Shown here: in pieces, positions 1 through 64,000 of the stretch
Layout of the letters: the number at the start of each line of letters is the position of its first letter
Numbering within the stretch: the stretch's first letter is position 1
Notes under the pieces: model-generated
The model's input: the letters and a program-made list of their open reading frames with translations, nothing else
The model's database searches: none
Told to the model about the DNA's origin: nothing
Program-made: the position numbers and the translations under genes
DNA from: Gammaproteobacteria bacterium
GTDB taxonomy: Bacteria; Pseudomonadota; Gammaproteobacteria; Steroidobacterales; Foliamicaceae
NCBI GenBank assembly: GCA_026708965.1
Contig: JAPOTY010000027.1
Span: 1-64,000 of the forward strand
Direction: 5' to 3'
Length of the DNA: 64,000 nucleotides

Positions 1-101
1 TGCCCCCGCCTCGCGGGAGACGCATGAACCCATCCATGGGGCTCGGCGGCGGCTCCTGCCGCCGACGCTCCCGCGAGGCGCGGGCAAGCGCCGGGCTTTA
101 G
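1..101. repeat. Palindromic intergenic repeat, copy 1 (left end cut by window)
   Basis: tgcccccgcctcgcgggag...ctcccgcgaggcgcgggcaagc inverted arms; near identical to 32310-32413. Confidence 0.85.
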
Positions 102-122
102 TATGGCGCGTGGCGCAGGGCG

Positions 123-1277
123 ATGATCAACCGCAGTTTTATCGGCGCTTTGGGCATTTACACGATTGGGGGGCTGTTCTGGGCCTTCCTGCCGTTCTTC
201 GTCGGGCTGAATATCTCATCGGGAGGATTCAGCCAAGCGCAGGCGGGGGCGCTGGGAACAGGTTATCTGGCGGGCTTCTCCGCTGCTTCGCTAACGGCCC
301 TTTGGTGGGCGCGCCGCTTCAACTGGCGCGCTCTCAGCCTGATCGCCGCAGGAGCCGTGGTTGCCGCGTTGCTCGCTTTGGCGCGCGTCGGCAACTATCC
401 CGCCAGCCTGGCGGCCGTGGTCGCGATCGGCCTGATGATGGGCGCGTTATGGACCATCGCTTATCGGATATTCAGCGCCAGCGGCAACCCGGAGCGGAGT
501 TTCGCCGTTGGCATCGTGGTGTCGTATTCGGTGCTGGCGCTGGTCAGTTACGTTGTGGGGCGATTCCTCGTGGAGCAGCACGGCCTGGCCGGGTCGAGCT
601 ATTTTCTCGGCGCTCTTATTCTGGTTCTGGCGTTATCGGCGCTGCTGCTGCCTGCGGGCGGCGCTGCCGCTGAGGAAGGCCAGGGGGAAGCCTTGGAAAG
701 ACCTTCGCTGCCGCTTGTGCTGGCCTTGCTGGGCATTCTGGGCACGGGATTCGCGTTCGCCGCGGTATGGGCGTTTGCCGAACGCATAGGCGTGGGCGCG
801 GGCTACGATGCTTCGGAAATCAGCCCCGTCATTGCTTCGAATCTGCTTGCCTCCGCGTTGGGATCGGTGGTCGCCACGCTGCTGGGCATGCGCGCCGGCC
901 GGTTGATCCCGCTGCTGGCCGGGATGCTGGCGATGCTGGTTTCGATGCTCGCTCTGATGCAGTTGGCGGATTTCCGGATCTATGCGATTGCCGTTGCGGG
1001 CCTCGGATTCGCCATAGGGTTCGTGCTGCCTTACCAGATGGGCAATATCGCCGCGCTGGACAGCAAAAGCCAGTTCGTGGTGCTGATTGCCGCCGCGCAA
1101 GGGATCGGCTCGGCGATGGGCCCGTGGCTGGGCGGCGCCGCCGCGGATGCCGGAGGCTACCGACTGCTGATCCTGGTGGCGGCGGCCGTGCTAGTGCTTA
1201 GCGCGATCATGATCCTTGCCACGCTGCGGCCGGGAGCCGGCGGCGGCGGGCCGCCCGCCGCCGAGGCAAGGGCATGA
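123..1277 (+). CDS. MFS-type transporter
   Basis: 384 aa, about 12 hydrophobic segments, MFS-like pattern; stop overlaps next start. Confidence 0.75.
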   Translation: MINRSFIGALGIYTIGGLFWAFLPFFVGLNISSGGFSQAQAGALGTGYLAGFSAASLTALWWARRFNWRALSLIAAGAVVAALLALARVGNYPASLAAVVAIGLMMGALWTIAYRIFSASGNPERSFAVGIVVSYSVLALVSYVVGRFLVEQHGLAGSSYFLGALILVLALSALLLPAGGAAAEEGQGEALERPSLPLVLALLGILGTGFAFAAVWAFAERIGVGAGYDASEISPVIASNLLASALGSVVATLLGMRAGRLIPLLAGMLAMLVSMLALMQLADFRIYAIAVAGLGFAIGFVLPYQMGNIAALDSKSQFVVLIAAAQGIGSAMGPWLGGAAADAGGYRLLILVAAAVLVLSAIMILATLRPGAGGGGPPAAEARA

Positions 1278-2038
1278 GCATCGTTCAGCAATACCGCCGG
1301 CTGCTTGACGAGAAGCTCGCGCTGGTGTTCGACAATCAGGAGGCTCAAATCGGGAGCGCGGCGGAAGTCTGCGCCGACAGCATCGGGAAGGGCAAACTGG
1401 TTTTTACTTTCGGCACCGGCCACGGTTCGTTCGCGGCGCTGGAGATGTTTCCGCGCACCGGCACTGTGGTGGGTTTCCGGCCGATCGTGGAGAGCACCAT
1501 GATCTCCTTTCACCGGGTGCTCGGCGACATGGGCGCCCGGCAGTACCGGTTCATCCACGCGCAAGAGGGCTACGGCAAGGCTATCCTGTCCTCGCACCAG
1601 ACCGATCCGGATGATTCGATGCTGATTTTTTCGCATTCAGGCATCAACGCCGTGACCATGGATATTGCGCTGGGAGCGAAGGAAATAGGGATGACCGTGA
1701 TCGGCGTCACCAGCATTCCGCATTCGTCGCAGGTGCCGTCCCGGCACTCGTCCGGCAAGCGTTTGTTCGAGGTGGCCGATATCGCCATTGATACCGGCGC
1801 GCCGCTGGGCGACGCCGGCATTGCGGTTGACGGGCTGGAAGACAGCGTGGGTGCCACTTCCACCAGCGTGGCGATTGCCGTGGGGCAGGCCATCAATGCC
1901 GCCACTGCGGAGAAGCTGGCGGCGCGGGGATACGAGCCCATGGTGATGGTCAGTCCCAACACCACCGACAAGGTCCGGGCCAACCGCCAGAACGATCTCA
2001 ACTACGCCGAGTTGTGGCGGCGCCTGTCCAGCCGGTAA
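1274..2038 (+). CDS. SIS-domain (sugar isomerase-like) protein
   Basis: FTFGTGHGSFAALEMF and SHSGINAVTMDIALGAKEIGMTVIGVTS are SIS-like. Confidence 0.75.
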   Translation: MSIVQQYRRLLDEKLALVFDNQEAQIGSAAEVCADSIGKGKLVFTFGTGHGSFAALEMFPRTGTVVGFRPIVESTMISFHRVLGDMGARQYRFIHAQEGYGKAILSSHQTDPDDSMLIFSHSGINAVTMDIALGAKEIGMTVIGVTSIPHSSQVPSRHSSGKRLFEVADIAIDTGAPLGDAGIAVDGLEDSVGATSTSVAIAVGQAINAATAEKLAARGYEPMVMVSPNTTDKVRANRQNDLNYAELWRRLSSR

Positions 2039-2049
2039 TCTTCGCTCCC

Positions 2050-3519
2050 ATGCTTGAGTGCGCGCTTTTTTACGGCGGTGCTTCCCGCGCCCCGGCATCG
2101 GATGAATGGAGCGATGTGAGGAACCCGGCCGACGGGAGCCTGGTCGGGCGCTGCGCGCTGGCAAGCGCCAAGGACGTTGACCGAGCCGTCGGGCATGCGC
2201 TGAAGGCACGGCTTGGCTGGTCGCAAACCTGCCCCGATGAGCGCGCTGCCATCCTGCGCCGGGCGGCGGACCTTGTCGATGCGCGGTTGGAAGAAATCGC
2301 CGTCTTGCTGACTAGGGAGCAGGGCAAGCCGCTCTGCGACAGCCGAAAGGAGATCCGCTTCGGAACCCGGGTGATTCGCTACTACGCGGAGGAGGGCCGT
2401 CGGCGGTTCGGCACGCTTCGACCGTCCTCGCTGCCGAACGTCAAGAACGTGGTGGCGTATTTCCCGGCGGGCGTGGCGGGGGCTATCGTGCCTTGGAACT
2501 ACCCCGTGGACCTGTATTGCTGGAAGGTCGCTCCGGCCTTGGCCGCCGGATGCCCCGTTGTGGTCAAGCCTCCGCCCGAGACGCCGTTCGCGATCCAGGC
2601 GGTGCTGGAATGCTTTTGCGAGGTCGGCGTGCCGTCCGGCGTGTTGGCCAACGTTCCGGGAACCGGGCCCGAAGCGGGCGCCGCCTTGGCCAGCCATCCC
2701 GATATTGCCTGCATTTCCGCCACCGCTTCGGTCGCGGCCGGCCAGGACATCATGCGCAATGCCGCCGGCAATCTGAAGCGCCTGTCGCTGGAACTGGGCG
2801 GCCACGCGCCGTTTATCGTTCTGCCGGACGCCGATATCGAATCGGCGGCCAAAGCCGCCATGCGCCGCTCCTTCTCCAATATGGGGCAGATCTGCATCAC
2901 CGTCAACCGCATCCTCACTCATCCCGAGGCGCATGCGCCGTTCGTGGATGCGCTGGTGGAGGAAACGCGGGCCATCGAATTGGCGCCTGGCCTCGATCCG
3001 GGCGCGCTCTACGGCCCGGTCACCACATCCGCCGTTATCGAGCGTTCGCAGCGGCATATTGACGACGCAGTGGGCAAGGGCGCCAAGGTCATCGCAGGCG
3101 GCGGCCCCGATACTTCCGGCAGGTTGGGGCAGGGATTATTCTTCCAGCCGACACTGCTTGACAATGCCCCGCTGGACAGCCTGCCGATGACCGAGGAAAC
3201 CTACGGTCCGGTGGCCGCGATCAGGCAGTGCGGCTCGGTCGATGAGCTGTTGGCGGTATCGAACAGCCTGCGGTTCGGCCTCGCTGCTTATGTGTACTCC
3301 GGAAACTTGGAGCGGGCCTGGGCGCTGGCCGACCGCCTGGAGTTCGGCGCGGTGGGCATCAACGTGTCCGATACATCGGAACTTCAGGCCCCCTTCGGCG
3401 GCTGGAAGCTCAGCGGTTTCGGCCGCGAGCTGGGGCCTGAGGGCCTTGATGTCTTTCTTCAACCGAAACATATCAAGATGCGGGTGAACCCGCTGCCCGC
3501 CGGAGCGCCCGGAGGCTGA
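2050..3519 (+). CDS. Aldehyde dehydrogenase family protein
   Basis: VPWNYPVDLYCWKVAPALAAGCPVVVKPPPETP, LELGGHAPFIVLPDADIE, GQICITVNRI. Confidence 0.92.
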   Translation: MLECALFYGGASRAPASDEWSDVRNPADGSLVGRCALASAKDVDRAVGHALKARLGWSQTCPDERAAILRRAADLVDARLEEIAVLLTREQGKPLCDSRKEIRFGTRVIRYYAEEGRRRFGTLRPSSLPNVKNVVAYFPAGVAGAIVPWNYPVDLYCWKVAPALAAGCPVVVKPPPETPFAIQAVLECFCEVGVPSGVLANVPGTGPEAGAALASHPDIACISATASVAAGQDIMRNAAGNLKRLSLELGGHAPFIVLPDADIESAAKAAMRRSFSNMGQICITVNRILTHPEAHAPFVDALVEETRAIELAPGLDPGALYGPVTTSAVIERSQRHIDDAVGKGAKVIAGGGPDTSGRLGQGLFFQPTLLDNAPLDSLPMTEETYGPVAAIRQCGSVDELLAVSNSLRFGLAAYVYSGNLERAWALADRLEFGAVGINVSDTSELQAPFGGWKLSGFGRELGPEGLDVFLQPKHIKMRVNPLPAGAPGG

Positions 3520-3521
3520 AT

Positions 3522-4469
3522 ATGGGCATAGCCCCGGAACTGCTGCCTTTTCTCGATCAATTTCCGGCGCTGGAGCTGACCCGGGAGAGCCTTGCGCGGA
3601 CCCGCGCTGAGTTGAACAAGCTATCGAAGCAGGCGGCGGATGAGCTTGAGGGATTCGATCATATCGATGTGTCCGACGAGTTCATCGACCGGCCGCGCGG
3701 CGGCGGGAAATTGCGCCTGAGGCTGCACGCGCGCTCGAAGGATTCGGGAAAGCGCCCCGGCCTGTTATGGATCCATGGCGGCGGCTATATCCTGGGTTCG
3801 CCGGAAATGGACGAGCCGCAACTCTGCCGCATGGCTGACGAGCTTGGCTGCCTGGTTGTTGCGGCGGACTATCGATTGGCCCCCGAGCATCCTTGGCCGG
3901 CGGCCCTCGACGATTGCGATGCGGCCTTGGGCTGGATGATCGGGAATTCGGGCGCGCTTCGCATCGACACAGGATCGCTGGCGCTCGCAGGCGCCAGCGC
4001 CGGCGGCGGACTGGCAGCAGCGCTGGCTTTGCGCGCTCGCGACCAGCGCCCGGGCGCCATCCGCTATCAGTGCCTGATCTACCCGATGCTCGATCACCGC
4101 AATGTGACGCCTGCTGCCAGCCAAGCGAAGGAGTATTTCCTGTGGGATCACAAGAAAAACCGCTTTGCCTGGGATTGCTACCTTGGGCCGAACGATCCGT
4201 CTGGTGATATGTCGCCGTTCGCATCTCCGGCGAGGGCCGACCAACTAGAGGGGCTTCCGCCCGCTTATCTGTGTATCGGCGAAGAGGACCTGTTCTACCA
4301 GGAATCGCTGGAATACGCGCGCCGCCTGCGCGACAGCGGGGTGGCGGTGGAGCTGGAAATCGTCCCGGGCGCGCCGCACGCCTTCGACAAATTGCCCGCC
4401 CCCATGTCCGAGCGTTCGCTCAAGCGCCGGTTCGCCGCGCTGGCCCAACACTTCGCCCAGCGCGCCTGA
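3522..4469 (+). CDS. Alpha/beta hydrolase (HSL/esterase type)
   Basis: HGGGYILGSPE oxyanion motif, GASAGGGLA nucleophile elbow, PGAPHAFD. Confidence 0.9.
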   Translation: MGIAPELLPFLDQFPALELTRESLARTRAELNKLSKQAADELEGFDHIDVSDEFIDRPRGGGKLRLRLHARSKDSGKRPGLLWIHGGGYILGSPEMDEPQLCRMADELGCLVVAADYRLAPEHPWPAALDDCDAALGWMIGNSGALRIDTGSLALAGASAGGGLAAALALRARDQRPGAIRYQCLIYPMLDHRNVTPAASQAKEYFLWDHKKNRFAWDCYLGPNDPSGDMSPFASPARADQLEGLPPAYLCIGEEDLFYQESLEYARRLRDSGVAVELEIVPGAPHAFDKLPAPMSERSLKRRFAALAQHFAQRA

Positions 4470-4570
4470 CCGGCAATATCGGGCAAGCGGCAAGACGAAT
4501 GGCTGCGCCTAAGAGGCCACGGGGGTTGCGGTAGGTACAATGCTGAATTGCCGAAGTAATACCAGCAGCG

Positions 4571-5290
4571 ATGAAGCCCGTCCTTGTCATCCGCAACGTC
4601 AGCTATGAAACAGAGGGGCTGCTTGAGCCGCTGCTTCGCGAGCAGGGCTTGGATCTCGATATCGTCGATTTCCAGCGGGAGCCCTTGGCGCAGCCTGCGC
4701 TCGACGGCTACGCGGGTCTGGTGGTGATGGGCGGCCCCATGGGCGCTAACGATACGGAGCGTTTTCCGCATCTTCAGGCAGTGGAGCGGCTTTGCGCCGA
4801 GGCGATGGAGCGGGCCGTTCCGCTGGCGGGCGTTTGTCTCGGCGCCCAGATCATGGCCAAGACGCTCGGCAGCGAGGTGCGGGCCAATCCGGTGCGCGAA
4901 GTGGGCTGGTACGATTTGGCGGCCGCCGAAGCCGCTGGCCGCGACCCGCTGTTTTCCGGGCTGGCCGCGCAGGAGGTGGTGCTGCAGTGGCATGGCGATA
5001 CTTTCGATCTGCCCGAGGGCGCAGTGCTGCTGGCGTCTTCGCCTGATTGCCCCAACCAAGCATTCCGCTACGGAGAGAACGCGTACGCCATCCAGTTCCA
5101 TCTGGAGATCCTTCGGCCGATGATCGAGGAATGGGTGCGGAGGGATGCCGCGCGGGGCTGGCTGGGCAGGGAAGGCCGCATCAGCGCGGAGCGGATTCTG
5201 GCCGATACCCGCATCCACATGGCCCGCTCGATGGAATTGGGTCGGCAGGTGTATTCCCGCTTCGCCCGGCTTATCGCCGCCGCTGGTTGA
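4571..5290 (+). CDS. Type 1 glutamine amidotransferase (GMP synthase GATase-like)
   Basis: VVMGGPMGAND, GVCLGAQIMAKTLG, AIQFHLE. Confidence 0.9.
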   Translation: MKPVLVIRNVSYETEGLLEPLLREQGLDLDIVDFQREPLAQPALDGYAGLVVMGGPMGANDTERFPHLQAVERLCAEAMERAVPLAGVCLGAQIMAKTLGSEVRANPVREVGWYDLAAAEAAGRDPLFSGLAAQEVVLQWHGDTFDLPEGAVLLASSPDCPNQAFRYGENAYAIQFHLEILRPMIEEWVRRDAARGWLGREGRISAERILADTRIHMARSMELGRQVYSRFARLIAAAG

Positions 5291-5347
5291 TTCGCCGGCC
5301 GCTGCGCCGCCAGCGATGGATAGGAAGCCAGCGCCTTGCCCGTCTTG

Positions 5348-6166
5348 TTAACGCAATATGCGGGTTAGCGAGAATGAAACGGGCAGCGCTACCTGGAACT
5401 CATCTTGCTGCATGGATGCAGGGAAGGGCGGCAAGGGCTGCGCCCGCTCCAGCATGCGCAATGCGGCCGCGTCCAGCGCGTCCCATCCGGAACTTCGGCT
5501 GATCCTGAAATCGGCTAGCGAGCCATCGCGCCGGATCGCCAGCAAGAGCGTAACGGTTCCCTCCTGCCTAGCGCGGCGGGCAGCCATGGGGTAGTGCTTG
5601 TGGCGGTTCAGCCGGGCGGCCAGTTGCGCCGCGTAGGAGGCGCTGCGCCCTGCCGTTCCGCCGCCGCTGCCGGAGTCCCCGGTTCCTGACGACCGGCGCC
5701 TTTGCGTGACGGCTGAATCGCCCGCCGCGTTTCCTTCCGACGGCGGATTGCCCGCAGTCGCCGATCCCGGCTTGTTTCGCCTCAGCGCGGCCGCCAGCGC
5801 GCTTGTTTTGGCGGACACCGCCACTTCAGCGAGTTGTTGCGCGGGTTCCGGCGCGAAAGCGGTTGGCTGCGGCTCCGGTTGCGCTTGCGGCAGTTGCGGC
5901 TGCGGAAGGTCTGGCGGCTGCGGTTCCGGCGGCTTTGGCTGCGCTATGGGCCCGGCCATCTGCTGATGGATTTCGCCCGCGTCGGAATCGACTATCGCCT
6001 CGCCCATGCTGCCAAGCAAGCCAAGGCCGATTTCGATCCCCCCTTGGCCCTCTCCCGCCGCGCCGTCGCCGCCCATTCCCGCGTATCCCAGAAACAGCAG
6101 GCTGTGGACAGCGAGCGCCGCCGCAATGGCCACAGCCCATTGCGCCGCCTTGCTTTTGGGGAGCAT
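5348..6166 (-). CDS. TonB-family energy transducer
   Basis: N-terminal TM, Pro-rich linker, C-terminal YAAQLAARLNRHKHYPMAARRARQEGTVTLLLAIRRDGSL. Confidence 0.88.
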   Translation of the reverse strand: MLPKSKAAQWAVAIAAALAVHSLLFLGYAGMGGDGAAGEGQGGIEIGLGLLGSMGEAIVDSDAGEIHQQMAGPIAQPKPPEPQPPDLPQPQLPQAQPEPQPTAFAPEPAQQLAEVAVSAKTSALAAALRRNKPGSATAGNPPSEGNAAGDSAVTQRRRSSGTGDSGSGGGTAGRSASYAAQLAARLNRHKHYPMAARRARQEGTVTLLLAIRRDGSLADFRISRSSGWDALDAAALRMLERAQPLPPFPASMQQDEFQVALPVSFSLTRILR

Positions 6167-6171
6167 CGGCC

Positions 6172-6600
6172 CTATGCGTTGGGCGGGCCGATCGTCGCCT
6201 TGGTGGCCAGCGAAACCCGCAACAGGCCGCCGGCGCGCAGGCGGGCGAGCACTTGGCGCAGGTCGGCGGCGGGCAGCGAGCCGTCCGCTTTCACCAGCAC
6301 GCGGACGCTTTGCGGATCGGCGGCCTGCTCAAGAAGCCGGCGGATTTGTCCCGCAAGCTGGCCGACCTTGAGGGGGCGATTATTCAGGTGCAGCGATTGG
6401 TTGGCGGTGACCAGCAAGATCGCTGAATATTCGCCTTGGACCTCGCGGCTCAGCGAATGCGGGGGCTCCACCCTGACCGCGTCCGGGCTCTCGATCCGCC
6501 CTAGGATCATGAAGAACGCCAGCAGCAGGAACACCACGTTGATGAGCGGGATCATGCTGTTCTCCTGGTCTTGGGGGCGGCGCGGGCGGTGGAAATTCAC
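6172..6600 (-). CDS. ExbD/TolR-family biopolymer transporter
   Basis: MIPLINVVFLLLAFFMILG TM helix; note N where ExbD usually has D. Confidence 0.85.
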   Translation of the reverse strand: MNFHRPRRPQDQENSMIPLINVVFLLLAFFMILGRIESPDAVRVEPPHSLSREVQGEYSAILLVTANQSLHLNNRPLKVGQLAGQIRRLLEQAADPQSVRVLVKADGSLPAADLRQVLARLRAGGLLRVSLATKATIGPPNA

Positions 6601-6995
6601 GGCGTCTCCTCCATCAGCGAAAAGCTTTCCGCGCCGGCCAGGGCCAGACGGTCCAGAAGCGTGACAAGCGCTTGGGTGCTCACGCCGGGCGCCGTGTCGA
6701 TGGCATAGTGGGCTTGCGGATTTTGCGCCACCAGGCGGCGCATGGCTTCCAGGTCCGACGAGAGGTGGCTCGCCCCCTCTAATGAAAAAGAGCCGTCTTC
6801 GGATTCCAAGCGGATGATGCTGATTTGCGGATCCGCCGTCCCGGGTTCCGGCGCGGGGAAATCGACCGGCAGTTCGCGCGCCTGGATTAGGCTGGTGGAC
6901 AGCATGAAGAAAAGAAGAAGGATGAAGACGACATCGATCAGCGGCACCATGCTTATGGCCCGCCTGCGCCGTCCGGCCAGTCGATCAAGCCGCAT
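6597..6995 (-). CDS. ExbD/TolR-family biopolymer transporter
   Basis: ISMVPLIDVVFILLLFFMLSTS canonical ExbD TM; likely start at internal Met (MRLDRLAG). Confidence 0.88.
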   Translation of the reverse strand: MRLDRLAGRRRRAISMVPLIDVVFILLLFFMLSTSLIQARELPVDFPAPEPGTADPQISIIRLESEDGSFSLEGASHLSSDLEAMRRLVAQNPQAHYAIDTAPGVSTQALVTLLDRLALAGAESFSLMEETP

Positions 6996-7674
6996 GGGTT
7001 TCCGCTGCGGAGGAATCCGCGCTGTCCGGGGGCCGACGGTTTTCGTAGAGCGTGAATACCTGGGTGACGGCATCATTGATCTGTTCCGCCACCCGCTGCG
7101 TTTTGCGGTCCATCCAGTTATAGGCCGCCATCACCGGAATGGCGATGGCAAGCCCCATCGCGGTGGTTAGCAGGGCCTGCCATATCCCTCCGGAGAGCGT
7201 TGCGGGATCGACTTGGCTGCCGGCCGCTTCCATGGCCCGGAAGGCTGCGATCATGCCTAGGACGGTTCCCAGCAATCCCAGCAGGGGAGTGAGCGTGCCG
7301 ATCACTTCCAGCGTTGGCAACTGGGCGCGCAGGCGGCTCAGCTTGGCCGCCGCGACACGCTCGATTTCCTCGCGAAGCGTTGCCGGGGCCATTGCTCCAT
7401 GGGCCAGTTGGCGCATGGCCAATACTAGGATTTCCGAGGTGAAGCGTTCGGCCTTGAGCATGCGCCATGCCTGGTCGTGCTGTCCCTGCCGCCAAGCTGA
7501 TAGCGCGCCGGGCAGCTCTTCATTGCGCTCCGGCCGCAACCGCAAAAACTGCCATGCTTTGAGCAGCACCACGCTCAGCGCGCCCACGGATATCGCAAGC
7601 AGCAGCCAGACCACCGGGCCGCCCGCTTCAAGGAGGGCGGCGGCGCGGGCAAGAGCGCCGTCAGCGCCGTTCAT
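6985..7674 (-). CDS. ExbB/TolQ/MotA-family proton channel
   Basis: LEVIGTLTPLLGLLGTVLGMIAAF and IWQALLTTAMGLAIAIPVMAAYN. Confidence 0.9.
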   Translation of the reverse strand: MNGADGALARAAALLEAGGPVVWLLLAISVGALSVVLLKAWQFLRLRPERNEELPGALSAWRQGQHDQAWRMLKAERFTSEILVLAMRQLAHGAMAPATLREEIERVAAAKLSRLRAQLPTLEVIGTLTPLLGLLGTVLGMIAAFRAMEAAGSQVDPATLSGGIWQALLTTAMGLAIAIPVMAAYNWMDRKTQRVAEQINDAVTQVFTLYENRRPPDSADSSAAETHAA

Positions 7675-7740
7675 ATTGCGAGCACGCGCAGGCGGGAAAA
7701 ATCCTGCGTGGCCTCCACGCTCCTCGGCGCAATAGGCGGG

Positions 7741-10286
7741 CTAGAAATAGCGCATTCCCGCTTCCACCCAGAAACGCCTTCCTTGGGTATTTCTTCGCCT
7801 CATGGAATTCCGACGGGTTTCCGTATCGACGACCCGGTCAAGCAGATTATGGATTTCAAAACGCAGATAGGCTTCCGATCGGCTGGTCAGCGCGCGGCTC
7901 CATTGAACCCGCGAATTGATCGTGAACAGGCTGGAGAATTCGTAGTCCTCGTAAACATCGTAGGCCGCGCCGGTTTCGGGATTCTGGTAGTTTTCCCCGG
8001 AATCGCGGGCCACTGTTCCGCCGCGGCGGATGATATAGAAATTCGACCAAGTCAATCCCCATTTCGGGATTTCGGTGACGGAGTTCAGCCGGAAGCCCAA
8101 TGGCACGTTGTAGTCCCAGGCCGGCAGCGCTTCCGGCGGAATCAGGCTGCCCCGGTAATAGATCAGGTCGGTTTCGAGCGCGTCGTCGTAGCTTTCATTG
8201 TCGTAGCGGTTGCTTTCGGTATCGCGGTACCCCAAGCCCATCGTGAAACGCGTTTCCGTCAAGCCGAGGGCGAGCGGCGTGGAATTGGTCAATTCCAGCG
8301 TGGCGCTGCGCGTGGAGCTGCGGCCTTCGTTGTTGTAGTAGTAAAGCCCGTCGTCTTCGCGCCGCCGCGAAACGCCCTTGCGGCTTTCCCGGGTCAGCAG
8401 CTGCAGCTTGCCTTCAAAGGCGCCGACCCTCTGGCGCCACCCTAGCGAAATTTCATCGGAGTAGGGAGTTTCCAGCTCCGAGGCGCCGCTGCGGTTCTCG
8501 AACAGAAGGCGCCGGCAATTAACAAAGTCCGGATCGGAGCACGGAACCTCCTCCCCGGCCCGGCCGCGCGGGCGGCTCAGGTTCTGATAAGTTTCGCGCC
8601 AGCCGTAAATCGCATCGTTCAGCTGGTAGCGAAAGAAGCTCCGGCCGTAATAGCGGCTGGCCCCAGCCGTCAGCTCGCCGCTTCCGTCCTCGAACGGCGA
8701 CCATGCAAAGCTGAACCTGGGCGACACATTGAAATTCTCTAGATAGCTGTCCCAATCGCCCCGCGCCCCCAAGTTGATCTGCCATGCGCCAAGGTCGATG
8801 CGGTCCTCGGCGTAGGCAGCCCACTCGTTGTAGGCCAGGTTGGCCTTGCCGGCGTAGTAAAAGGCGCGCAGGCCCAAAATTTCATCGCCGGCGCTGCTGC
8901 CGCCGCTGCCGTCCTGGTCCTGGCAGCCTTCGCGGCCCATGTCGCGGATGCAGTCGTATCTTTCAAACACGACATCCTCCGGGCGCTCGTAGTGGCTGCG
9001 GGTATTGCGGTAGTCGCCGCCGACCGTGAAGGTATGCTCGCGTCCGGCCAGACTGATAGGATCAAGGCTCCATTTCGGCTTGAGGGCAATGCGGGTTTGG
9101 CGTTGCTCCACATCCCCGTACGCTCCCTCGTAGCGCGATTCGCCGCTGCCTTCCAAGTATTCATGGAACGTGAAGAAGCTGTATTCGCTGTCAAGCGAGT
9201 CGGACAGCTGGTCAAATGAGAGCTTCAGATCCAGCAGGCCGGCGCCCAGCGGCCTGCCCAGATCGAGGGTCAGCCCGTAGCCTTCGTGCTCCTTCTCGAA
9301 GCCTCCGGTGTACGTGTCCGAAGTAATGCCGTCATGCCGCCTGGTCGAGTATCGAAACGAGAGACCCGTGTCGGTATCGCCCAGACGGGTATCCAGCCGG
9401 CCCATGAGGTTGTCGATATGATCCTCGTACTCCAGCATCCGCAGGGTGTCCGTGTCGTCCTCGTATTCCTGGGCAAATCGGGACTGGCGCCGGGTCAGGC
9501 CCAAAGTCAGTCCAAGATCGCCTCCCAAGCCCTGCCGCAGGCTGATGCCGAAATTGGATTTTTGGTAGTCCGGCGTGTAAACCCCGTTATAGCGGTCGTT
9601 GGCGGTGATGTCGTCCTCGGCGATATGGAACTCCTCCCATTCATCGCGCTGCATTCCGAAATGCCAGGAAAAAGTATCCTCCCCTTGGTAGGATTTGATC
9701 GCGGCGGCTACAACGCCGCCCGTGAAGCCGCCGTATTCGACCGGTATATTGCTGTCGTAAACCTCCACTTTCTCAAGCAGCTCCACATCAAGGTAATAGC
9801 CTTGGGGGGAGCTTCCGCCGATCGGCTGAAACAGGCTCGGCACGCTGAACAAATCCCCCGTGGGGCTTAATCTCAAGAGCGCAGGCGATACTGCCGGGTC
9901 GATATCGCTGGTGGTGTCCGCGCCGTCGATCAGGAAAAGGTTTTGGTAGAACAGCTGGCCGTGAATCGAGATTTCCGCCGGCCGCAGCGTTCCCGCGCCT
10001 GCGGACAGGTCGGCGCTGCGCGAGAACTCCACCGCCGGATTCATGCGCAGCAAGTCGGCCAAATCGCCTTGGCCGGTGGGCATGGTCTCGATGAAGTCGG
10101 CGTTGTACTCGCTGCGGCCCTGCTGCACGCGCAGCTCGGGCGCTTCCACGTCGATGGGCACAACCACGGCTTCGCCCTCGTCCGAGTCGGCATCGGATTC
10201 CGGTTCGGGCTGCTGGGCAAAAATCGAGAGGGGGGGGCGAGCAGCAGGCAGGCCGCTAGGATGGATGACGATTTCAGAGTGCTCAT
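7741..10286 (-). pseudogene. TonB-dependent outer-membrane receptor; signal peptide out of frame (frameshift at C8 tract, possibly phase variable)
   Basis: 808-aa ORF 7741..10167 with plug (ETMPTGQGDLADLLRMNPAVEFSR) and barrel ending in F; signal peptide MSTLKSSSILAACLLLAPP in another frame from 10286; frames rejoin if one C is added at 10230-10237. Confidence 0.85.
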
Positions 10287-11449
10287 GGCGTGTTTCCTTG
10301 CGTGCGTGCGGTGGCTGCTTGGGCGGCGGCCGAGGGTGCCGCCTTGGCGCTGTTTGCGGCTTCGGCCATGCCTGGCAGCGCGGGCGGCTCCATGAATGGC
10401 GGCTTGCGGCCCAGCGCTCCGAGAAAAGCCTCCAGCGCCTCCAGTTCGCCCCTGTCCAAACCCAGCGGACGGATCAGCGGCGATAAGCCGGGGGCGCCCG
10501 GGCGCGGACGGGCGGCAAACGCGATGCCTTGGTTATACATCCGCAGAATCCCTTTGAAGTCGGTGAACAGCCCGTTGTGCATCCACGGCCCAGTATGCCG
10601 GATATTGCGCAGCGAGGGGGTGCGGAACCTGCCGCGGTCCTCGGGGTTTCCGGTGATTTCGAATCTTCCGAGATCCTCGAACCGCCTTCCGTAATAGCTT
10701 AGCCCCGTGTGGTGGAACCCGCCGTCGGAGAAACGCGGGCCGCTATGGCAGTTCATGCAGCCGGCGCGGGTGCGGAACAGGTGCAAGCCTTCGATCTCCT
10801 TTTCGCTCAGGCGGGCGTATTCGCCCCGGGCGAAGCGGTCGAAGCGGCTTGGCGAGGAGACCAGCGAGCGGGCGAACGACGCGATGGCCTGCGCGATCCG
10901 CTGCCCGGAAACGTCCGGCGAGCCGAATGCGGCCTCGAACGCTTCAGGATAGCCGCCGACAGATTCAAGCCGCGCAACGATATCGGCGATATTCGCATTC
11001 ATTTCGTCGGGGCTTCGGATCGGTTGAAGCGCCAGGTCGAGCAGGCCTTCCGCGCGCCCGTCCCAGAACAGCCGCTCGAAATAGGCGGCGTTGAGGAGGG
11101 TCATCGCATTGCGCCGTCCGGCGCGCCGGCCGTGCCCCGCGGACACGCGCCTGCCGTCGCCCCAGCCCAGCTGCGGATCATGGCAACTGACGCATGCCAG
11201 TTGGCCGGAGCCCGAAAGCCGCGGATCGAAGAAAAGCAGCTTGCCCAGCGCTTCGCTTCCGGGCGTATGCCAAGCAATGGGCGGCAAGGGCTGCAGCGGG
11301 CCAATATCTTCGGCCTGCACGCCTGGATCGACGATAAAGGCAGGCCATTCAGCCGGCGGGCGGCGGTATTCGTCCGCCAGATCCCTTGGCTCTTGCGCCG
11401 TTGCGGAGTGCCCAACGAGCAGGCAAGCAATCAACGCCCTCATCGCCAT
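10283..11449 (-). CDS. Di-haem cytochrome c peroxidase / MauG family
   Basis: two CxxCH motifs (CVSCH, CMNCH), RNAMTLLNAAYFERLFWDGRA, RTPSLRNIRHTGPWMHNG; start inferred at signal peptide MAMRALIACLLVG. Confidence 0.88.
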   Translation of the reverse strand: MAMRALIACLLVGHSATAQEPRDLADEYRRPPAEWPAFIVDPGVQAEDIGPLQPLPPIAWHTPGSEALGKLLFFDPRLSGSGQLACVSCHDPQLGWGDGRRVSAGHGRRAGRRNAMTLLNAAYFERLFWDGRAEGLLDLALQPIRSPDEMNANIADIVARLESVGGYPEAFEAAFGSPDVSGQRIAQAIASFARSLVSSPSRFDRFARGEYARLSEKEIEGLHLFRTRAGCMNCHSGPRFSDGGFHHTGLSYYGRRFEDLGRFEITGNPEDRGRFRTPSLRNIRHTGPWMHNGLFTDFKGILRMYNQGIAFAARPRPGAPGLSPLIRPLGLDRGELEALEAFLGALGRKPPFMEPPALPGMAEAANSAKAAPSAAAQAATARTQGNTP

Positions 11450-11724
11450 GAGGCCCGCGCCGGGCAATCGCCCCGATCCTAGCCGTTCACGGATCTGCAG
11501 CCGCGGAAATTCGGGATAAGTTGCGAGCTTTTTTTCGCTAGAATGTTTGATCATTCTCGATCCGTATCGCGGGCGAATCAGCGCCATGAATCCCCAAACC
11601 TCGCTCTCGCCTTGCCAAAGTTTACCAAATCGTCCGGCATCATCGATGTCTCCGTTTTGCGCTACTGGACCGGATTCACGCAATTTATCGGCCGGACGGC
11701 GATTGAGGCGGTTTTGATTCGCTC

Positions 11725-12990
11725 ATGCATGTAGTGATTGTGGGATGCGGCGTGATCGGGGTTACGGCAGCCTGGTTTCTCGCTCGCGCGGGCGTATCTG
11801 TGACTGTTGTGGAGCGCCGCGAGGGGCCGGCGCTGGAAACCAGCTTCGCCAATGCAAGCATGCTCACGCCCAGCCTTTCTTCCCCCTGGAATTCCCCGGG
11901 CGTGTGGCTGAAGCTGCTGAAGCACCTGGGGCGCAAGGAGGCGGCGCTTCTGATCAGGGCGGCCGCGTTTCCTGGCCTGTTTGCCTGGGGATGCCGCTTT
12001 CTTCGCGACAGCAGCCCTGCGCGGCACCAATTAAATATGAAGAAGAACTTGAGGTTATGTAATTATTCTGTTGAAATAATGGAAGAAATAGATTCTTTTT
12101 GCTCCGTTGATTTTGATTCTGACCACTCTGGTATTATCGAGGTATGCCGCGACGAGGCGGCCATGCGCCGCGGTCGGGCGCGCAGCCGGTTTTTGGGGGC
12201 CGACGAAGTGCCGACAAAGGAACTCAGCCCAAGCGAGGTGGTGGAGCGCGAGCCGACGCTGGAGCCTATTGCGGGCGAACTCTCGGGCGGTTTCTATTTT
12301 CCGGCGGACCAGGTGGGGGATGCCTACAAGTTCAGTTGCGGGCTTGCTCAAATAGCTGCGGAGCAGGGCGCTGTGTTCCGCTACGGCGATGCGGCAAAGG
12401 GCCTGTTTTCGGCAGGTGGAAAGGTTGGCGGCGTGCGGCTGCGCAGCGGCGAGGAGATTGAGGCCGACAGCGTGGTTGTGGCGGCCGGCAGCTATACGCC
12501 GGCGCTGGTCCGGCCGCTAGGCGTGAGGGTTCCGGTTTGTCCGGCCAAGGGCTATTCGCTCACGGCGCCAATGCCGAAAGGTTTGCAACCCCTCGTTCAC
12601 GCGGTTCTGGACGACCGCTACAAGGCGGGCGTGGTGCCGCTTGGAGGGCGTATCCGGGTGGGCGGGACGGTGGAATTCACAGGATTCAACCAGGATCTTT
12701 CGCCCGAGCGGGTAGCTAATCTGCATACGCTTCTGGCCGCCGTGCTTCCTCGGCATGCGGGCCAGATCGCGCTTGGCGACGTTCAGCCTTGGTGCGGGCT
12801 AAGGCCGGCTTCTCCCGATGGCGTTCCCATCATTGGCCCCACTCCGGTTGAAGGGCTGCACCTGGCCACGGGTCATGGCCATCTCGGCTGGTCGATGGCG
12901 GCGGGCACCGGCAAGATGCTGGCGCAGCATCTAACCGGCGCCAAGCCCGATTTGCCGTTGAGCGATTACGCCTTGGCGAGGTTTGCGTGA
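11725..12990 (+). CDS. FAD-dependent D-amino-acid dehydrogenase (DadA-like)
   Basis: VVIVGCGVIGVTAAWFLARAGVSVTVVER dinucleotide fold; C-terminal LHLATGHGHLGWSMAAGTGKMLA. Confidence 0.88.
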   Translation: MHVVIVGCGVIGVTAAWFLARAGVSVTVVERREGPALETSFANASMLTPSLSSPWNSPGVWLKLLKHLGRKEAALLIRAAAFPGLFAWGCRFLRDSSPARHQLNMKKNLRLCNYSVEIMEEIDSFCSVDFDSDHSGIIEVCRDEAAMRRGRARSRFLGADEVPTKELSPSEVVEREPTLEPIAGELSGGFYFPADQVGDAYKFSCGLAQIAAEQGAVFRYGDAAKGLFSAGGKVGGVRLRSGEEIEADSVVVAAGSYTPALVRPLGVRVPVCPAKGYSLTAPMPKGLQPLVHAVLDDRYKAGVVPLGGRIRVGGTVEFTGFNQDLSPERVANLHTLLAAVLPRHAGQIALGDVQPWCGLRPASPDGVPIIGPTPVEGLHLATGHGHLGWSMAAGTGKMLAQHLTGAKPDLPLSDYALARFA

Positions 12991-13165
12991 TATTTTCGGC
13001 CCGCAGCCTAGACCGCCATCGCGATGGCGAGGCGAGCGTGGACCGGGCGGGCCCTCAAGATTCCTCGGCCCGAGGTTGGGCGTGGCCCGGCCCTGCTGGG
13101 CCGCGTTCGGCTTGGAAGCTGGACAAGCGGTCCATGCGGGGGATGAAGGGCCGGGGAGCCATGCG

Positions 13166-14140
13166 ATGACTGTTCATCAACCGCCCTCGCTCAGCGAGAT
13201 CCGCGCCTACCGGGAACAGGTTCGGGACCGCCTTGTGCGCACGCCGGTGCATGAATGGCGCGGCACGGAGATCCGGCGTCGCGCGCCCGATCTCAGAATA
13301 TCGATGAAGTTCGAGCTATTGCAGATGACCGGCACGTTCAAGGCCCGGGGCGCGCTGGCCTGGATGCGTTCCCTGCCGAAGGAGCAGATCCGCAAAGGCG
13401 TCACCGCGGTCAGCGCCGGCAATCACGCCATTGCCGTGTCCTGGGCGGCGCATGTCATGGGCGCCCCGGCCCATGTGGTGATTATTTCTCCGGCCAACCC
13501 GGCCCGGCTTGAACAGGCGCGCGCCTGGGGCGCAAAAGTGGAGTTGAGCGACAATGCCGAAGCCGCGTTTCAACGGGTTTCGAATATTGAGCGGGAGCAG
13601 GGAAAAGTCCTGGTGCATCCGTTCGAGGGCCATTCGATTGCCATCGGCACCGGCGCGCTGGCAATGGAATGGCTGGAGCAGGCCTCGGATATGGATGCGC
13701 TGGTGGTTCCGGTGGGCGGCGGCGGATTGGTTGCCGGGATCGCTGCGGCCGTCAAGCGCATTCGCCCGGAAATACGGGTTTTCGGAGCGGAACCGGTGCG
13801 CGCCGATTCGATGTTCCAGAGCCTCGCGCGCAATAAGCCGGCGCAGGCCCGGCGGCGGGATTCGATCGCCGACAGCCTAAGCGCGCCCAACGCGCGCGAG
13901 TACAGCTTTGCGCTGGCGCAGCGCTATATGGACGGCCTCGGCCAAGTGAGCGACGACGAGATCCGGGCGGCGATGCGGCTTATTTTGCGGGAGCTGAAGA
14001 TGATGGTGGAGCCCGCCTGCGCCACCGCCACGGCGGCCGCGCTGGGCCCATTGCGCGAGCGGTTGAGGAACAAGCATGTGGGTGTGCTGCTGTGCGGCTC
14101 CAATATCGACCTCGCCACCTTCAGCAGGCTGTTGAAATAA
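13166..14140 (+). CDS. PLP-dependent threonine/hydroxyaspartate/serine dehydratase-like
   Basis: MTGTFKARGALAWM (PLP-lysine motif), SAGNHAIAVSWAAH, VPVGGGGLVAGIAAAVK. Confidence 0.88.
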   Translation: MTVHQPPSLSEIRAYREQVRDRLVRTPVHEWRGTEIRRRAPDLRISMKFELLQMTGTFKARGALAWMRSLPKEQIRKGVTAVSAGNHAIAVSWAAHVMGAPAHVVIISPANPARLEQARAWGAKVELSDNAEAAFQRVSNIEREQGKVLVHPFEGHSIAIGTGALAMEWLEQASDMDALVVPVGGGGLVAGIAAAVKRIRPEIRVFGAEPVRADSMFQSLARNKPAQARRRDSIADSLSAPNAREYSFALAQRYMDGLGQVSDDEIRAAMRLILRELKMMVEPACATATAAALGPLRERLRNKHVGVLLCGSNIDLATFSRLLK

Positions 14141-14161
14141 CCCCGGGGCGGCGTCTGGCGA

Positions 14162-14680
14162 TCAGTAATTCAGCATCAGGGTGCGCGGTTGGCCGAATGC
14201 GGGCAGGCTGATCAGATGCAGCCGCCCGGGAGCGGGTCCTTCCAGATTCAAGGCGGCGGCGTCCCACTCGGCCAGCAGGGCGGAAGCCAGTTCGGCGCGG
14301 GCCACCACCACCACGACCTTGCCGCGGTGCTGCCTCGCCAGGCCGCGCGCGAAAGCGCCCGGATCCTCGATCAGAACGTCGCTGATCGGTTGCCCAAGCC
14401 GCTCGGACAGCAGGCGCACCGTTTCGCGCTGCGGTTCTCCGCCGGCGCTAAAGATGCCGGCCAGCATTTCCGGCGTCGCAAGCTCGCCCGCCAGGCGGCT
14501 CAAGGCCTCGGCCCTGGCCAGGCCGGCGGCGCTCAGCGAGGCCGAGTCTCCGGCTAGCCGCTCGGCGGCTGTCAATAGAAGCAAGGTGGTGCTGGCTTCG
14601 CTGTCCTGAAGCCGCCAAATGGCAGCGATCACGCCGGCCAGGAAAATGGCGGCGATCAGATTTCGGTATCGGACGCGCAT
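14162..14680 (-). CDS. Hypothetical protein with N-terminal membrane anchor
   Basis: 172-aa ORF, N-terminal TM LIAAIFLAGVIAAIW. Confidence 0.6.
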   Translation of the reverse strand: MRVRYRNLIAAIFLAGVIAAIWRLQDSEASTTLLLLTAAERLAGDSASLSAAGLARAEALSRLAGELATPEMLAGIFSAGGEPQRETVRLLSERLGQPISDVLIEDPGAFARGLARQHRGKVVVVVARAELASALLAEWDAAALNLEGPAPGRLHLISLPAFGQPRTLMLNY

Positions 14681-14784
14681 CAGCCGGAGCGCGGCGCAGC
14701 GGGGTTCATGGCTTCGATGGTACTACTGCTATCCGCGTAAAATAAAATTCGGTGCGATTGATTTGGCGCGAAAGATGAGGCGAG

Positions 14785-14985
14785 TTGGTCTTGGATTTGT
14801 TCTGGTCTTTGATGGAAAATGTCGGCGCCCTGCTGGCGGTGGCTTTTGTGCTGTTCAATCTGGCGGCTTGGCTGGCGCGCCGGTATCGGCAGAATCGCGA
14901 ACAGGAACGGTATGGCCACTATCCGCCAGCGGTCCGGGGCGGCCGTTTGAGTTACGAGGAGTACAAGAAGCAACGCGGAGGCTGA
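14785..14985 (+). CDS. Small single-TM hypothetical protein (TTG start)
   Basis: 66 aa, TM NVGALLAVAFVLFNLAAWLA followed by charged tail. Confidence 0.5.
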   Translation: MVLDLFWSLMENVGALLAVAFVLFNLAAWLARRYRQNREQERYGHYPPAVRGGRLSYEEYKKQRGG

Positions 14986-15071
14986 TCGGCGCATCTAATG
15001 GATAGAGGCTAAGGCTTCGCCCGTCCGCAGGTGATGCTATGCTTATTCAATGCCGTTCACTGGGCTGTGAA

Positions 15072-16088
15072 ATGAAACCCACCCATTGTTTGCTGAGTGT
15101 TTCCTTGGCGCTCTCCGCAGCGCTAATTTCTGGCGGTTGCAATACAACGGGCGGCGTTGCCTCGCCGTCGGGCGGCCCTCCGGTATCCATGCCGTCATCT
15201 GGCGAAAGTTCCGGTTCGTCCGGCGGTTCGTCCGGCTCTCCGAGCGCGTCGGCAGGTTCCCCTGGCGTTTCGGTGGGTTCAATGGGCGGTTCATCCGGCG
15301 GGTCGGTGGGTTCTCCGAGCGCGTCGGCAGGTTCCCCCAGCGTTTCGGTGGGTTCAATGGGCGGTTCGTCCGGCAGTTCGGTGGGTTCTCCAAGCGCGTC
15401 GGCAGGTTCCCCCAGCGTTTCGATGGGTTCAATGGGCGGTTCGTCCGGCAGTTCGGTGGGTTCTCCAAGCGCCAGGGTAGGCTCTCCCAGCGTTTCAGTA
15501 GGATCGTCGGGCAGTTCACGGGGATCTATGGGCGGCTCGATGGGCTCATCGGCCGGCGGATCAGGCACGGCGCGCGGCGGGAGCGGAGCTGGCGACCTCG
15601 AAGGCGTTTTGCGTGAATCCATGGAGGGCTACGACCGCGAAATCGCTGGTGAGCGCGGTGCCATGGCTTCGTCCGGACAGGGAGCCGCCAGCGGTTCCGG
15701 CGGCATGGGCGGCATGATGGGCGGAGCAAGCGGCTCAGGCGGGCCGATGGTCACGATTCCGAATGCCTCCGGCGGCGGAATCGGCGGCGCCGGTGAAAAT
15801 TCAGGCAATGCCCGCACGGACGGCAAATCAGCGGGTGATGGCGGTAGCGAGGCCGGCGGTGGCGAAAGTGGCGGCGGCGGAACCGGTCCGCAGGAGGGCG
15901 ATGGCGGCGCGGCGGATGCCCGGCCGGAGCCGAAGGTCGAGATTCCCGAGGATATCGCCGAAGTTGCCGGCAGCGGAGGCCAGGTGGCGCGGCAGATCCG
16001 CGAAGCGGCGGAGCAGGAAGAGGATCCGCGCATCCGCGAAGCGTTGTGGGAGGAGTACCGCAAGCATATGGGGCTGAAAGCAAAGTGA
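15072..16088 (+). CDS. Ser/Gly-rich repetitive lipoprotein
   Basis: lipobox-like ALISGGC; 25-aa tandem repeats; conserved-looking charged C-terminus. Confidence 0.75.
   Translation: MKPTHCLLSVSLALSAALISGGCNTTGGVASPSGGPPVSMPSSGESSGSSGGSSGSPSASAGSPGVSVGSMGGSSGGSVGSPSASAGSPSVSVGSMGGSSGSSVGSPSASAGSPSVSMGSMGGSSGSSVGSPSARVGSPSVSVGSSGSSRGSMGGSMGSSAGGSGTARGGSGAGDLEGVLRESMEGYDREIAGERGAMASSGQGAASGSGGMGGMMGGASGSGGPMVTIPNASGGGIGGAGENSGNARTDGKSAGDGGSEAGGGESGGGGTGPQEGDGGAADARPEPKVEIPEDIAEVAGSGGQVARQIREAAEQEEDPRIREALWEEYRKHMGLKAK
15234..15533 (+). repeat. Four 75-bp in-frame tandem repeats (GSPSASAGSPSVSVGSMGGSSGSSV)
   Basis: repeat starts at 15234, 15309, 15384, 15459; exact 75-bp period, last copy diverged. 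Confidence 0.92.
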
Positions 16089-17290
16089 GAAAAACCAACG
16101 CATTTTTCGGCATGCTGGCCTGCGTGGCCATGCTGGCGGCATGCACATCGTCGCGCGAGGTGCAGTATATCGAGGTGCCTCTGGCGCGGGCGGAAACCGA
16201 TATCGCGCAGGAGCAACTGCTGAGCGTGGGCATTCTGGTTTTTGACGCGGGAGTGCCCGAGGATGTCGGCGAGCAGGAACTCAACAACCGGTTCATCTTT
16301 CCGGATATCCGCCGCGCGGAAGCGCGCTACATGCCCTATCATCTCAAGAACACGCTGGAATCGACCGGATTCTGGGGCGCCGTCAGCGTGCTGCCCGATT
16401 TCAGTCCCGTGACGGATATTCATATCGCCGCGCGGATCGACCATTCCGACGGCTATAGCGCGAAACTGCGCGTGGGCGCTTGGGACGCTTCCGGTCGCGA
16501 ATGGTTCGAGAAAAAGTATGAGATGGAGGTGGCCGAACAAGCTTATGTCCGCAATACCGGACCTGGCCAGGATCCGTATCAGAAAATCTACAACGAGATC
16601 GCGAACGATCTTCTCAAGGCCCGGGGCCAACTCAGCGATCGCGAGCTGCGGCGAATCCGCGATGTGAGCGATTTGCGCTACGGCCTCAGCTTGGTCCCGC
16701 AGGCTTTCGAGGGTTACTTGGAGCAGGACGGGGACGGGCGCTACCAAGTCAGGCGCCTGCCGGCCTCCGGCGAACCCATGGTCGCTCGGATGCGCGAGGT
16801 CCGGGAGCGGGAATACGCGCTGATCGATGCCGTCAACGAGCACTACGCCAACCTTTACTACGGGCTGAATCAAACCTATACGGACTGGCGGCGCATGGCC
16901 CGTGAAGGCCGCATGAGCTACGAGGAAATGCGCCGGTCGGCCAATACGCGCATGTTGCTGGGGGTGCTCAGCATACTGGGCGCCATTGCCTACGAGGCCA
17001 GCGGCGGCGATAACATGGGTGTAACGACCACTGCCGTTCAGGGCGGCTTTATGGGGATCCAGAGCGGCCTGAGCCGCCGCGAGGAAGCCCGCTTGCACGC
17101 CGAGGCGCTGCGCGAGGCGGGCGAGTCGTTCGAGTCCGAAGCCGAGCCGGTGGTGGTGGAGCTGGAAGGCCAGACCCGGCGGTTGACCGGGTCCGCCGAG
17201 GAGCGGTTTCGTGAATGGCGGCGCCTTTTGCAGGAAATCTACAGCCGTCAAACCGGCGCCTTGGACATGCCGGGCCTTGGGGAGCAATAG
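16085..17290 (+). CDS. Hypothetical lipoprotein
   Basis: GTG start overlaps upstream stop; lipobox CVAMLAAC; 402 codons. Confidence 0.7.
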   Translation: MRKTNAFFGMLACVAMLAACTSSREVQYIEVPLARAETDIAQEQLLSVGILVFDAGVPEDVGEQELNNRFIFPDIRRAEARYMPYHLKNTLESTGFWGAVSVLPDFSPVTDIHIAARIDHSDGYSAKLRVGAWDASGREWFEKKYEMEVAEQAYVRNTGPGQDPYQKIYNEIANDLLKARGQLSDRELRRIRDVSDLRYGLSLVPQAFEGYLEQDGDGRYQVRRLPASGEPMVARMREVREREYALIDAVNEHYANLYYGLNQTYTDWRRMAREGRMSYEEMRRSANTRMLLGVLSILGAIAYEASGGDNMGVTTTAVQGGFMGIQSGLSRREEARLHAEALREAGESFESEAEPVVVELEGQTRRLTGSAEERFREWRRLLQEIYSRQTGALDMPGLGEQ

Positions 17291-17365
17291 CGAACGGGGA
17301 CCTCAAGCCCTTATTGAGCCCTTAACAGGGACAGGATGCCCTCCCTTCTTGCGGTCCCTTCCGCC

Positions 17366-19675
17366 ATGACGAACCGAAAACAAGGAGAACTGCTGGCATC
17401 GCGCTACCGTCTGGTTCGCGAGCTGGGCGCCGGCGGGTCCAGTGAGGTTTGGCTTGCCGAGGATGTAGCCGCAGGCGCGCAGCTGGCGGTGAAGGTGCTC
17501 GCCGATGACCACGCCCGGCATCCGGCTTTGCTCGATCGCTTCCGCCGCGAATTTGATCTGGCGCAGTCCTTGGTTCACCCGGGCATCGCCCGCCCGATTG
17601 AGTTTCACTCGGAAGGCGACTGCCATTTCTTCACCATGCCCGCCTTTCCGGGCGGCTCTATCGGCGAATCGCCGAACAGGCCATGGAGCGAAAGCCTGCG
17701 GCGGCTTCTGCCGGTTTGCGACGCGCTGGCGCACGCGCATCGCAAGGGAGTGGTCCATGGCGATCTCAAACCGCGGAATATCCTGCTGGACGAATCCGGC
17801 GCTGCCCGGCTCACCGATTTCGGCGCCGCCCGGCTGACAGATGCCGAGCCGGACGGGCGTATCCGGCGAGCGGGCGGTTCGCTGGCCTATATGAGCCCGC
17901 AGCAGTGCGCGGGCGAACCTGCCCAAGCCAGCGACGATATCTATGCGCTGGGCTGCGTTGCCTACGAGTTGCTGTGCGGTTTTCCGCCCCATGCGCCGGA
18001 TATTAGCGAGGAGCGCATTCGCGCCGGGGCACCCGTTGAACCTGCGGCGCCCGAGGGGCTGCCGCCGCTTCCGGAGGCCTTGGCGGAACTCGTGGCGGCG
18101 ATGCTATCGCGCGACAAGGCGCGCCGGCCTGTAACGGCGCAGGCGGTAAGGGCTGGTTTCGAGGAGATCCTGACGGAATCCGCGGCGGAGGAAGGGCCGG
18201 CCCAAGCGTCTGCGATTGTCGCGCGCGCCCGCGCCGCCGACCGTTCGCCGTCGCCCGCGCGGCACAGGCGCCCGGGGGTTCCGGTCTGGCTGGCGTATGC
18301 GCTAGGCGGCCTGCTGCTGGTTGCCGCAGCGGTTTTGTTCCTGGTTTTGCCTCGAATGGTTGAGGAGCGCGCGGAGAGCCGGCCGGTTGCCGAGCGCATT
18401 GTTCGGGAGCCGGAGGAGGCGCCTCGCCCGGACATGCAACTGGTGCGGATGCAGCGGGACGCAGCGGATGAGGCGATGGGCGGAATGCTGCAGGATCGCA
18501 ACTACTTGGCCTCGCTGCGGCCGTCGCTGTGGTCGGGCGGCCTCTGGGAGTGGGCGCTCGAGGAGGAGCGGAAGGGCGACGATGCCTATCGGCGGCGCGA
18601 GTATCCGCAAGCGCGAGCCGCGTACGGCAAGGCCGGGGACATGCTGCGCGAACTGCGCGGCCAGGCGCCGGAGATCGGCCGCAACGCCTTGGAGGCAGCG
18701 TTGGAGGCGATCGAGTCGGGCGCTCAGGCTGGCGCAATGGCGGAGCTTGAGAAGGCCCGCATACTGCTGGGGGAAACCGATCCCGAGGTCCAATCGGCGC
18801 GCGCCCGGGCCGCTAGGCTTCCTGAAATCATGCAAGCGGTGGCTGCGGCCCGGGCCGCCAAGCGGGAAGGCAGCCTTGAAGAGCGGCGCGCCGCTTGGCG
18901 CGCCGTGCTGGATATTGATCCCGGGCGCACCTCGGCGCGCTCAGCGCTGGCTGAGGTGAATGCCGCCATCGAACGACGGCTTTTTGTCTCACGCATGTCG
19001 CGCGGCCATGCGGCCTTGGCGGAGGGGGACGTGGCGGTTGCCCGCGCCGCTTTCGAGGCGGCGCTGAAACAGCGCCCTGACGATCCGGTGCCAGCCGAGG
19101 CGCTGGCGGCGCTGGAGCTGGAGGAGCGTGGCCAGCGCCTAGCCCAATTGCAGGCGGCGGCTATGGCTGGCAAGTTTTCGGAAGATTGGCGCAAGGCTGC
19201 GGACAGCTACCGAGCAATGCTGGTGATCGATTCAAATATCGTCGCCGCGCAACGGGGGCTGGCTGAGGCGCAGCGTCGGGCGGGCCTCGATGACGCGCTG
19301 GAAAGCACCATTGCCAACAGCCGCGGGCTGAATCGAGACGATGCCTGGCAGCAGGGCCGAAGCCTGCTCGACGAGGCGGCCGGCATTGCGGCTCCGGGGC
19401 CGCGGCTGAGCGGTCAGATTGAGCGGCTGGACCAGACCCTGCGGGTGGCCGCCACGCCGGCTCCGGTGCAGCTGCGCTCCGATGGCTTCACCGAGGTCAC
19501 CATTTACCATGTCGGCCGCCTGGGGAGCTTCGCCAACCGCGTCCTTCAGCTCCGGCCCGGCGCCTATACGGCCGTGGGCACACGCAACGGCTATCGCGAT
19601 GTGCGCCGCGAGTTTGTCGTTGCGCCCGAAGGGCTTTCCGAACCTCTGGTGCTGATCTGCACCGAACCGGTCTGA
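17366..19675 (+). CDS. Membrane Ser/Thr protein kinase with extracytoplasmic repeat region
   Basis: GAGGSSEVWLAED, LAVKVL, HGDLKPRNILLDE, DFGAARLTD, YMSPQQ; TM WLAYALGGLLLVAAAVLFLVLP; helical repeats downstream. Confidence 0.93.
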   Translation: MTNRKQGELLASRYRLVRELGAGGSSEVWLAEDVAAGAQLAVKVLADDHARHPALLDRFRREFDLAQSLVHPGIARPIEFHSEGDCHFFTMPAFPGGSIGESPNRPWSESLRRLLPVCDALAHAHRKGVVHGDLKPRNILLDESGAARLTDFGAARLTDAEPDGRIRRAGGSLAYMSPQQCAGEPAQASDDIYALGCVAYELLCGFPPHAPDISEERIRAGAPVEPAAPEGLPPLPEALAELVAAMLSRDKARRPVTAQAVRAGFEEILTESAAEEGPAQASAIVARARAADRSPSPARHRRPGVPVWLAYALGGLLLVAAAVLFLVLPRMVEERAESRPVAERIVREPEEAPRPDMQLVRMQRDAADEAMGGMLQDRNYLASLRPSLWSGGLWEWALEEERKGDDAYRRREYPQARAAYGKAGDMLRELRGQAPEIGRNALEAALEAIESGAQAGAMAELEKARILLGETDPEVQSARARAARLPEIMQAVAAARAAKREGSLEERRAAWRAVLDIDPGRTSARSALAEVNAAIERRLFVSRMSRGHAALAEGDVAVARAAFEAALKQRPDDPVPAEALAALELEERGQRLAQLQAAAMAGKFSEDWRKAADSYRAMLVIDSNIVAAQRGLAEAQRRAGLDDALESTIANSRGLNRDDAWQQGRSLLDEAAGIAAPGPRLSGQIERLDQTLRVAATPAPVQLRSDGFTEVTIYHVGRLGSFANRVLQLRPGAYTAVGTRNGYRDVRREFVVAPEGLSEPLVLICTEPV

Positions 19676-19716
19676 TGACCGGCTTCTTCTGCCCGATGGC
19701 CGGTTGAGGCCGAGGC

Positions 19717-22137
19717 ATGGCGGCTGAAGTGATTCTCGGGCTGCCGGAAGGCGAGCGCGTTCTTCAGGCGGGTGATTTGCCCGTTCTTCTCGGCAGCGGC
19801 GCGGGTTCGCATATCCGCTTGCCCGGCCCGCCCTCCGCGCCTCCGGCGGCCAGCATCAATGTTCTCGATAACCGGGCGCTGGTGCAATGCTACGCGGGCA
19901 TTTCCGGCTTGCAACTGAACGGACAGGCCGTGACCGGCGCCCGCTGGCTCAGCGAGGGCGACCGTTTGTCCATCGCCGGGGCGGAAGTGACGGTTGAATC
20001 GGTTTCTCCGCAGGCGCTGCGGCTGATGGTGCGGTACTTGGCGCGGGCCTGGGATACCCGTCCGCCGGAGCTGGCCGACGAGATCGAATCGGGCGAATCG
20101 ATCCGCGCTCAAAGGCCCGCCGCCGATGCCCGGCCTGCGCGATCGCGCAAGGGCGGCCTGTGGCTGCGCGTGGCGGCGGGGCTGGCCCTCGCGGTCCTTG
20201 CAGCGAGCGCCATCTTCGTGTTTACCGCCGAAGGCGTTCTGATCGAGGTGGCGCCGCCGGAAGCCAACGTTGAAGTTGACGGAGCGCTGGTTGCCCCGCA
20301 TATAGGGCCGCGCTACCTGCTTTGGAAAGGCGAATACCGGGTGCGGGCGGCGCTCGAGCGGCATCATCCGCTCGATGAGCGCATCGAAGTGCTTGGCGGC
20401 GGAGACGAGGCGTTTCGCTTTGATTTGCGGCTTTTGCCCGGGCTTGTGGTGGTGGATAGCGTGGCCGGCGCGGAAATCCGAGTGGGGGGAATGGAAGGCG
20501 TTTTCGCGCCCGGCGAGGAAATCGCGCTGGAGCCCGGAACCTGGGCGCTGTCCATCAGCGCGCCCCGCTACAAGAACCTTGATATTCCGCTAACCGTGGA
20601 GGGCGGCGGCGAACGGGAGACCTTCGCGGCGCAACTGGAACCGGACTGGGCGGCGGTCACTGTGAGCAGCGAGCCCGCCGGCGCCGAGATTCGCTCGGAG
20701 AATAGGCTGCTGGGAACCACGCCCGCCACTGTGGAATTGCTGTCCGGCCAGCGCGTGCTGGCCTTTTCCCGGCCAGGGTTCGCGACCCACCGCGAAGAGC
20801 TGACTGTGGTGGCCGGTTCGCCGCAGGTGCTGCCTCTTGTGCGTCTCCAACCCGCGGCGGGCGTGCTTCGGGTGCTCACCGATCCCCCCGGCGCCAGCAT
20901 CACCGTGAACGGCGATTTTCGCGGCGGCACGCCGGCCACCGTGGAAGTGATCCCCGGCCGCGCCCAGCGGGTGGTGGTGGCGCGCGCAGGCTATGAATCG
21001 CAGGAACGCATCGTTACCCTGGCGCGAGGCGCCGAGCAAGCGCTGAACATCCGCCTTGAGCCGCGCCTGGGAACGATTCGGGTGCTGATCCAACCTGAGG
21101 GGGCGGCGGTGCTGGTGAACGGCGAGCCGGCGGGGCATGCTCCCATCGACCTGCAACTGCCGGCTGCCGAGCACGAACTCGAATTTCGGCGGGAAGGCTA
21201 TGTGGCCCAGCAGCGCAAAGTGGTGCCTCAACCCGCCTATCGGCAAGAAGTGGTGGTCGAACTGCTCACGCCGCAGGCGCATAGGCTGGCGCAGCAACCC
21301 AAGGAAATCGAAACCTCGCAGGGCGCCAGAATGGTGATGCTGTTTCCGGGCGAATTCGAGATGGGGGCGCCGCGCGGCTCGCAGGGATGGCGAAGCAATG
21401 AGGTGCTTCGCAAGGTGCGGATCACCAAGCGCTATTACCTAGGCGTGAAGGAAGTCACGAACCGCGAATTCAAGGCCTTTGCGCCCACTCATACCTCGGG
21501 CGCGGAGCGTTTTCGTGCGCTGGCCAACGAGTCCAGCCCTGCGGTGAATATGGATTGGCAGGCAGCGGCCGCTTTCTGCAACTGGCTGAGCTCGCAGGAG
21601 GGTTTGCCGCTTCAGTACCAGAGTCGAGCCGGCCGGCTTATTCCGGTGGCCGAGCCGGGCGCCGGATATCGGCTGCCCAGCGAGGCCGAATGGGTTTGGG
21701 CGGCGCGCTACCAGGGCGGCGGAGGCAGCTCGCGGTACCCTTGGGGCGAGCGAATGCCGCCGCCATCGCGCGCCGGCAACTACGCCGATCAGTCGGCCAG
21801 CGCTCTGGTAAGCAACGTGCTCGTGAGTTACAACGACAATTTCCCTTTTACCGCGCCGGCGGGCAGCTTTCCGGCCAATCCGCTCGGATTCCACGATCTT
21901 GGCGGCAACGCGGCCGAATGGATGGGCGATTACTACAGCGCGGATACGCTCTACCCCGGCGTGGAGGTCGATCCTCGGGGGCCGCAGGAAGGGCGCTTCA
22001 ACGTGATACGGGGCTCGAGCTGGCTGCACGGCACTCTGCGCGAACTGCGCTGGACGTTCCGGGATTTTGGCGCCGAGGAACGGGTCGATGTAGGATTTCG
22101 CCTAGCCCGCTATGCGGAGTTGCAGGCACAGGAATGA
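19717..22137 (+). CDS. Membrane protein with PEGA repeats and C-terminal FGE/SUMF1-fold domain
   Basis: TM at LWLRVAAGLALAVLAASAIFVF; repeated V...P.GA.I.VNG..RG.TPA.VE PEGA units; EMGAPRGS...YRLPSEAEWVWAAR...NAAEWMGD...IRGSSW...VGFRLA. Confidence 0.9.
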   Translation: MAAEVILGLPEGERVLQAGDLPVLLGSGAGSHIRLPGPPSAPPAASINVLDNRALVQCYAGISGLQLNGQAVTGARWLSEGDRLSIAGAEVTVESVSPQALRLMVRYLARAWDTRPPELADEIESGESIRAQRPAADARPARSRKGGLWLRVAAGLALAVLAASAIFVFTAEGVLIEVAPPEANVEVDGALVAPHIGPRYLLWKGEYRVRAALERHHPLDERIEVLGGGDEAFRFDLRLLPGLVVVDSVAGAEIRVGGMEGVFAPGEEIALEPGTWALSISAPRYKNLDIPLTVEGGGERETFAAQLEPDWAAVTVSSEPAGAEIRSENRLLGTTPATVELLSGQRVLAFSRPGFATHREELTVVAGSPQVLPLVRLQPAAGVLRVLTDPPGASITVNGDFRGGTPATVEVIPGRAQRVVVARAGYESQERIVTLARGAEQALNIRLEPRLGTIRVLIQPEGAAVLVNGEPAGHAPIDLQLPAAEHELEFRREGYVAQQRKVVPQPAYRQEVVVELLTPQAHRLAQQPKEIETSQGARMVMLFPGEFEMGAPRGSQGWRSNEVLRKVRITKRYYLGVKEVTNREFKAFAPTHTSGAERFRALANESSPAVNMDWQAAAAFCNWLSSQEGLPLQYQSRAGRLIPVAEPGAGYRLPSEAEWVWAARYQGGGGSSRYPWGERMPPPSRAGNYADQSASALVSNVLVSYNDNFPFTAPAGSFPANPLGFHDLGGNAAEWMGDYYSADTLYPGVEVDPRGPQEGRFNVIRGSSWLHGTLRELRWTFRDFGAEERVDVGFRLARYAELQAQE

Positions 22138-22547
22138 GGAAATTATCCGGCGTCATCACTGTTATCGGCCTCGGCCTCGGCCTTGCTTGGGCCGCCGGCC
22201 AGGCGGGCCGCTGGCTCGGGTTCCAGCCGCAGGATCGCTCCGCTGCGGAGGCGGAATCGCCCGGGGAGGGCGCGCTGCCCGGAACTGAATCCTCCCCGGG
22301 AAGCGGGGGCATTGACCCTGCGGGCAACAATGCCCCCCCGTCTTCCGACGCCGCAGCCCCTGATTCTGAAGCCGCAGGCGAAGATGCGTCCGATCCGCAA
22401 CCGGAGCTGTCCGCCGAGGTCGCCTCCATCGAAGAGGATCTGGCGCGCATTGAGGAAGCGCTGGGGAACGAGGAAGTGCTGGAGGAATTCACTCCGTCCG
22501 AGCCGCTTTCGGCAGACAACCCCGTCGTTTGGCCGACTGATATCTGA
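22134..22547 (+). CDS. Hypothetical, N-terminal TM, acidic tail
   Basis: ATG overlaps upstream TGA (ATGA); 137 aa. Confidence 0.6.
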   Translation: MRKLSGVITVIGLGLGLAWAAGQAGRWLGFQPQDRSAAEAESPGEGALPGTESSPGSGGIDPAGNNAPPSSDAAAPDSEAAGEDASDPQPELSAEVASIEEDLARIEEALGNEEVLEEFTPSEPLSADNPVVWPTDI

Positions 22548-22599
22548 AGGGGCTCCGGCGTTGCGGGGCGCGCCGCTGGAGCTTGCCGGGCGCTAGCCG

Positions 22600-24096
22600 C
22601 TAGCCGCCCGACAGCCGAATGGCATGATCCAACCCCAGTTTTTCCGCCAGCGCGCGCAGGCGGCGCTGCACGGTGTTTCCAACCAGTATTTGGCCATCCT
22701 CAGGTCCGTTCAGCGCCAGCGTCTTCGAGGTCCGCTTGAGACGAAACTGTCCGAGCACGCTCAAAGCCCCGCCCGAGATCGTGTAGGCAAGGCGCATGGC
22801 CAGTCCGGTCCCGGTCGCTTGGCGCTCTTCTTCCCTGCTGATCAGCTGGCGCAGGCCCAGCCGCTTGAGGCTCGAGCCCAGAGAGGCGTGCCGCGAGGCG
22901 ACGGCCAGCCCCAGCATCACCCGTTCGCGGTGATCGGCGCCCGTGAGCGGCATGCGCAGTATGCGGAGAAATACCTGCTCGGCGCGGTAATCGGGATGTT
23001 CGGACCAGCCGATATCGGACAGATGGCATGCAGCCAGCCGAAGCTTGCGCGGGGCCACGCCGTTGAGCGCCGGAGCAATCCATTCGGCCAGCAAAGCGCC
23101 GCCGGAGCCGCCGCGCCCCATGCGCCGCGCTGTGGTTTCGCATATCGACAAAAGCGGATCAATGTCCCGTTCCAGCGGAGGCAGGGCTTGATACAGGCAG
23201 CCTTCGCGCAATCCGTTGGCGGAAAACACGACTTGGCCGGCGCCAGTCCGCTGCAGCAGGCAGTCGATCACGGTTGCCGCAAACGGCAGCGATTCCAGCC
23301 TGTCCGCGCGCAATCCCTTGGCGGCTTCCAAGCGCTCTCGCGGCCAGCCGGACAGCGCGGAGCAAAAATCGCCGGCCGCGCGTGCGTCGAGCGCGTAGTG
23401 GTGAATCACGTGCAGCGGATAGCCCGTTTCATCCATGTGCAGGCGCGCCAGCGCCCGCCAGGCGCCCCCGACCAGGTACAGACATTGGTTCCGGGCCTGC
23501 CGCAGCCAATCCAGGGCCGCAAACCGGTCCGCAACCGCCTTGCGGCTCCGGGCAAGCGGTTCGGCGCGGTTTCGGCGCACTGTGCCGAACGGCAGGGAAA
23601 CGCTCTCGGCGACTCGGCCGCTATCGAGAAGAATCAGTTCCAGGCTCGCCCCGCCCAGATCGGCGGCCAGCCCGCTTGCATTGGGAATGGCGCTCACGAT
23701 GCCGGCAGCGGCTGCTTCCGCTTCGCGGGCGCCGGACAGCAGCTTGATATCAAGGCCGCACTGCCCGCGCGCTTTTTCCAGGAATTCCGGTCCGTTGCTC
23801 GCCTCGCGAACGGCCGCGGTGGCTACGGCATGGATATCCCGCACCCCCATTCGGGGGCATAATTGCGCGAAGCGGCGCAGGCTGTCCATCGCCAGGCCGA
23901 TCGATTTTTCCTCCATCCTGCCGCTGCGGTCCAGTTCCCGGCCCAGGCCGCACAAGACCTTTTCGTTAAAGATCGGCAGCGGCGCGCGTCCGCCGTTTTC
24001 GTACACCACCAGGCGCACCGAGTTGGAGCCCACATCGATCACCGCCACCGGCGCCTCGCCCGGGGCAGCGGGGCTGGTTCGCAGCACGCCTGGCAC
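22600..24096 (-). CDS. ppx: Ppx/GppA exopolyphosphatase family
   Basis: VAVIDVGSNSVRLVVYE; LAADLGGASLELILLD. Confidence 0.93.
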   Translation of the reverse strand: MPGVLRTSPAAPGEAPVAVIDVGSNSVRLVVYENGGRAPLPIFNEKVLCGLGRELDRSGRMEEKSIGLAMDSLRRFAQLCPRMGVRDIHAVATAAVREASNGPEFLEKARGQCGLDIKLLSGAREAEAAAAGIVSAIPNASGLAADLGGASLELILLDSGRVAESVSLPFGTVRRNRAEPLARSRKAVADRFAALDWLRQARNQCLYLVGGAWRALARLHMDETGYPLHVIHHYALDARAAGDFCSALSGWPRERLEAAKGLRADRLESLPFAATVIDCLLQRTGAGQVVFSANGLREGCLYQALPPLERDIDPLLSICETTARRMGRGGSGGALLAEWIAPALNGVAPRKLRLAACHLSDIGWSEHPDYRAEQVFLRILRMPLTGADHRERVMLGLAVASRHASLGSSLKRLGLRQLISREEERQATGTGLAMRLAYTISGGALSVLGQFRLKRTSKTLALNGPEDGQILVGNTVQRRLRALAEKLGLDHAIRLSGG

Positions 24097-24102
24097 GAGC
24101 GT

Positions 24103-26301
24103 TCAGACGGCGGCTTTCAATAGGGCGGGGGATGGCGCGTTTTCTTCAGCCGCGGCGCCCCCGTGTTTGGGAAAGAGTTCGCCCGGCATGGCGGGGCGCG
24201 ACTCGCGCAGCGCGCTTCCGCGCCCCGACAAGCTGGGATGGGTCATAAACCAGGTATGCGCGTTGAATGCCCGGGGGAGTTGCGGCAGGCGCTGGTAGGA
24301 GCCGTCCGGCTGCATTTCCCAGCTTTGCATGATGTCGAAGCGGTTGGCCATGAGAACCTGCTCCACCAGCTGCCTTTTAACGGTTTCGTTCTCGATCGGC
24401 ACCAGGGTTTCCACGCGGTTGTGCAGGTTCCGGGGCATCCAGTCGGCGGACGAAATAAAGACCTTGCTGGCGGTGGAGGGAAGCTTGTGTCCGGCGCCAA
24501 AGCAAAGGATGCGGGCATGCTCCAGGAACCTTCCAACCATGCTGCGCACGCGGATATTTTCCGAAAGCCCGGCGATTCCCGGGCGCAGACAGCAGATGCC
24601 GCGCACATAGAGCTCGATGGATACGCCTGCCTGGCTGGCCCGGTAGAGGCAGTCGATGATTTCCGGATCCACCAGCGCATTGAGCTTGACCCAGATTTCG
24701 GCCGGCCGGCCGGCCCGGGCATGCACGGTTTCCGCGTCGATCAGATCCACCAGCGTATCCTTCAGCTGCATGGGCGCGTAAACCAGCTTCTCCATGTCTT
24801 CGGGGGTGGCGTAGCCGGTCATGTAGTTGAACAGGCGGGCCGTGTCGCGGCCCAGCGCCGCGTCGCAGGTGAAGTAGCTTAGGTCCACGTAAACGCGGGC
24901 GTTGACCGGATGGTAGTTGCCGGTTCCGAAATGCGTGTAGGTGCGGAGCTTGCCGCCCTCGCGCCGCACCACCAGCGAAACCTTGGCGTGGGTTTTCAAT
25001 TCCACGAAACCGTACACCACCTGCACGCCGGCCCGTTCCATCTCTCGGGCCCAGCGAATATTCGCCGCTTCGTCGAAACGCGCCCTGAGCTCCACCATGG
25101 CGGTGACCAGCTTGCCGGCCTCGGCAGCCGCGATCAGCGCCTCCACGATCGGCGAATCCTCCGACGTGCGGTAAAGGGTTTGCTTAATCGCCACCACCGC
25201 CGGATCGGCGGTGGCGCGGCGCAGGAACTGCACCACCACGTCGAAGCTCTCGTAGGGGTGATGCACCACGAAATCCTTGGCGCGGATCGCGGCGAGAATA
25301 TCGCCGCCGTATTCCCGCACCCGCTCGGGGTAGCGCACGTTCAGCGGCTCGTGCTGCAGATCCGCCCGTTCCTCGGCGATGATCTGCTTGATATCCGCCA
25401 ATCCGAGCATGCCTTCGATATCGAACACATGGGCATGCGAGGCATCGAACGCCCTGAGCACGAATCTGCGGAAATTCTTGGGCATTCCGGCCGCCACTTC
25501 CACCCGGATCACACTGCCCCTGCGCCGCCGCAAAAGGGCGGTCTCAAAGGTGCGGACCAAATCCTCGGCTTCCTCGTCGATCTCCAGATCGCTGTCGCGG
25601 CTGATGCGGAATATGCCGTGCCCCAGTATCTCCATGCCAGGGAACAGGCGCCCGAAATGCCGGGCCACGATATCCTCCACGGCCACGAAGCGCAGCGATT
25701 TGCCGGGCACTCGAACGAAGCGCTCGATTTGCGGAGGAACCAGGACCAGGCCGTTGAATTCGCGCTTGTCCCGCGGCCGCTTGAGCCGCAGCACGTAAAC
25801 GAGGCAGCCGCTTTGAATGAACGGAAACGGATGGGCGGGATCCACGGCCTGAGGCGTGAGCACCGGAAAGAGCTGATCCTCGAACCATCGGGAAAGCCAT
25901 TCCCGGGCCTTTGCGCCCAGTTCCCGGGGGCCGGCCACGGCCACGCCCGCTTCGCGGCATTCGTCCAGCAGTTTTGCGCTGCGCTTCGATTGCGCCCTGA
26001 GCAGCTGTTTGACCTGCTGGCGGATGGCTTGCAGTTGCTCGCTGGGCTGCAGGCCGTCGGCGCTGGCTTGGGTGACGCCTGCAGCCACCTGGGCCATCAG
26101 GCCGGCCGCCCGCACCATGTAGAACTCGTCGAGGTTGCTCGCTGAAATCGACAGAAAACGCACGCGCTCCAGCAGCGGATGGTTGGCGTTGCCCGCTTCC
26201 TCAAGAACCCGGGTATTGAACTGCAGCCACGATAGCTCGCGGTTGATCAGCCGCCCGCCGGCGTTTTCCGCCGGGCCCAGCGGTCGTGGCATGGGTTCCA
26301 T
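24103..26301 (-). CDS. ppk1: Polyphosphate kinase 1
   Basis: NRELSWLQFNTRVLEEA, VVQFLRRATADPAVVAIKQTLYRTSEDSPIVEALIAAAEAGK, THFGTGNYHP. Confidence 0.96.
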   Translation of the reverse strand: MEPMPRPLGPAENAGGRLINRELSWLQFNTRVLEEAGNANHPLLERVRFLSISASNLDEFYMVRAAGLMAQVAAGVTQASADGLQPSEQLQAIRQQVKQLLRAQSKRSAKLLDECREAGVAVAGPRELGAKAREWLSRWFEDQLFPVLTPQAVDPAHPFPFIQSGCLVYVLRLKRPRDKREFNGLVLVPPQIERFVRVPGKSLRFVAVEDIVARHFGRLFPGMEILGHGIFRISRDSDLEIDEEAEDLVRTFETALLRRRRGSVIRVEVAAGMPKNFRRFVLRAFDASHAHVFDIEGMLGLADIKQIIAEERADLQHEPLNVRYPERVREYGGDILAAIRAKDFVVHHPYESFDVVVQFLRRATADPAVVAIKQTLYRTSEDSPIVEALIAAAEAGKLVTAMVELRARFDEAANIRWAREMERAGVQVVYGFVELKTHAKVSLVVRREGGKLRTYTHFGTGNYHPVNARVYVDLSYFTCDAALGRDTARLFNYMTGYATPEDMEKLVYAPMQLKDTLVDLIDAETVHARAGRPAEIWVKLNALVDPEIIDCLYRASQAGVSIELYVRGICCLRPGIAGLSENIRVRSMVGRFLEHARILCFGAGHKLPSTASKVFISSADWMPRNLHNRVETLVPIENETVKRQLVEQVLMANRFDIMQSWEMQPDGSYQRLPQLPRAFNAHTWFMTHPSLSGRGSALRESRPAMPGELFPKHGGAAAEENAPSPALLKAAV

Positions 26302-26377
26302 GATCGGAGTAGCATACAGGAGCCATGACAGTGCGGGCGTTCTTCGATCCTTATGCCGGGTGGCCGGAATCAGCGCC

Positions 26378-26920
26378 ATGACTCGCTTATGGCTGCTTCG
26401 CCACGCCAAGGCCGAGCCTTGGCCGGCGGATGACTTCGCCCGCGCGCTGGCGCCTCGCGGGCGCCGCAACGCGCCCGAGATGGGCCGCAAGCTGGCGGCG
26501 GCGGGATGCGCGCCCAATCGGGTGCTGTGCTCGGCGGGACGCAGGGCGGTGGAAACGATGTGCGGCGTGTTGCCGGCCTTGCCGGCGGATTTGCGCGTGG
26601 ACGTTCTGCGCCCGCTCTACACCTTCAGCCCCCAAGCGGTGCTGGGATGCCTTCGCAGGCTGCCGCGGGATTCGGGCGATCTGATGGTGGTGGGGCATAA
26701 TCCCGCGCTACAGGAGCTGGCGCTCTACCTGGCCGGATCGGGCGAGCCGGATGCTTTTGCGATCCTGCATGGGAAGTTTCCCACCTGCGCGGTGGCGGAG
26801 CTCGAGTTTTTGCCCGCTCCGCATGCCGCTGGCTGGAAAGAAGGCAGCGGGCGTCTGCGCCGGGTTCTGACGCCCCGGCCGCCCCGGCCTCGGCGGATGC
26901 CGCCGGAAGGAAAGCCATGA
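26378..26920 (+). CDS. sixA: SixA-like phosphohistidine phosphatase
   Basis: LWLLRHAKAE RHG motif; VGHNPALQELALYL. Confidence 0.87.
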   Translation: MTRLWLLRHAKAEPWPADDFARALAPRGRRNAPEMGRKLAAAGCAPNRVLCSAGRRAVETMCGVLPALPADLRVDVLRPLYTFSPQAVLGCLRRLPRDSGDLMVVGHNPALQELALYLAGSGEPDAFAILHGKFPTCAVAELEFLPAPHAAGWKEGSGRLRRVLTPRPPRPRRMPPEGKP

Positions 26921-27714
26921 GAAAGCAGTTGCCGGTCGAGTTCGTTTTCCAGTTATTCTCGCTGTTTCTCGCGGTGATTCTGGTGCATGCGATGTATGTG
27001 GCCTGGATCCGCCCGCAGGCCAGCGCCGTTCTGGAGGAGCAGCGCATCCGCTTGGAGCAGGACTCGGAATACGTGCCGGAGCGATCCCTCTACGTGATCG
27101 TGCGCGATTTCGAGCAGGAGGCCTGCCTGATCCTGGCGCTCTGGGCGCTGGCGATCATGGGCTACAAGGCCCGCGGGGCCTTGCGCGAGCGTTCGCTGCT
27201 GCAGCGGGACCTCCTGCCTCTGGCCGAGGGAATGCGGATCCTGCCGGAAGATACCCGCGAGCATGCGCGGCAGTTGCGGGCGCTGCCGCCTGGGGAGCAG
27301 CGGCTGCTTCTTCCGCGTGTTCTGCTAAGCGCATTGCAGCGGTTCGGGGCCACCGGAAATGTGCAGGACGTGTCGTCCGCCACCCAGTCGCTGGTCAATG
27401 CCGAAGCGGAGCGGCTGGAATCCGAGCTATCGATGATCCGGTATATCGCTTGGGCGATTCCGTCGATCGGCTTTATCGGAACGGTGCGCGGAATCGGCGA
27501 GGCGCTGACATTGGCCTACCGGGCCGTGGAAGGGGATATAAGCGGCGTGACTGAAAGCCTGGGCGTGGCCTTCAATTCCACCTTTTTCGCCTTGCTTGTC
27601 AGCATCTTCATTATGTTTCTGGTTCATCAGCTTCAGTTGCTGCAGGAGCGCCTGGTGTTCGAAACGGCAGACTACTGCGACGAACGGCTGATCAGGCGCT
27701 TGCAGGGCGACTGA
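26917..27714 (+). CDS. MotA/TolQ/ExbB-family proton-channel-like protein
   Basis: WAIPSIGFIGTVRGIGEAL and SLGVAFNSTFFALLVSIFIMFLVHQLQ; ATGA overlap with sixA. Confidence 0.85.
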   Translation: MRKQLPVEFVFQLFSLFLAVILVHAMYVAWIRPQASAVLEEQRIRLEQDSEYVPERSLYVIVRDFEQEACLILALWALAIMGYKARGALRERSLLQRDLLPLAEGMRILPEDTREHARQLRALPPGEQRLLLPRVLLSALQRFGATGNVQDVSSATQSLVNAEAERLESELSMIRYIAWAIPSIGFIGTVRGIGEALTLAYRAVEGDISGVTESLGVAFNSTFFALLVSIFIMFLVHQLQLLQERLVFETADYCDERLIRRLQGD

Positions 27715-27730
27715 ATTTCCGGCGGGCCGG

Positions 27731-29152
27731 ATGGCGCGGGTCGCCCTTGAGGTCAACGGCGCGGCGCTGATCGGCGCCGCCGAAGGCGGCGTGCTGTTCA
27801 ATGAGCCGGGGGTGGCTTTCGCGGAAAAGCGCCGGGTCCTGTTCGGCAAGCCGGCGGCGGACGCGGCGCGGCGCAACCCCGGGCAGGGCTACTGGAATTA
27901 CTGGGACCTGCTTTCGGAAGCGCCGCTGTCCAGGCCGGCCGGGAATCTGCGCACCTTCGCGGACTTGGCGCATGCCCACCTAGCCGAATTGTGGACCCGT
28001 TTCCGCAAGTCGGCGGAGGATATCGAAGGCGTCATCCTAGTGGTTCCGGCCGGCGCCGGCGATGATCGCTTGGCGCTGCTTCTCGGCATCGCGGAGGAGG
28101 TCGGCCTGCCAGTGGCTGGCTTGGTGGAGAGCGGCGTGGCCGCCGTGCGCGAAATCGCGTCCGGCAGCTCCTGCGTCCATATCGATGCCGACGGGGAACG
28201 CATTGCGGCATCGCGGCTTGATCTGCATGAGGGACGCATTTGCTCGGAGGAGTTGCTCTTCAATGGCCGTCCCGGCCTTCGGCATCTACGCGCGGCGGCG
28301 GTCGCTTATGTGGCCGGACGCTTTGTGGCGGAATCGCGCTTCGATCCTCTCGACCTGCCGGAAACGGAACAGCAGCTTGCCGAGCAGCAAGACGGCTGGC
28401 TGCGCAGCCTAGTGGCGCAGGGCGAGCTGAAGGTCGAAGTGAGCGGGGCGGCGATTCCGGCTTTGGCTAGGCTGCGCCGGGATGAATTCATGGCGGCAAT
28501 GGAGCGGCAGTTGGCGGCGCCTGCCAACCGGCTGCGTTCCTGGTGCGCCGCCCCCGGATCCGCGCTGGTTCGGCTTTCGGCCGCGGTGGCCGCCATGCCG
28601 GGCGTTCCCGAGGCGCTGGCGAGCCTGCTGCCGAAGGGCGTCGAGGCATTGCCGCCGGGGGCCTCGGCCCTTGGGGCGCTGGCCCGCGTGCCGGCGCTGC
28701 CGGCCGGCAAGGACCGCTACATGCTGCTCCGTTCCCTTGCGGCCAGCGATCCGCCGCAGGAAGCGCCGGCCGGCGCCGGCCCCGATCATCCCGGGGTTTT
28801 GGGCACTGCTGTGCCCGGGGGCGCGGAGGCGGCTGAAGGGGCGCTGGCGCCGACCCATCTGGTTCTTGGCGGGCGCGCCTGGCGCATCGACGAGCAGGGG
28901 CTGCGTCTTGGCTCCGCTCCGCAGCCGGGCGGCCTGGCCATCGCGCTGCCGCCGGAAGGCGGCGTTTCCCGCAACCACTGCACCGTGCTGCTGGAGAGCG
29001 GCCAAGCCTTGCTGCACGATCACAGCCGTTACGGCACGCGCCTTAACGGCGCTCCGGTGGCGGAATCAGCGCCGCTGAGAGGGGGCGACAGGATTGGCAT
29101 CGGCGCGTTGGAATTTCTTGTGATCCGTGAGGTGGAACGCGATGGCGCGTAG
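27731..29152 (+). CDS. FHA-domain protein with possible actin/HSP70-like ATPase-fold N-terminus
   Basis: C-term LRLGSAP...VSRNHCTVLLESGQALLHDHSRYGTRLNGAPV...LRGGDRIGIG FHA pattern; N-term GDDRLALLLGIAEEVGLPVAGLVESGVAAV. Confidence 0.75.
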   Translation: MARVALEVNGAALIGAAEGGVLFNEPGVAFAEKRRVLFGKPAADAARRNPGQGYWNYWDLLSEAPLSRPAGNLRTFADLAHAHLAELWTRFRKSAEDIEGVILVVPAGAGDDRLALLLGIAEEVGLPVAGLVESGVAAVREIASGSSCVHIDADGERIAASRLDLHEGRICSEELLFNGRPGLRHLRAAAVAYVAGRFVAESRFDPLDLPETEQQLAEQQDGWLRSLVAQGELKVEVSGAAIPALARLRRDEFMAAMERQLAAPANRLRSWCAAPGSALVRLSAAVAAMPGVPEALASLLPKGVEALPPGASALGALARVPALPAGKDRYMLLRSLAASDPPQEAPAGAGPDHPGVLGTAVPGGAEAAEGALAPTHLVLGGRAWRIDEQGLRLGSAPQPGGLAIALPPEGGVSRNHCTVLLESGQALLHDHSRYGTRLNGAPVAESAPLRGGDRIGIGALEFLVIREVERDGA

Positions 29153-30239
29153 GCCATTTCATATTTTCAGCATGTCGTTTCTCGACATCATCTCCTGCGG
29201 CTTCGGGGCCGTGGTGTTGTTTTTCGTGATCATCAACGCCCAGGTGCGCTTGCGTGCCGATGCTGAGCGCATCGATCTTCTGAGCGAGACCACGCGGCTG
29301 GAGGACGAAGTGCTGGAGGGCCGCAAGGATCTGCTCCAGATTCGCGGGGAACGCGATGAGCTGGAAGACCGCCGCGCCCGCGCGGCGGAGGAGCTGCGCA
29401 GGCTGAGGGAACGGCTCGCCGCCTTGCTCGCGGAGCTGGCTGAATACGAGCGGCTGGGAACGCGGAGCCAGGAGTCGGCCGAGAAGCTTCGCGCGGACGT
29501 GGAGCGGCTCCGCAACATGCAGCAGGAGCTCGAGGCGCGGATCGCCGAGTCGGAAGAGGGCGCAGGCCAGCAGATCAGGCAGTTCGAGGGCGCCGGTTCG
29601 CGCCAGTACCTCACGGGCATGCGGATGGACGGGGACCGGGTGCTGATCCTAGTGGACGCTTCGGCCAGCATGCTCGGACGCACCTATATCGACGTGCTGC
29701 GCTTCAGGCTGATGGATGAGGCGTTGAAACCGCGCGCCCCCAAGTGGCGCCAAGTGGTCAGCTCGGTCGATTGGATCACCACGCGGCTCGAGCCGCAGCA
29801 GCGCTTCCAGATCTATATCTACGGCGAGGGCTACCGCAGCATCCTGGACGACTCCGACGGCCAATGGCTGAGCGTTGCGGACGGAACCCGGGTTGGCGAA
29901 GCGGTCGAGGCGCTGAGCAACCACGCGCCGCAGGGCGGCACCAGCATGCATGCGGCGGTGCGGGCGGTTCGCTCGCTGGAGCCATCGCCCGACAACGTGT
30001 ACCTGTTGACCGACGGGCTGCCCACGCAAGGCGCCCGCCCGCCGTCGCGGGTCGGTTGGGTCGATCAGCGGGCCCGCTCGAGGCACTTTGAGCGCGCGGT
30101 GCGCGATCTGCCGCCCGGCATTCCCATCAACGTGCTGTTCTATCCGCTCGACGGCGACCCGGCGGCGACCGGCCACTACTGGATGATGGCTTCGCGCTCC
30201 CGCGGCTCATTTGTCAGCGTTTCCCGCGATTGGCCCTGA
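29142..30239 (+). CDS. VWA-domain protein with ExbD/MotB-like N-terminal TM helix and coiled coil
   Basis: FHIFSMSFLDIISCGFGAVVLFFVII; coiled coil; MIDAS DASAS and TDG; overlaps upstream gene by 11 bp. Confidence 0.85.
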   Translation: MARRPFHIFSMSFLDIISCGFGAVVLFFVIINAQVRLRADAERIDLLSETTRLEDEVLEGRKDLLQIRGERDELEDRRARAAEELRRLRERLAALLAELAEYERLGTRSQESAEKLRADVERLRNMQQELEARIAESEEGAGQQIRQFEGAGSRQYLTGMRMDGDRVLILVDASASMLGRTYIDVLRFRLMDEALKPRAPKWRQVVSSVDWITTRLEPQQRFQIYIYGEGYRSILDDSDGQWLSVADGTRVGEAVEALSNHAPQGGTSMHAAVRAVRSLEPSPDNVYLLTDGLPTQGARPPSRVGWVDQRARSRHFERAVRDLPPGIPINVLFYPLDGDPAATGHYWMMASRSRGSFVSVSRDWP

Positions 30240-30285
30240 GGCAGGGGCAGTGCTGCGATAATGCTTGGGCCATGAGGATGCCGGC

Positions 30286-31077
30286 GTGAAACTGGGGCTT
30301 GAGGGAAAAGTGGCGCTTGTGACGGGGGCCACCGGCGGTCTGGGCGCGGCCTGCGCGCGCATCCTAGCCCAGGAAGGGGCGGCGCTCTTTCTGACTTCCC
30401 GCACCGGCGGCGCATTGGCGAAACTGGCGGGCCGCCTCAATGAGTCGGGCGAAACCGAGGCGCGCTGGCTGGCTGCCGATCTCAGATCGACGGATGCCGC
30501 TCAGGCCGTGGCCAAGGCGGCGCAAAAGACATTCGGAAAGGTGGACGTGCTGGTCAATAGCGCCGGCGCCTCCGCAGGGGGGCTGTTCTGGGAGATCGAA
30601 GATGCCGTTTGGCAGGACAGCTTGGCGCTCAAGTTCATGGCCACGGTGCGCATGATTCGGGCCGTGCTCCCGGCCATGATCGAACAGCGCTACGGCCGGA
30701 TTGTGACGCTGGCAGGCAACTCCGGCCGCGAGCCCGATCCGCGGCTGCTTCCGGGCGCCGCGGCCAACGCGGCCCTGCTGGCCGTCACGGCGGGTCTGGC
30801 GCGCGAGGTGGCGGAATCGGGCGTGGTGATCAACGCCGTCAATCCCGGGCCCACGCGCACCATGCGCTGGGAAGGAATGATGGAGGCGTTCGCGGTTCGC
30901 AGCGGTCGCACGCCGCAGGAGGAGGAGCAGCGCTTTGTGGACGCGATTCCGCAGCGGCGGCTGGGCGATGCCGACGAGGTGGCCCGGCTGGTGGCGTTTC
31001 TGGCCGGCGATGCCGCCCCGCATATGACCGGGCGTTCAATCACTGCCGACGGCGGGGCCTCAAGGGCCATCCTCTGA
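30286..31077 (+). CDS. Short-chain dehydrogenase/reductase
   Basis: VALVTGATGGLGAACARIL; LVNSAGA; GRSITADGG. Confidence 0.9.
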   Translation: MKLGLEGKVALVTGATGGLGAACARILAQEGAALFLTSRTGGALAKLAGRLNESGETEARWLAADLRSTDAAQAVAKAAQKTFGKVDVLVNSAGASAGGLFWEIEDAVWQDSLALKFMATVRMIRAVLPAMIEQRYGRIVTLAGNSGREPDPRLLPGAAANAALLAVTAGLAREVAESGVVINAVNPGPTRTMRWEGMMEAFAVRSGRTPQEEEQRFVDAIPQRRLGDADEVARLVAFLAGDAAPHMTGRSITADGGASRAIL

Positions 31078-31090
31078 ACGGCGCAGGCAG

Positions 31091-32248
31091 GTGGCAGCGA
31101 TCGATAAGGAGCAACTGAGGGAGATACGCGAGGCCGTGCGCGCGATTTGCGTTGATTTTCCCGGCGAATACTGGCGCCAACTGGATCGGGAACGAGCCTA
31201 TCCCAGCGAATTCACGCGCGCCATGACCGACAGCGGCTTTCTCGGCGCGCTGATTCCCGAGGAGTACGGCGGCAGCGGCCTCGGGCTGGCGGCGGCGGCG
31301 GCCATTCTGGAGGAAATACACCGCTGTGGATGCAATGCCGGCGCCTGCCATGCGCAGATGTACACGATGGGCACGCTGTTGCGTCATGGCAGTTCGGAGC
31401 AGAAGCGGAAGTGGCTGCCCGGGATTGCTTCCGGCAAGTTGCGCTTGCAGGCCTTCGGCGTGACCGAACCCGGCAGCGGCAGCGATACCCTGGCCCTGCG
31501 AACCACCGCCCGCCGCGATAACGGGCACTATGTGGTGAACGGCCAGAAGATCTGGACCTCGCGCGCCGAGCACTCGGACTTGATGGTGCTTCTGGCCCGC
31601 ACCGCGCCGCGCGAAGAGGTCGAGCGGCGCACGGACGGCCTGTCGGTGCTGATGGTTGATATGCGCGATGCGCCCGGATTGAGCATCGCGCCGATCCGCA
31701 CCATGATGAACCACGCCACCACCCAAGTGTTTCTCGATGATGTGCGGGTGCCGGCGGATCACTTGATCGGCCGGGAAGGGCAGGGCTTTCGATACATACT
31801 CGACGGCATGAACGCGGAGCGCACGCTGATCGCCGGGGAGTGCGTCGGCGATGGCCGCTGGTTCATCGACAAGGCCGCCGCCTACGCCGGCGAGCGGGAA
31901 GTTTTCGGACGGCCCATAGGGCGCAACCAGGGGGTGCAGTTTCCGATCGCGCGGGCCTACGCCTCGGTGGAGGCGGCGGCGCTGATGGTCAGGGAGGCGG
32001 CGGAGCAATTCGACCAGGGGCTGTCAACGGGCAAGCAGGCCAATATGGCCAAGCTGCTGGCCGCCGAGGCCGCTTGGGAAGCCGCCGAGGCCTGTGTGCA
32101 GACCTTTGGCGGATTCGGTTTCGCCGAGGAATACGATGTGGAGCGGAAGTTCCGTGAAACCCGGCTTTACCAGGTGGCGCCGGTTTCCACCAATATGATC
32201 CTGAGCTATATCGGCCAGCATGTGCTGGGGATGCCGCGTTCCTACTGA
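31091..32248 (+). CDS. Acyl-CoA dehydrogenase
   Basis: LQAFGVTEPGSGSDTLALRTTARR, YVVNGQKIWTSRA, QTFGGFGFAEEYDVER. Confidence 0.93.
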   Translation: MAAIDKEQLREIREAVRAICVDFPGEYWRQLDRERAYPSEFTRAMTDSGFLGALIPEEYGGSGLGLAAAAAILEEIHRCGCNAGACHAQMYTMGTLLRHGSSEQKRKWLPGIASGKLRLQAFGVTEPGSGSDTLALRTTARRDNGHYVVNGQKIWTSRAEHSDLMVLLARTAPREEVERRTDGLSVLMVDMRDAPGLSIAPIRTMMNHATTQVFLDDVRVPADHLIGREGQGFRYILDGMNAERTLIAGECVGDGRWFIDKAAAYAGEREVFGRPIGRNQGVQFPIARAYASVEAAALMVREAAEQFDQGLSTGKQANMAKLLAAEAAWEAAEACVQTFGGFGFAEEYDVERKFRETRLYQVAPVSTNMILSYIGQHVLGMPRSY

Positions 32249-32309
32249 CGGCTCTTCCTCGCCCGCTACCGAGCTGGCCTTTCTTCGCCCCTGCTTTTGC
32301 CTTTCCTCG

Positions 32310-32413
32310 CCCGGTGCTTGCCCCCGCCTCGCGGGAGACGCATGAACCCATCCATGGGGCTCGGCGGCGGCTCCTGCCGCCGACGCTCCCGCGAGGCGGG
32401 GGCAAGCACCGGG
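32310..32413. repeat. Palindromic intergenic repeat, copy 2 (28-bp perfect inverted arms)
   Basis: cccggtgcttgcccccgcctcgcgggag (32310-32337) and its exact reverse complement (32386-32413); two smaller hairpins inside. Confidence 0.92.
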
Positions 32414-32501
32414 CTTAAGTCGGCGCGGGGGCAAGCGCGGGGGCAAGCGCGGGGCTGGGGCTGACGCAGAGGTCGGTGCAGGGTTGAGGCTGGTGCGGGG
32501 G

Positions 32502-34508
32502 CTAGTTTTCGGGCTGCTGGATGGTGACGAGTTGGCCTGCGGCCACGTTCTCCCGGGTCGTGGCGGCGCCGTCCGGCCATTCCACTGCAAGGTCCGCCTG
32601 TGTGCGGGCACCTAGCCCGAACAACTGCACCAGCGGGTTTTGCGAGGTGAAGTTGCTGCCGATGGTGATTTCCCGCATCTGATTCCGGCCGCCGGCCGTG
32701 AGCGTGATCCGGGCCCCGGCTGCGGCGGTATTGGGCGCGCGGCCTTCGAGCTTCACCTTCAGGTAGTTGTTCGCGCTGCTGTCGTTCCGCCATAGCGTGC
32801 CTGCGTTGTTTTCGTTGCGGTGCATTTGGAAGATATCGATATCGCCATCGTTGTCGAAATCCGCGCATACGATGCCGTGGCCGCGCTCGCTATCGGCGAT
32901 GCCCGCCTCTTCCGATATTTCCGTGAAGGCGCCCGCGCCGTCGGAGATGAACAGCCGGCTTGGGTCGGTATCGTATTTTTCGGACGCGAAGCGCTCCACA
33001 TGCACCCAGCCGTTGGTGTGGTACAGGTCCAGATGGCCGTCGTTATCGAAATCCGCGAAGCAGGAACCCCAGCCCCAGCCTCCGTCGCGCACCCCGGCTT
33101 GTTCGGTGGCGTCCGACAGCTCCCCGCCGTCATTGCGGTACAAGCGGTTGCCATGCTTGAATATCTGTTCGCCGTTGCCGTCCGGATCGCTCCAGATGGA
33201 GCTGACGAACCAGTCCAGGTCGCCGTCGTTGTCATAGTCGCCCACCGCCGCGCCCATGCCGTTGCCGTCCACGACCACCTCGCGGTTGGTGGCATCGCGG
33301 AATGTGCCGTCGCCCTCGTTGACGTAATACTTCGAGGTGAGGAAATCGGCGGCGATCACGAGGTCGGGATAGAGGTCGTCCGTGATCCGGGCGAAGACGG
33401 GGCTGAAGGTATAGTCGTGGCCGCTGCCGCCGAACGACCCGACGGGATTGTCCTCGATGATGGTTTGCGCGATGCCCGAGGGCAGGCTCACGTCGGTGAA
33501 TCGGATCACGCCGTTTTCGCTGTCGTTGCGCCATAGGCTCTCGGTGCTGTAGGGCCAGGGTCGGCTCTCGTCGTCCTTGGGGCGCGGCGTGCCCCAATGC
33601 GCCAGGAACAGGTCCAAGTCGCCGTCGAGATCGTAATCGCCGAAGGCTGATGAAATCGTATAGCGGGCGTTGATGCTTTCCAGCCCTGAGCCGTCGGTTG
33701 CGTCGGTGAAGGTGCCGTCGCCGTTGTTGCGGTAAACAATCGCCCGGTCGCCCATGACGCCGCCAAGGAAAAGATCGATATCGCCGTCGCCGTCCATATC
33801 GGCGAATCCCGGCCCGCTGTGCCGGAAGCTGCCGGATGCGGCCCGCGGGTTGGCCACGCCTGCCTCCTCGGCCCGGTCCTCGAAGGTATTGTTGCCAAGG
33901 TTGCGGTACAGCAGGTTGGGGCCGAGGTCGCCGCGCAGCACGAACAGGTCCACCCGGCCGTCGTTGTCGTAGTCGCCGGCCGCCACGCCGCCACCGAATT
34001 CGCGCACATCGGCATCCTGCGGCAGGCTGCTCCCGCCGGGCGATTCGGTGTAGCCGCGCTCGAATGCGATGCCGGAACCGGGGGTGGCGTCGGCGAAAGT
34101 AACGCTCGCCACGATGTCGTTGACCGCGATCGTCACCCGGGCGGTGGCGGAGGCCGTCCCGTCGCCGGCGGTTATCGTGACCTCCACCGATATCTCGGCT
34201 TCGTGGTCCAGCGATTCGTCGGCCTTGAGCCTGAGCTCGCCGCCGCTGATCTCGAAGCGTTCGTCGCTGACGGTAAAAGCAACCGAATCGCCATCCGGGT
34301 CGCTGGCTGCGACCGAAGTGATCGCCGCGCCCGGCTGGTTCTCATCGACCGACGCGGTGGAATCGACCGTGATCGAGGGCGGTCGGTTGGTCAGCGCGGG
34401 GGCGGACTCCGGGGAGCCGCCGCCGCCGGATCCTCCTCCGCACGCGGCAAGCAGCGCTGCGGCCAGCGCAGGCGCCGGCCATGCGCCGGTCCGTGGTTGT
34501 GCAGGCAT
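32502..34508 (-). CDS. FG-GAP/VCBS-repeat lipoprotein, CRTAC1-like with ASPIC/UnbV C-terminus
   Basis: ALAAALLAAC lipobox; repeated DYDNDGRVDLF, DMDGDGDIDLF, DFDNDGHLDLY; C-term LGARTQADLAVEWPDG. Confidence 0.9.
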   Translation of the reverse strand: MPAQPRTGAWPAPALAAALLAACGGGSGGGGSPESAPALTNRPPSITVDSTASVDENQPGAAITSVAASDPDGDSVAFTVSDERFEISGGELRLKADESLDHEAEISVEVTITAGDGTASATARVTIAVNDIVASVTFADATPGSGIAFERGYTESPGGSSLPQDADVREFGGGVAAGDYDNDGRVDLFVLRGDLGPNLLYRNLGNNTFEDRAEEAGVANPRAASGSFRHSGPGFADMDGDGDIDLFLGGVMGDRAIVYRNNGDGTFTDATDGSGLESINARYTISSAFGDYDLDGDLDLFLAHWGTPRPKDDESRPWPYSTESLWRNDSENGVIRFTDVSLPSGIAQTIIEDNPVGSFGGSGHDYTFSPVFARITDDLYPDLVIAADFLTSKYYVNEGDGTFRDATNREVVVDGNGMGAAVGDYDNDGDLDWFVSSIWSDPDGNGEQIFKHGNRLYRNDGGELSDATEQAGVRDGGWGWGSCFADFDNDGHLDLYHTNGWVHVERFASEKYDTDPSRLFISDGAGAFTEISEEAGIADSERGHGIVCADFDNDGDIDIFQMHRNENNAGTLWRNDSSANNYLKVKLEGRAPNTAAAGARITLTAGGRNQMREITIGSNFTSQNPLVQLFGLGARTQADLAVEWPDGAATTRENVAAGQLVTIQQPEN

Positions 34509-34655
34509 TGTCTGTTCGGTTCCGGATCGCTTGCTTCGCCCCGTAAGGGTTAGGGCGAGCGAATCTAACACATTGGCCGCGCCGCGCGCTTCTGTTGTCG
34601 GCTGGAATCGGGGTTAAGGGGTTAAGATGGTCGGCGCAATCATAGGAGCGCCGTA

Positions 34656-35924
34656 ATGCACCACCGCAGTTTTCTTTGCTTGATGGCGGCGGGCGCAGCC
34701 GTCTTTTTCACGGCCTGCGCCGCCAACGATGCCGAATCGAATCGCTACACGATCACCGGCGATGTGTCCGCGGCCTATTCCAACGGCGAGTTCGTGGTGT
34801 GGGTCGCGGCGCCGAAAGGCGAAAGCGGGGGCGCGACGGGCATGGCGGCGGCCACGCCCGCGTCGGGCGGCGGCGATCCGCAAAAGAGCATGAAGGACAG
34901 CCTCAATATCGTGGCCGAGGCGCCGATCATTGACGGCAAGTTTTTCCTTGAGGGCACGGCGGATGCGCCGCGCAATGTGTATTTCTATGTGCTCGGCGCG
35001 GTCACCCCCGAAGGCAGGCGCCTAGCGCCTATGAAAGGACAGGCATTCATTCTTGAGCCGGGCGATCTCAAGCTCACGATGAGCGCTAGGGCCCGGTTCC
35101 TGATGGAAGGCGGCCATTACAACGATATCGTGGTGAATTCCTGGAAGCGGTCGCCCGAATACATTGCGCTGACGGAGGCCTACAACCGCAAGGTGGCGGC
35201 GGTGGACGGGGAAACCGAGGATGAGAGGCGGGCGCGGACGGAACAAGCCTCGGAGACCTACAGCGCGATACTGGACTTGGAGAATGAAGGCCGCAGGAAG
35301 GTGGCCATGAGCCATGAGGACCCGCTGGCCCGCAAGCTGACCCTGCAATCCACCTGGCTGCGCGACCGTTGGTTCGGGGATGCCGTGCGGGCGCTGGCCG
35401 AAGTCATTCCGGACGACCCTTGGATCATCGACGCGCTGGCTTCGGAAGAGCAGTACGCTGCGGCGCGGGCAAGGCGGGCCCAATTCGCCGTGGGAGCGGA
35501 AATCCGGGATTTCGAGGCCGAGACGCTGGACGGCGAAACGGTGAGCATTGCCGGGGCGCGCCAAGGCAAGGAGGTGGTGCTGGTGGAGTTCTGGGCTTCA
35601 TGGTGCGGCCCCTGCCGGGTGGAAATTCCGCACATGAAGCAGGCTTATGCGGATTACGGGCCGCTCGGCTTCGAGATTTTCTCGTTCACCGTGGATGACG
35701 AGCGCGAGGATTGGGAAGAGGCATCCGAGGAGGAGCAGCTGCCTTGGATCGATGCCGGCATGGGCATGGACCATTCGGCCACGGAAACCTACGGCGTGAC
35801 CGGCGTGCCGGCCAATTTTCTCGTGGACGCCGGCTCCGGCGAGATCATCGCTAGGAATTTGCGCGGCCACAAGCTCGACGAGGCGCTCGCCGAGCGTTTC
35901 GGAAAGGCGGGCGCCGAAGGCTGA
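34656..35924 (+). CDS. TlpA-like thioredoxin-fold lipoprotein
   Basis: VVLVEFWASWCGPCRVEIPHMK; N-terminal DUF4369-like region; FFTAC lipobox. Confidence 0.87.
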   Translation: MHHRSFLCLMAAGAAVFFTACAANDAESNRYTITGDVSAAYSNGEFVVWVAAPKGESGGATGMAAATPASGGGDPQKSMKDSLNIVAEAPIIDGKFFLEGTADAPRNVYFYVLGAVTPEGRRLAPMKGQAFILEPGDLKLTMSARARFLMEGGHYNDIVVNSWKRSPEYIALTEAYNRKVAAVDGETEDERRARTEQASETYSAILDLENEGRRKVAMSHEDPLARKLTLQSTWLRDRWFGDAVRALAEVIPDDPWIIDALASEEQYAAARARRAQFAVGAEIRDFEAETLDGETVSIAGARQGKEVVLVEFWASWCGPCRVEIPHMKQAYADYGPLGFEIFSFTVDDEREDWEEASEEEQLPWIDAGMGMDHSATETYGVTGVPANFLVDAGSGEIIARNLRGHKLDEALAERFGKAGAEG

Positions 35925-35934
35925 TCCCTCGGCC

Positions 35935-37197
35935 TCAGCCCGAAGGGGCCAGCGCCGTGCCGACGGTCGGCTCCTCAGCGGCGGGGAGCGCAACGCCGTC
36001 GATCAGTTCGGCCAGCTTCCGGTCGAGCTTCGCGCCGCGCAGATTCCTGGCCACCACCACGCCCTGCGAATCGATCAGGAAATTCATCGGAATCGCCAGC
36101 ACGCCGAATTGCTCAGGAACGGGGCTGGCGTAGGCCAGCAGGTCGCTGGTGTTGATCCATGGAATGCCGTCCTCCTCGCTCGCTTCCGCCCAGTCGTCGC
36201 GGTCCTCGTCGAGCGAGTAGGCGAACACATCGAAGCCTTTCGGCTTATAGTTTTCGTAGGTGGCGATCAGATTGGGATTCTCCGCCCGGCAAGGGCCGCA
36301 CCACGAAGCCCAGAACTCGATTAGCGTGTAGTCGTGGCGGGCGCGCGAGTCCGCGAGCCGGTATTCCGCCCCGTCCAGCCCCGTGGACGAAAAATCCTCC
36401 ACCTGCGCGCCTTCCTTCATGGCTTGGGCGGCGGTTCGCATTTGAATGCCGTGGGTGACGAGGCTGCGCGCGGCCAGCAGCGCCGGATGCTCGCCCAGCG
36501 CGCCTTGCAGCTCGGTCAGCCGCTCCAGCGCGTTCTCGCCGCCTAGGCCGCCGAGCTGCACCGCATAAAGGCTGGCGAGCGGGTCGTTGTCGGCCTCGGC
36601 GATGGCCCGCAATGCCGTCGATCGCACGTCTTGCAGCGCCCGGTAGCGCGCCCATGATTCGTCGAGCAAGGCCTGATAGCCTTCATCGCCTTCCTCCACG
36701 CCCTTGCGCTGCTCCATGATTTCGCGGTAGGCCGCGAGCGCGTCTTGGTAGGCTTCGCTATCCTCCCAGGAAGCAATGACTTGCTGGTGGTACGGCCCGC
36801 CGCTGGCCCGCAGGCCCGCCACGCCGCCGGCGTATTCAATCTGGATGCCGCCCGCCTCCAGGATTAACTGCACCGAACCCTTGCCGTTGCCCTCCGCATC
36901 GCGCACTGATAACCGCGCCACTCCGCCGTGCTGGAGCGTCCCCTTTAATTCGAACTCGCCGCCGGCCAGCAGCGCGCGGGCGATCTCCTCGGATCCGCCC
37001 ACCACGCCTGTGCTGCGGCTCAATACCGCTTCGCCCTCCTCAAGCAATTCGCCGACGCTGCCGACAATCCGGTATTGCGCCGCCGCATCGGGAGCATCGT
37101 TGCGGTCCGCGCACCCGGCCAGCGCGGCCATTCCCGTCACGGCGAGCGCAACCCAATGCGTTGCGATGCGGGCTTGCTGGTTTTTTCCGGTGGTCAT
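35935..37197 (-). CDS. TlpA-like thioredoxin-fold lipoprotein (paralogue of 34656-35924)
   Basis: YTLIEFWASWCGPCRAENPNL; MAALAGC lipobox; same C-terminal VARNLRGAKLD. Confidence 0.87.
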   Translation of the reverse strand: MTTGKNQQARIATHWVALAVTGMAALAGCADRNDAPDAAAQYRIVGSVGELLEEGEAVLSRSTGVVGGSEEIARALLAGGEFELKGTLQHGGVARLSVRDAEGNGKGSVQLILEAGGIQIEYAGGVAGLRASGGPYHQQVIASWEDSEAYQDALAAYREIMEQRKGVEEGDEGYQALLDESWARYRALQDVRSTALRAIAEADNDPLASLYAVQLGGLGGENALERLTELQGALGEHPALLAARSLVTHGIQMRTAAQAMKEGAQVEDFSSTGLDGAEYRLADSRARHDYTLIEFWASWCGPCRAENPNLIATYENYKPKGFDVFAYSLDEDRDDWAEASEEDGIPWINTSDLLAYASPVPEQFGVLAIPMNFLIDSQGVVVARNLRGAKLDRKLAELIDGVALPAAEEPTVGTALAPSG

Positions 37198-37317
37198 TCG
37201 TGTTCTCCCCGAAGCGGCAGTGCCGCAAGCGCCGAAACAACAGAACGGGCGCTCGCAGCCCGCTATTGTAAGAGTCGGCTGCCGCGTCCTTTCAGCTTGG
37301 CGCAATATGCTGCGGGC

Positions 37318-37617
37318 TTAAGGGAGCGCTGCGATGATTGAGGGCAGCGCGGGGATTCGGGTGGCCGGAAGCACGCTGATTCCTTGGCCCACCGCATATT
37401 CCCGCCGCGCCGGACAGACCACGAACAGGTGGTCAAGCGCCAGCGTTTCGGCAGTATTGCGCATGGACCGGGACACGGCGGGCGCCTCGCTGAATTTCAT
37501 CTCGAAACCGATCCGCCGGCCCGCTTTTTCAATCAGCAAATCCAGTTCGCCCCCGTCGTGGGAGGCCCAAAACCAAGGCTGGGGGCGCCCTAGGCAGCAC
37601 AGCACCTGCTCGACCAT
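37318..37617 (-). pseudogene. C-terminal fragment of an AAA ATPase / DUF4143-type protein
   Basis: WFWASHDGGELDLLIEKAGRRIGFEMKFSEAP resembles DUF4143 nuclease-like tail; ATPase part absent upstream. Confidence 0.65.
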
Positions 37618-37629
37618 GAAACCTTATAG

Positions 37630-37662
37630 ACGAAATCTCGGAGCTTGAGTCCGAGATTTCGT
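37630..37662. repeat. 13-bp perfect inverted repeat, 7-nt loop
   Basis: acgaaatctcgga gcttgag tccgagatttcgt. Confidence 0.85.
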
Positions 37663-37696
37663 TACTTTGTTCTGTTGGGCGCTGTCGGACGAAGTG

Positions 37697-39199
37697 TCAG
37701 GGCAGCCTTCTGGCGTAAGCTAGTTCGCCTTCGGCAGTCGCATACAAGCTGCCAGGAAATCCCTGGGAGGCGCATTGGTTGAAGCTGTGCTGATTGCCCT
37801 CTATCCTGAACTTGGGCTGCCCGTAAAGGGACACGGAGTTCAAATCGTACACGTCGTAGAATCGCCTTGCACGGTTGATCAAGTTGCCGCGAGCAGGGAG
37901 CCGCCGCACAATCAGTTGGTCGTTATCGCCGAAAAAGGCGCCGTTGAACCGGCCCACATCTTCTTCCGTAGCCTGCGTTGGCAGAATGCTGGAAAGTCGG
38001 CTAATCTGCTCGGCGGCGTTGAGCGTGGGCAATACAAATTCCGGCTCGCCGGTTGCTGCATCCAGAACGTAAAGCACCCAATCATCCTCTAGCGCAGGGC
38101 GTTCCGCCGTGCTGGCCGTAGCCGTCCGGAACAAAAGCTTGTGACCATCGGCGGATGTGCGCACGGTTCGCGCTCGCGTCCCTACGGCCCCCTGTGCATG
38201 CCATTCCGCCACCAGCCGGAGATCGCTCCAGTCAAGCCGTATCTTTCGGATATGGAGGCTTTCCGAACCGTCAGCGCCCTCCGAGAACAAATATCCTTCT
38301 TCCGAGGACACGAGATGGAAGTAATCATCGCGTCCGGAGCCGGGGGCATGGATGCTGCGCCCGGGCCATTTGCCTTTCGCGCTGAAGAAGTAGTGCATGC
38401 CAAGGCCCCAAGAAGAGCCATCGGATACTGGCTCCAGATGGACTTCCTCGTTGCTCGCGGTGTAAGCCGCAACGTATGGAAGCTTGCGTTGCGGCTGAGC
38501 GAATATTGTGCCTAGGTCATAGTGCGCCTCGGTTCCTTGGGTCGGGTTGACGACCACCAGACGCGCCGACCAGTCGCTGCCCAGCGGCTCAATGAAGAAG
38601 AACGAAGATCCGTCATTTGCTACGTCGAATAGCCAGATATCCTCTTTCTCGTAGATCAATTGGCCATCCCGGTAAATTTGAAGGGGCTGGCCGTTGCCAA
38701 GCAGTGGCAACCCCGTGGTTTTGGGCATGACCATCGGAATGCCCCCAAACCCGGTAATCACGTCGCCGGAGTCTGTTTTGCCCAAGTGGACCTGGAAAGG
38801 AAAGAAAGGCAAGGTCCCTGAATAAAGCACACCGGCACTGCCCACGGTTGAAAATCGCGCGCCGCTTCCATACCCTCCTGCTCGCGGGGGCATCACCACA
38901 ACCGCTGTGCCGCTGGCGGCGCCACCGCCTGCATGCAGCCCGCACTCCGGCCCGGGCTGGTCGATCACTTCCTCGGGTGTCAGCGCCGCTCCGCCCGAAT
39001 CCGGCGCCGCAACGGACGATGGCTCCATCTTGGCCTTAAGCACTAACGGTCGAAACGGCGCCTCTTGCAACGCGAAACTCCCGGCAGGAGCCTCGATTGC
39101 CGGTTCTGGTTCTTCCTGCGGCTGGGGAAAGTATTGCAGCGCCAATATCGCGGCAATCGCGACCAGCAGGGCGGCGACCAAGGTCGCTCGCCTGCTCAC
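37697..39199 (-). CDS. Hypothetical exported/membrane-anchored protein, possible beta-propeller
   Basis: N-terminal TM; repeated beta-rich segments; overlaps upstream gene by 4 nt. Confidence 0.6.
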   Translation of the reverse strand: MSRRATLVAALLVAIAAILALQYFPQPQEEPEPAIEAPAGSFALQEAPFRPLVLKAKMEPSSVAAPDSGGAALTPEEVIDQPGPECGLHAGGGAASGTAVVVMPPRAGGYGSGARFSTVGSAGVLYSGTLPFFPFQVHLGKTDSGDVITGFGGIPMVMPKTTGLPLLGNGQPLQIYRDGQLIYEKEDIWLFDVANDGSSFFFIEPLGSDWSARLVVVNPTQGTEAHYDLGTIFAQPQRKLPYVAAYTASNEEVHLEPVSDGSSWGLGMHYFFSAKGKWPGRSIHAPGSGRDDYFHLVSSEEGYLFSEGADGSESLHIRKIRLDWSDLRLVAEWHAQGAVGTRARTVRTSADGHKLLFRTATASTAERPALEDDWVLYVLDAATGEPEFVLPTLNAAEQISRLSSILPTQATEEDVGRFNGAFFGDNDQLIVRRLPARGNLINRARRFYDVYDLNSVSLYGQPKFRIEGNQHSFNQCASQGFPGSLYATAEGELAYARRLP

Positions 39200-39642
39200 G
39201 GTGTCTGGCCTCCGACATCCATCCCGCCGGCATTGGATTCCGCAAAACTATTCTGCTGGCCGCACCGCGCTGTTAATTTCCTCGGAGTAAGGAGCGGATG
39301 AGGAGCCAACACAATAGGCGGCGGAATAACCCGGAGGGGATTAAACGGCGGAGGTAAGTAAATCCGGATGGGAATGCGCGGAATCCGTTGGCCGATAACC
39401 GTTATGTTCGGGATTTCCGACGGCTGCTGCGGTATCTCGTACTCCTTCGGGGCGCAGCCGCCTTCGGTCCAGACCAACTCGCTTCCGTCGCCTACCGGCA
39501 TGTAGTGCGACGGAACCCATTTGTCGTTATCCGGGCATATGGTTCCATCGGGGCCTATATTTGCTCCGAAGGCGACCGGCAGCATCAACAGCGCAGGGAA
39601 CATGGCCGCCAACGCCCGCGATGTGGTGCTGCAGCCTCGCAT
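39196..39642 (-). CDS. Hypothetical exported protein
   Basis: signal peptide-like ALAAMFPALLMLPVAFGA; tightly spaced after receptor gene. Confidence 0.6.
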   Translation of the reverse strand: MRGCSTTSRALAAMFPALLMLPVAFGANIGPDGTICPDNDKWVPSHYMPVGDGSELVWTEGGCAPKEYEIPQQPSEIPNITVIGQRIPRIPIRIYLPPPFNPLRVIPPPIVLAPHPLLTPRKLTARCGQQNSFAESNAGGMDVGGQTP

Positions 39643-39649
39643 GGTTACT

Positions 39650-42600
39650 TCATTGCGGCGCCGCGAACGACTTGCGAATGTTCAGAATATAGGATCGTCC
39701 GTGGTTCCACTCCCAGAAAGGGTTGATGCTGTAGATATCCCTATCGCCCGTTTCGGGATTCAGGGTGTAATTGCGGGAGGCTGCGTTCGTGAGATTATTG
39801 ATTGTGAGGTTCGTCTGCCATCCACGCAGCCAAGCGGGAGCGTCGAACAAGTCGTCTTGGCCAAACTGGTATCCGATTACCAAATCGTAGCTCGTCGCCG
39901 GTTCTGTGACCCTCTCGGAGGTCGTGGAAACAAGGGTGGAAACTCTTGATGCGCCCTCCAAATCGATGCTCGCGAACAGCCCCCCATTGCTCCAAGTGAA
40001 CTGCGCATTGGTCTTATGCCGGGAAACCGGCTCAATCACCCGGGCATCCTGCGGCCCGGAGTCATCCCGGGTCTCGACTAGGTTTTGAACCGACGGAACT
40101 GCCGGATCCAATTGAATGTCGTAGCGGTTGGTGTACGACCGGCGAACCAGGATTGAAAAATCGTTCGCTCCCATTTCCCAGTCGTAGCGCAGCTCGTAGT
40201 CCACGCCGGTCCGCTGGAGCTGGGCCACATTGATGAAGCGGGTTTCAACCAGATAGATGTCCTCGTCGGGCAGGTAGATAATGTAGCCGGGAAGGTTGTC
40301 GGGATCGACATTGAAGCGCGAGCCCGATAGCTGAAGTATCCGGTTTTCGTAATCGGTGTCGCTCCAAGCCGCGCGCAGCGAGACCCCTGGCAGGAAAGCG
40401 GGAGAAATTTCCGCAATCAAGCTGATGCTGTCCGCTGTTTCCGGAACGAGCTTGTCATTGGCCCCGGCGATAGAATACGTGGAGCCGCGCGTAAATGTGC
40501 AGCCGCTGCCGTCTGGGTCGAGCAGGCACAACTGGGCGAAACTGCTGTCCGGGGCCCTGTCCTGAGTGCGCTGGATTAAATGGTTCATTTGCGGGGCGAT
40601 GAAGGATGTGGCTTGCCGCCCTCTAAAACGAACGCTATCGTTCATCTGGTACAGAAATCCGACGCTGTAGGTGAATTCGCTTCCCGGATCCTGGGGGTTG
40701 TCGGTTCCTGCTTCGCCGGATTCCGAATTCCGGTATTGCACTTCAACATTCGAATACGAGTCATAGCGCCCGGAGAAAGTCAGGTTGAGGCGCTGCACGC
40801 CGTTCATGGCATTGCCCGCGCCGATCAGAGGAACTGCGCCTTCGAAAAACCCCGCTTGAATGGTGCGGCTGATCGAGGTGTTGAATGCCTGCGCGCCCGC
40901 CGGATTGCCGCTCGGGCAAATCAGGGGGCTGCACCGCCCGACGGCGGCATGAAACTCGGAGAAAGTGTCCAATTCGTCTTCGCGGTAGTCGTAGCCAGCG
41001 ACCACTGCGACAGGCCCTCCAGGCGCCGAGAACAATTCGCCGCGCACCAAGGCCTCAAACTGGGTTTCCCTGTTCTCCGAGCCGGAATCAAGCCCTGCGG
41101 CGACGTACGAAGACAGATCGCCAAATGGATTGATCGGCGTGGGGGGGGGGCCGAATACGGTGCAATTGCCTCCAAAGAATGAAGAGTAGTTGTACCTGGT
41201 TCCGCCAAGCTCCATTTGCTTGGCCGCGCATGCGGCCTCGTCAATTCCACTGAACCGCCCAATTGACGCTTCGCTGACCCCATCGCTGTTCATCCCGACG
41301 CGCACTGAATCGGCATCAAGCACGCTGGCTTGATTGGAGGCTAAATCGTTCGCAACACGACTGAATTCAACATCCCAAGACCATATTTCGCTGATCCGGC
41401 CGTCAAAACCCAAGCTGGTGAATAACGTGTCGCGCTCAGATGCGAAGTTCGTTGGCGGCGGGCCAAGGATCTGTCCGAACGCCGTTACGCGCACGCCGAA
41501 GGGGTTGTAGGGGCTGTTCGGATGCAGCGAGCCATTGAACGAGTTAAGCCCTCGGTAGCTGGTCGTCTCGTCTCTTGTCCAGCGCAGATTGGCATGAATA
41601 TTGATGGCATCGGAGATGGCCTGGTCCACCCCTGCGCTGAATGCGTTTTGCTCCTTGTCCGGTCGCAGGCTATAGCCTAGCTCCGTGTCCTCTCCCCACA
41701 TTGGAGCGCCGAAGATTTCGATGCTGTTGAGATCGTCGCCGGACATGAAGCCCGCCGGCACGGTAATATCCGAGTGGCAGGTCGCCATAGCCTGCGCTTC
41801 CGGATTCAGCGCGGCGAACTCGTCCCGAGTGAGGATATCGCCGTTGAGTTCGTACACGATGGCCTTGGCTGCGTCGCATGAGCGGTCGAAGAAATAGCTG
41901 TATAGCCGCACTTGCGGGCCGGGCTGCCCCCGCTGCTGATCGCCGGTGTCGTCGCGGTTGGCGTTTATGATCGAATCCCGCGTAGAGGCATCCAAGCCGG
42001 AATCACGGAAGTACTCGTAGCCGATATTCGCCCGCCCGCCATCCCAGGCCAAGCCGGTGGAAACGCCGATTCGCGTTTCCTCGAATCCGCTCTTGTGGGG
42101 TCGCGAATAGTTCACGTCCAGATCAACGCCGGTGTAATCCTTGCGCGTAATCACGTTCACGACCCCTCCCACGGCATCGGATCCGTAGATGGCGGACGCG
42201 CCGTCCAAGAGAACTTCAATCCGCTCGACCATGGCCAATGGAATCGTCGAAATGTCGCTGACTCCCCCGGTGATTCCGCTATGCCCGATGCGGCGCCCGT
42301 CCACCAATATCAAGGTGTATTCGCTGCCTAGGCCGCGCAGGTTAACCGTGGAGGCGCCGATAATGTTGGTTGTGCCGTTGAGCTGGGAGCCGAAGGTTTC
42401 GGTGGTGCCGTTGATGTTTTGCGGGAGTTGCCGCAGAACGCGGGCCAGGGTGAGTTCGCCGGATGCGCGGATATCCTCCCGGTCGAGAATGATGAGGTTG
42501 CCGGACAACTCCGAGGGCGGGCGGTTGAGGCGGCTGCCGGTCACGCGCACGGCAGGCAGCTCGAGCACGTCCTCTTCCGCGCCGCCGCCGGTTTCCTCCT

Positions 42601-42700
42601 GCGCCCAAGCGACGTTCAGGCCCAGCGCCAAGCCGGTTCCAATCGCCAAGCATAAGAGGCCGTTCGCGGTTGTGCGAATTATTCCTGCTGATTTTTGCAT
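39650..42700 (-). CDS. TonB-dependent outer-membrane receptor with in-frame C10 tract
   Basis: signal peptide, plug VRVTGSRLNRPPSELSGNLIILDREDIRASGELTLARVLRQLPQN, NLRGLGSEYTLILVDGRR, C-terminal barrel strand. Confidence 0.93.
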   Translation of the reverse strand: MQKSAGIIRTTANGLLCLAIGTGLALGLNVAWAQEETGGGAEEDVLELPAVRVTGSRLNRPPSELSGNLIILDREDIRASGELTLARVLRQLPQNINGTTETFGSQLNGTTNIIGASTVNLRGLGSEYTLILVDGRRIGHSGITGGVSDISTIPLAMVERIEVLLDGASAIYGSDAVGGVVNVITRKDYTGVDLDVNYSRPHKSGFEETRIGVSTGLAWDGGRANIGYEYFRDSGLDASTRDSIINANRDDTGDQQRGQPGPQVRLYSYFFDRSCDAAKAIVYELNGDILTRDEFAALNPEAQAMATCHSDITVPAGFMSGDDLNSIEIFGAPMWGEDTELGYSLRPDKEQNAFSAGVDQAISDAINIHANLRWTRDETTSYRGLNSFNGSLHPNSPYNPFGVRVTAFGQILGPPPTNFASERDTLFTSLGFDGRISEIWSWDVEFSRVANDLASNQASVLDADSVRVGMNSDGVSEASIGRFSGIDEAACAAKQMELGGTRYNYSSFFGGNCTVFGPPPTPINPFGDLSSYVAAGLDSGSENRETQFEALVRGELFSAPGGPVAVVAGYDYREDELDTFSEFHAAVGRCSPLICPSGNPAGAQAFNTSISRTIQAGFFEGAVPLIGAGNAMNGVQRLNLTFSGRYDSYSNVEVQYRNSESGEAGTDNPQDPGSEFTYSVGFLYQMNDSVRFRGRQATSFIAPQMNHLIQRTQDRAPDSSFAQLCLLDPDGSGCTFTRGSTYSIAGANDKLVPETADSISLIAEISPAFLPGVSLRAAWSDTDYENRILQLSGSRFNVDPDNLPGYIIYLPDEDIYLVETRFINVAQLQRTGVDYELRYDWEMGANDFSILVRRSYTNRYDIQLDPAVPSVQNLVETRDDSGPQDARVIEPVSRHKTNAQFTWSNGGLFASIDLEGASRVSTLVSTTSERVTEPATSYDLVIGYQFGQDDLFDAPAWLRGWQTNLTINNLTNAASRNYTLNPETGDRDIYSINPFWEWNHGRSYILNIRKSFAAPQ

Positions 42701-42916
42701 GTCTCGCTTCCTCAATCGGTTTTGCTTTGCCGAGGCATGGCCTAGTATTGCCTGCTTCGTCTTTCGACACTATACACCCGCGCGCCGCTGCCCGCTGCGG
42801 ATTGAACCAGACGGTCGAGACGGGAGGTTTTGATAGGCGCTGCGGCGAAAGCTGAACGATAGGAAGCGGGATTGCAAACATGGTCTGGTGGTAGAATGCC
42901 ACCGTTTTAATGCTTG

Positions 42917-42942
42917 GCGCCGCCTTTGCAGCGGCGCTTTTT
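42917..42942 (+). terminator. Terminator-like hairpin immediately upstream of gyrA
   Basis: gcgccgc ctttgca gcggcgc ttttt, ends 4 nt before the gyrA ATG. Confidence 0.6.
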
Positions 42943-42946
42943 GTGA

Positions 42947-45514
42947 ATGGCCGGGTCTGCCCCTGAAATCGTACCGGTAAAGCTCGAAGAGGAGATGCGC
43001 CGGTCCTATCTGGACTACGCGATGTCCGTCATCGTGGGGCGGGCGCTCCCCGATGTCCGCGACGGCCTCAAGCCCGTGCATAGGCGCATTCTGCACGCGA
43101 TGCGCGAGCTGGGGAATCTCCACGACCGCCCGTATAAGAAATCGGCTCGCATCGTGGGCGACGTGATCGGCCGCTTCCATCCGCACGGCGACACGGCGGT
43201 GTACGACGCCATTGTTCGCATGGCGCAGGATTTCTCGCTGCGCTATCCGCTGGTGGACGGCCAGGGCAACTTCGGCTCCATGGACGGCGACGCGCCGGCC
43301 GCCATGCGCTACACCGAGATCCGCATGGCGTCCATCGCCGCTCCCATGCTTGCCGATATCGACCGCGAGACCGTGGATTTCGTCGAGAACTACGACGGCG
43401 CCGAGCAGGAGCCCACGGTGCTGCCGGCGCGGCTTCCCAATTTGCTCGTGAACGGCGCGTCGGGCATTGCCGTGGGCATGGCCACGAATATCCCGCCGCA
43501 CAATCTTCGGGAAGTGATCGACGCGGCCCTGGCTTTGAGCCGCGATCCGGAAATCGGCATCGCGGAGCTGATGGAGATCCTGCCCGGGCCCGATTTCCCC
43601 ACCGCCGCGCAGATCGTCGATGATTCGGGCGCGGCATCGGCCTACCGCACCGGACGCGGAACGATCCTGCTGAGGGCGCGGGCCGAAATCGAACAGGGCG
43701 CGTCCCGCAGCGCCATTGTCGTATCCGAGCTTCCCTACCGCGTCAACAAGGCGCGCTGCGTGGAGAAGATAGCGGAGCTGGCGCGCAAGAAGGTTATTGC
43801 CGGAATCCACGAAGTGCGCGACGAGTCCGATAAGGACGGGCTGCGGGTGGTGGTGGAGCTGCGCCGCGACGCCAGCCCCGAAATCGTGCTCAACAACCTC
43901 TACCGGCGCACGCCGCTGGAATCGAGCTTCGGCATCAATATGGTGGCGCTGTGCGGCGGGCGTCCGCAATTGCTTAACCTCAAGGAGCTGCTGGGGCATT
44001 TCCTCGATCACCGGCGCGACGTGGTGACCCGCCGCAGCGTTCACGATCTGCGCCAGGCCAAGGCCCGCGCCCATGTTCTGGAGGGGTTGACGGTGGCGCT
44101 GGCCAATATCGACGAGGTGGTGGCGCTAATCAAGGATTCGGGCAACGCCGCCGAGGCGCGCGCCGCGCTGACCGGCAGGATATGGCCGCCGGGCGCGGTG
44201 CGCGGCCTTTTGGAGCGCACCGAAGGCGCGCCCAAGGAGCTTCCGAACCTCGGCGACCGGGGATACCGGCTTTCGGACCGCCAGGCGCGGGCTATCCTGG
44301 AGCTGCGCCTGCAGCGCCTGACCGGGCTGGAGCAGCATGCCATTCTGAAGGAATACGGCGATCTGCTCGCAAAGATGCAGGAGCTGGCGGAAATCCTGCG
44401 CGATCCGGACCGGCTGCTGGAAGTGGTGCGCGGCGAATTGGCCGAGCTGCGCGAGGAATTCGGCGACGAGCGCCGAACCGAGATCATCGCCGATTACAGC
44501 CGGGTGGCCGACGAGGACCTGATTCCGCGCCGGGACCTGCTGGTCACGCTGTCCTGGCGCGGCTACGTGAAGACCCAGGAGCTGGAGACTTTCCGCACCC
44601 AGGGGCGGGGCGGACGGGGCAAGCGGGGCGCTTCGGTGGGCGAGGAGGATTTCATCGATCAGCTGCTGGTCACGAATTCGCATTCCACCCTGCTGTGCTT
44701 CACCGACCGGGCGCGGGTCTATCAGATCAGGCCGTTCGAGATTCCCACCCAGAGCCGCGAAACGCGCGGCTTGCCGATCGCCAACCTGCTGCCCGGCTTG
44801 GAGGAGGGCGAGCGGGTCAATTCGGTGCTGCCGGTGGAATCCTTCGACCCTGGACGTTTCGTGTTCATGGCCACGCGCCGCGGGCGGGTCAAGAAAACCC
44901 GTTTGGACGCCTTCTCCAGTATCCGCCGCACGGGCATCTACGCGCTCAGCCTCAAAGACGAGGACCGGCTGGTGGAGGCCGCGATCACCGATGGCCGCAG
45001 CGACGTGATCCTCGTGGCCAGCAACGGTCGGTCGGCGCGTTTTCCCGAAACGTCCGTGCGGCCCATGGGGCGCACGGCCGCCGGGGTGATCGGCCAGCGC
45101 TTGCAAAAGAAAAAACAGGCGGTGGTGGCGGCGCTGATCGTTAGCGCGGACGATGCCGGAGACGAAGGCGTTTGGGTGCTCCAGGCAACCACCAAGGGTT
45201 TCGGCAAGCGCACGCCGGTCACGGAATTTCCGCGAAAGGGCAGGGCCGGCCAAGGCGTGATCTCGATTCGCACCGAGGGCCGCAACGGCAAGCTGATCGG
45301 CGCCGCGCTGGTGCGCGACGGCGATGAGGCCATGCTGATGACGGCCGGCGGCACGCTGATCCGAACGGCGATCGGCGATGTGTCCATCCAAGGCCGTTAT
45401 TCGCACGGCGTGCGCTTGATGCGCCCGGACAAAGGCGACCGCGTGGCCGTGTTCTGCACCCTGGAAGGAGATCAGCAAGAACCGGAGCCGGCGGATTCCG
45501 CGGAGCAGGAATGA
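42947..45514 (+). CDS. gyrA: DNA gyrase subunit A
   Basis: [67 protein letters not shown] GyrA-box-like. Confidence 0.96.
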
Positions 45515-46590
45515 ACCGCATTTTCAATTTCAGCGCCGGGCCGGCGAACCTGCCGCTGCCGGTGCTCGAGCAGGCCCGCGACGAGCTGCTGGACTGGCAG
45601 GGCCGCGGGCTTTCGGTGATGGAGGACAGCCACCGGGGCCGCGCGTTCGTGGAGCTGGCCGAGCGCTCCGAGCAGGATTTGCGCGCTTTGCTTTCGATTC
45701 CCGACGATTACGCCGTGCTATTCATGCAGGGCGGCGCCACCCTGCAATTCGCCACCATTCCCATGACGCTGGCCAAGCCTGAGCAGGGCGTTGATTACCT
45801 GATCACCGGCCATTGGGGCAAGAAGGCCGCGTCCGAGGCCGCCAAGCTGCGCCCGATGCGCGTGGTTGCCGACGGCGAGGCCCTCGGCTACCGCTCGGTT
45901 CCGGCCATGGAGGACTGGGAAACCGGGGCGGATGCGGCCTATTTGCACTACACGGCCAATGAAACTCTTCACGGGCTGGAAATCGATCCGCCGCCGGCTG
46001 CGGGCTATGCGCCGCTGGTATGCGATATGTCCTCCACTTTGCTTTCGCGCCCGATCCCGGTGGAGCGATTCGGCCTGATCTACGCCTGCGCCCAGAAGAA
46101 TATCGGGCCGGCCGGCGTGACCGTGGTGATTATCAGCCCGGATTTGATCGAACGCGTTCCGCAAGATACGCCTCTGGCGCTGAATTACCGCAAGATCGCC
46201 GCCGCCGGTTCCATGCTCAATACGCCCGCCACCTTTCCTTGGTACATGGCGTCGCTCGTGTTCCGCTGGGTGGCCGACCAAGGCGGCCTCGCCGGCATGG
46301 CCGAGCGCAACCGGCGCAAGGCTGATCTCCTCTACGGCCATATCGACGGCTCGGATTTTTACGCCAACCTAGTGGACCCCAACTGGCGCTCATGGATGAA
46401 CGTGCCGTTCACGCTGGCCGAGCCGTCGCTGGACGCGAAATTCCTGGAGACGGCCGAGCAGCAGGGCCTCTACGGGCTGAAAGGCCACCGCGCGGTGGGC
46501 GGGATGCGCGCTTCGATATACAACGCCATGCCCGAAGCGGGCGTGCGGGCGCTGGTGAGCTTCATGGAGGAGTTCGAGCGCAAGGCTTGA
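45511..46590 (+). CDS. serC: Phosphoserine aminotransferase
   Basis: [42 protein letters not shown]. Confidence 0.96.
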
Positions 46591-46657
46591 CCGATTTGAC
46601 GCGGTCGTCCGCCGGACGCTAGGGCAGGATGCGCTCGTTCCGACGGAAGGCCTTGCG

Positions 46658-47851
46658 ATGACCCGGAAGACCAACATGTTCAATATCCGAATCTACAACA
46701 GTATCGCCAACGAGGGCCTTGCGCGCCTGCCGTCCGACCGCTACGCCGCGCCTTCCGACCATGAGGCGCCGGACGGCATCCTGCTGCGCTCCCACGATCT
46801 GCATTCGGTCGAGATTCCGCAAAGCGTGCAGGTGGTGGCGCGGGCGGGCGCGGGCGTCAACAATATTCCGGTGGACGCCTTGGCTGAGCGCGGCGTTCCT
46901 GTGCTCAACGCGCCTGGCGCCAACGCCAACGCCGTCAAGGAGGTGGTGCTGGCCGGCATGCTGCTGGCGGCGCGCAATATTCTTCCGGCATGGGACCATT
47001 TGCGCGGCCTGGATCTTCCGCCTGAGCAGCTTCGCAAGGCCGTCGAGTCGCAGAAGAAGCAATTCGCCGGCCAGGAGCTGTCGGACCGGTTCATGGGCGT
47101 GGTCGGGCTGGGCGCGGTGGGCGTGAAGGTGGCCAACGCGACGGTCGCTCTGGGAATGAAAGTATTCGGATACGATCCCGCGTTGTCGCTCGACCGGGCC
47201 TGGGAGCTGTCGTCGCAGGTCGGCAAGGGGCGAAGCCTCGAGCATGTATTCGCCGGCGCCGATTTCGTGAGCGTTCATGTGCCGCTCATGGATGCCACCC
47301 GCAATCTGGTGTCCGGCAGCCTTATCCGCAGCATGCGCAAGGGCGGCGTGCTGCTGAATTTTGCCCGCGGCGGCATCGTGGACCTCAAGGACGTGATCGA
47401 AGCCTTGGATTCGGGCTGGCTTTCCGCCTATGTCTGCGATTTCCCCGAGCCCGAGCTGGTGCGCCATCCCAAGGCGATCCTGCTGCCCCATCTGGGGGCA
47501 TCGACTTCCGAGGCCGAAGTCAACTGCGCCGTGATCGCCGCGGAGAACCTGCGGGCCTACCTGGAGGACGGCAACGTGCGCGGCTCGGTCAATTTTCCGG
47601 TCATTGATCTGCCCCGCGGCGACGGCTACCGGCTGACGATCGCTAATTCCAACGTTCCGTGGATCGTGGCCAATATATCGGCGTTGCTGGCGGAAGAAAA
47701 CCTCAATATCGAGTACATGATGAATATGTCGCGGGGGCAATTGGCCTATACCGTGCTGGATCTCAACGATCAGGCGCCCGAGAGGGTTATTCGGCGGCTC
47801 AAGGAGATGGAGGGCATTCTCAGGGTCAGGGACCTGGGCCGGGCTGTCTAG
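46658..47851 (+). CDS. serA: D-3-phosphoglycerate dehydrogenase
   Basis: VVARAGAGVNNIPVDA, VVGLGAVGVKVANA, LLPHLGASTSEAEVNCA; C-terminal ACT-like region. Confidence 0.92.
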   Translation: MTRKTNMFNIRIYNSIANEGLARLPSDRYAAPSDHEAPDGILLRSHDLHSVEIPQSVQVVARAGAGVNNIPVDALAERGVPVLNAPGANANAVKEVVLAGMLLAARNILPAWDHLRGLDLPPEQLRKAVESQKKQFAGQELSDRFMGVVGLGAVGVKVANATVALGMKVFGYDPALSLDRAWELSSQVGKGRSLEHVFAGADFVSVHVPLMDATRNLVSGSLIRSMRKGGVLLNFARGGIVDLKDVIEALDSGWLSAYVCDFPEPELVRHPKAILLPHLGASTSEAEVNCAVIAAENLRAYLEDGNVRGSVNFPVIDLPRGDGYRLTIANSNVPWIVANISALLAEENLNIEYMMNMSRGQLAYTVLDLNDQAPERVIRRLKEMEGILRVRDLGRAV

Positions 47852-47866
47852 ACCGCAAGAAGGTGT

Positions 47867-49174
47867 TTGGTGGGTTCCTGGCGTGTAAGCCGCACCAGTG
47901 CTCCGTCAGCGCCGCAGACCTTGCTTGTGCCGGGGGATAAATCGATCTCGCATCGCGCAGTGATGCTTGCCACGCTGGCGCTAGGGGAAAGCGAGATCGT
48001 CAATTTTCTGCCGGGCAGCGACTGTCTGGCCACCGTGGGAGCCATGGAGAGCCTCGGGGGCCGTATGACGTGGCTGGCCCGCGACCGGTTGCTGGTTCGG
48101 GGCGCGCAGCCATTGCGCTCCCCCGGCCAGCCGCTGGACTGCGGCAATTCCGGCACGGCGATGCGTCTTCTGGCGGGCCTGATGGCCGGTCAGAATGTGG
48201 CCGCGCGATTGCATGGAGATGATTCCCTGAGCCGCCGGCCGATGCACCGGGTGGTGGATCCTCTCACTCGCATGGGAGCGCGCGTCAAGGCCCTGGGGGA
48301 GGACGGCCGCCCGCCCTTGCTGATCGATCCGGGAGAGGGCCTGCACGGCGTCTCCTTTGCGCCGTCCGTGCCTAGCGCGCAGGTGAAATCCGCCATTCTG
48401 CTGGCTGGTCTGGGCGCATGGGGAGAGACCAGCGTGACGGAATCCACGCCCACCCGGGATCATACGGAGCGGATGCTGCCAAGTTTCGGCGTCTCGCTTG
48501 AGCGCGCCGACGGATCGGTTTCCCTAACAGGCCGGCAGCCGCTGCGCGCTGCGAGAATCGATATTCCCGGAGATTTTTCCTCAGCGGCGTTTCTTCTTTT
48601 GGCAGGCGTGATCGGACAGGTTGAAGCGCGGACGGATTCCGTGGGGATCAATCCCGGGCGAACAGGATTCCTGCAAGCGCTGAAGCGGATGGGCGCCGGG
48701 GTCCGGATTTTGGCGCGGCGCCATGCGGGCGCCGAGCCGGTAGCGGATCTGGCGGCGGCGCCGGCTGCCTTGAAAGGCGTCCGCCTGCCGGCTTCGCTGG
48801 CGCCTTCGATGATTGACGAGATGCCCGCTTTATTCGCGGCGGCGGCATGCGCCAGCGGCCAGACCGTGATTGAGGGCGCCGCCGAGCTGAGAGTCAAGGA
48901 AAGCGACCGTATTGCCGTGATGGTGGCCGGCCTCAGGGCGCTTGGCGTCGAATGCCGGGAGACACCGGACGGAGCGAGCATCAATGGCGGAGCCGTGCGT
49001 GGCGGAGAGGTGGATGCGCAAGGCGACCACCGCATCGCCATGGCCTTCTCGATTCTTGCGCTCGTTGCCAAGGGACCCGTTACAGTCAAGGGCGTTGAAC
49101 TGGTGGATACCTCATTCCCGGGTTTCGCTAGGATTGCGCGGTCCTTGGGATTGCTCTTTGAATCCATCGGCTGA
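47867..49174 (+). CDS. aroA: 3-phosphoshikimate 1-carboxyvinyltransferase
   Basis: LLVPGDKSISHRAVML; DCGNSGTAMRLLAGL; KESDRIAVM; DHRIAMAF. Confidence 0.96.
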   Translation: MVGSWRVSRTSAPSAPQTLLVPGDKSISHRAVMLATLALGESEIVNFLPGSDCLATVGAMESLGGRMTWLARDRLLVRGAQPLRSPGQPLDCGNSGTAMRLLAGLMAGQNVAARLHGDDSLSRRPMHRVVDPLTRMGARVKALGEDGRPPLLIDPGEGLHGVSFAPSVPSAQVKSAILLAGLGAWGETSVTESTPTRDHTERMLPSFGVSLERADGSVSLTGRQPLRAARIDIPGDFSSAAFLLLAGVIGQVEARTDSVGINPGRTGFLQALKRMGAGVRILARRHAGAEPVADLAAAPAALKGVRLPASLAPSMIDEMPALFAAAACASGQTVIEGAAELRVKESDRIAVMVAGLRALGVECRETPDGASINGGAVRGGEVDAQGDHRIAMAFSILALVAKGPVTVKGVELVDTSFPGFARIARSLGLLFESIG

Positions 49175-49883
49175 ATCCCGCCCAACCGCGGCCAAGGCGC
49201 CGGTGATCTGCATCGACGGGCCTGCCGGGGCCGGCAAGGGCGTGGTCGCGGGTGATCTCGCAGGACGGCTGGGTTGGCGCCATCTCGACAGCGGCGCCCT
49301 TTACCGGACAGTCGCGCTTGCCTTGCTGCGCGGGGGGCTGATGGATGCGGACGAATCGCGCATCGAGGCCTATTTGAGAGAGTGCCGCTTTGAATTCAAT
49401 GCGGCTGTAGAGGGAGAGGGTAATCGGGTATTGCTGAACGGTGCGGACCTGAGTGCCGAAATCCGCGCCGAGAACGTGGGCGTGGCCGCTTCGCGCATCG
49501 CCAGCCTTTCGGTCGTTCGCCGCTTTCTGCTTGCCCGGCAGCGCCGGTTTCGCCGGATGCCCGGCCTGGTGGCGGAAGGGCGCGACATGGCATCGGTGGT
49601 GTTTCCGGATGCGCCACTTAGGATTTATCTTCATGCGAGTCTCGAAAAACGCGCCGAGCGGCGTCATAAGCAATTGAAGCAAAAGGGAATCAATGCTAGT
49701 ATGGGCGATCTGATTCGCGATCTGGCGGAGCGTGACCGCCGAGACCGGGACCGACCGCTGGCGCCGCTTAAAAGAGCGCGCCAAGCTGAGGTGCTGGATA
49801 CCACGGCGCTGACTGTACTGGAAACAAGAGATGCGGCTTGGCGCTTGGTCACGGCGGTCTGGCCCGGTATGGCAGCCGGATAA
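49158..49883 (+). CDS. cmk: Cytidylate kinase
   Basis: VICIDGPAGAGKGVVAGDLAGRLGWRHLDSGALYR; VAEGRDMASVVFPDAPLRIYLHA; non-ATG start inferred. Confidence 0.92.
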   Translation: MNPSAESRPTAAKAPVICIDGPAGAGKGVVAGDLAGRLGWRHLDSGALYRTVALALLRGGLMDADESRIEAYLRECRFEFNAAVEGEGNRVLLNGADLSAEIRAENVGVAASRIASLSVVRRFLLARQRRFRRMPGLVAEGRDMASVVFPDAPLRIYLHASLEKRAERRHKQLKQKGINASMGDLIRDLAERDRRDRDRPLAPLKRARQAEVLDTTALTVLETRDAAWRLVTAVWPGMAAG

Positions 49884-49979
49884 CGGATCGGTAGCGGCGC
49901 CTGCCCGGAAGGCGGGCGCTTTAACTAAGGCAACCGCGGGCGCCAAGGAAGACGCGCGCGCAACATAATGAGGCCCTGA

Positions 49980-51674
49980 ATGGCAGAAAGCTTCGCAGAG
50001 TTGGTCGAGGCCAATCTCGCCCAAAGAAATTTCCGGCCGGGAGAGATACTCTCGGCGCAAGTGATCGATATCAGTCCGGAAATCGTTACGGTCAGCGCCG
50101 GACTCAAGTCCGAGGCGCTGATCCCCGCCAGCCAGTTCATGGACGAGACCGGCGAACTGGAAGTGGACATCGGCGACGAGGTGGAAGTCGCTCTCGATTC
50201 GATGGAGGACGGGTTCGGCGAAACTCGCCTGTCGAGGGAAAGAGCCAAGCGGACGCGCGTATGGGAGAATCTCGAATCCGCGTTCGATCAGCAGGAGATC
50301 GTGCAAGGCGCCATCAGCGGCCGCGTAAAAGGCGGCTTTACCGTGGACGTTTCAAATGTGCGGGCCTTCCTGCCGGGCTCGCTGGTGGATATGCATCCGA
50401 TCCGCGACACCACCTACCTTGAGGGGCGCAAGCTCGATTTCAAGGTCATCAAGCTCGACCGTCGGCGCAATAACGTGGTGGTATCGCGGCGGGCGGTGAT
50501 TGAGGAACTGCACAGCGCTGAACGCGCCGCCCTTCTCGCCAGCCTCGAAGAGGGGCAGGTGGTGGACGGGGTGGTCAAGAACCTGACCGAGTATGGCGCG
50601 TTTGTGGACCTCGGCGGCATCGATGGATTGCTGCATGTGACCGATATGGCATGGAGGCGCGTCAAGCATCCGTCCGAAGTGGTTGAGGTAGGGCAGGAGC
50701 TTCAGGTCAAGATTCTCCGGTTTGACAGTGAGCGCAACCGTGTTTCCTTAGGGCTTAAGCAGTTGGGCGAGGATCCGTGGGTCGATATCGCCCGGCGCTA
50801 CCCGCCGCACACGCGGCTGTTCGGGAAGGTCACCAACGTGGCCGATTACGGCTGTTTCGTGCAGATCGAGGAAGGCGTGGAAGGGCTGGTTCATGTCTCC
50901 GAAATGGATTGGACCAGCAAGAACGTTAATCCCGGCAAGATTGTCCATGTGGGCCAGGAAGTTGAAGTGATGGTGCTGGATATCAATGAGGAGCGGCGCC
51001 GTGTTTCGCTGGGCCTCAAGCAGTGCATGGGAAATCCTTGGCAAGATTTCGCCAGCAACCACAAGAAGGACGACCGCGTGGCGGGCAAGGTCCGCTCCAT
51101 GACCGATTTCGGCATCTTCATCGGGCTTGAGGGGAATATTGATGGCCTCGTTCATCTTTCGGACCTGTCCTGGGATATTCCCGGCGAGGAGGCGGTGCGG
51201 AACTACCGCAAAGGCCAGGAGGTGGAAGCCGTGGTGCTTTCCATTGATGCGGATCGGGAGCGAATCTCCTTGGGGATCCGGCAACTGCAGGGCGACCCGC
51301 TGGCCAGTTTCCTGCGCGACCATCCCAAGGGCAGCGTCGTGACCGCCGTTGTGACCTCCGTGGAGCAACGCCGGGTGGATCTTGAGTTGGCGGAGGGAGT
51401 GAGCGGCAGGATGCGGGCTGCGGAATTATCGCGCGAGCATGTGGACGATGCGCGGATGCAGGTCAAGCAGGGCCAGTCCATCGAAGCCCGGATTGTTGGC
51501 GTGGACCGCAAATCCCGACTGGTTTCGCTATCGGTGCGCGCCATGGAAGAGCAGGCCGAAGCCGAGGCCTTGCGGGACTACGAGGCGGAAGTCGGCGAAC
51601 GAATCAAGGGCGCCACTCTCGGTGAATTGCTGCGAAGCCAGCAGGACCAGGATGCCGGTAAAGCAGAGGACTAG
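49980..51674 (+). CDS. rpsA: 30S ribosomal protein S1
   Basis: six S1 repeats; [13 protein letters not shown]. Confidence 0.97.
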
Positions 51675-51747
51675 CGGAATCAGCCGGATCAGCGGGGGGC
51701 GGTCGATGCCGCCCCTTGCCTGAGATTTCCAAGGGGGCACAGGCGCT

Positions 51748-52119
51748 ATGAATTCAATCTCGTCCAAGGCATCCAAGGGCGCTATCACCCGCTCGGAGCT
51801 GGTTCGCATCGTTATGCGCAGGCTGCTGGAAGATGAGCGGTTCAGCTATTTTTCCTCCGCCGAGCTTGAGGCTTCAATCAAGCACGTCATCGATCTGATG
51901 GCGCAGACGCTGGCCTCCGGCGGCGGCATTGAGATTCGCGGGTTCGGCAGCTTCAATCTCAGTTACCGGCGGGCCCGCATCGGGCGCAATCCGCGCACCG
52001 GCCAGGCGGTGGCGCTTCCCAGCAAATACGTGCCCAAGTTTCGGCCAGGCAAGCGTTTGCGCGAGCGCGTAAACGCCGCCGCCAGGCTCTCGGCCGGAGC
52101 TTCGAGCCCGGGGCGCTAA
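51748..52119 (+). CDS. ihfB: Integration host factor beta subunit
   Basis: GGGIEIRGFGSFNLSYRRARIGRNPRTGQAVALPSKYVPKFRPGKRLRERVN. Confidence 0.94.
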   Translation: MNSISSKASKGAITRSELVRIVMRRLLEDERFSYFSSAELEASIKHVIDLMAQTLASGGGIEIRGFGSFNLSYRRARIGRNPRTGQAVALPSKYVPKFRPGKRLRERVNAAARLSAGASSPGR

Positions 52120-52132
52120 GCGCGGCTGCCGG

Positions 52133-52423
52133 TTGCGGAGGCGTGTGGGGATGGGCATCGCGCGCTGGGGAAGGCGCATTCTTTACACGCTGTTGCTGCT
52201 GGCGGCGGTTGTGCCTGCCGGCATCCTTGCGCTTTTGAACCGCGGGCAGATCGGTGTCGATTTGGCCTTCGCGGAATTCACCCTCTCGAAACCCCTCGCT
52301 TTTACCGTTGTATTCGGGCTCGGCTGGCTGTTCGGCCTGCTTTGCGCCGCCGGCGCGTTGCTGAAGGGGCGCGCCGGGCGCGGAAAGGGGATGCCGGCTG
52401 GAGAGAGCGCCACGAGCGAATAG
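52133..52423 (+). CDS. lapA: LapA-domain (DUF1049-type) membrane protein
   Basis: two TMs, position between ihfB and lapB. Confidence 0.75.
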   Translation: MRRRVGMGIARWGRRILYTLLLLAAVVPAGILALLNRGQIGVDLAFAEFTLSKPLAFTVVFGLGWLFGLLCAAGALLKGRAGRGKGMPAGESATSE

Positions 52424-52481
52424 CGCTTTCCGGCTGCCATTTGGCGCTATACGAAACCCGCTTCGCCCAACGATCTCAGCA

Positions 52482-53600
52482 ATGCCATCCGACTTAACGG
52501 TCACGCTGGCCGGCATCATTATCGTCGTTGCCGTTCTGGGCTATTGGTTCGGTCGTTCAGGAGAGGCTGCCGGCCGGCTTAATTGGCGGTTTCGGGAATT
52601 CCTGGACGGACTGCCAAGGCGCTCCGAGAAAGCGATCGATGCCTACCTGCGCGAAGCGGAAAAGGAACAGCGGCAACCCGAGGCCGCCTTTGAGCTGGCT
52701 GCTTATTTCAGAGCTTCCGGGGATTGGCGGCGCGCTTTGCAGATCCATGAATCCCTTGCGGCCAGGGCCGACCTTGTGGCGGAGGCCAGAGCCAGGGCCG
52801 GGCTCGAGATCGGCGACGACTATCGCTGCGCAGGAATGCTGGACCGGGCCGGGGAGGCCTATGCCAGAACCGCCGGATATGCCCCTCTCCGGCTCAAGGC
52901 CTTGCGCCGCAGGCTGGGCGTGTGCGAGCAATTGCAGGACTGGGAGCAGGCACTGCGGGTGGCGGCGCAGCTGGCCCGCGAGGCCCCGGAGGACGGCAGC
53001 CGTCTGCGCTGCCACTATTTGTGCCAGCTTGCGGAGGAGCGGGCGCAGGCGGGGGATTCCAAGCAGGCGAGGAAGCTATGGAAGCAGGCGGCCAAGGAAT
53101 CGCCGTCCTGTCCGCGTCCCGCCGTGGACCGGGCGCTGCTAGGCGGCGATTCGTTCGGCAGAGGCCTTGCGGCGGCGGCAAGCCATCCCGAGTTCGCCGA
53201 ACTGATACTGGGGAGATCGGGCGAAAAGGCCGGCGGTTCGCCTGAGACCATCGAACGCGGGCTTTCCATGCTGCTGGACGGCAATCCCGGCTTGAGGCCG
53301 CGTCTGGCGACGGCGTTGCTCATGGCGCCCGGCCTGTTATGCCGCAGTTCGGCGGAATGCCTGTTCGGCGCCTTGCGCGAAGCGCACCCGGCCTACGCCG
53401 GGACTTATGCGGCAGGCCCTCCCGAAGCCTTTGCCTCCCAATCGCTGAACGAACTCCGCGATGAATGGCGCAAGACGGCGGGCGGCATGCCTCGCTGGCG
53501 CTGCGCCGATTGCGGCCACGAGGACGAAACCCATGCGTGGCGGTGCATGGAATGCGGAGCCTGGGAAACAGCCCGTTTAATTTCCCCGTTTTCGGCCTGA
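52482..53600 (+). CDS. lapB: Lipopolysaccharide assembly protein B (TPR + rubredoxin-like)
   Basis: TM then TPRs; C-terminal WRCADCGHEDETHAWRCMECGAWET. Confidence 0.88.
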   Translation: MPSDLTVTLAGIIIVVAVLGYWFGRSGEAAGRLNWRFREFLDGLPRRSEKAIDAYLREAEKEQRQPEAAFELAAYFRASGDWRRALQIHESLAARADLVAEARARAGLEIGDDYRCAGMLDRAGEAYARTAGYAPLRLKALRRRLGVCEQLQDWEQALRVAAQLAREAPEDGSRLRCHYLCQLAEERAQAGDSKQARKLWKQAAKESPSCPRPAVDRALLGGDSFGRGLAAAASHPEFAELILGRSGEKAGGSPETIERGLSMLLDGNPGLRPRLATALLMAPGLLCRSSAECLFGALREAHPAYAGTYAAGPPEAFASQSLNELRDEWRKTAGGMPRWRCADCGHEDETHAWRCMECGAWETARLISPFSA

Positions 53601-53732
53601 AAGGCGCGCAGCGCTATTCTTCGCCAAACGCGCCGATTTTCGGCCTTCGTTTGGCGCTTCCATCGGATCAGACTCCCTGCATGTGTCCGCTCCGCTTCGG
53701 GGCGGCGCCCAACGACACAAGGAGATCCAGGA

Positions 53733-54020
53733 ATGAACAGATGGATAGCGGCGGTGATCGCAGCCTTGGCCCCCTGCCTGCTTTTCGCGGGTCCAGTGAA
53801 CGTCAACAAAGCCGATGCGGAGACCATAGCCCGCGAACTGCAGGGAATAGGGCCCGCCAAGGCCCGGGCCATTGTCGATTACCGTGAGAGCAACGGACCT
53901 TTTGAAGCGGTGGATGACCTTCTAAAGGTTAAAGGTATTGGCCCTAAAGTATTGGAGGACAACAGGAAAAACATACTCCTCAATGATGAGGAAAGCAGCG
54001 CCTCCGAAACCGGCTCCTGA
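53733..54020 (+). CDS. ComEA-like helix-hairpin-helix protein
   Basis: VNVNKADAETIARELQGIGPAKARAIVDYRESNGPFEAVDDLLKVKGIG. Confidence 0.92.
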   Translation: MNRWIAAVIAALAPCLLFAGPVNVNKADAETIARELQGIGPAKARAIVDYRESNGPFEAVDDLLKVKGIGPKVLEDNRKNILLNDEESSASETGS

Positions 54021-54071
54021 TCTTTTCCGCCTCCCGGCTTAACCGTACACCCCCCTCCCTGAAAAGGGCTT

Positions 54072-54100
54072 GCGGCAGGTTGATCCTGCCGCTTTTTTTT
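54072..54100 (+). terminator. Intrinsic terminator
   Basis: gcggcagg ttgat cctgccgc tttttttt. Confidence 0.88.
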
Positions 54101-54103
54101 GCG

Positions 54104-55387
54104 CTATCCGAGCTCGCCGGTTTTGATATGCAAATCGCGCTGCGGGTAGGGGATCTCGATAGCGTGCGCTTGGTACAGCCGCCAAGCCTCCAGCATGACA
54201 TCGCTCTTGATATTCGACACGCCGCTGTCGGCATCCTGGATCCAGAAGCGGATTTCCAGTTCAATGGCGGATTCGCCGAAAGCCTTCACCAGGCAGCGGG
54301 GCGCGGGATCGCCGAGCACGCGGGGCTGGCTTTGGGCCGCCTCCACGCCCAGGCGTATGGCAAGCTCCAAGTCGGTGCTGTAATGCACGCCGATCGGAAT
54401 CCGCAGGCGCGTGTTGGCATCCGTATGCGTCCAGTTGGATACGGGTTCCGTGATCATGGTTTCGTTCGGTATCAGATGCTCGATGCCGTCGCGGGTGATG
54501 ATCGACACGTAGCGGGCGCCGAGCCTGTTGACCCAGCCGTAGGTGTTCTCCACGGTGATGACGTCGCCGGGCTTGATCGACTTGTCCAGCAGCAGGATCA
54601 GCCCGCTGATGAGGTTGGAGAATACTTTCTGCAATCCGAAGCCGATTCCGAAGCCCACCGCGCCGCCGACCACCGCCAGCGCCGTGAGGTCGATGCCCAC
54701 CGAGCCGATGGTGATGAGGAAGGCGAACACGAACAACGTGATGCGCAGCGTTTTGTTGAGCAGAACCCGGCCTGCGGGCGTGACCCAGTCGGCATCGCGC
54801 AGCTGCCGCTCGGTGATCCGGGAGGCGAAGGCCGCAAGGCTCAGCAGCGCCGCCAGCAGCATGGCGGTCGCCAGCACTTGGTAAACGCTCAGGCTGAATT
54901 CGCCCAGCGTGAGCGTGAATTGCGGCCCGTTGAGTATCTCGATGGTGGGGCCGAGCAGATCCCAGATGCTGAGCACGGCCATTCCGTAGGCGACGATCGC
55001 CGTGACGCGCGAAAGCATGGGGTTGCGGATGGCCCGGGATACCAGCCGCACCACAACCCATGCCACCAGCAGGCTGGCGAGGATTTCCAGCAGCCAGGTG
55101 TCTTGCTGCGCCGCGACATACAGGCCCAGCAGCAGGCTCAGGAATGCCAGCCAGATGAGCGGCCAGATCAGCGGCTCGAGGATCCGCCGCGCGTTTTCCC
55201 AGCGCGGCCGGGTCCCGCACCAGGCCGCGATTGCGGGATGCAGGCGGCGGCTGATCAGCCACGCGCCCAAGCACAGCACGGTCGCCAGCGCAAGCTGCAG
55301 CAGGCTGGCCCACAGCATGACGCCGACCGGGACCACCGACAACGCGGTGTCCAAGGCGGATTGCAGAATCAGCTTGAGTGGTTCCAT
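54104..55387 (-). CDS. MscS-family mechanosensitive channel
   Basis: VGGAVGFGIGFGLQKVFSNLISGLILLLDKSIKPGDVITVE. Confidence 0.94.
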   Translation of the reverse strand: MEPLKLILQSALDTALSVVPVGVMLWASLLQLALATVLCLGAWLISRRLHPAIAAWCGTRPRWENARRILEPLIWPLIWLAFLSLLLGLYVAAQQDTWLLEILASLLVAWVVVRLVSRAIRNPMLSRVTAIVAYGMAVLSIWDLLGPTIEILNGPQFTLTLGEFSLSVYQVLATAMLLAALLSLAAFASRITERQLRDADWVTPAGRVLLNKTLRITLFVFAFLITIGSVGIDLTALAVVGGAVGFGIGFGLQKVFSNLISGLILLLDKSIKPGDVITVENTYGWVNRLGARYVSIITRDGIEHLIPNETMITEPVSNWTHTDANTRLRIPIGVHYSTDLELAIRLGVEAAQSQPRVLGDPAPRCLVKAFGESAIELEIRFWIQDADSGVSNIKSDVMLEAWRLYQAHAIEIPYPQRDLHIKTGELG

Positions 55388-55659
55388 GGCAAAAGCGCGC
55401 GCGGGCGGCGCGCCCGCTATCCTAGCGCGAATCGGCCTCCGTTAGGCCAGCCCCTGCCCGCCAGGACGCTTCCCGGTCCGCAATGCCGCGTATTCCTGCC
55501 AGCGATCATGGTCTTGGCGTCTTGAGGGTGGTCAGGCGGCCCATGCCGCTGATAGGGCCTCGGCCTGTTGCAAGACGGTTTGAACCGCCCGAGCGCCGCC
55601 TCCTCGACAACGGACTCCGTCAACACGCTCAATGGCTGAAATCTCTCACGGTGAAACGC

Positions 55660-57408
55660 TCAATCTCTTTTGTTGAACGGTTGGTATTCGATCAGGGACG
55701 ATCGGCCGAGGATATCAACGACCGTGACGGACAGTTCCGCCCCGAAGGCATCTGTCAAGCGCATCCGCTTGCCTATGCGAAACGGCACCGGTTGTTGCCG
55801 CCCCTCGTTGATGGCGATGTTGTCCGCGTACAAGTAAGTTCGATCGGACGTGTCGCGGATCGGATTCAGGCGCCCCCGCAGGCCAGGGATATGTCCCGTG
55901 CTCTGGGCGAATATCGTTGCGCCGCCCGACTCCAGGGGTTCGAGCTCAACCAGCAAACCACCTCGATTGGGTGCCCAATCCCGCTTGAGTCCGGCGGCGT
56001 ATCCCGGCGCGGCGGCATAAACCGTCATGGGCAGATTGGCGGTGTATAGATCCAAAGCCGCGTCTCCGGCCTCGTCGGTGGTTCCCCGAACCCAGGTTTT
56101 GTTGGGAAAAAGCGCGAGCACTTCGACTCCGGCGAGAGGCTCCCCTTTGGAATGCACCGTGATGGTCGCGTCGGCCGGAACCAGATCAAGCTTCGCGGCA
56201 GGGATGCGCAGCGCGAGGCTGGACCCGTTGATGAGCTCGTATTCCGGAGCCAGGCCGGTGGCTTCCCTAGTTTCCTTGCGAATGATCGCCACCCCGTCCC
56301 CCCGGCGTTCCATCAGGAATTTGCGGTGGCCCGCCCCCGCCACGCCGCCGACCGGAATTCGGCCGAACACGGATGCGATCACCTCGTTGCGCGTGGCTTG
56401 GCTGGCCTCCATGCCTTCGATGGTCATGCCGTTGGGAAGTCGGCCCGGCGAATCGATCTCCAAGCGGTCCTTGAATATGGACAATCGTATTCTCCGCGAA
56501 GAGATGGAATAGTCGCGGTGCGCGACCGCATTGGCCACCGCTTCGAACACGGCCGCCTTGCTGTACTGCGGAATATCTTCGCGTTCCGGGGTCTTGCGCG
56601 CCGAAACGCGCATATTGCGGACCACGAACTGTACCGCGTCCGCGATTTGCGTTGACAACGGACCGGTAATCTCCTGCGCGTCCAATTGGCCCGAAGCGCG
56701 GTCCGCCCCGCGATAGTGCGTTGCGGCAATCGTCGCTTGCGGCAGCCAGTTTTGCGGCGAAGGAGCGCAAAGCAGTATTCCGGCCACTGTGGCGCGCTCC
56801 ACGCCGGCTTCATCCTGCGCTAGAAGGCGGAGGTTCATCAGGCCGCGGCGCGCATCGGCCGCGCCCGCTGCGCTAAGGAGCGGCTCCCACAGGCGTTCGC
56901 TCAAAGTCTCGAATCCGGTTTCCGGAACAATCTGCTTGTCGAACCAGAGATAGCGGCTCTGGGCGCGGTTCTGCGCCAGCCTCAGGCTCTCGTCCTTTGT
57001 CATCCGACGCTTGCTCGCGCCAACCCGGATGAATGCCCGCCCACCGCGTTCATGCAAGGCTTCGCCGCGCGGAACCACTACCAGCACAAACGCTTTGCCA
57101 TCCAGTTCCCTGTGATATACATCAATGCGCAACGGCGGCTCGATGGAATCGGTGCTGACTTCGGCCAGCAGGCGGTCCAGAGTCACGGCCTGCTCCCGGG
57201 ACATGCCCTGGATGGTTCCGTCATCGGCCACCCCGCAAAGCATCGTTCCGCCGTCCGCATTGGCGAACGCGCCAAGCTCGTCCGCCCAATCATCCCTGCG
57301 CGGGCTGATCGGTTTGCCGCCGTGAAATTCGACCTGCTTGAACTCCCAACGGCTGTCCTCGCCCAGCCCCAACTGCCGCCGAATCTCCTCATCGCGGATT
57401 GTCACCAT
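55660..57408 (-). CDS. AlbA_2/Schlafen-like ATP-binding domain protein (putative regulator)
   Basis: EDSRWEFKQVEF...WADELGAFANADGGTMLCGVADDGTIQG; VFEAVANAVAHRDYSISSRRIRLSIF. Confidence 0.82.
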   Translation of the reverse strand: MVTIRDEEIRRQLGLGEDSRWEFKQVEFHGGKPISPRRDDWADELGAFANADGGTMLCGVADDGTIQGMSREQAVTLDRLLAEVSTDSIEPPLRIDVYHRELDGKAFVLVVVPRGEALHERGGRAFIRVGASKRRMTKDESLRLAQNRAQSRYLWFDKQIVPETGFETLSERLWEPLLSAAGAADARRGLMNLRLLAQDEAGVERATVAGILLCAPSPQNWLPQATIAATHYRGADRASGQLDAQEITGPLSTQIADAVQFVVRNMRVSARKTPEREDIPQYSKAAVFEAVANAVAHRDYSISSRRIRLSIFKDRLEIDSPGRLPNGMTIEGMEASQATRNEVIASVFGRIPVGGVAGAGHRKFLMERRGDGVAIIRKETREATGLAPEYELINGSSLALRIPAAKLDLVPADATITVHSKGEPLAGVEVLALFPNKTWVRGTTDEAGDAALDLYTANLPMTVYAAAPGYAAGLKRDWAPNRGGLLVELEPLESGGATIFAQSTGHIPGLRGRLNPIRDTSDRTYLYADNIAINEGRQQPVPFRIGKRMRLTDAFGAELSVTVVDILGRSSLIEYQPFNKRD

Positions 57409-57465
57409 TCAACGCCTCCGCTTGCTTGACTGCATCCAGAATGCCGATGTCATGGTTCTCCCGCG

Positions 57466-57504
57466 CTTCGGCAACCTGTGCATATTCTGCACAGGTTGCC
57501 GAAG
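57466..57504. repeat. 17-bp perfect inverted repeat, 5-nt spacer
   Basis: cttcggcaacctgtgca tattc tgcacaggttgccgaag. Confidence 0.95.
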
Positions 57505-57595
57505 TTCGCTACTCATCCAACTCTTTTCGTCCAATCGAACTCCGCTCCCAGCGTCCGAATCATTTGGAAGGTGGTTTTCCGATGCCCATCCGCCA

Positions 57596-57859
57596 TCAGC
57601 GCATCCCGACCTCCAATCGGTCGGCGTACTCTTGGAAGGTTCCGCCCCGGAGACCGGTCAGTTGGAAAGCCTCCTTGAATCCGATTTGCCCCTCAATTGC
57701 CGCTCTCATCACATAATTCGCAAACAGTGTGCCGATCCGCGCATTCTGGTTGTTATAGAAATCGCCCCCGGTTGGTTTCGTGCCTCCCTGATATTCCCGG
57801 TTGATGCAGTGCTCATGGAAGTCGAAGAAGGCGCTGCGCTCAATGAGCTTGAGGTCCAT
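57596..57859 (-). CDS. Small uncharacterised ORF (possibly a fragment of a larger gene)
   Basis: 87 aa MDLKLIERSAFFDFHEHCINREYQGGTKPTGGDFYNNQNARIGTLFANYVMRAAIEG; overlaps hsdS-like remnant in another frame. Confidence 0.5.
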   Translation of the reverse strand: MDLKLIERSAFFDFHEHCINREYQGGTKPTGGDFYNNQNARIGTLFANYVMRAAIEGQIGFKEAFQLTGLRGGTFQEYADRLEVGMR

Positions 57860-58137
57860 GGCGCGTCGGGCTGAACGACCTTTCGGAAATAAGGCCTCAA
57901 TTTTCCGAACAGAATGTTCCCGCTCTTGAAGCGCCGTTTGGCGCTGGTGACATCCGCCGATGTCCCTAGGCCGTTCAGGTGCAATTTTTCCGGGGCGATG
58001 TGCTCAAGTCCGACATACGGAACTTCCGGGTTCAAGCTGGTTGGATCGACGCTCTGGTTTACAAGCTGCGCGCAGTTCCCGAACACTAATCCACCCCCTT
58101 GGTCGCCTGTAAGGCGCGAGACATCCGGTTCGGTCAC
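57840..58137 (-). pseudogene. HsdS (type I restriction specificity subunit) N-terminal fragment
   Basis: VPYVGLEHIAPEKLHLNGLGTSADVTSAKRRFKSGNILFGKLRPYFRKVVQPDAP, then non-HsdS sequence. Confidence 0.75.
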
Positions 58138-58478
58138 GCAAAACCCCCCAATGAAACACTGCTATCAGTTCCTTGCGCCAACACCGCATGCTCGCGCTTG
58201 ATCTGCTCGCGGAAACTTTCCGGCACTTCGTCCCACACGAAGAGGTCCACGCGGAACGGGAGGCTGCTTTCCTCAAGGGATTCGCGCAGATCGGACACCG
58301 CCCGCGCTTGCTCCGGCGCGGTGAACACCACCATGTCCAGATCGGAAGCCGGCCGGCCGGTTCCCTTGACTCTTGAGCCATACGCCCAAGCTTCCGTATC
58401 AGGGAGATGCCGGGACAGCAGTGAAACCAACGTTTTCCGCTGGTCGTATGTGATGTCAATCGCTTGGTTCAGCGCCAT
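58134..58478 (-). CDS. MNT-type minimal nucleotidyltransferase
   Basis: EAWAYGSRVKGTGRPASDLDMVVF (GSRxxG...SDLD). Confidence 0.88.
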   Translation of the reverse strand: MALNQAIDITYDQRKTLVSLLSRHLPDTEAWAYGSRVKGTGRPASDLDMVVFTAPEQARAVSDLRESLEESSLPFRVDLFVWDEVPESFREQIKREHAVLAQGTDSSVSLGGFA

Positions 58479-58885
58479 GCCTCGCCGCTCAACGTGCCGT
58501 GCAAGCGCATAGCATCGCCAGTGAAATCCGGCACGAGGCCCAAGCATGCTTTGGCGTTTTCGCCGTCGTAATCGTGCGATGTATCAGTGCGTGCGTCCGC
58601 ATACTTGAACCACTGCTCCACTGGTGAGGGCAGTAGTCGGTTCTCGTTCGCCAAACGAAAAATCGGCTTTGGGCTGTTGGGCGAATCTGCGATGCCCAAC
58701 TCCTCCGTCAGATACCGCTTCAGCACCTTCCAAAGGCAGTCGTAACAGGTCTCGAAACGTTGGATGACCGACTCGGCGATGCCCTCTCGGATCAATTCAG
58801 GCTCTACGGCGTCCAAGGCCAGATGGTTAAGGTACTGCTCCTCAAGGCGCTTGAGGGACGAGCGAAACTTGCTGTAGTCGATCAT
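58469..58885 (-). CDS. HEPN-like nucleotidyltransferase partner (HI0074 type)
   Basis: AESVIQRFETCYDCLWKVLKRYL...PVEQWFKYADARTDTSHDYDGENAK; overlaps MNT gene. Confidence 0.85.
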   Translation of the reverse strand: MIDYSKFRSSLKRLEEQYLNHLALDAVEPELIREGIAESVIQRFETCYDCLWKVLKRYLTEELGIADSPNSPKPIFRLANENRLLPSPVEQWFKYADARTDTSHDYDGENAKACLGLVPDFTGDAMRLHGTLSGEAWR

Positions 58886-58971
58886 GAAACATGCCCCTCA
58901 GTTCGATATTCGATGCAACGTTCACTACGTGCATACCCCTAGGATAACGCCTCAAGTGAGCGATCATTTCC

Positions 58972-59117
58972 TCAACTGTCATTATTTGTCCCGCCCTCCA
59001 AATCCGAGATGTACTTGAGGAAGATCAGGCCCAGCGCGACATGCTTGTAGTCGGACGGCTCCATGTTGCCGCGCAGCTTGTCCGCCGCCGCCCAAAGCTT
59101 GGCCTCGAATCCGAGAG
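58972..59117 (-). pseudogene. HsdM N-terminal fragment abutting tRNA-Asn
   Basis: [38 protein letters not shown] then truncation. Confidence 0.78.
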
Positions 59118-59193
59118 TGGCTCCCCGGGCCGGACTCGAACCAGCGACCAATTGGTTAACAGCCAACCGCTCTACCTACTGAGCTACCGGGGA
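59118..59193 (-). tRNA. tRNA-Asn (GTT)
   Basis: TCCCCGGTAGCTCAGTAGGTAGAGCGGTTGGCTGTTAACCAATTGGTCGCTGGTTCGAGTCCGGCCCGGGGAGCCA; 7-bp acceptor, anticodon GTT, encoded CCA. Confidence 0.96.
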
Positions 59194-59225
59194 AGCGCAG
59201 CGCGATTTTAGCCGCAACGGCCCCC

Positions 59226-60410
59226 TCAGGCGAGCAGGCGGCGGAGGCGGCGCGCGGCTTCCTCGAGGTCGTCCATGCCGCAGGCGAAGGAGAACCGCAA
59301 ATGCCCTTCGGCGCCGAACGCGGATCCCGGAACCAAGGCCACTTCGGCCTCGGAAAGGATCAGCTCCGCCAGTTCCGCATCGTTGGCCAGCCCTTTGGCC
59401 CGGATGGCTTCGCGGGCATCCACGAACAGGTAGAAGGCGCCCTGGGCGCGCGCGCAGCGCATGCCCGGCGTGGCGCTGATGGCTTGGTGCAGGTAGTCGT
59501 AGCGCTCCTTGAACGCCTTGCGCATGGCTTCAAGCATCGACTGGTCGCCATCAAGAGCCGCGGCGGCGGCGGCTTGCGAGATGCTGCACGGATTGGCCGT
59601 GGTCTGGCTGCACAGCTTGCGCATGGCGCCCACCAGGGCCGCGTTGGCGCCCGCGTAGCCGATGCGCCAGCCGGTCATCGCGTAAGCTTTGGAAACGCCG
59701 TTGACGGTAATGATGCGGTCGCGCATCGAAGTCCATAATTGCGCGGGCGTAAGCCAGGGCTCATCGCCCCAGTAGATATGCTCGTAGATATCGTCGGACA
59801 CGACCACGACGCGCTCGTGGGCGCCCAGCACCTCGCCCAGGGCCTCAAGCTCCGCCCGCGTGTAGCTGACCCCGGTGGGGTTGCCCGGCGTGTTGAGGAA
59901 AATCATCCGGGTGCGCCCGGTGATGGCCGATTCCACTTGCTCGGGCGTTACCTTGTAGCCGCTATCGATATCCGCGGAAACGATGACCGGCGTTCCGTCG
60001 CATAATTTAACGATATCGGGGTAGGAAACCCAGTAGGGCGCGAGGATGATCGCTTCGTCGCCGGGATTGAGCAGCGCCGCGGAAGCGTTGAACAGAACCT
60101 GCTTGGCGCCGGCGCCCACGGAAATCTGCGAAGGTTCGAACTCAAGTTGGTTGTCGCGCTTGAACTTGCTGCATATGGCGCGCTTCAGTTCGGGTGTGCC
60201 GTCGGCCGCGGTGTAGCGGGTGTCGCCGGCTTCCATCGCGGCGGCGGCGGCGGCACGAACGTGTTCGGGGGTGTCGAAGTCGGGTTCGCCGGCGCTGAGG
60301 CTTAGCACATCGCGTCCTTCGGCCCGCATCTCCCGGGCTAGGGTGGAAATAGCGATGGTGGCCGAGGGCTTGACCCGCTGGACGCGCTCGGATAGCTGCA
60401 TTGAACTCAT
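59226..60410 (-). CDS. aspC: Class I aspartate aminotransferase
   Basis: [55 protein letters not shown]. Confidence 0.92.
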
Positions 60411-60561
60411 AACGATGCTCGCTCTTGCAATGAGCGCCCATTTTATCGGCCTATGCAGCATTCTGCGCCAACAGGCGGCCTCGAAGCGCTTGCCGCGAGG
60501 AAAACGAGCAAGAGTGCGGGATCGAAGCGCCGATGTTTCCAAGGGGTGCTACAGTGCGCGG

Positions 60562-62598
60562 ATGAGTGCGGATCGATTCGATCTGGAGTCGGACTTCCAG
60601 TTGTCGGGCGACCAGCCGCAGGCCGTGGCTGCGCTATGCGAAGGATTGGAGCAGGGCCTTGCCCGGCAGACGCTTCTCGGAGTGACCGGCTCCGGGAAGA
60701 CCTACACGCTGGCCAGCGTGGTGGCGCGGCAGCAGCGGCCGGCGCTGGTGCTGGCGCCCAACAAAACGCTGGCGGCGCAGCTCTACGGGGAATTCCGGGA
60801 TTTCTTCCCCCGCAACCGGGTGGAGTACTTCGTGTCGTACTACGACTACTACCAGCCCGAAGCCTACGTGCCCTCCACCGACACCTATATCGAGAAGGAC
60901 GCCTCCATCAACAGCCATATCGAGCAGATGCGGCTGTCGGCCACCAAGGCGCTGATGGAGCGCAAGGACACCATCGTGGTGGCCACCGTGTCGGCGATCT
61001 ACGGGCTGGGCGATCCGGATGCCTATTTCCAGATGATCCTGCACTTGGTGCGCGGCGACCGGATCGACCAGCGCGACCTGCTGCGGCGGCTGGCGGATCT
61101 GCAGTACAGCCGCAACGAGGCGGAGCTCCGGCAGGGCACTTTCCGCGTTCGCGGCGATGTGCTGGACGTGTTTCCGGCGGAATCGGAGCGCGAAGCGGTG
61201 CGGGTGCAGCTTTTCGACGACGAGGTCGAGGATATCCGCTACTTCGACCCGCTAACGGGCGAAACGGGCCGGCGCGTGCCGAGAGTCACGATTTATCCCA
61301 AGACCCACTACGTGACGCCGCGGGAGACGCTGGAGGGCGCGGTGGACAAGATCCGCTGCGAGTTGCGCGAACGCTTGGGCGTTTTGCGCGCCGGCCAGCG
61401 CCTCGTGGAGGCGCAGCGCCTGGAGCAGCGCACGCTGTTCGATATCGAGATGATGCGGGAGGTGGGCTATTGCACCGGCATCGAGAACTACAGCCGCTAC
61501 CTTTCCGGGAGGCAGGCGGGCGAGCCGCCGCCGTGCCTGTTCGATTACGTGCCGGCGGATGCGCTGCTGTTCGTGGACGAGAGCCATGTCACGCTTCCGC
61601 AGCTGGGCGGCATGTTCCGCGGCGACCGTTCGCGCAAGGAAACCTTGGTGGAATTCGGCTTCCGCCTGCCTTCGGCGCTGGACAACCGGCCCTTGCGGTT
61701 CGAGGAGTTCGAGCGGATTTCCCCGCAAACGATATACGTGTCGGCCACTCCCGGCCCGTTTGAGCATGAGCATTCCGATGCCTTGGTGGAGCAGGTGGTG
61801 CGGCCCACCGGGCTGGTCGATCCGGGCGTGGAGATCCGCCCCGCATCGCGCCAGGTCGATGATGTGCTCTCGGAGATCGCGCTGCGGGTCGAGCGCGGCG
61901 AGCGGGTGCTGATCACCACGCTGACCAAGCGCATGGCCGAGGACCTTACCGAATTCCTGGAGGAGCACGGCGTGCGCGTGCGCTACCTGCACTCCGATAT
62001 CGACACGGTGGAAAGGGTGGAGATCATCCGCGACCTCAGGCTGGGATCCTTCGACGTGCTGGTGGGCATCAACCTGCTGCGCGAGGGGCTGGACATGCCG
62101 GAGGTGTCGCTGGTGGCGATCTTCGATGCCGACAAGGAGGGCTTCCTTCGTTCCGAGCGCTCGCTCATTCAGACCATAGGGCGTGCCGCGCGCAACCTCA
62201 ACGGAATGGCCATTCTGTATGCCGACAAGCGCACCGGCGCGATTCGCGGCGCCTTGGAGGAAACCAACCGCCGCCGCGCCAGGCAACTCGACTTCAACCG
62301 CGAGCACGGCATCGAGCCGCGCGGCATACAAAAGGAGGTGCCGGACATCATGGAAGGCGCGGTGGTGAGGGGGCGCGGCCGGCGGGGGCCGGCGCGCAAG
62401 GTGGCGGAACGGATTTCGGAGTATCGGGCGTTGACCCCGGAGCAGGTGATGAAGAAGATCAAGCAACTCGAAAAGCGCATGTACCGGCATGCGCAGGATC
62501 TGGAGTTCGAGGAGGCCGCTGCGCTGCGCGACGAAATCCTGCTGCTGCGCCGCGACGGCCTCGGCATCCCGGAATCCGATGGGGCCGTGGCTTCCTGA
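60562..62598 (+). CDS. uvrB: Excinuclease ABC subunit B
   Basis: [48 protein letters not shown]-terminal UVR motif. Confidence 0.97.
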
Positions 62599-62718
62599 CC
62601 CGCTAGGGGGCGCCGCATTTTGATCCCTTTGATCCCTGAGCCTTGCATTCGTTCGCCCAAACCTAGGCTTTTCCCGCCACCTATAATGGCCCGCAGGCTC
62701 AAACGCTAAAGGTCAGGC

Positions 62719-63462
62719 ATGAAATCCTTGCGGCTGATTGCGCCGGCGCTATTGCTGCTGGCCCCCCTTGCGCTTCATTCCGATGATGGCGCCGACGCCC
62801 GGGGCGATATCGCCCGGCTGAAGGAAAAATACGCCAATGCGGACGAGGTGCGTGTGACTCCTATCGAGGGCCTTTACGAGCTGCGCTTTGGCTACCGGCT
62901 GGCCTACGTTGACGCCGAAGGCCGTTTCGGTTTCCTCGGATCGGGCGACCTGGAGGATGTTTCAACCGGCGAGAACCTGTCCGAGCGGAGACGGGCGGCC
63001 GCGCGCCGCGAGCTCATGGCGAGCCTGGACGATTGGGACACGCTCGATTTCATGCCCGATAAAACCGCCTATGAACTGCTGGTGTTCACCGATATCGATT
63101 GCGGATACTGCCGCCGCCTGCATCAGCAGATGGCCGAATACCATCAGCTTGGAATCGGCGTGCGCTACGCGGCCTTCCCGCGCTCCGGGCCGGACACGGA
63201 CACCTGGACCGCCATGCAGTCCATCTGGTGCTCCGATGATCGTCTGGAGGCCCTGACCCGGGCAAAGGCCGGCGGCTTCGTGCCGGAGCGCCAATGCGGC
63301 TCTCCGTCCGTGGAGCGCCATTACGGGCTGGGCCGGGAAATCGGCCTCAGCGGCACTCCCGCGCTGGTGACTCCGAGCGGGCAGCTGATTCCCGGCTATA
63401 TCCCGCCGGCCCGCCTGGCGGCCATGCTCTCCGAAAGCGAGGCCTCGGAGCCGCCGGAATAG
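62719..63462 (+). CDS. DsbC/DsbG-like thiol:disulfide interchange protein
   Basis: LLVFTDIDCGYCRRLHQQM; SGTPALVTPSGQLIPGY; signal peptide. Confidence 0.88.
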   Translation: MKSLRLIAPALLLLAPLALHSDDGADARGDIARLKEKYANADEVRVTPIEGLYELRFGYRLAYVDAEGRFGFLGSGDLEDVSTGENLSERRRAAARRELMASLDDWDTLDFMPDKTAYELLVFTDIDCGYCRRLHQQMAEYHQLGIGVRYAAFPRSGPDTDTWTAMQSIWCSDDRLEALTRAKAGGFVPERQCGSPSVERHYGLGREIGLSGTPALVTPSGQLIPGYIPPARLAAMLSESEASEPPE

Positions 63463-63548
63463 CGTCGGAACGAGCCGTATTTCGTGATTGCCTTATTGGC
63501 TTGAGGCCATCCTGACATCAACCGGCGGCATGGGCCGGATGCGCGGAA

Positions 63549-63872
63549 TCAGCGTTCGAGGTACTGGAGCTTGTCGGGCACTTCGCGCCAGTCGTCGGCG
63601 TCCGGCGGAGGCTCCCCGGCCTCGGCAATGACCGGCCATTGCTGCGAGAGTTCCGCGTTCAGTTCCAGAAAGCCTTCCTGGCCAGGCGGAATCTCGTCTT
63701 CGGAAACAATGGCATCGACCGGGCATTCCGGCTCGCAAAGCGTGCAGTCGATGCATTCCTCGGGATCGATCACAAGCATGTTGGGACCCTCATGGAAGCA
63801 GTCCACCGGGCAGACCTCCACGCAATCCATTAATTTGCATTTGATGCAGCTTTCAAGAACCAGAAACGTCAT
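63549..63872 (-). CDS. fdxA: 7Fe/8Fe ferredoxin (FdxA type)
   Basis: [47 protein letters not shown]. Confidence 0.95.
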
Positions 63873-64000
63873 CGCCGTGCGTTTTTCCTGTTTTCCGCGC
63901 CGAAGCCCCTAATGATAATCAATCCGGGGAGCGCGGAGGAACCGTGTCCAGGCTCAAGCCGCTGCCCTCGCTGTCCAGGTAGCGGCGCAATGCGATCACT

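Follow-up and report, generated by a model that had tools for sequence, protein, structure and literature searches.

A split gammaproteobacterial operon that probably encodes an ion-driven trans-envelope motor with paired VWA heads

Introduction

A channel gene of the MotA/TolQ kind, followed by genes for an FHA protein and for a VWA protein with one TM helix, raises the question of what machine these proteins build and how many further parts belong to it. An earlier note on the window (the whole stretch of 64,000 nucleotides analysed here) had proposed a new ion-driven stator with a VWA effector, gated by FHA and phosphorylation and encoded in one operon with SixA. The stator part of this proposal fits our results, given the ExbB/TolQ fold, the TM Asp and a cluster free of ExbD/TolR, whereas its novelty does not hold for the core. 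In PMC12204202 (Mol Biol Evol 2025 msaf138), TM-VWA pairs with a stator Asp, termed TPH-vWA, were predicted as B-subunits of a TolQ-like motor; the family seed is from Idiomarina loihiensis, and independent AF3 models of such pairs place the Asp within the pentamer lumen. What is new here is the VWA2 partner and its relocation, the larger gene cluster, the exclusion of sixA and the Hsp70-NBD fold of the FHA protein. Our literature search found neither a description of the wider machine around the TM-VWA/TolQ core nor a phenotype or functional study for any member. We consider it likely that the operon of a trans-envelope motor driven by ions and tipped with VWA1:VWA2 heads has been split, with its second half at this locus, and a housekeeping role is the most likely one for this motor.

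Results

The sequence and its ORFs bore out the coordinates and overlaps claimed earlier for sixA, the ExbB/TolQ-type channel, the FHA protein and the TM-coiled-coil-VWA protein (Table 1). The channel starts within the ATGA at the sixA stop (26917), 16 bp separate its end from the Hsp70/FHA gene, and the VWA1 ATG (29142) lies inside the end of that gene, with an overlap of 11 bp. An in-frame GTG occurs upstream at 29127; because relatives begin at the MARR of the ATG, the latter was taken as the start. The upstream kinase, FGE and small-protein genes (17336-22547), the Hsp70-like domain and a VWA2 elsewhere in the genome were absent from the earlier note. The ppx, ppk and sixA genes split the operon only in the window's genus, and sixA does not lie beside the channel in other genera; SixA was therefore rejected as a subunit and is best described as a genus-specific neighbour.

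Table 1. Features of the split operon and its neighbours, with the basis of each assignment
Feature	Coordinates	Strand	Basis and remarks
lipoB	15039..16088	+	Ser/Gly-rich predicted lipoprotein, conserved C-terminal block; profile matches, lipobox by eye
lipoA	16046..17290	+	Predicted lipoprotein, ~400 aa, invariant lipobox Cys; start codon uncertain
TM Ser/Thr kinase/TPR protein	17336..19675	+	Pfam Pkinase 1.2e-35, TPR, TM scan
FHA-like/PEGA/FGE-fold protein	19717..22137	+	Pfam FGE 3.6e-39, PEGA 9.5e-39
Small tail protein	22134..22547	+	Sequence; same position and tail in relatives; TM scan
ppx (exopolyphosphatase)	22600..24096	-	Genus-specific insertion, outside system
ppk1 (polyphosphate kinase)	24103..26517	-	True start nearer 26300; genus-specific insertion, outside system
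sixA-like phosphohistidine phosphatase	26378..26920	+	TIGR00249 E 2e-12, below curated cut-off; outside conserved system
Motor channel subunit, ExbB/TolQ fold	26917..27714	+	Pfam MotA_ExbB E 1.8e-14
Hsp70/FHA protein	27731..29152	+	FHA E 1.3e-8; AF2 and Foldseek for Hsp70/actin-like NBD fold
VWA1, stator-B-like subunit	29142..30239	+	VWA_2 E 4e-4, below Pfam curated cut-off; alignment of homologues
VWA2, partner of VWA1	G000:C19:79955-80941		Another contig of the same genome; outside window

A survey of co-occurrence covered 148 genomes from the order. Of these, the same 124 carry VWA1 and VWA2, 121 carry the channel and 120 the FGE protein, and genomes without the VWAs had neither channel nor FGE protein. 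The few genomes with one part missing (G019, G053, G064 and G070, and two for FGE) probably reflect incomplete assemblies. Judged by these profiles of presence, inheritance in the order is essentially all-or-none for the channel, the FGE protein and the two VWAs. The system is present across 84% of the order and persists in streamlined genomes of 1.1-1.6 Mb. The order kinase-FGE-channel-(Hsp70/FHA)-VWA1-VWA2 recurs in ~100 loci, and likewise in further families of the class; lipoA and lipoB mostly accompany the cluster. VWA2 directly follows VWA1 in nearly all relatives. In the window's genus it might have been thought lost, but the gene was found on another contig and is kept in 9/9 genomes.

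Three features place the channel with ExbB/TolQ, as had been claimed: its MotA_ExbB domain, its fold and its pore Thr residues. Foldseek comparison of the AF2 model (pLDDT 90.8) gave TolQ/ExbB as nearest fold (TM up to 0.60/0.71), and Thr189 and Thr222, one on each pore helix, were invariant in an alignment of 58 sequences; a profile search against the PDB returned no solved homologue at E 0.01. The combination of a MotA/ExbB channel and an unusual B subunit also recalls the Zorya anti-phage defence motor, to which the channel shows a distant likeness in fold (8vvn_D, TM 0.51/0.57) and a very weak ZorA profile match (E 0.029). We regard a defence motor of this type as extremely improbable and rejected it, since the long ZorA channel tail, the OmpA-like domain of ZorB and the nuclease/helicase partners (ZorC/D or ZorE) are all missing, and the core-like presence described above, streamlined genomes included, is unlike that of a mobile defence gene.

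VWA1 consists of a TM helix, a coiled coil of ~110 residues, a VWA domain with MIDAS and an invariant C-terminal DWP; its periplasmic part is thus coiled coil and VWA, rather than a TolR/ExbD or OmpA-like domain, and its profile matched essentially only coiled coils in the PDB. The MIDAS proposed earlier is indeed intact, with DxSxS in 98/98 VWA1 homologues, and a MIDAS is present in all VWA2 sequences too. The TM helix (SMSFLDIISCGFGAVVLFFVII) is real and nearly invariant, and its Asp (D15) occurs in 98/98 VWA1 homologues, with the corresponding helix Asp of VWA2 in 88/88. VWA2 is an obligate partner of VWA1 and carries the same Asp helix; a VWA1-VWA2 heterodimer is the probable form of the B-subunit. 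The proposed stator-like Asp fits a B-subunit that carries a VWA head. The profile comparison with ExbD that the earlier note had named as a possible refutation speaks neither for nor against kinship: hhalign of the TM segment against ExbD gave 2-3% probability, equal to unrelated control helices, in a comparison of 38 columns that has little power.

That result, together with the several ExbD/TolR genes in these genomes and another VWA family of side-binding type described in PMC12204202, would agree with VWAs that act as side-binding force transducers or passive anchors, as TonB or TolA do, with an ExbD/TolR from another locus as the partner of the channel. We think this improbable. A PF02472 search of 10 genomes found no ExbD/TolR within the cluster; each lay tens of kb or more away or on another contig, and in the window's own genome ExbD adjoins its own ExbB. 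Furthermore, the acidic residue is invariant in both VWA helices, channel and VWAs are co-inherited, and the AF3 models cited above set such helices in the lumen.

Further proteins are encoded with the channel and the VWAs. The FGE protein has a degenerate FHA-like N-terminus, a TM helix (152-170), four PEGA repeats and an FGE-fold domain. Using a placement of the catalytic motif that we take over from human FGE, we found H/S and E at the conserved columns and no Cys among the residues listed there (84 sequences). A catalytic FGE was rejected on this ground, and the domain is, by its residues, a non-catalytic pseudo-enzyme. Downstream of it, the small protein is N-terminally anchored or secreted, with an acidic/Pro linker that leads to a conserved tail at the C-terminus (...FTPSEPLSAD...PTDI); the relatives L039, L042, L047 and L049 have it in the same place and with the same tail. 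As for the lipoproteins, lipoB is the ancestral first gene of the cluster, with profile matches upstream of it in 64 loci, class-level relatives included, and lipoA matched in 67 loci, with E values as low as 1e-144 among further families of the class; Pfam and PDB profile searches found no relative of lipoA.

The remaining proteins carry the kinase, FHA and Hsp70-like modules. The kinase protein retains its catalytic residues (K53, H141-x-D143, N148 and D161FG) and continues through a TM helix (319-337) into periplasmic TPR and a PEGA-like end; its gene does precede that of the FHA protein in the ancestral operon. The Hsp70/FHA protein combines a cytoplasmic Hsp70/actin-like NBD fold (AF2 pLDDT 89.7) with a C-terminal FHA domain, and Foldseek gave 594 PDB matches at E<=0.001, the best being the DnaK NBD (E 2.3e-15). 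DxGTT and DLGGG, which we take to be the Hsp70 phosphate motifs, are degenerate, being replaced by NDAGL/DxxLH. The FHA domain does not, overall, look like a phosphopeptide binder: the canonical GR Arg occurs in only 8/56 homologues, and although Ser-x-x-His is retained, the Asn of NG(T), before the Gly, is Tyr/Phe in most of the 56.

An operon that unites a kinase with intact motifs, an FHA domain and an Hsp70-like module could also be read as a sensor, in which VWA/MIDAS and FGE/PEGA detect a ligand in the envelope, ion flow serves as the gate and kinase, FHA and Hsp70 relay the signal inward. We give this reading a low probability, as the kinase domain is missing in many homologues (several of the relatives tested) that retain the motor, the FHA lacks its phosphate-binding Arg, and the FHA protein is absent from a whole streamlined lineage, where motor, FGE and VWA genes stay. 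Since the Arg is lost in 48/56 homologues and relatives can do without the kinase or the FHA protein, phospho-gating would be lineage-specific at most, and motif columns, FHA residues and kinase-less relatives alike weaken the earlier idea of phosphorylation as the core gate.

Discussion

The comparisons show that, as far as sequence can tell, the channel, the two TM-coiled-coil-VWA proteins with their invariant Asp and the PEGA/FGE membrane protein are co-inherited, and that the cluster also includes a TPR protein (often kinase-fused), two lipoproteins and the small tail protein. In the trans-envelope motor that we favour, five channel subunits would surround one VWA1:VWA2 heterodimer, and ions passing channel Thr189/Thr222 and the VWA Asp would rotate pentamer against dimer. 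The coiled coils would bring the MIDAS heads toward the peptidoglycan and outer membrane, where they may pull or turn a partner, be it the FGE/PEGA protein, the tail of the small protein or the lipoproteins. By analogy with the T9SS PorKN ring, the FGE-fold domain, being non-catalytic, may serve as a scaffold, and, more speculatively, the kinase, FHA and Hsp70-like modules may form an optional cytoplasmic regulatory layer.

By its described features, the TPH-vWA family is among the closest known systems: it too has a TolQ-like gene with a TM-tethered VWA gene as neighbour, it shares the lack of TolR/ExbD in the cluster and the TM Asp, and its VWA genes likewise come in heterologous pairs, which are tandem in relatives of the window's genus and separated but kept within it. 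It differs in that the kinase/TPR, FHA/PEGA/FGE, Hsp70/FHA, small-tail and lipoprotein genes go unmentioned for the family in the text of PMC12204202, and in the split of VWA pair and operon seen here. TolQR-Pal and ExbBD-TonB have the nearest channel fold, but the present cluster is without TolA/TonB and Pal as well as TolR/ExbD. The AglRQS gliding motor of Myxococcus also joins one channel subunit to two unlike B-type subunits with a TM Asp in each (PMC9389320); AglQ/S, however, have TolR-like domains, as against VWA heads on long coiled coils with kinase, FGE and lipoprotein partners.

The T9SS PorLM/PorKN system (GldLM/GldKN) couples an ion-driven 5:2 motor of the inner membrane to an FGE-fold protein that sits at the outer membrane and is non-catalytic (PMC12421860); a similar pairing is proposed here. 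The differences are that the present FGE protein is anchored in the inner membrane and has PEGA repeats and that the B-subunit head is VWA instead of Ig-like; moreover, the GldL/GldM NCBIfam profiles matched neither channel nor VWA. It is conceivable, although we lean against it, that the machine corresponds in Gammaproteobacteria to the drive train of the T9SS and is a 5:1:1 motor whose obligate VWA1:VWA2 axle runs through the peptidoglycan and drives a PEGA/FGE scaffold and outer-membrane lipoproteins, with kinase/FHA/Hsp70-pseudo-ATPase control added in some lineages.

The ion-driven 5:2 motors form a small and well-studied group, and the present one occurs almost throughout a gammaproteobacterial order. 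Its parts list (a heterodimeric VWA axle, a non-catalytic FGE scaffold, lipoproteins and optional phospho-control) makes a testable model, and the move of VWA2 to another contig offers a natural test of whether a heterodimeric B-subunit is required. If the model is true, the combination of motor and FGE-fold protein known from the T9SS would exist outside Bacteroidota.

Co-inheritance of the channel, FGE protein, and VWA pair

VWA1, a TM-coiled-coil-VWA protein, was found in 124 of the 148 genomes of the window's order, and VWA2, a second protein of this layout, in the same 124. Among these, G019, G053, and G070 yielded VWA1 only as fragments or a cross-hit, most likely because of assembly gaps. 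The channel (121/148) and the FGE protein (120/148) occurred in the same set, and neither was found in any of the order's genomes lacking the VWAs. A profile recovered VWA1 in 21 of 274 genomes sampled across the class, the majority of the 21 outside the order. The strongest evidence that these four genes form a single machine, in which VWA1 and VWA2 are obligate partners, is that they are inherited all-or-none and that one has survived relocation. A lineage of ~1.1-1.6 Mb genomes (L042, L064, L071, L072, L074, L075, L113, and L125) has lost the Hsp70/FHA gene and retains the kinase, FGE, channel, and both VWAs.

Ancestral gene order and its interruption

Neighborhoods were compared in 20 relatives, in 80 named records, and in 14 loci of the class that belong to other families. 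Most of the named records are gammaproteobacterial MAGs, and some carry the labels Deltaproteobacteria, Desulfobacterales, or Acidobacteria. Together these neighborhoods reveal a single ancestral order, which runs lipoB, lipoA, kinase/TPR, PEGA/FGE, small protein, channel, Hsp70/FHA, VWA1, VWA2. These genes are present in the window too, except VWA2, which is missing from its usual place. The earlier note had assigned the channel, FHA gene, and VWA1 to an operon with sixA; sequences and ORFs of all four genes, and their junctions, match that description exactly. By Pfam, the channel is MotA_ExbB, the middle protein FHA, and the last matches weak VWA models; SixA matches TIGR00249 below the cut-off. 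In the window's genus only, ppx, ppk1, and the sixA-like gene split the motor operon, and the interruption is identical in same-genus records L058, L059, and L063 and single-contig genome L149, so the "sixA operon" reflects a local rearrangement. A search with VWA2 located it in 9/9 genomes of the genus. The second VWA2-like copies of two members showed one in-frame stop with one query and, in G013 and G052, none with another.

Two other arrangements were seen. In L094, labelled Myxococcales, lipoB-lipoA-kin-FGE lies downstream of VWA2 and on the other strand, making two units, and two large genomes of one family (L050, at G022:C9, and G008:C132) carry a second complete, divergent kin-FGE-channel-VWA1-VWA2 cluster (~30% identity).

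Features in the window and related genomes
Feature	Position	Strand	Remark
ExbB and two ExbD genes	6196-7434	minus	ordinary; ~20 kb from cluster
Small protein	22134-22547	plus	
ppx-ppk and sixA-like gene	22600-26920	ppx, ppk1 minus	between small protein and channel
FG-GAP/ASPIC-type repeat protein, then two TlpA/thioredoxin-like proteins	32502-37305	opposite orientations	by eye
VWA2, window's genome	G000:C19:79955-80941		no cluster neighbors
Second VWA2-like copy, L150	G052:C1:270342-271376		more divergent
Second VWA2-like copy	G013:C45:175344-176339		more divergent

Stator-like features of the channel and VWA pair

Channel identity to the window's copy is 49-95% across the family, the exception being the divergent L050 (32%), and Thr189 and Thr222, on its two conserved pore helices, are invariant in the alignment. 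Its AF2 model (pLDDT 90.8) is closest in the PDB to ExbB/TolQ, with ZorA and MotA next. The helix Asp and the MIDAS motifs occur in all 98 VWA1 and 88 VWA2 sequences; VWA1 ends in an invariant DWP. No ExbD-family gene lay inside the cluster in ten genomes searched. Several relatives, like the window, have an ExbD pair 20-60 kb away, possibly an old synteny.

PMC12204202 describes TM-VWA genes in heterologous pairs adjoining tolQ-like genes, without tolR/exbD, their helix having a conserved Asp and being modelled inside the pentamer. The window locus fits this description. Among partners, the text of that paper names no kinase, no PEGA or sulfatase protein, and none with Hsp70 or FHA domains. 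When the VWA helix was compared directly with ExbD by profile, the result did not separate it from control helices, so VWA as B-subunit rests on genetics, the Asp, and published AF3 models, and not on detectable homology.

Accessory proteins and probable role

The window's kinase has intact catalytic motifs; Pfam found no kinase domain in five homologues, namely L044 of the order and four that belong to other families within the class, TPRs being retained in four of the five and unmatched in the fifth. In the FGE protein an FHA-like N-terminus precedes a single TM, which is followed by PEGA repeats and an FGE-fold domain that lacks the catalytic Cys pair. This domain resembles FGE enzymes (E 3.5e-16) and also PorK (E 1e-10), whose repurposed FGE fold serves in the ring that the PorLM motor drives (PMC12421860); the parallel is mechanistic and does not count as evidence of descent. 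The FHA protein has an Hsp70-NBD fold (AF2 pLDDT 89.7; DnaK NBD match, E 2.3e-15) with degenerate nucleotide motifs, and its FHA domain has lost the phosphate-binding Arg in 48/56 homologues. LipoA has no Pfam or PDB relative. In the small protein the linker is variable and the extreme C-terminus (F.PSE.L.AD...P.DI) conserved, a candidate docking peptide.

The comparisons establish the system's composition, conservation, obligate pairing, invariant residues, and folds. It would probably form a 5:1:1 assembly, ion driven and exerting force at the peptidoglycan/outer membrane. Its core presence in the order, which extends to genomes of 1.1-1.6 Mb, argues for an envelope housekeeping role rather than defense.
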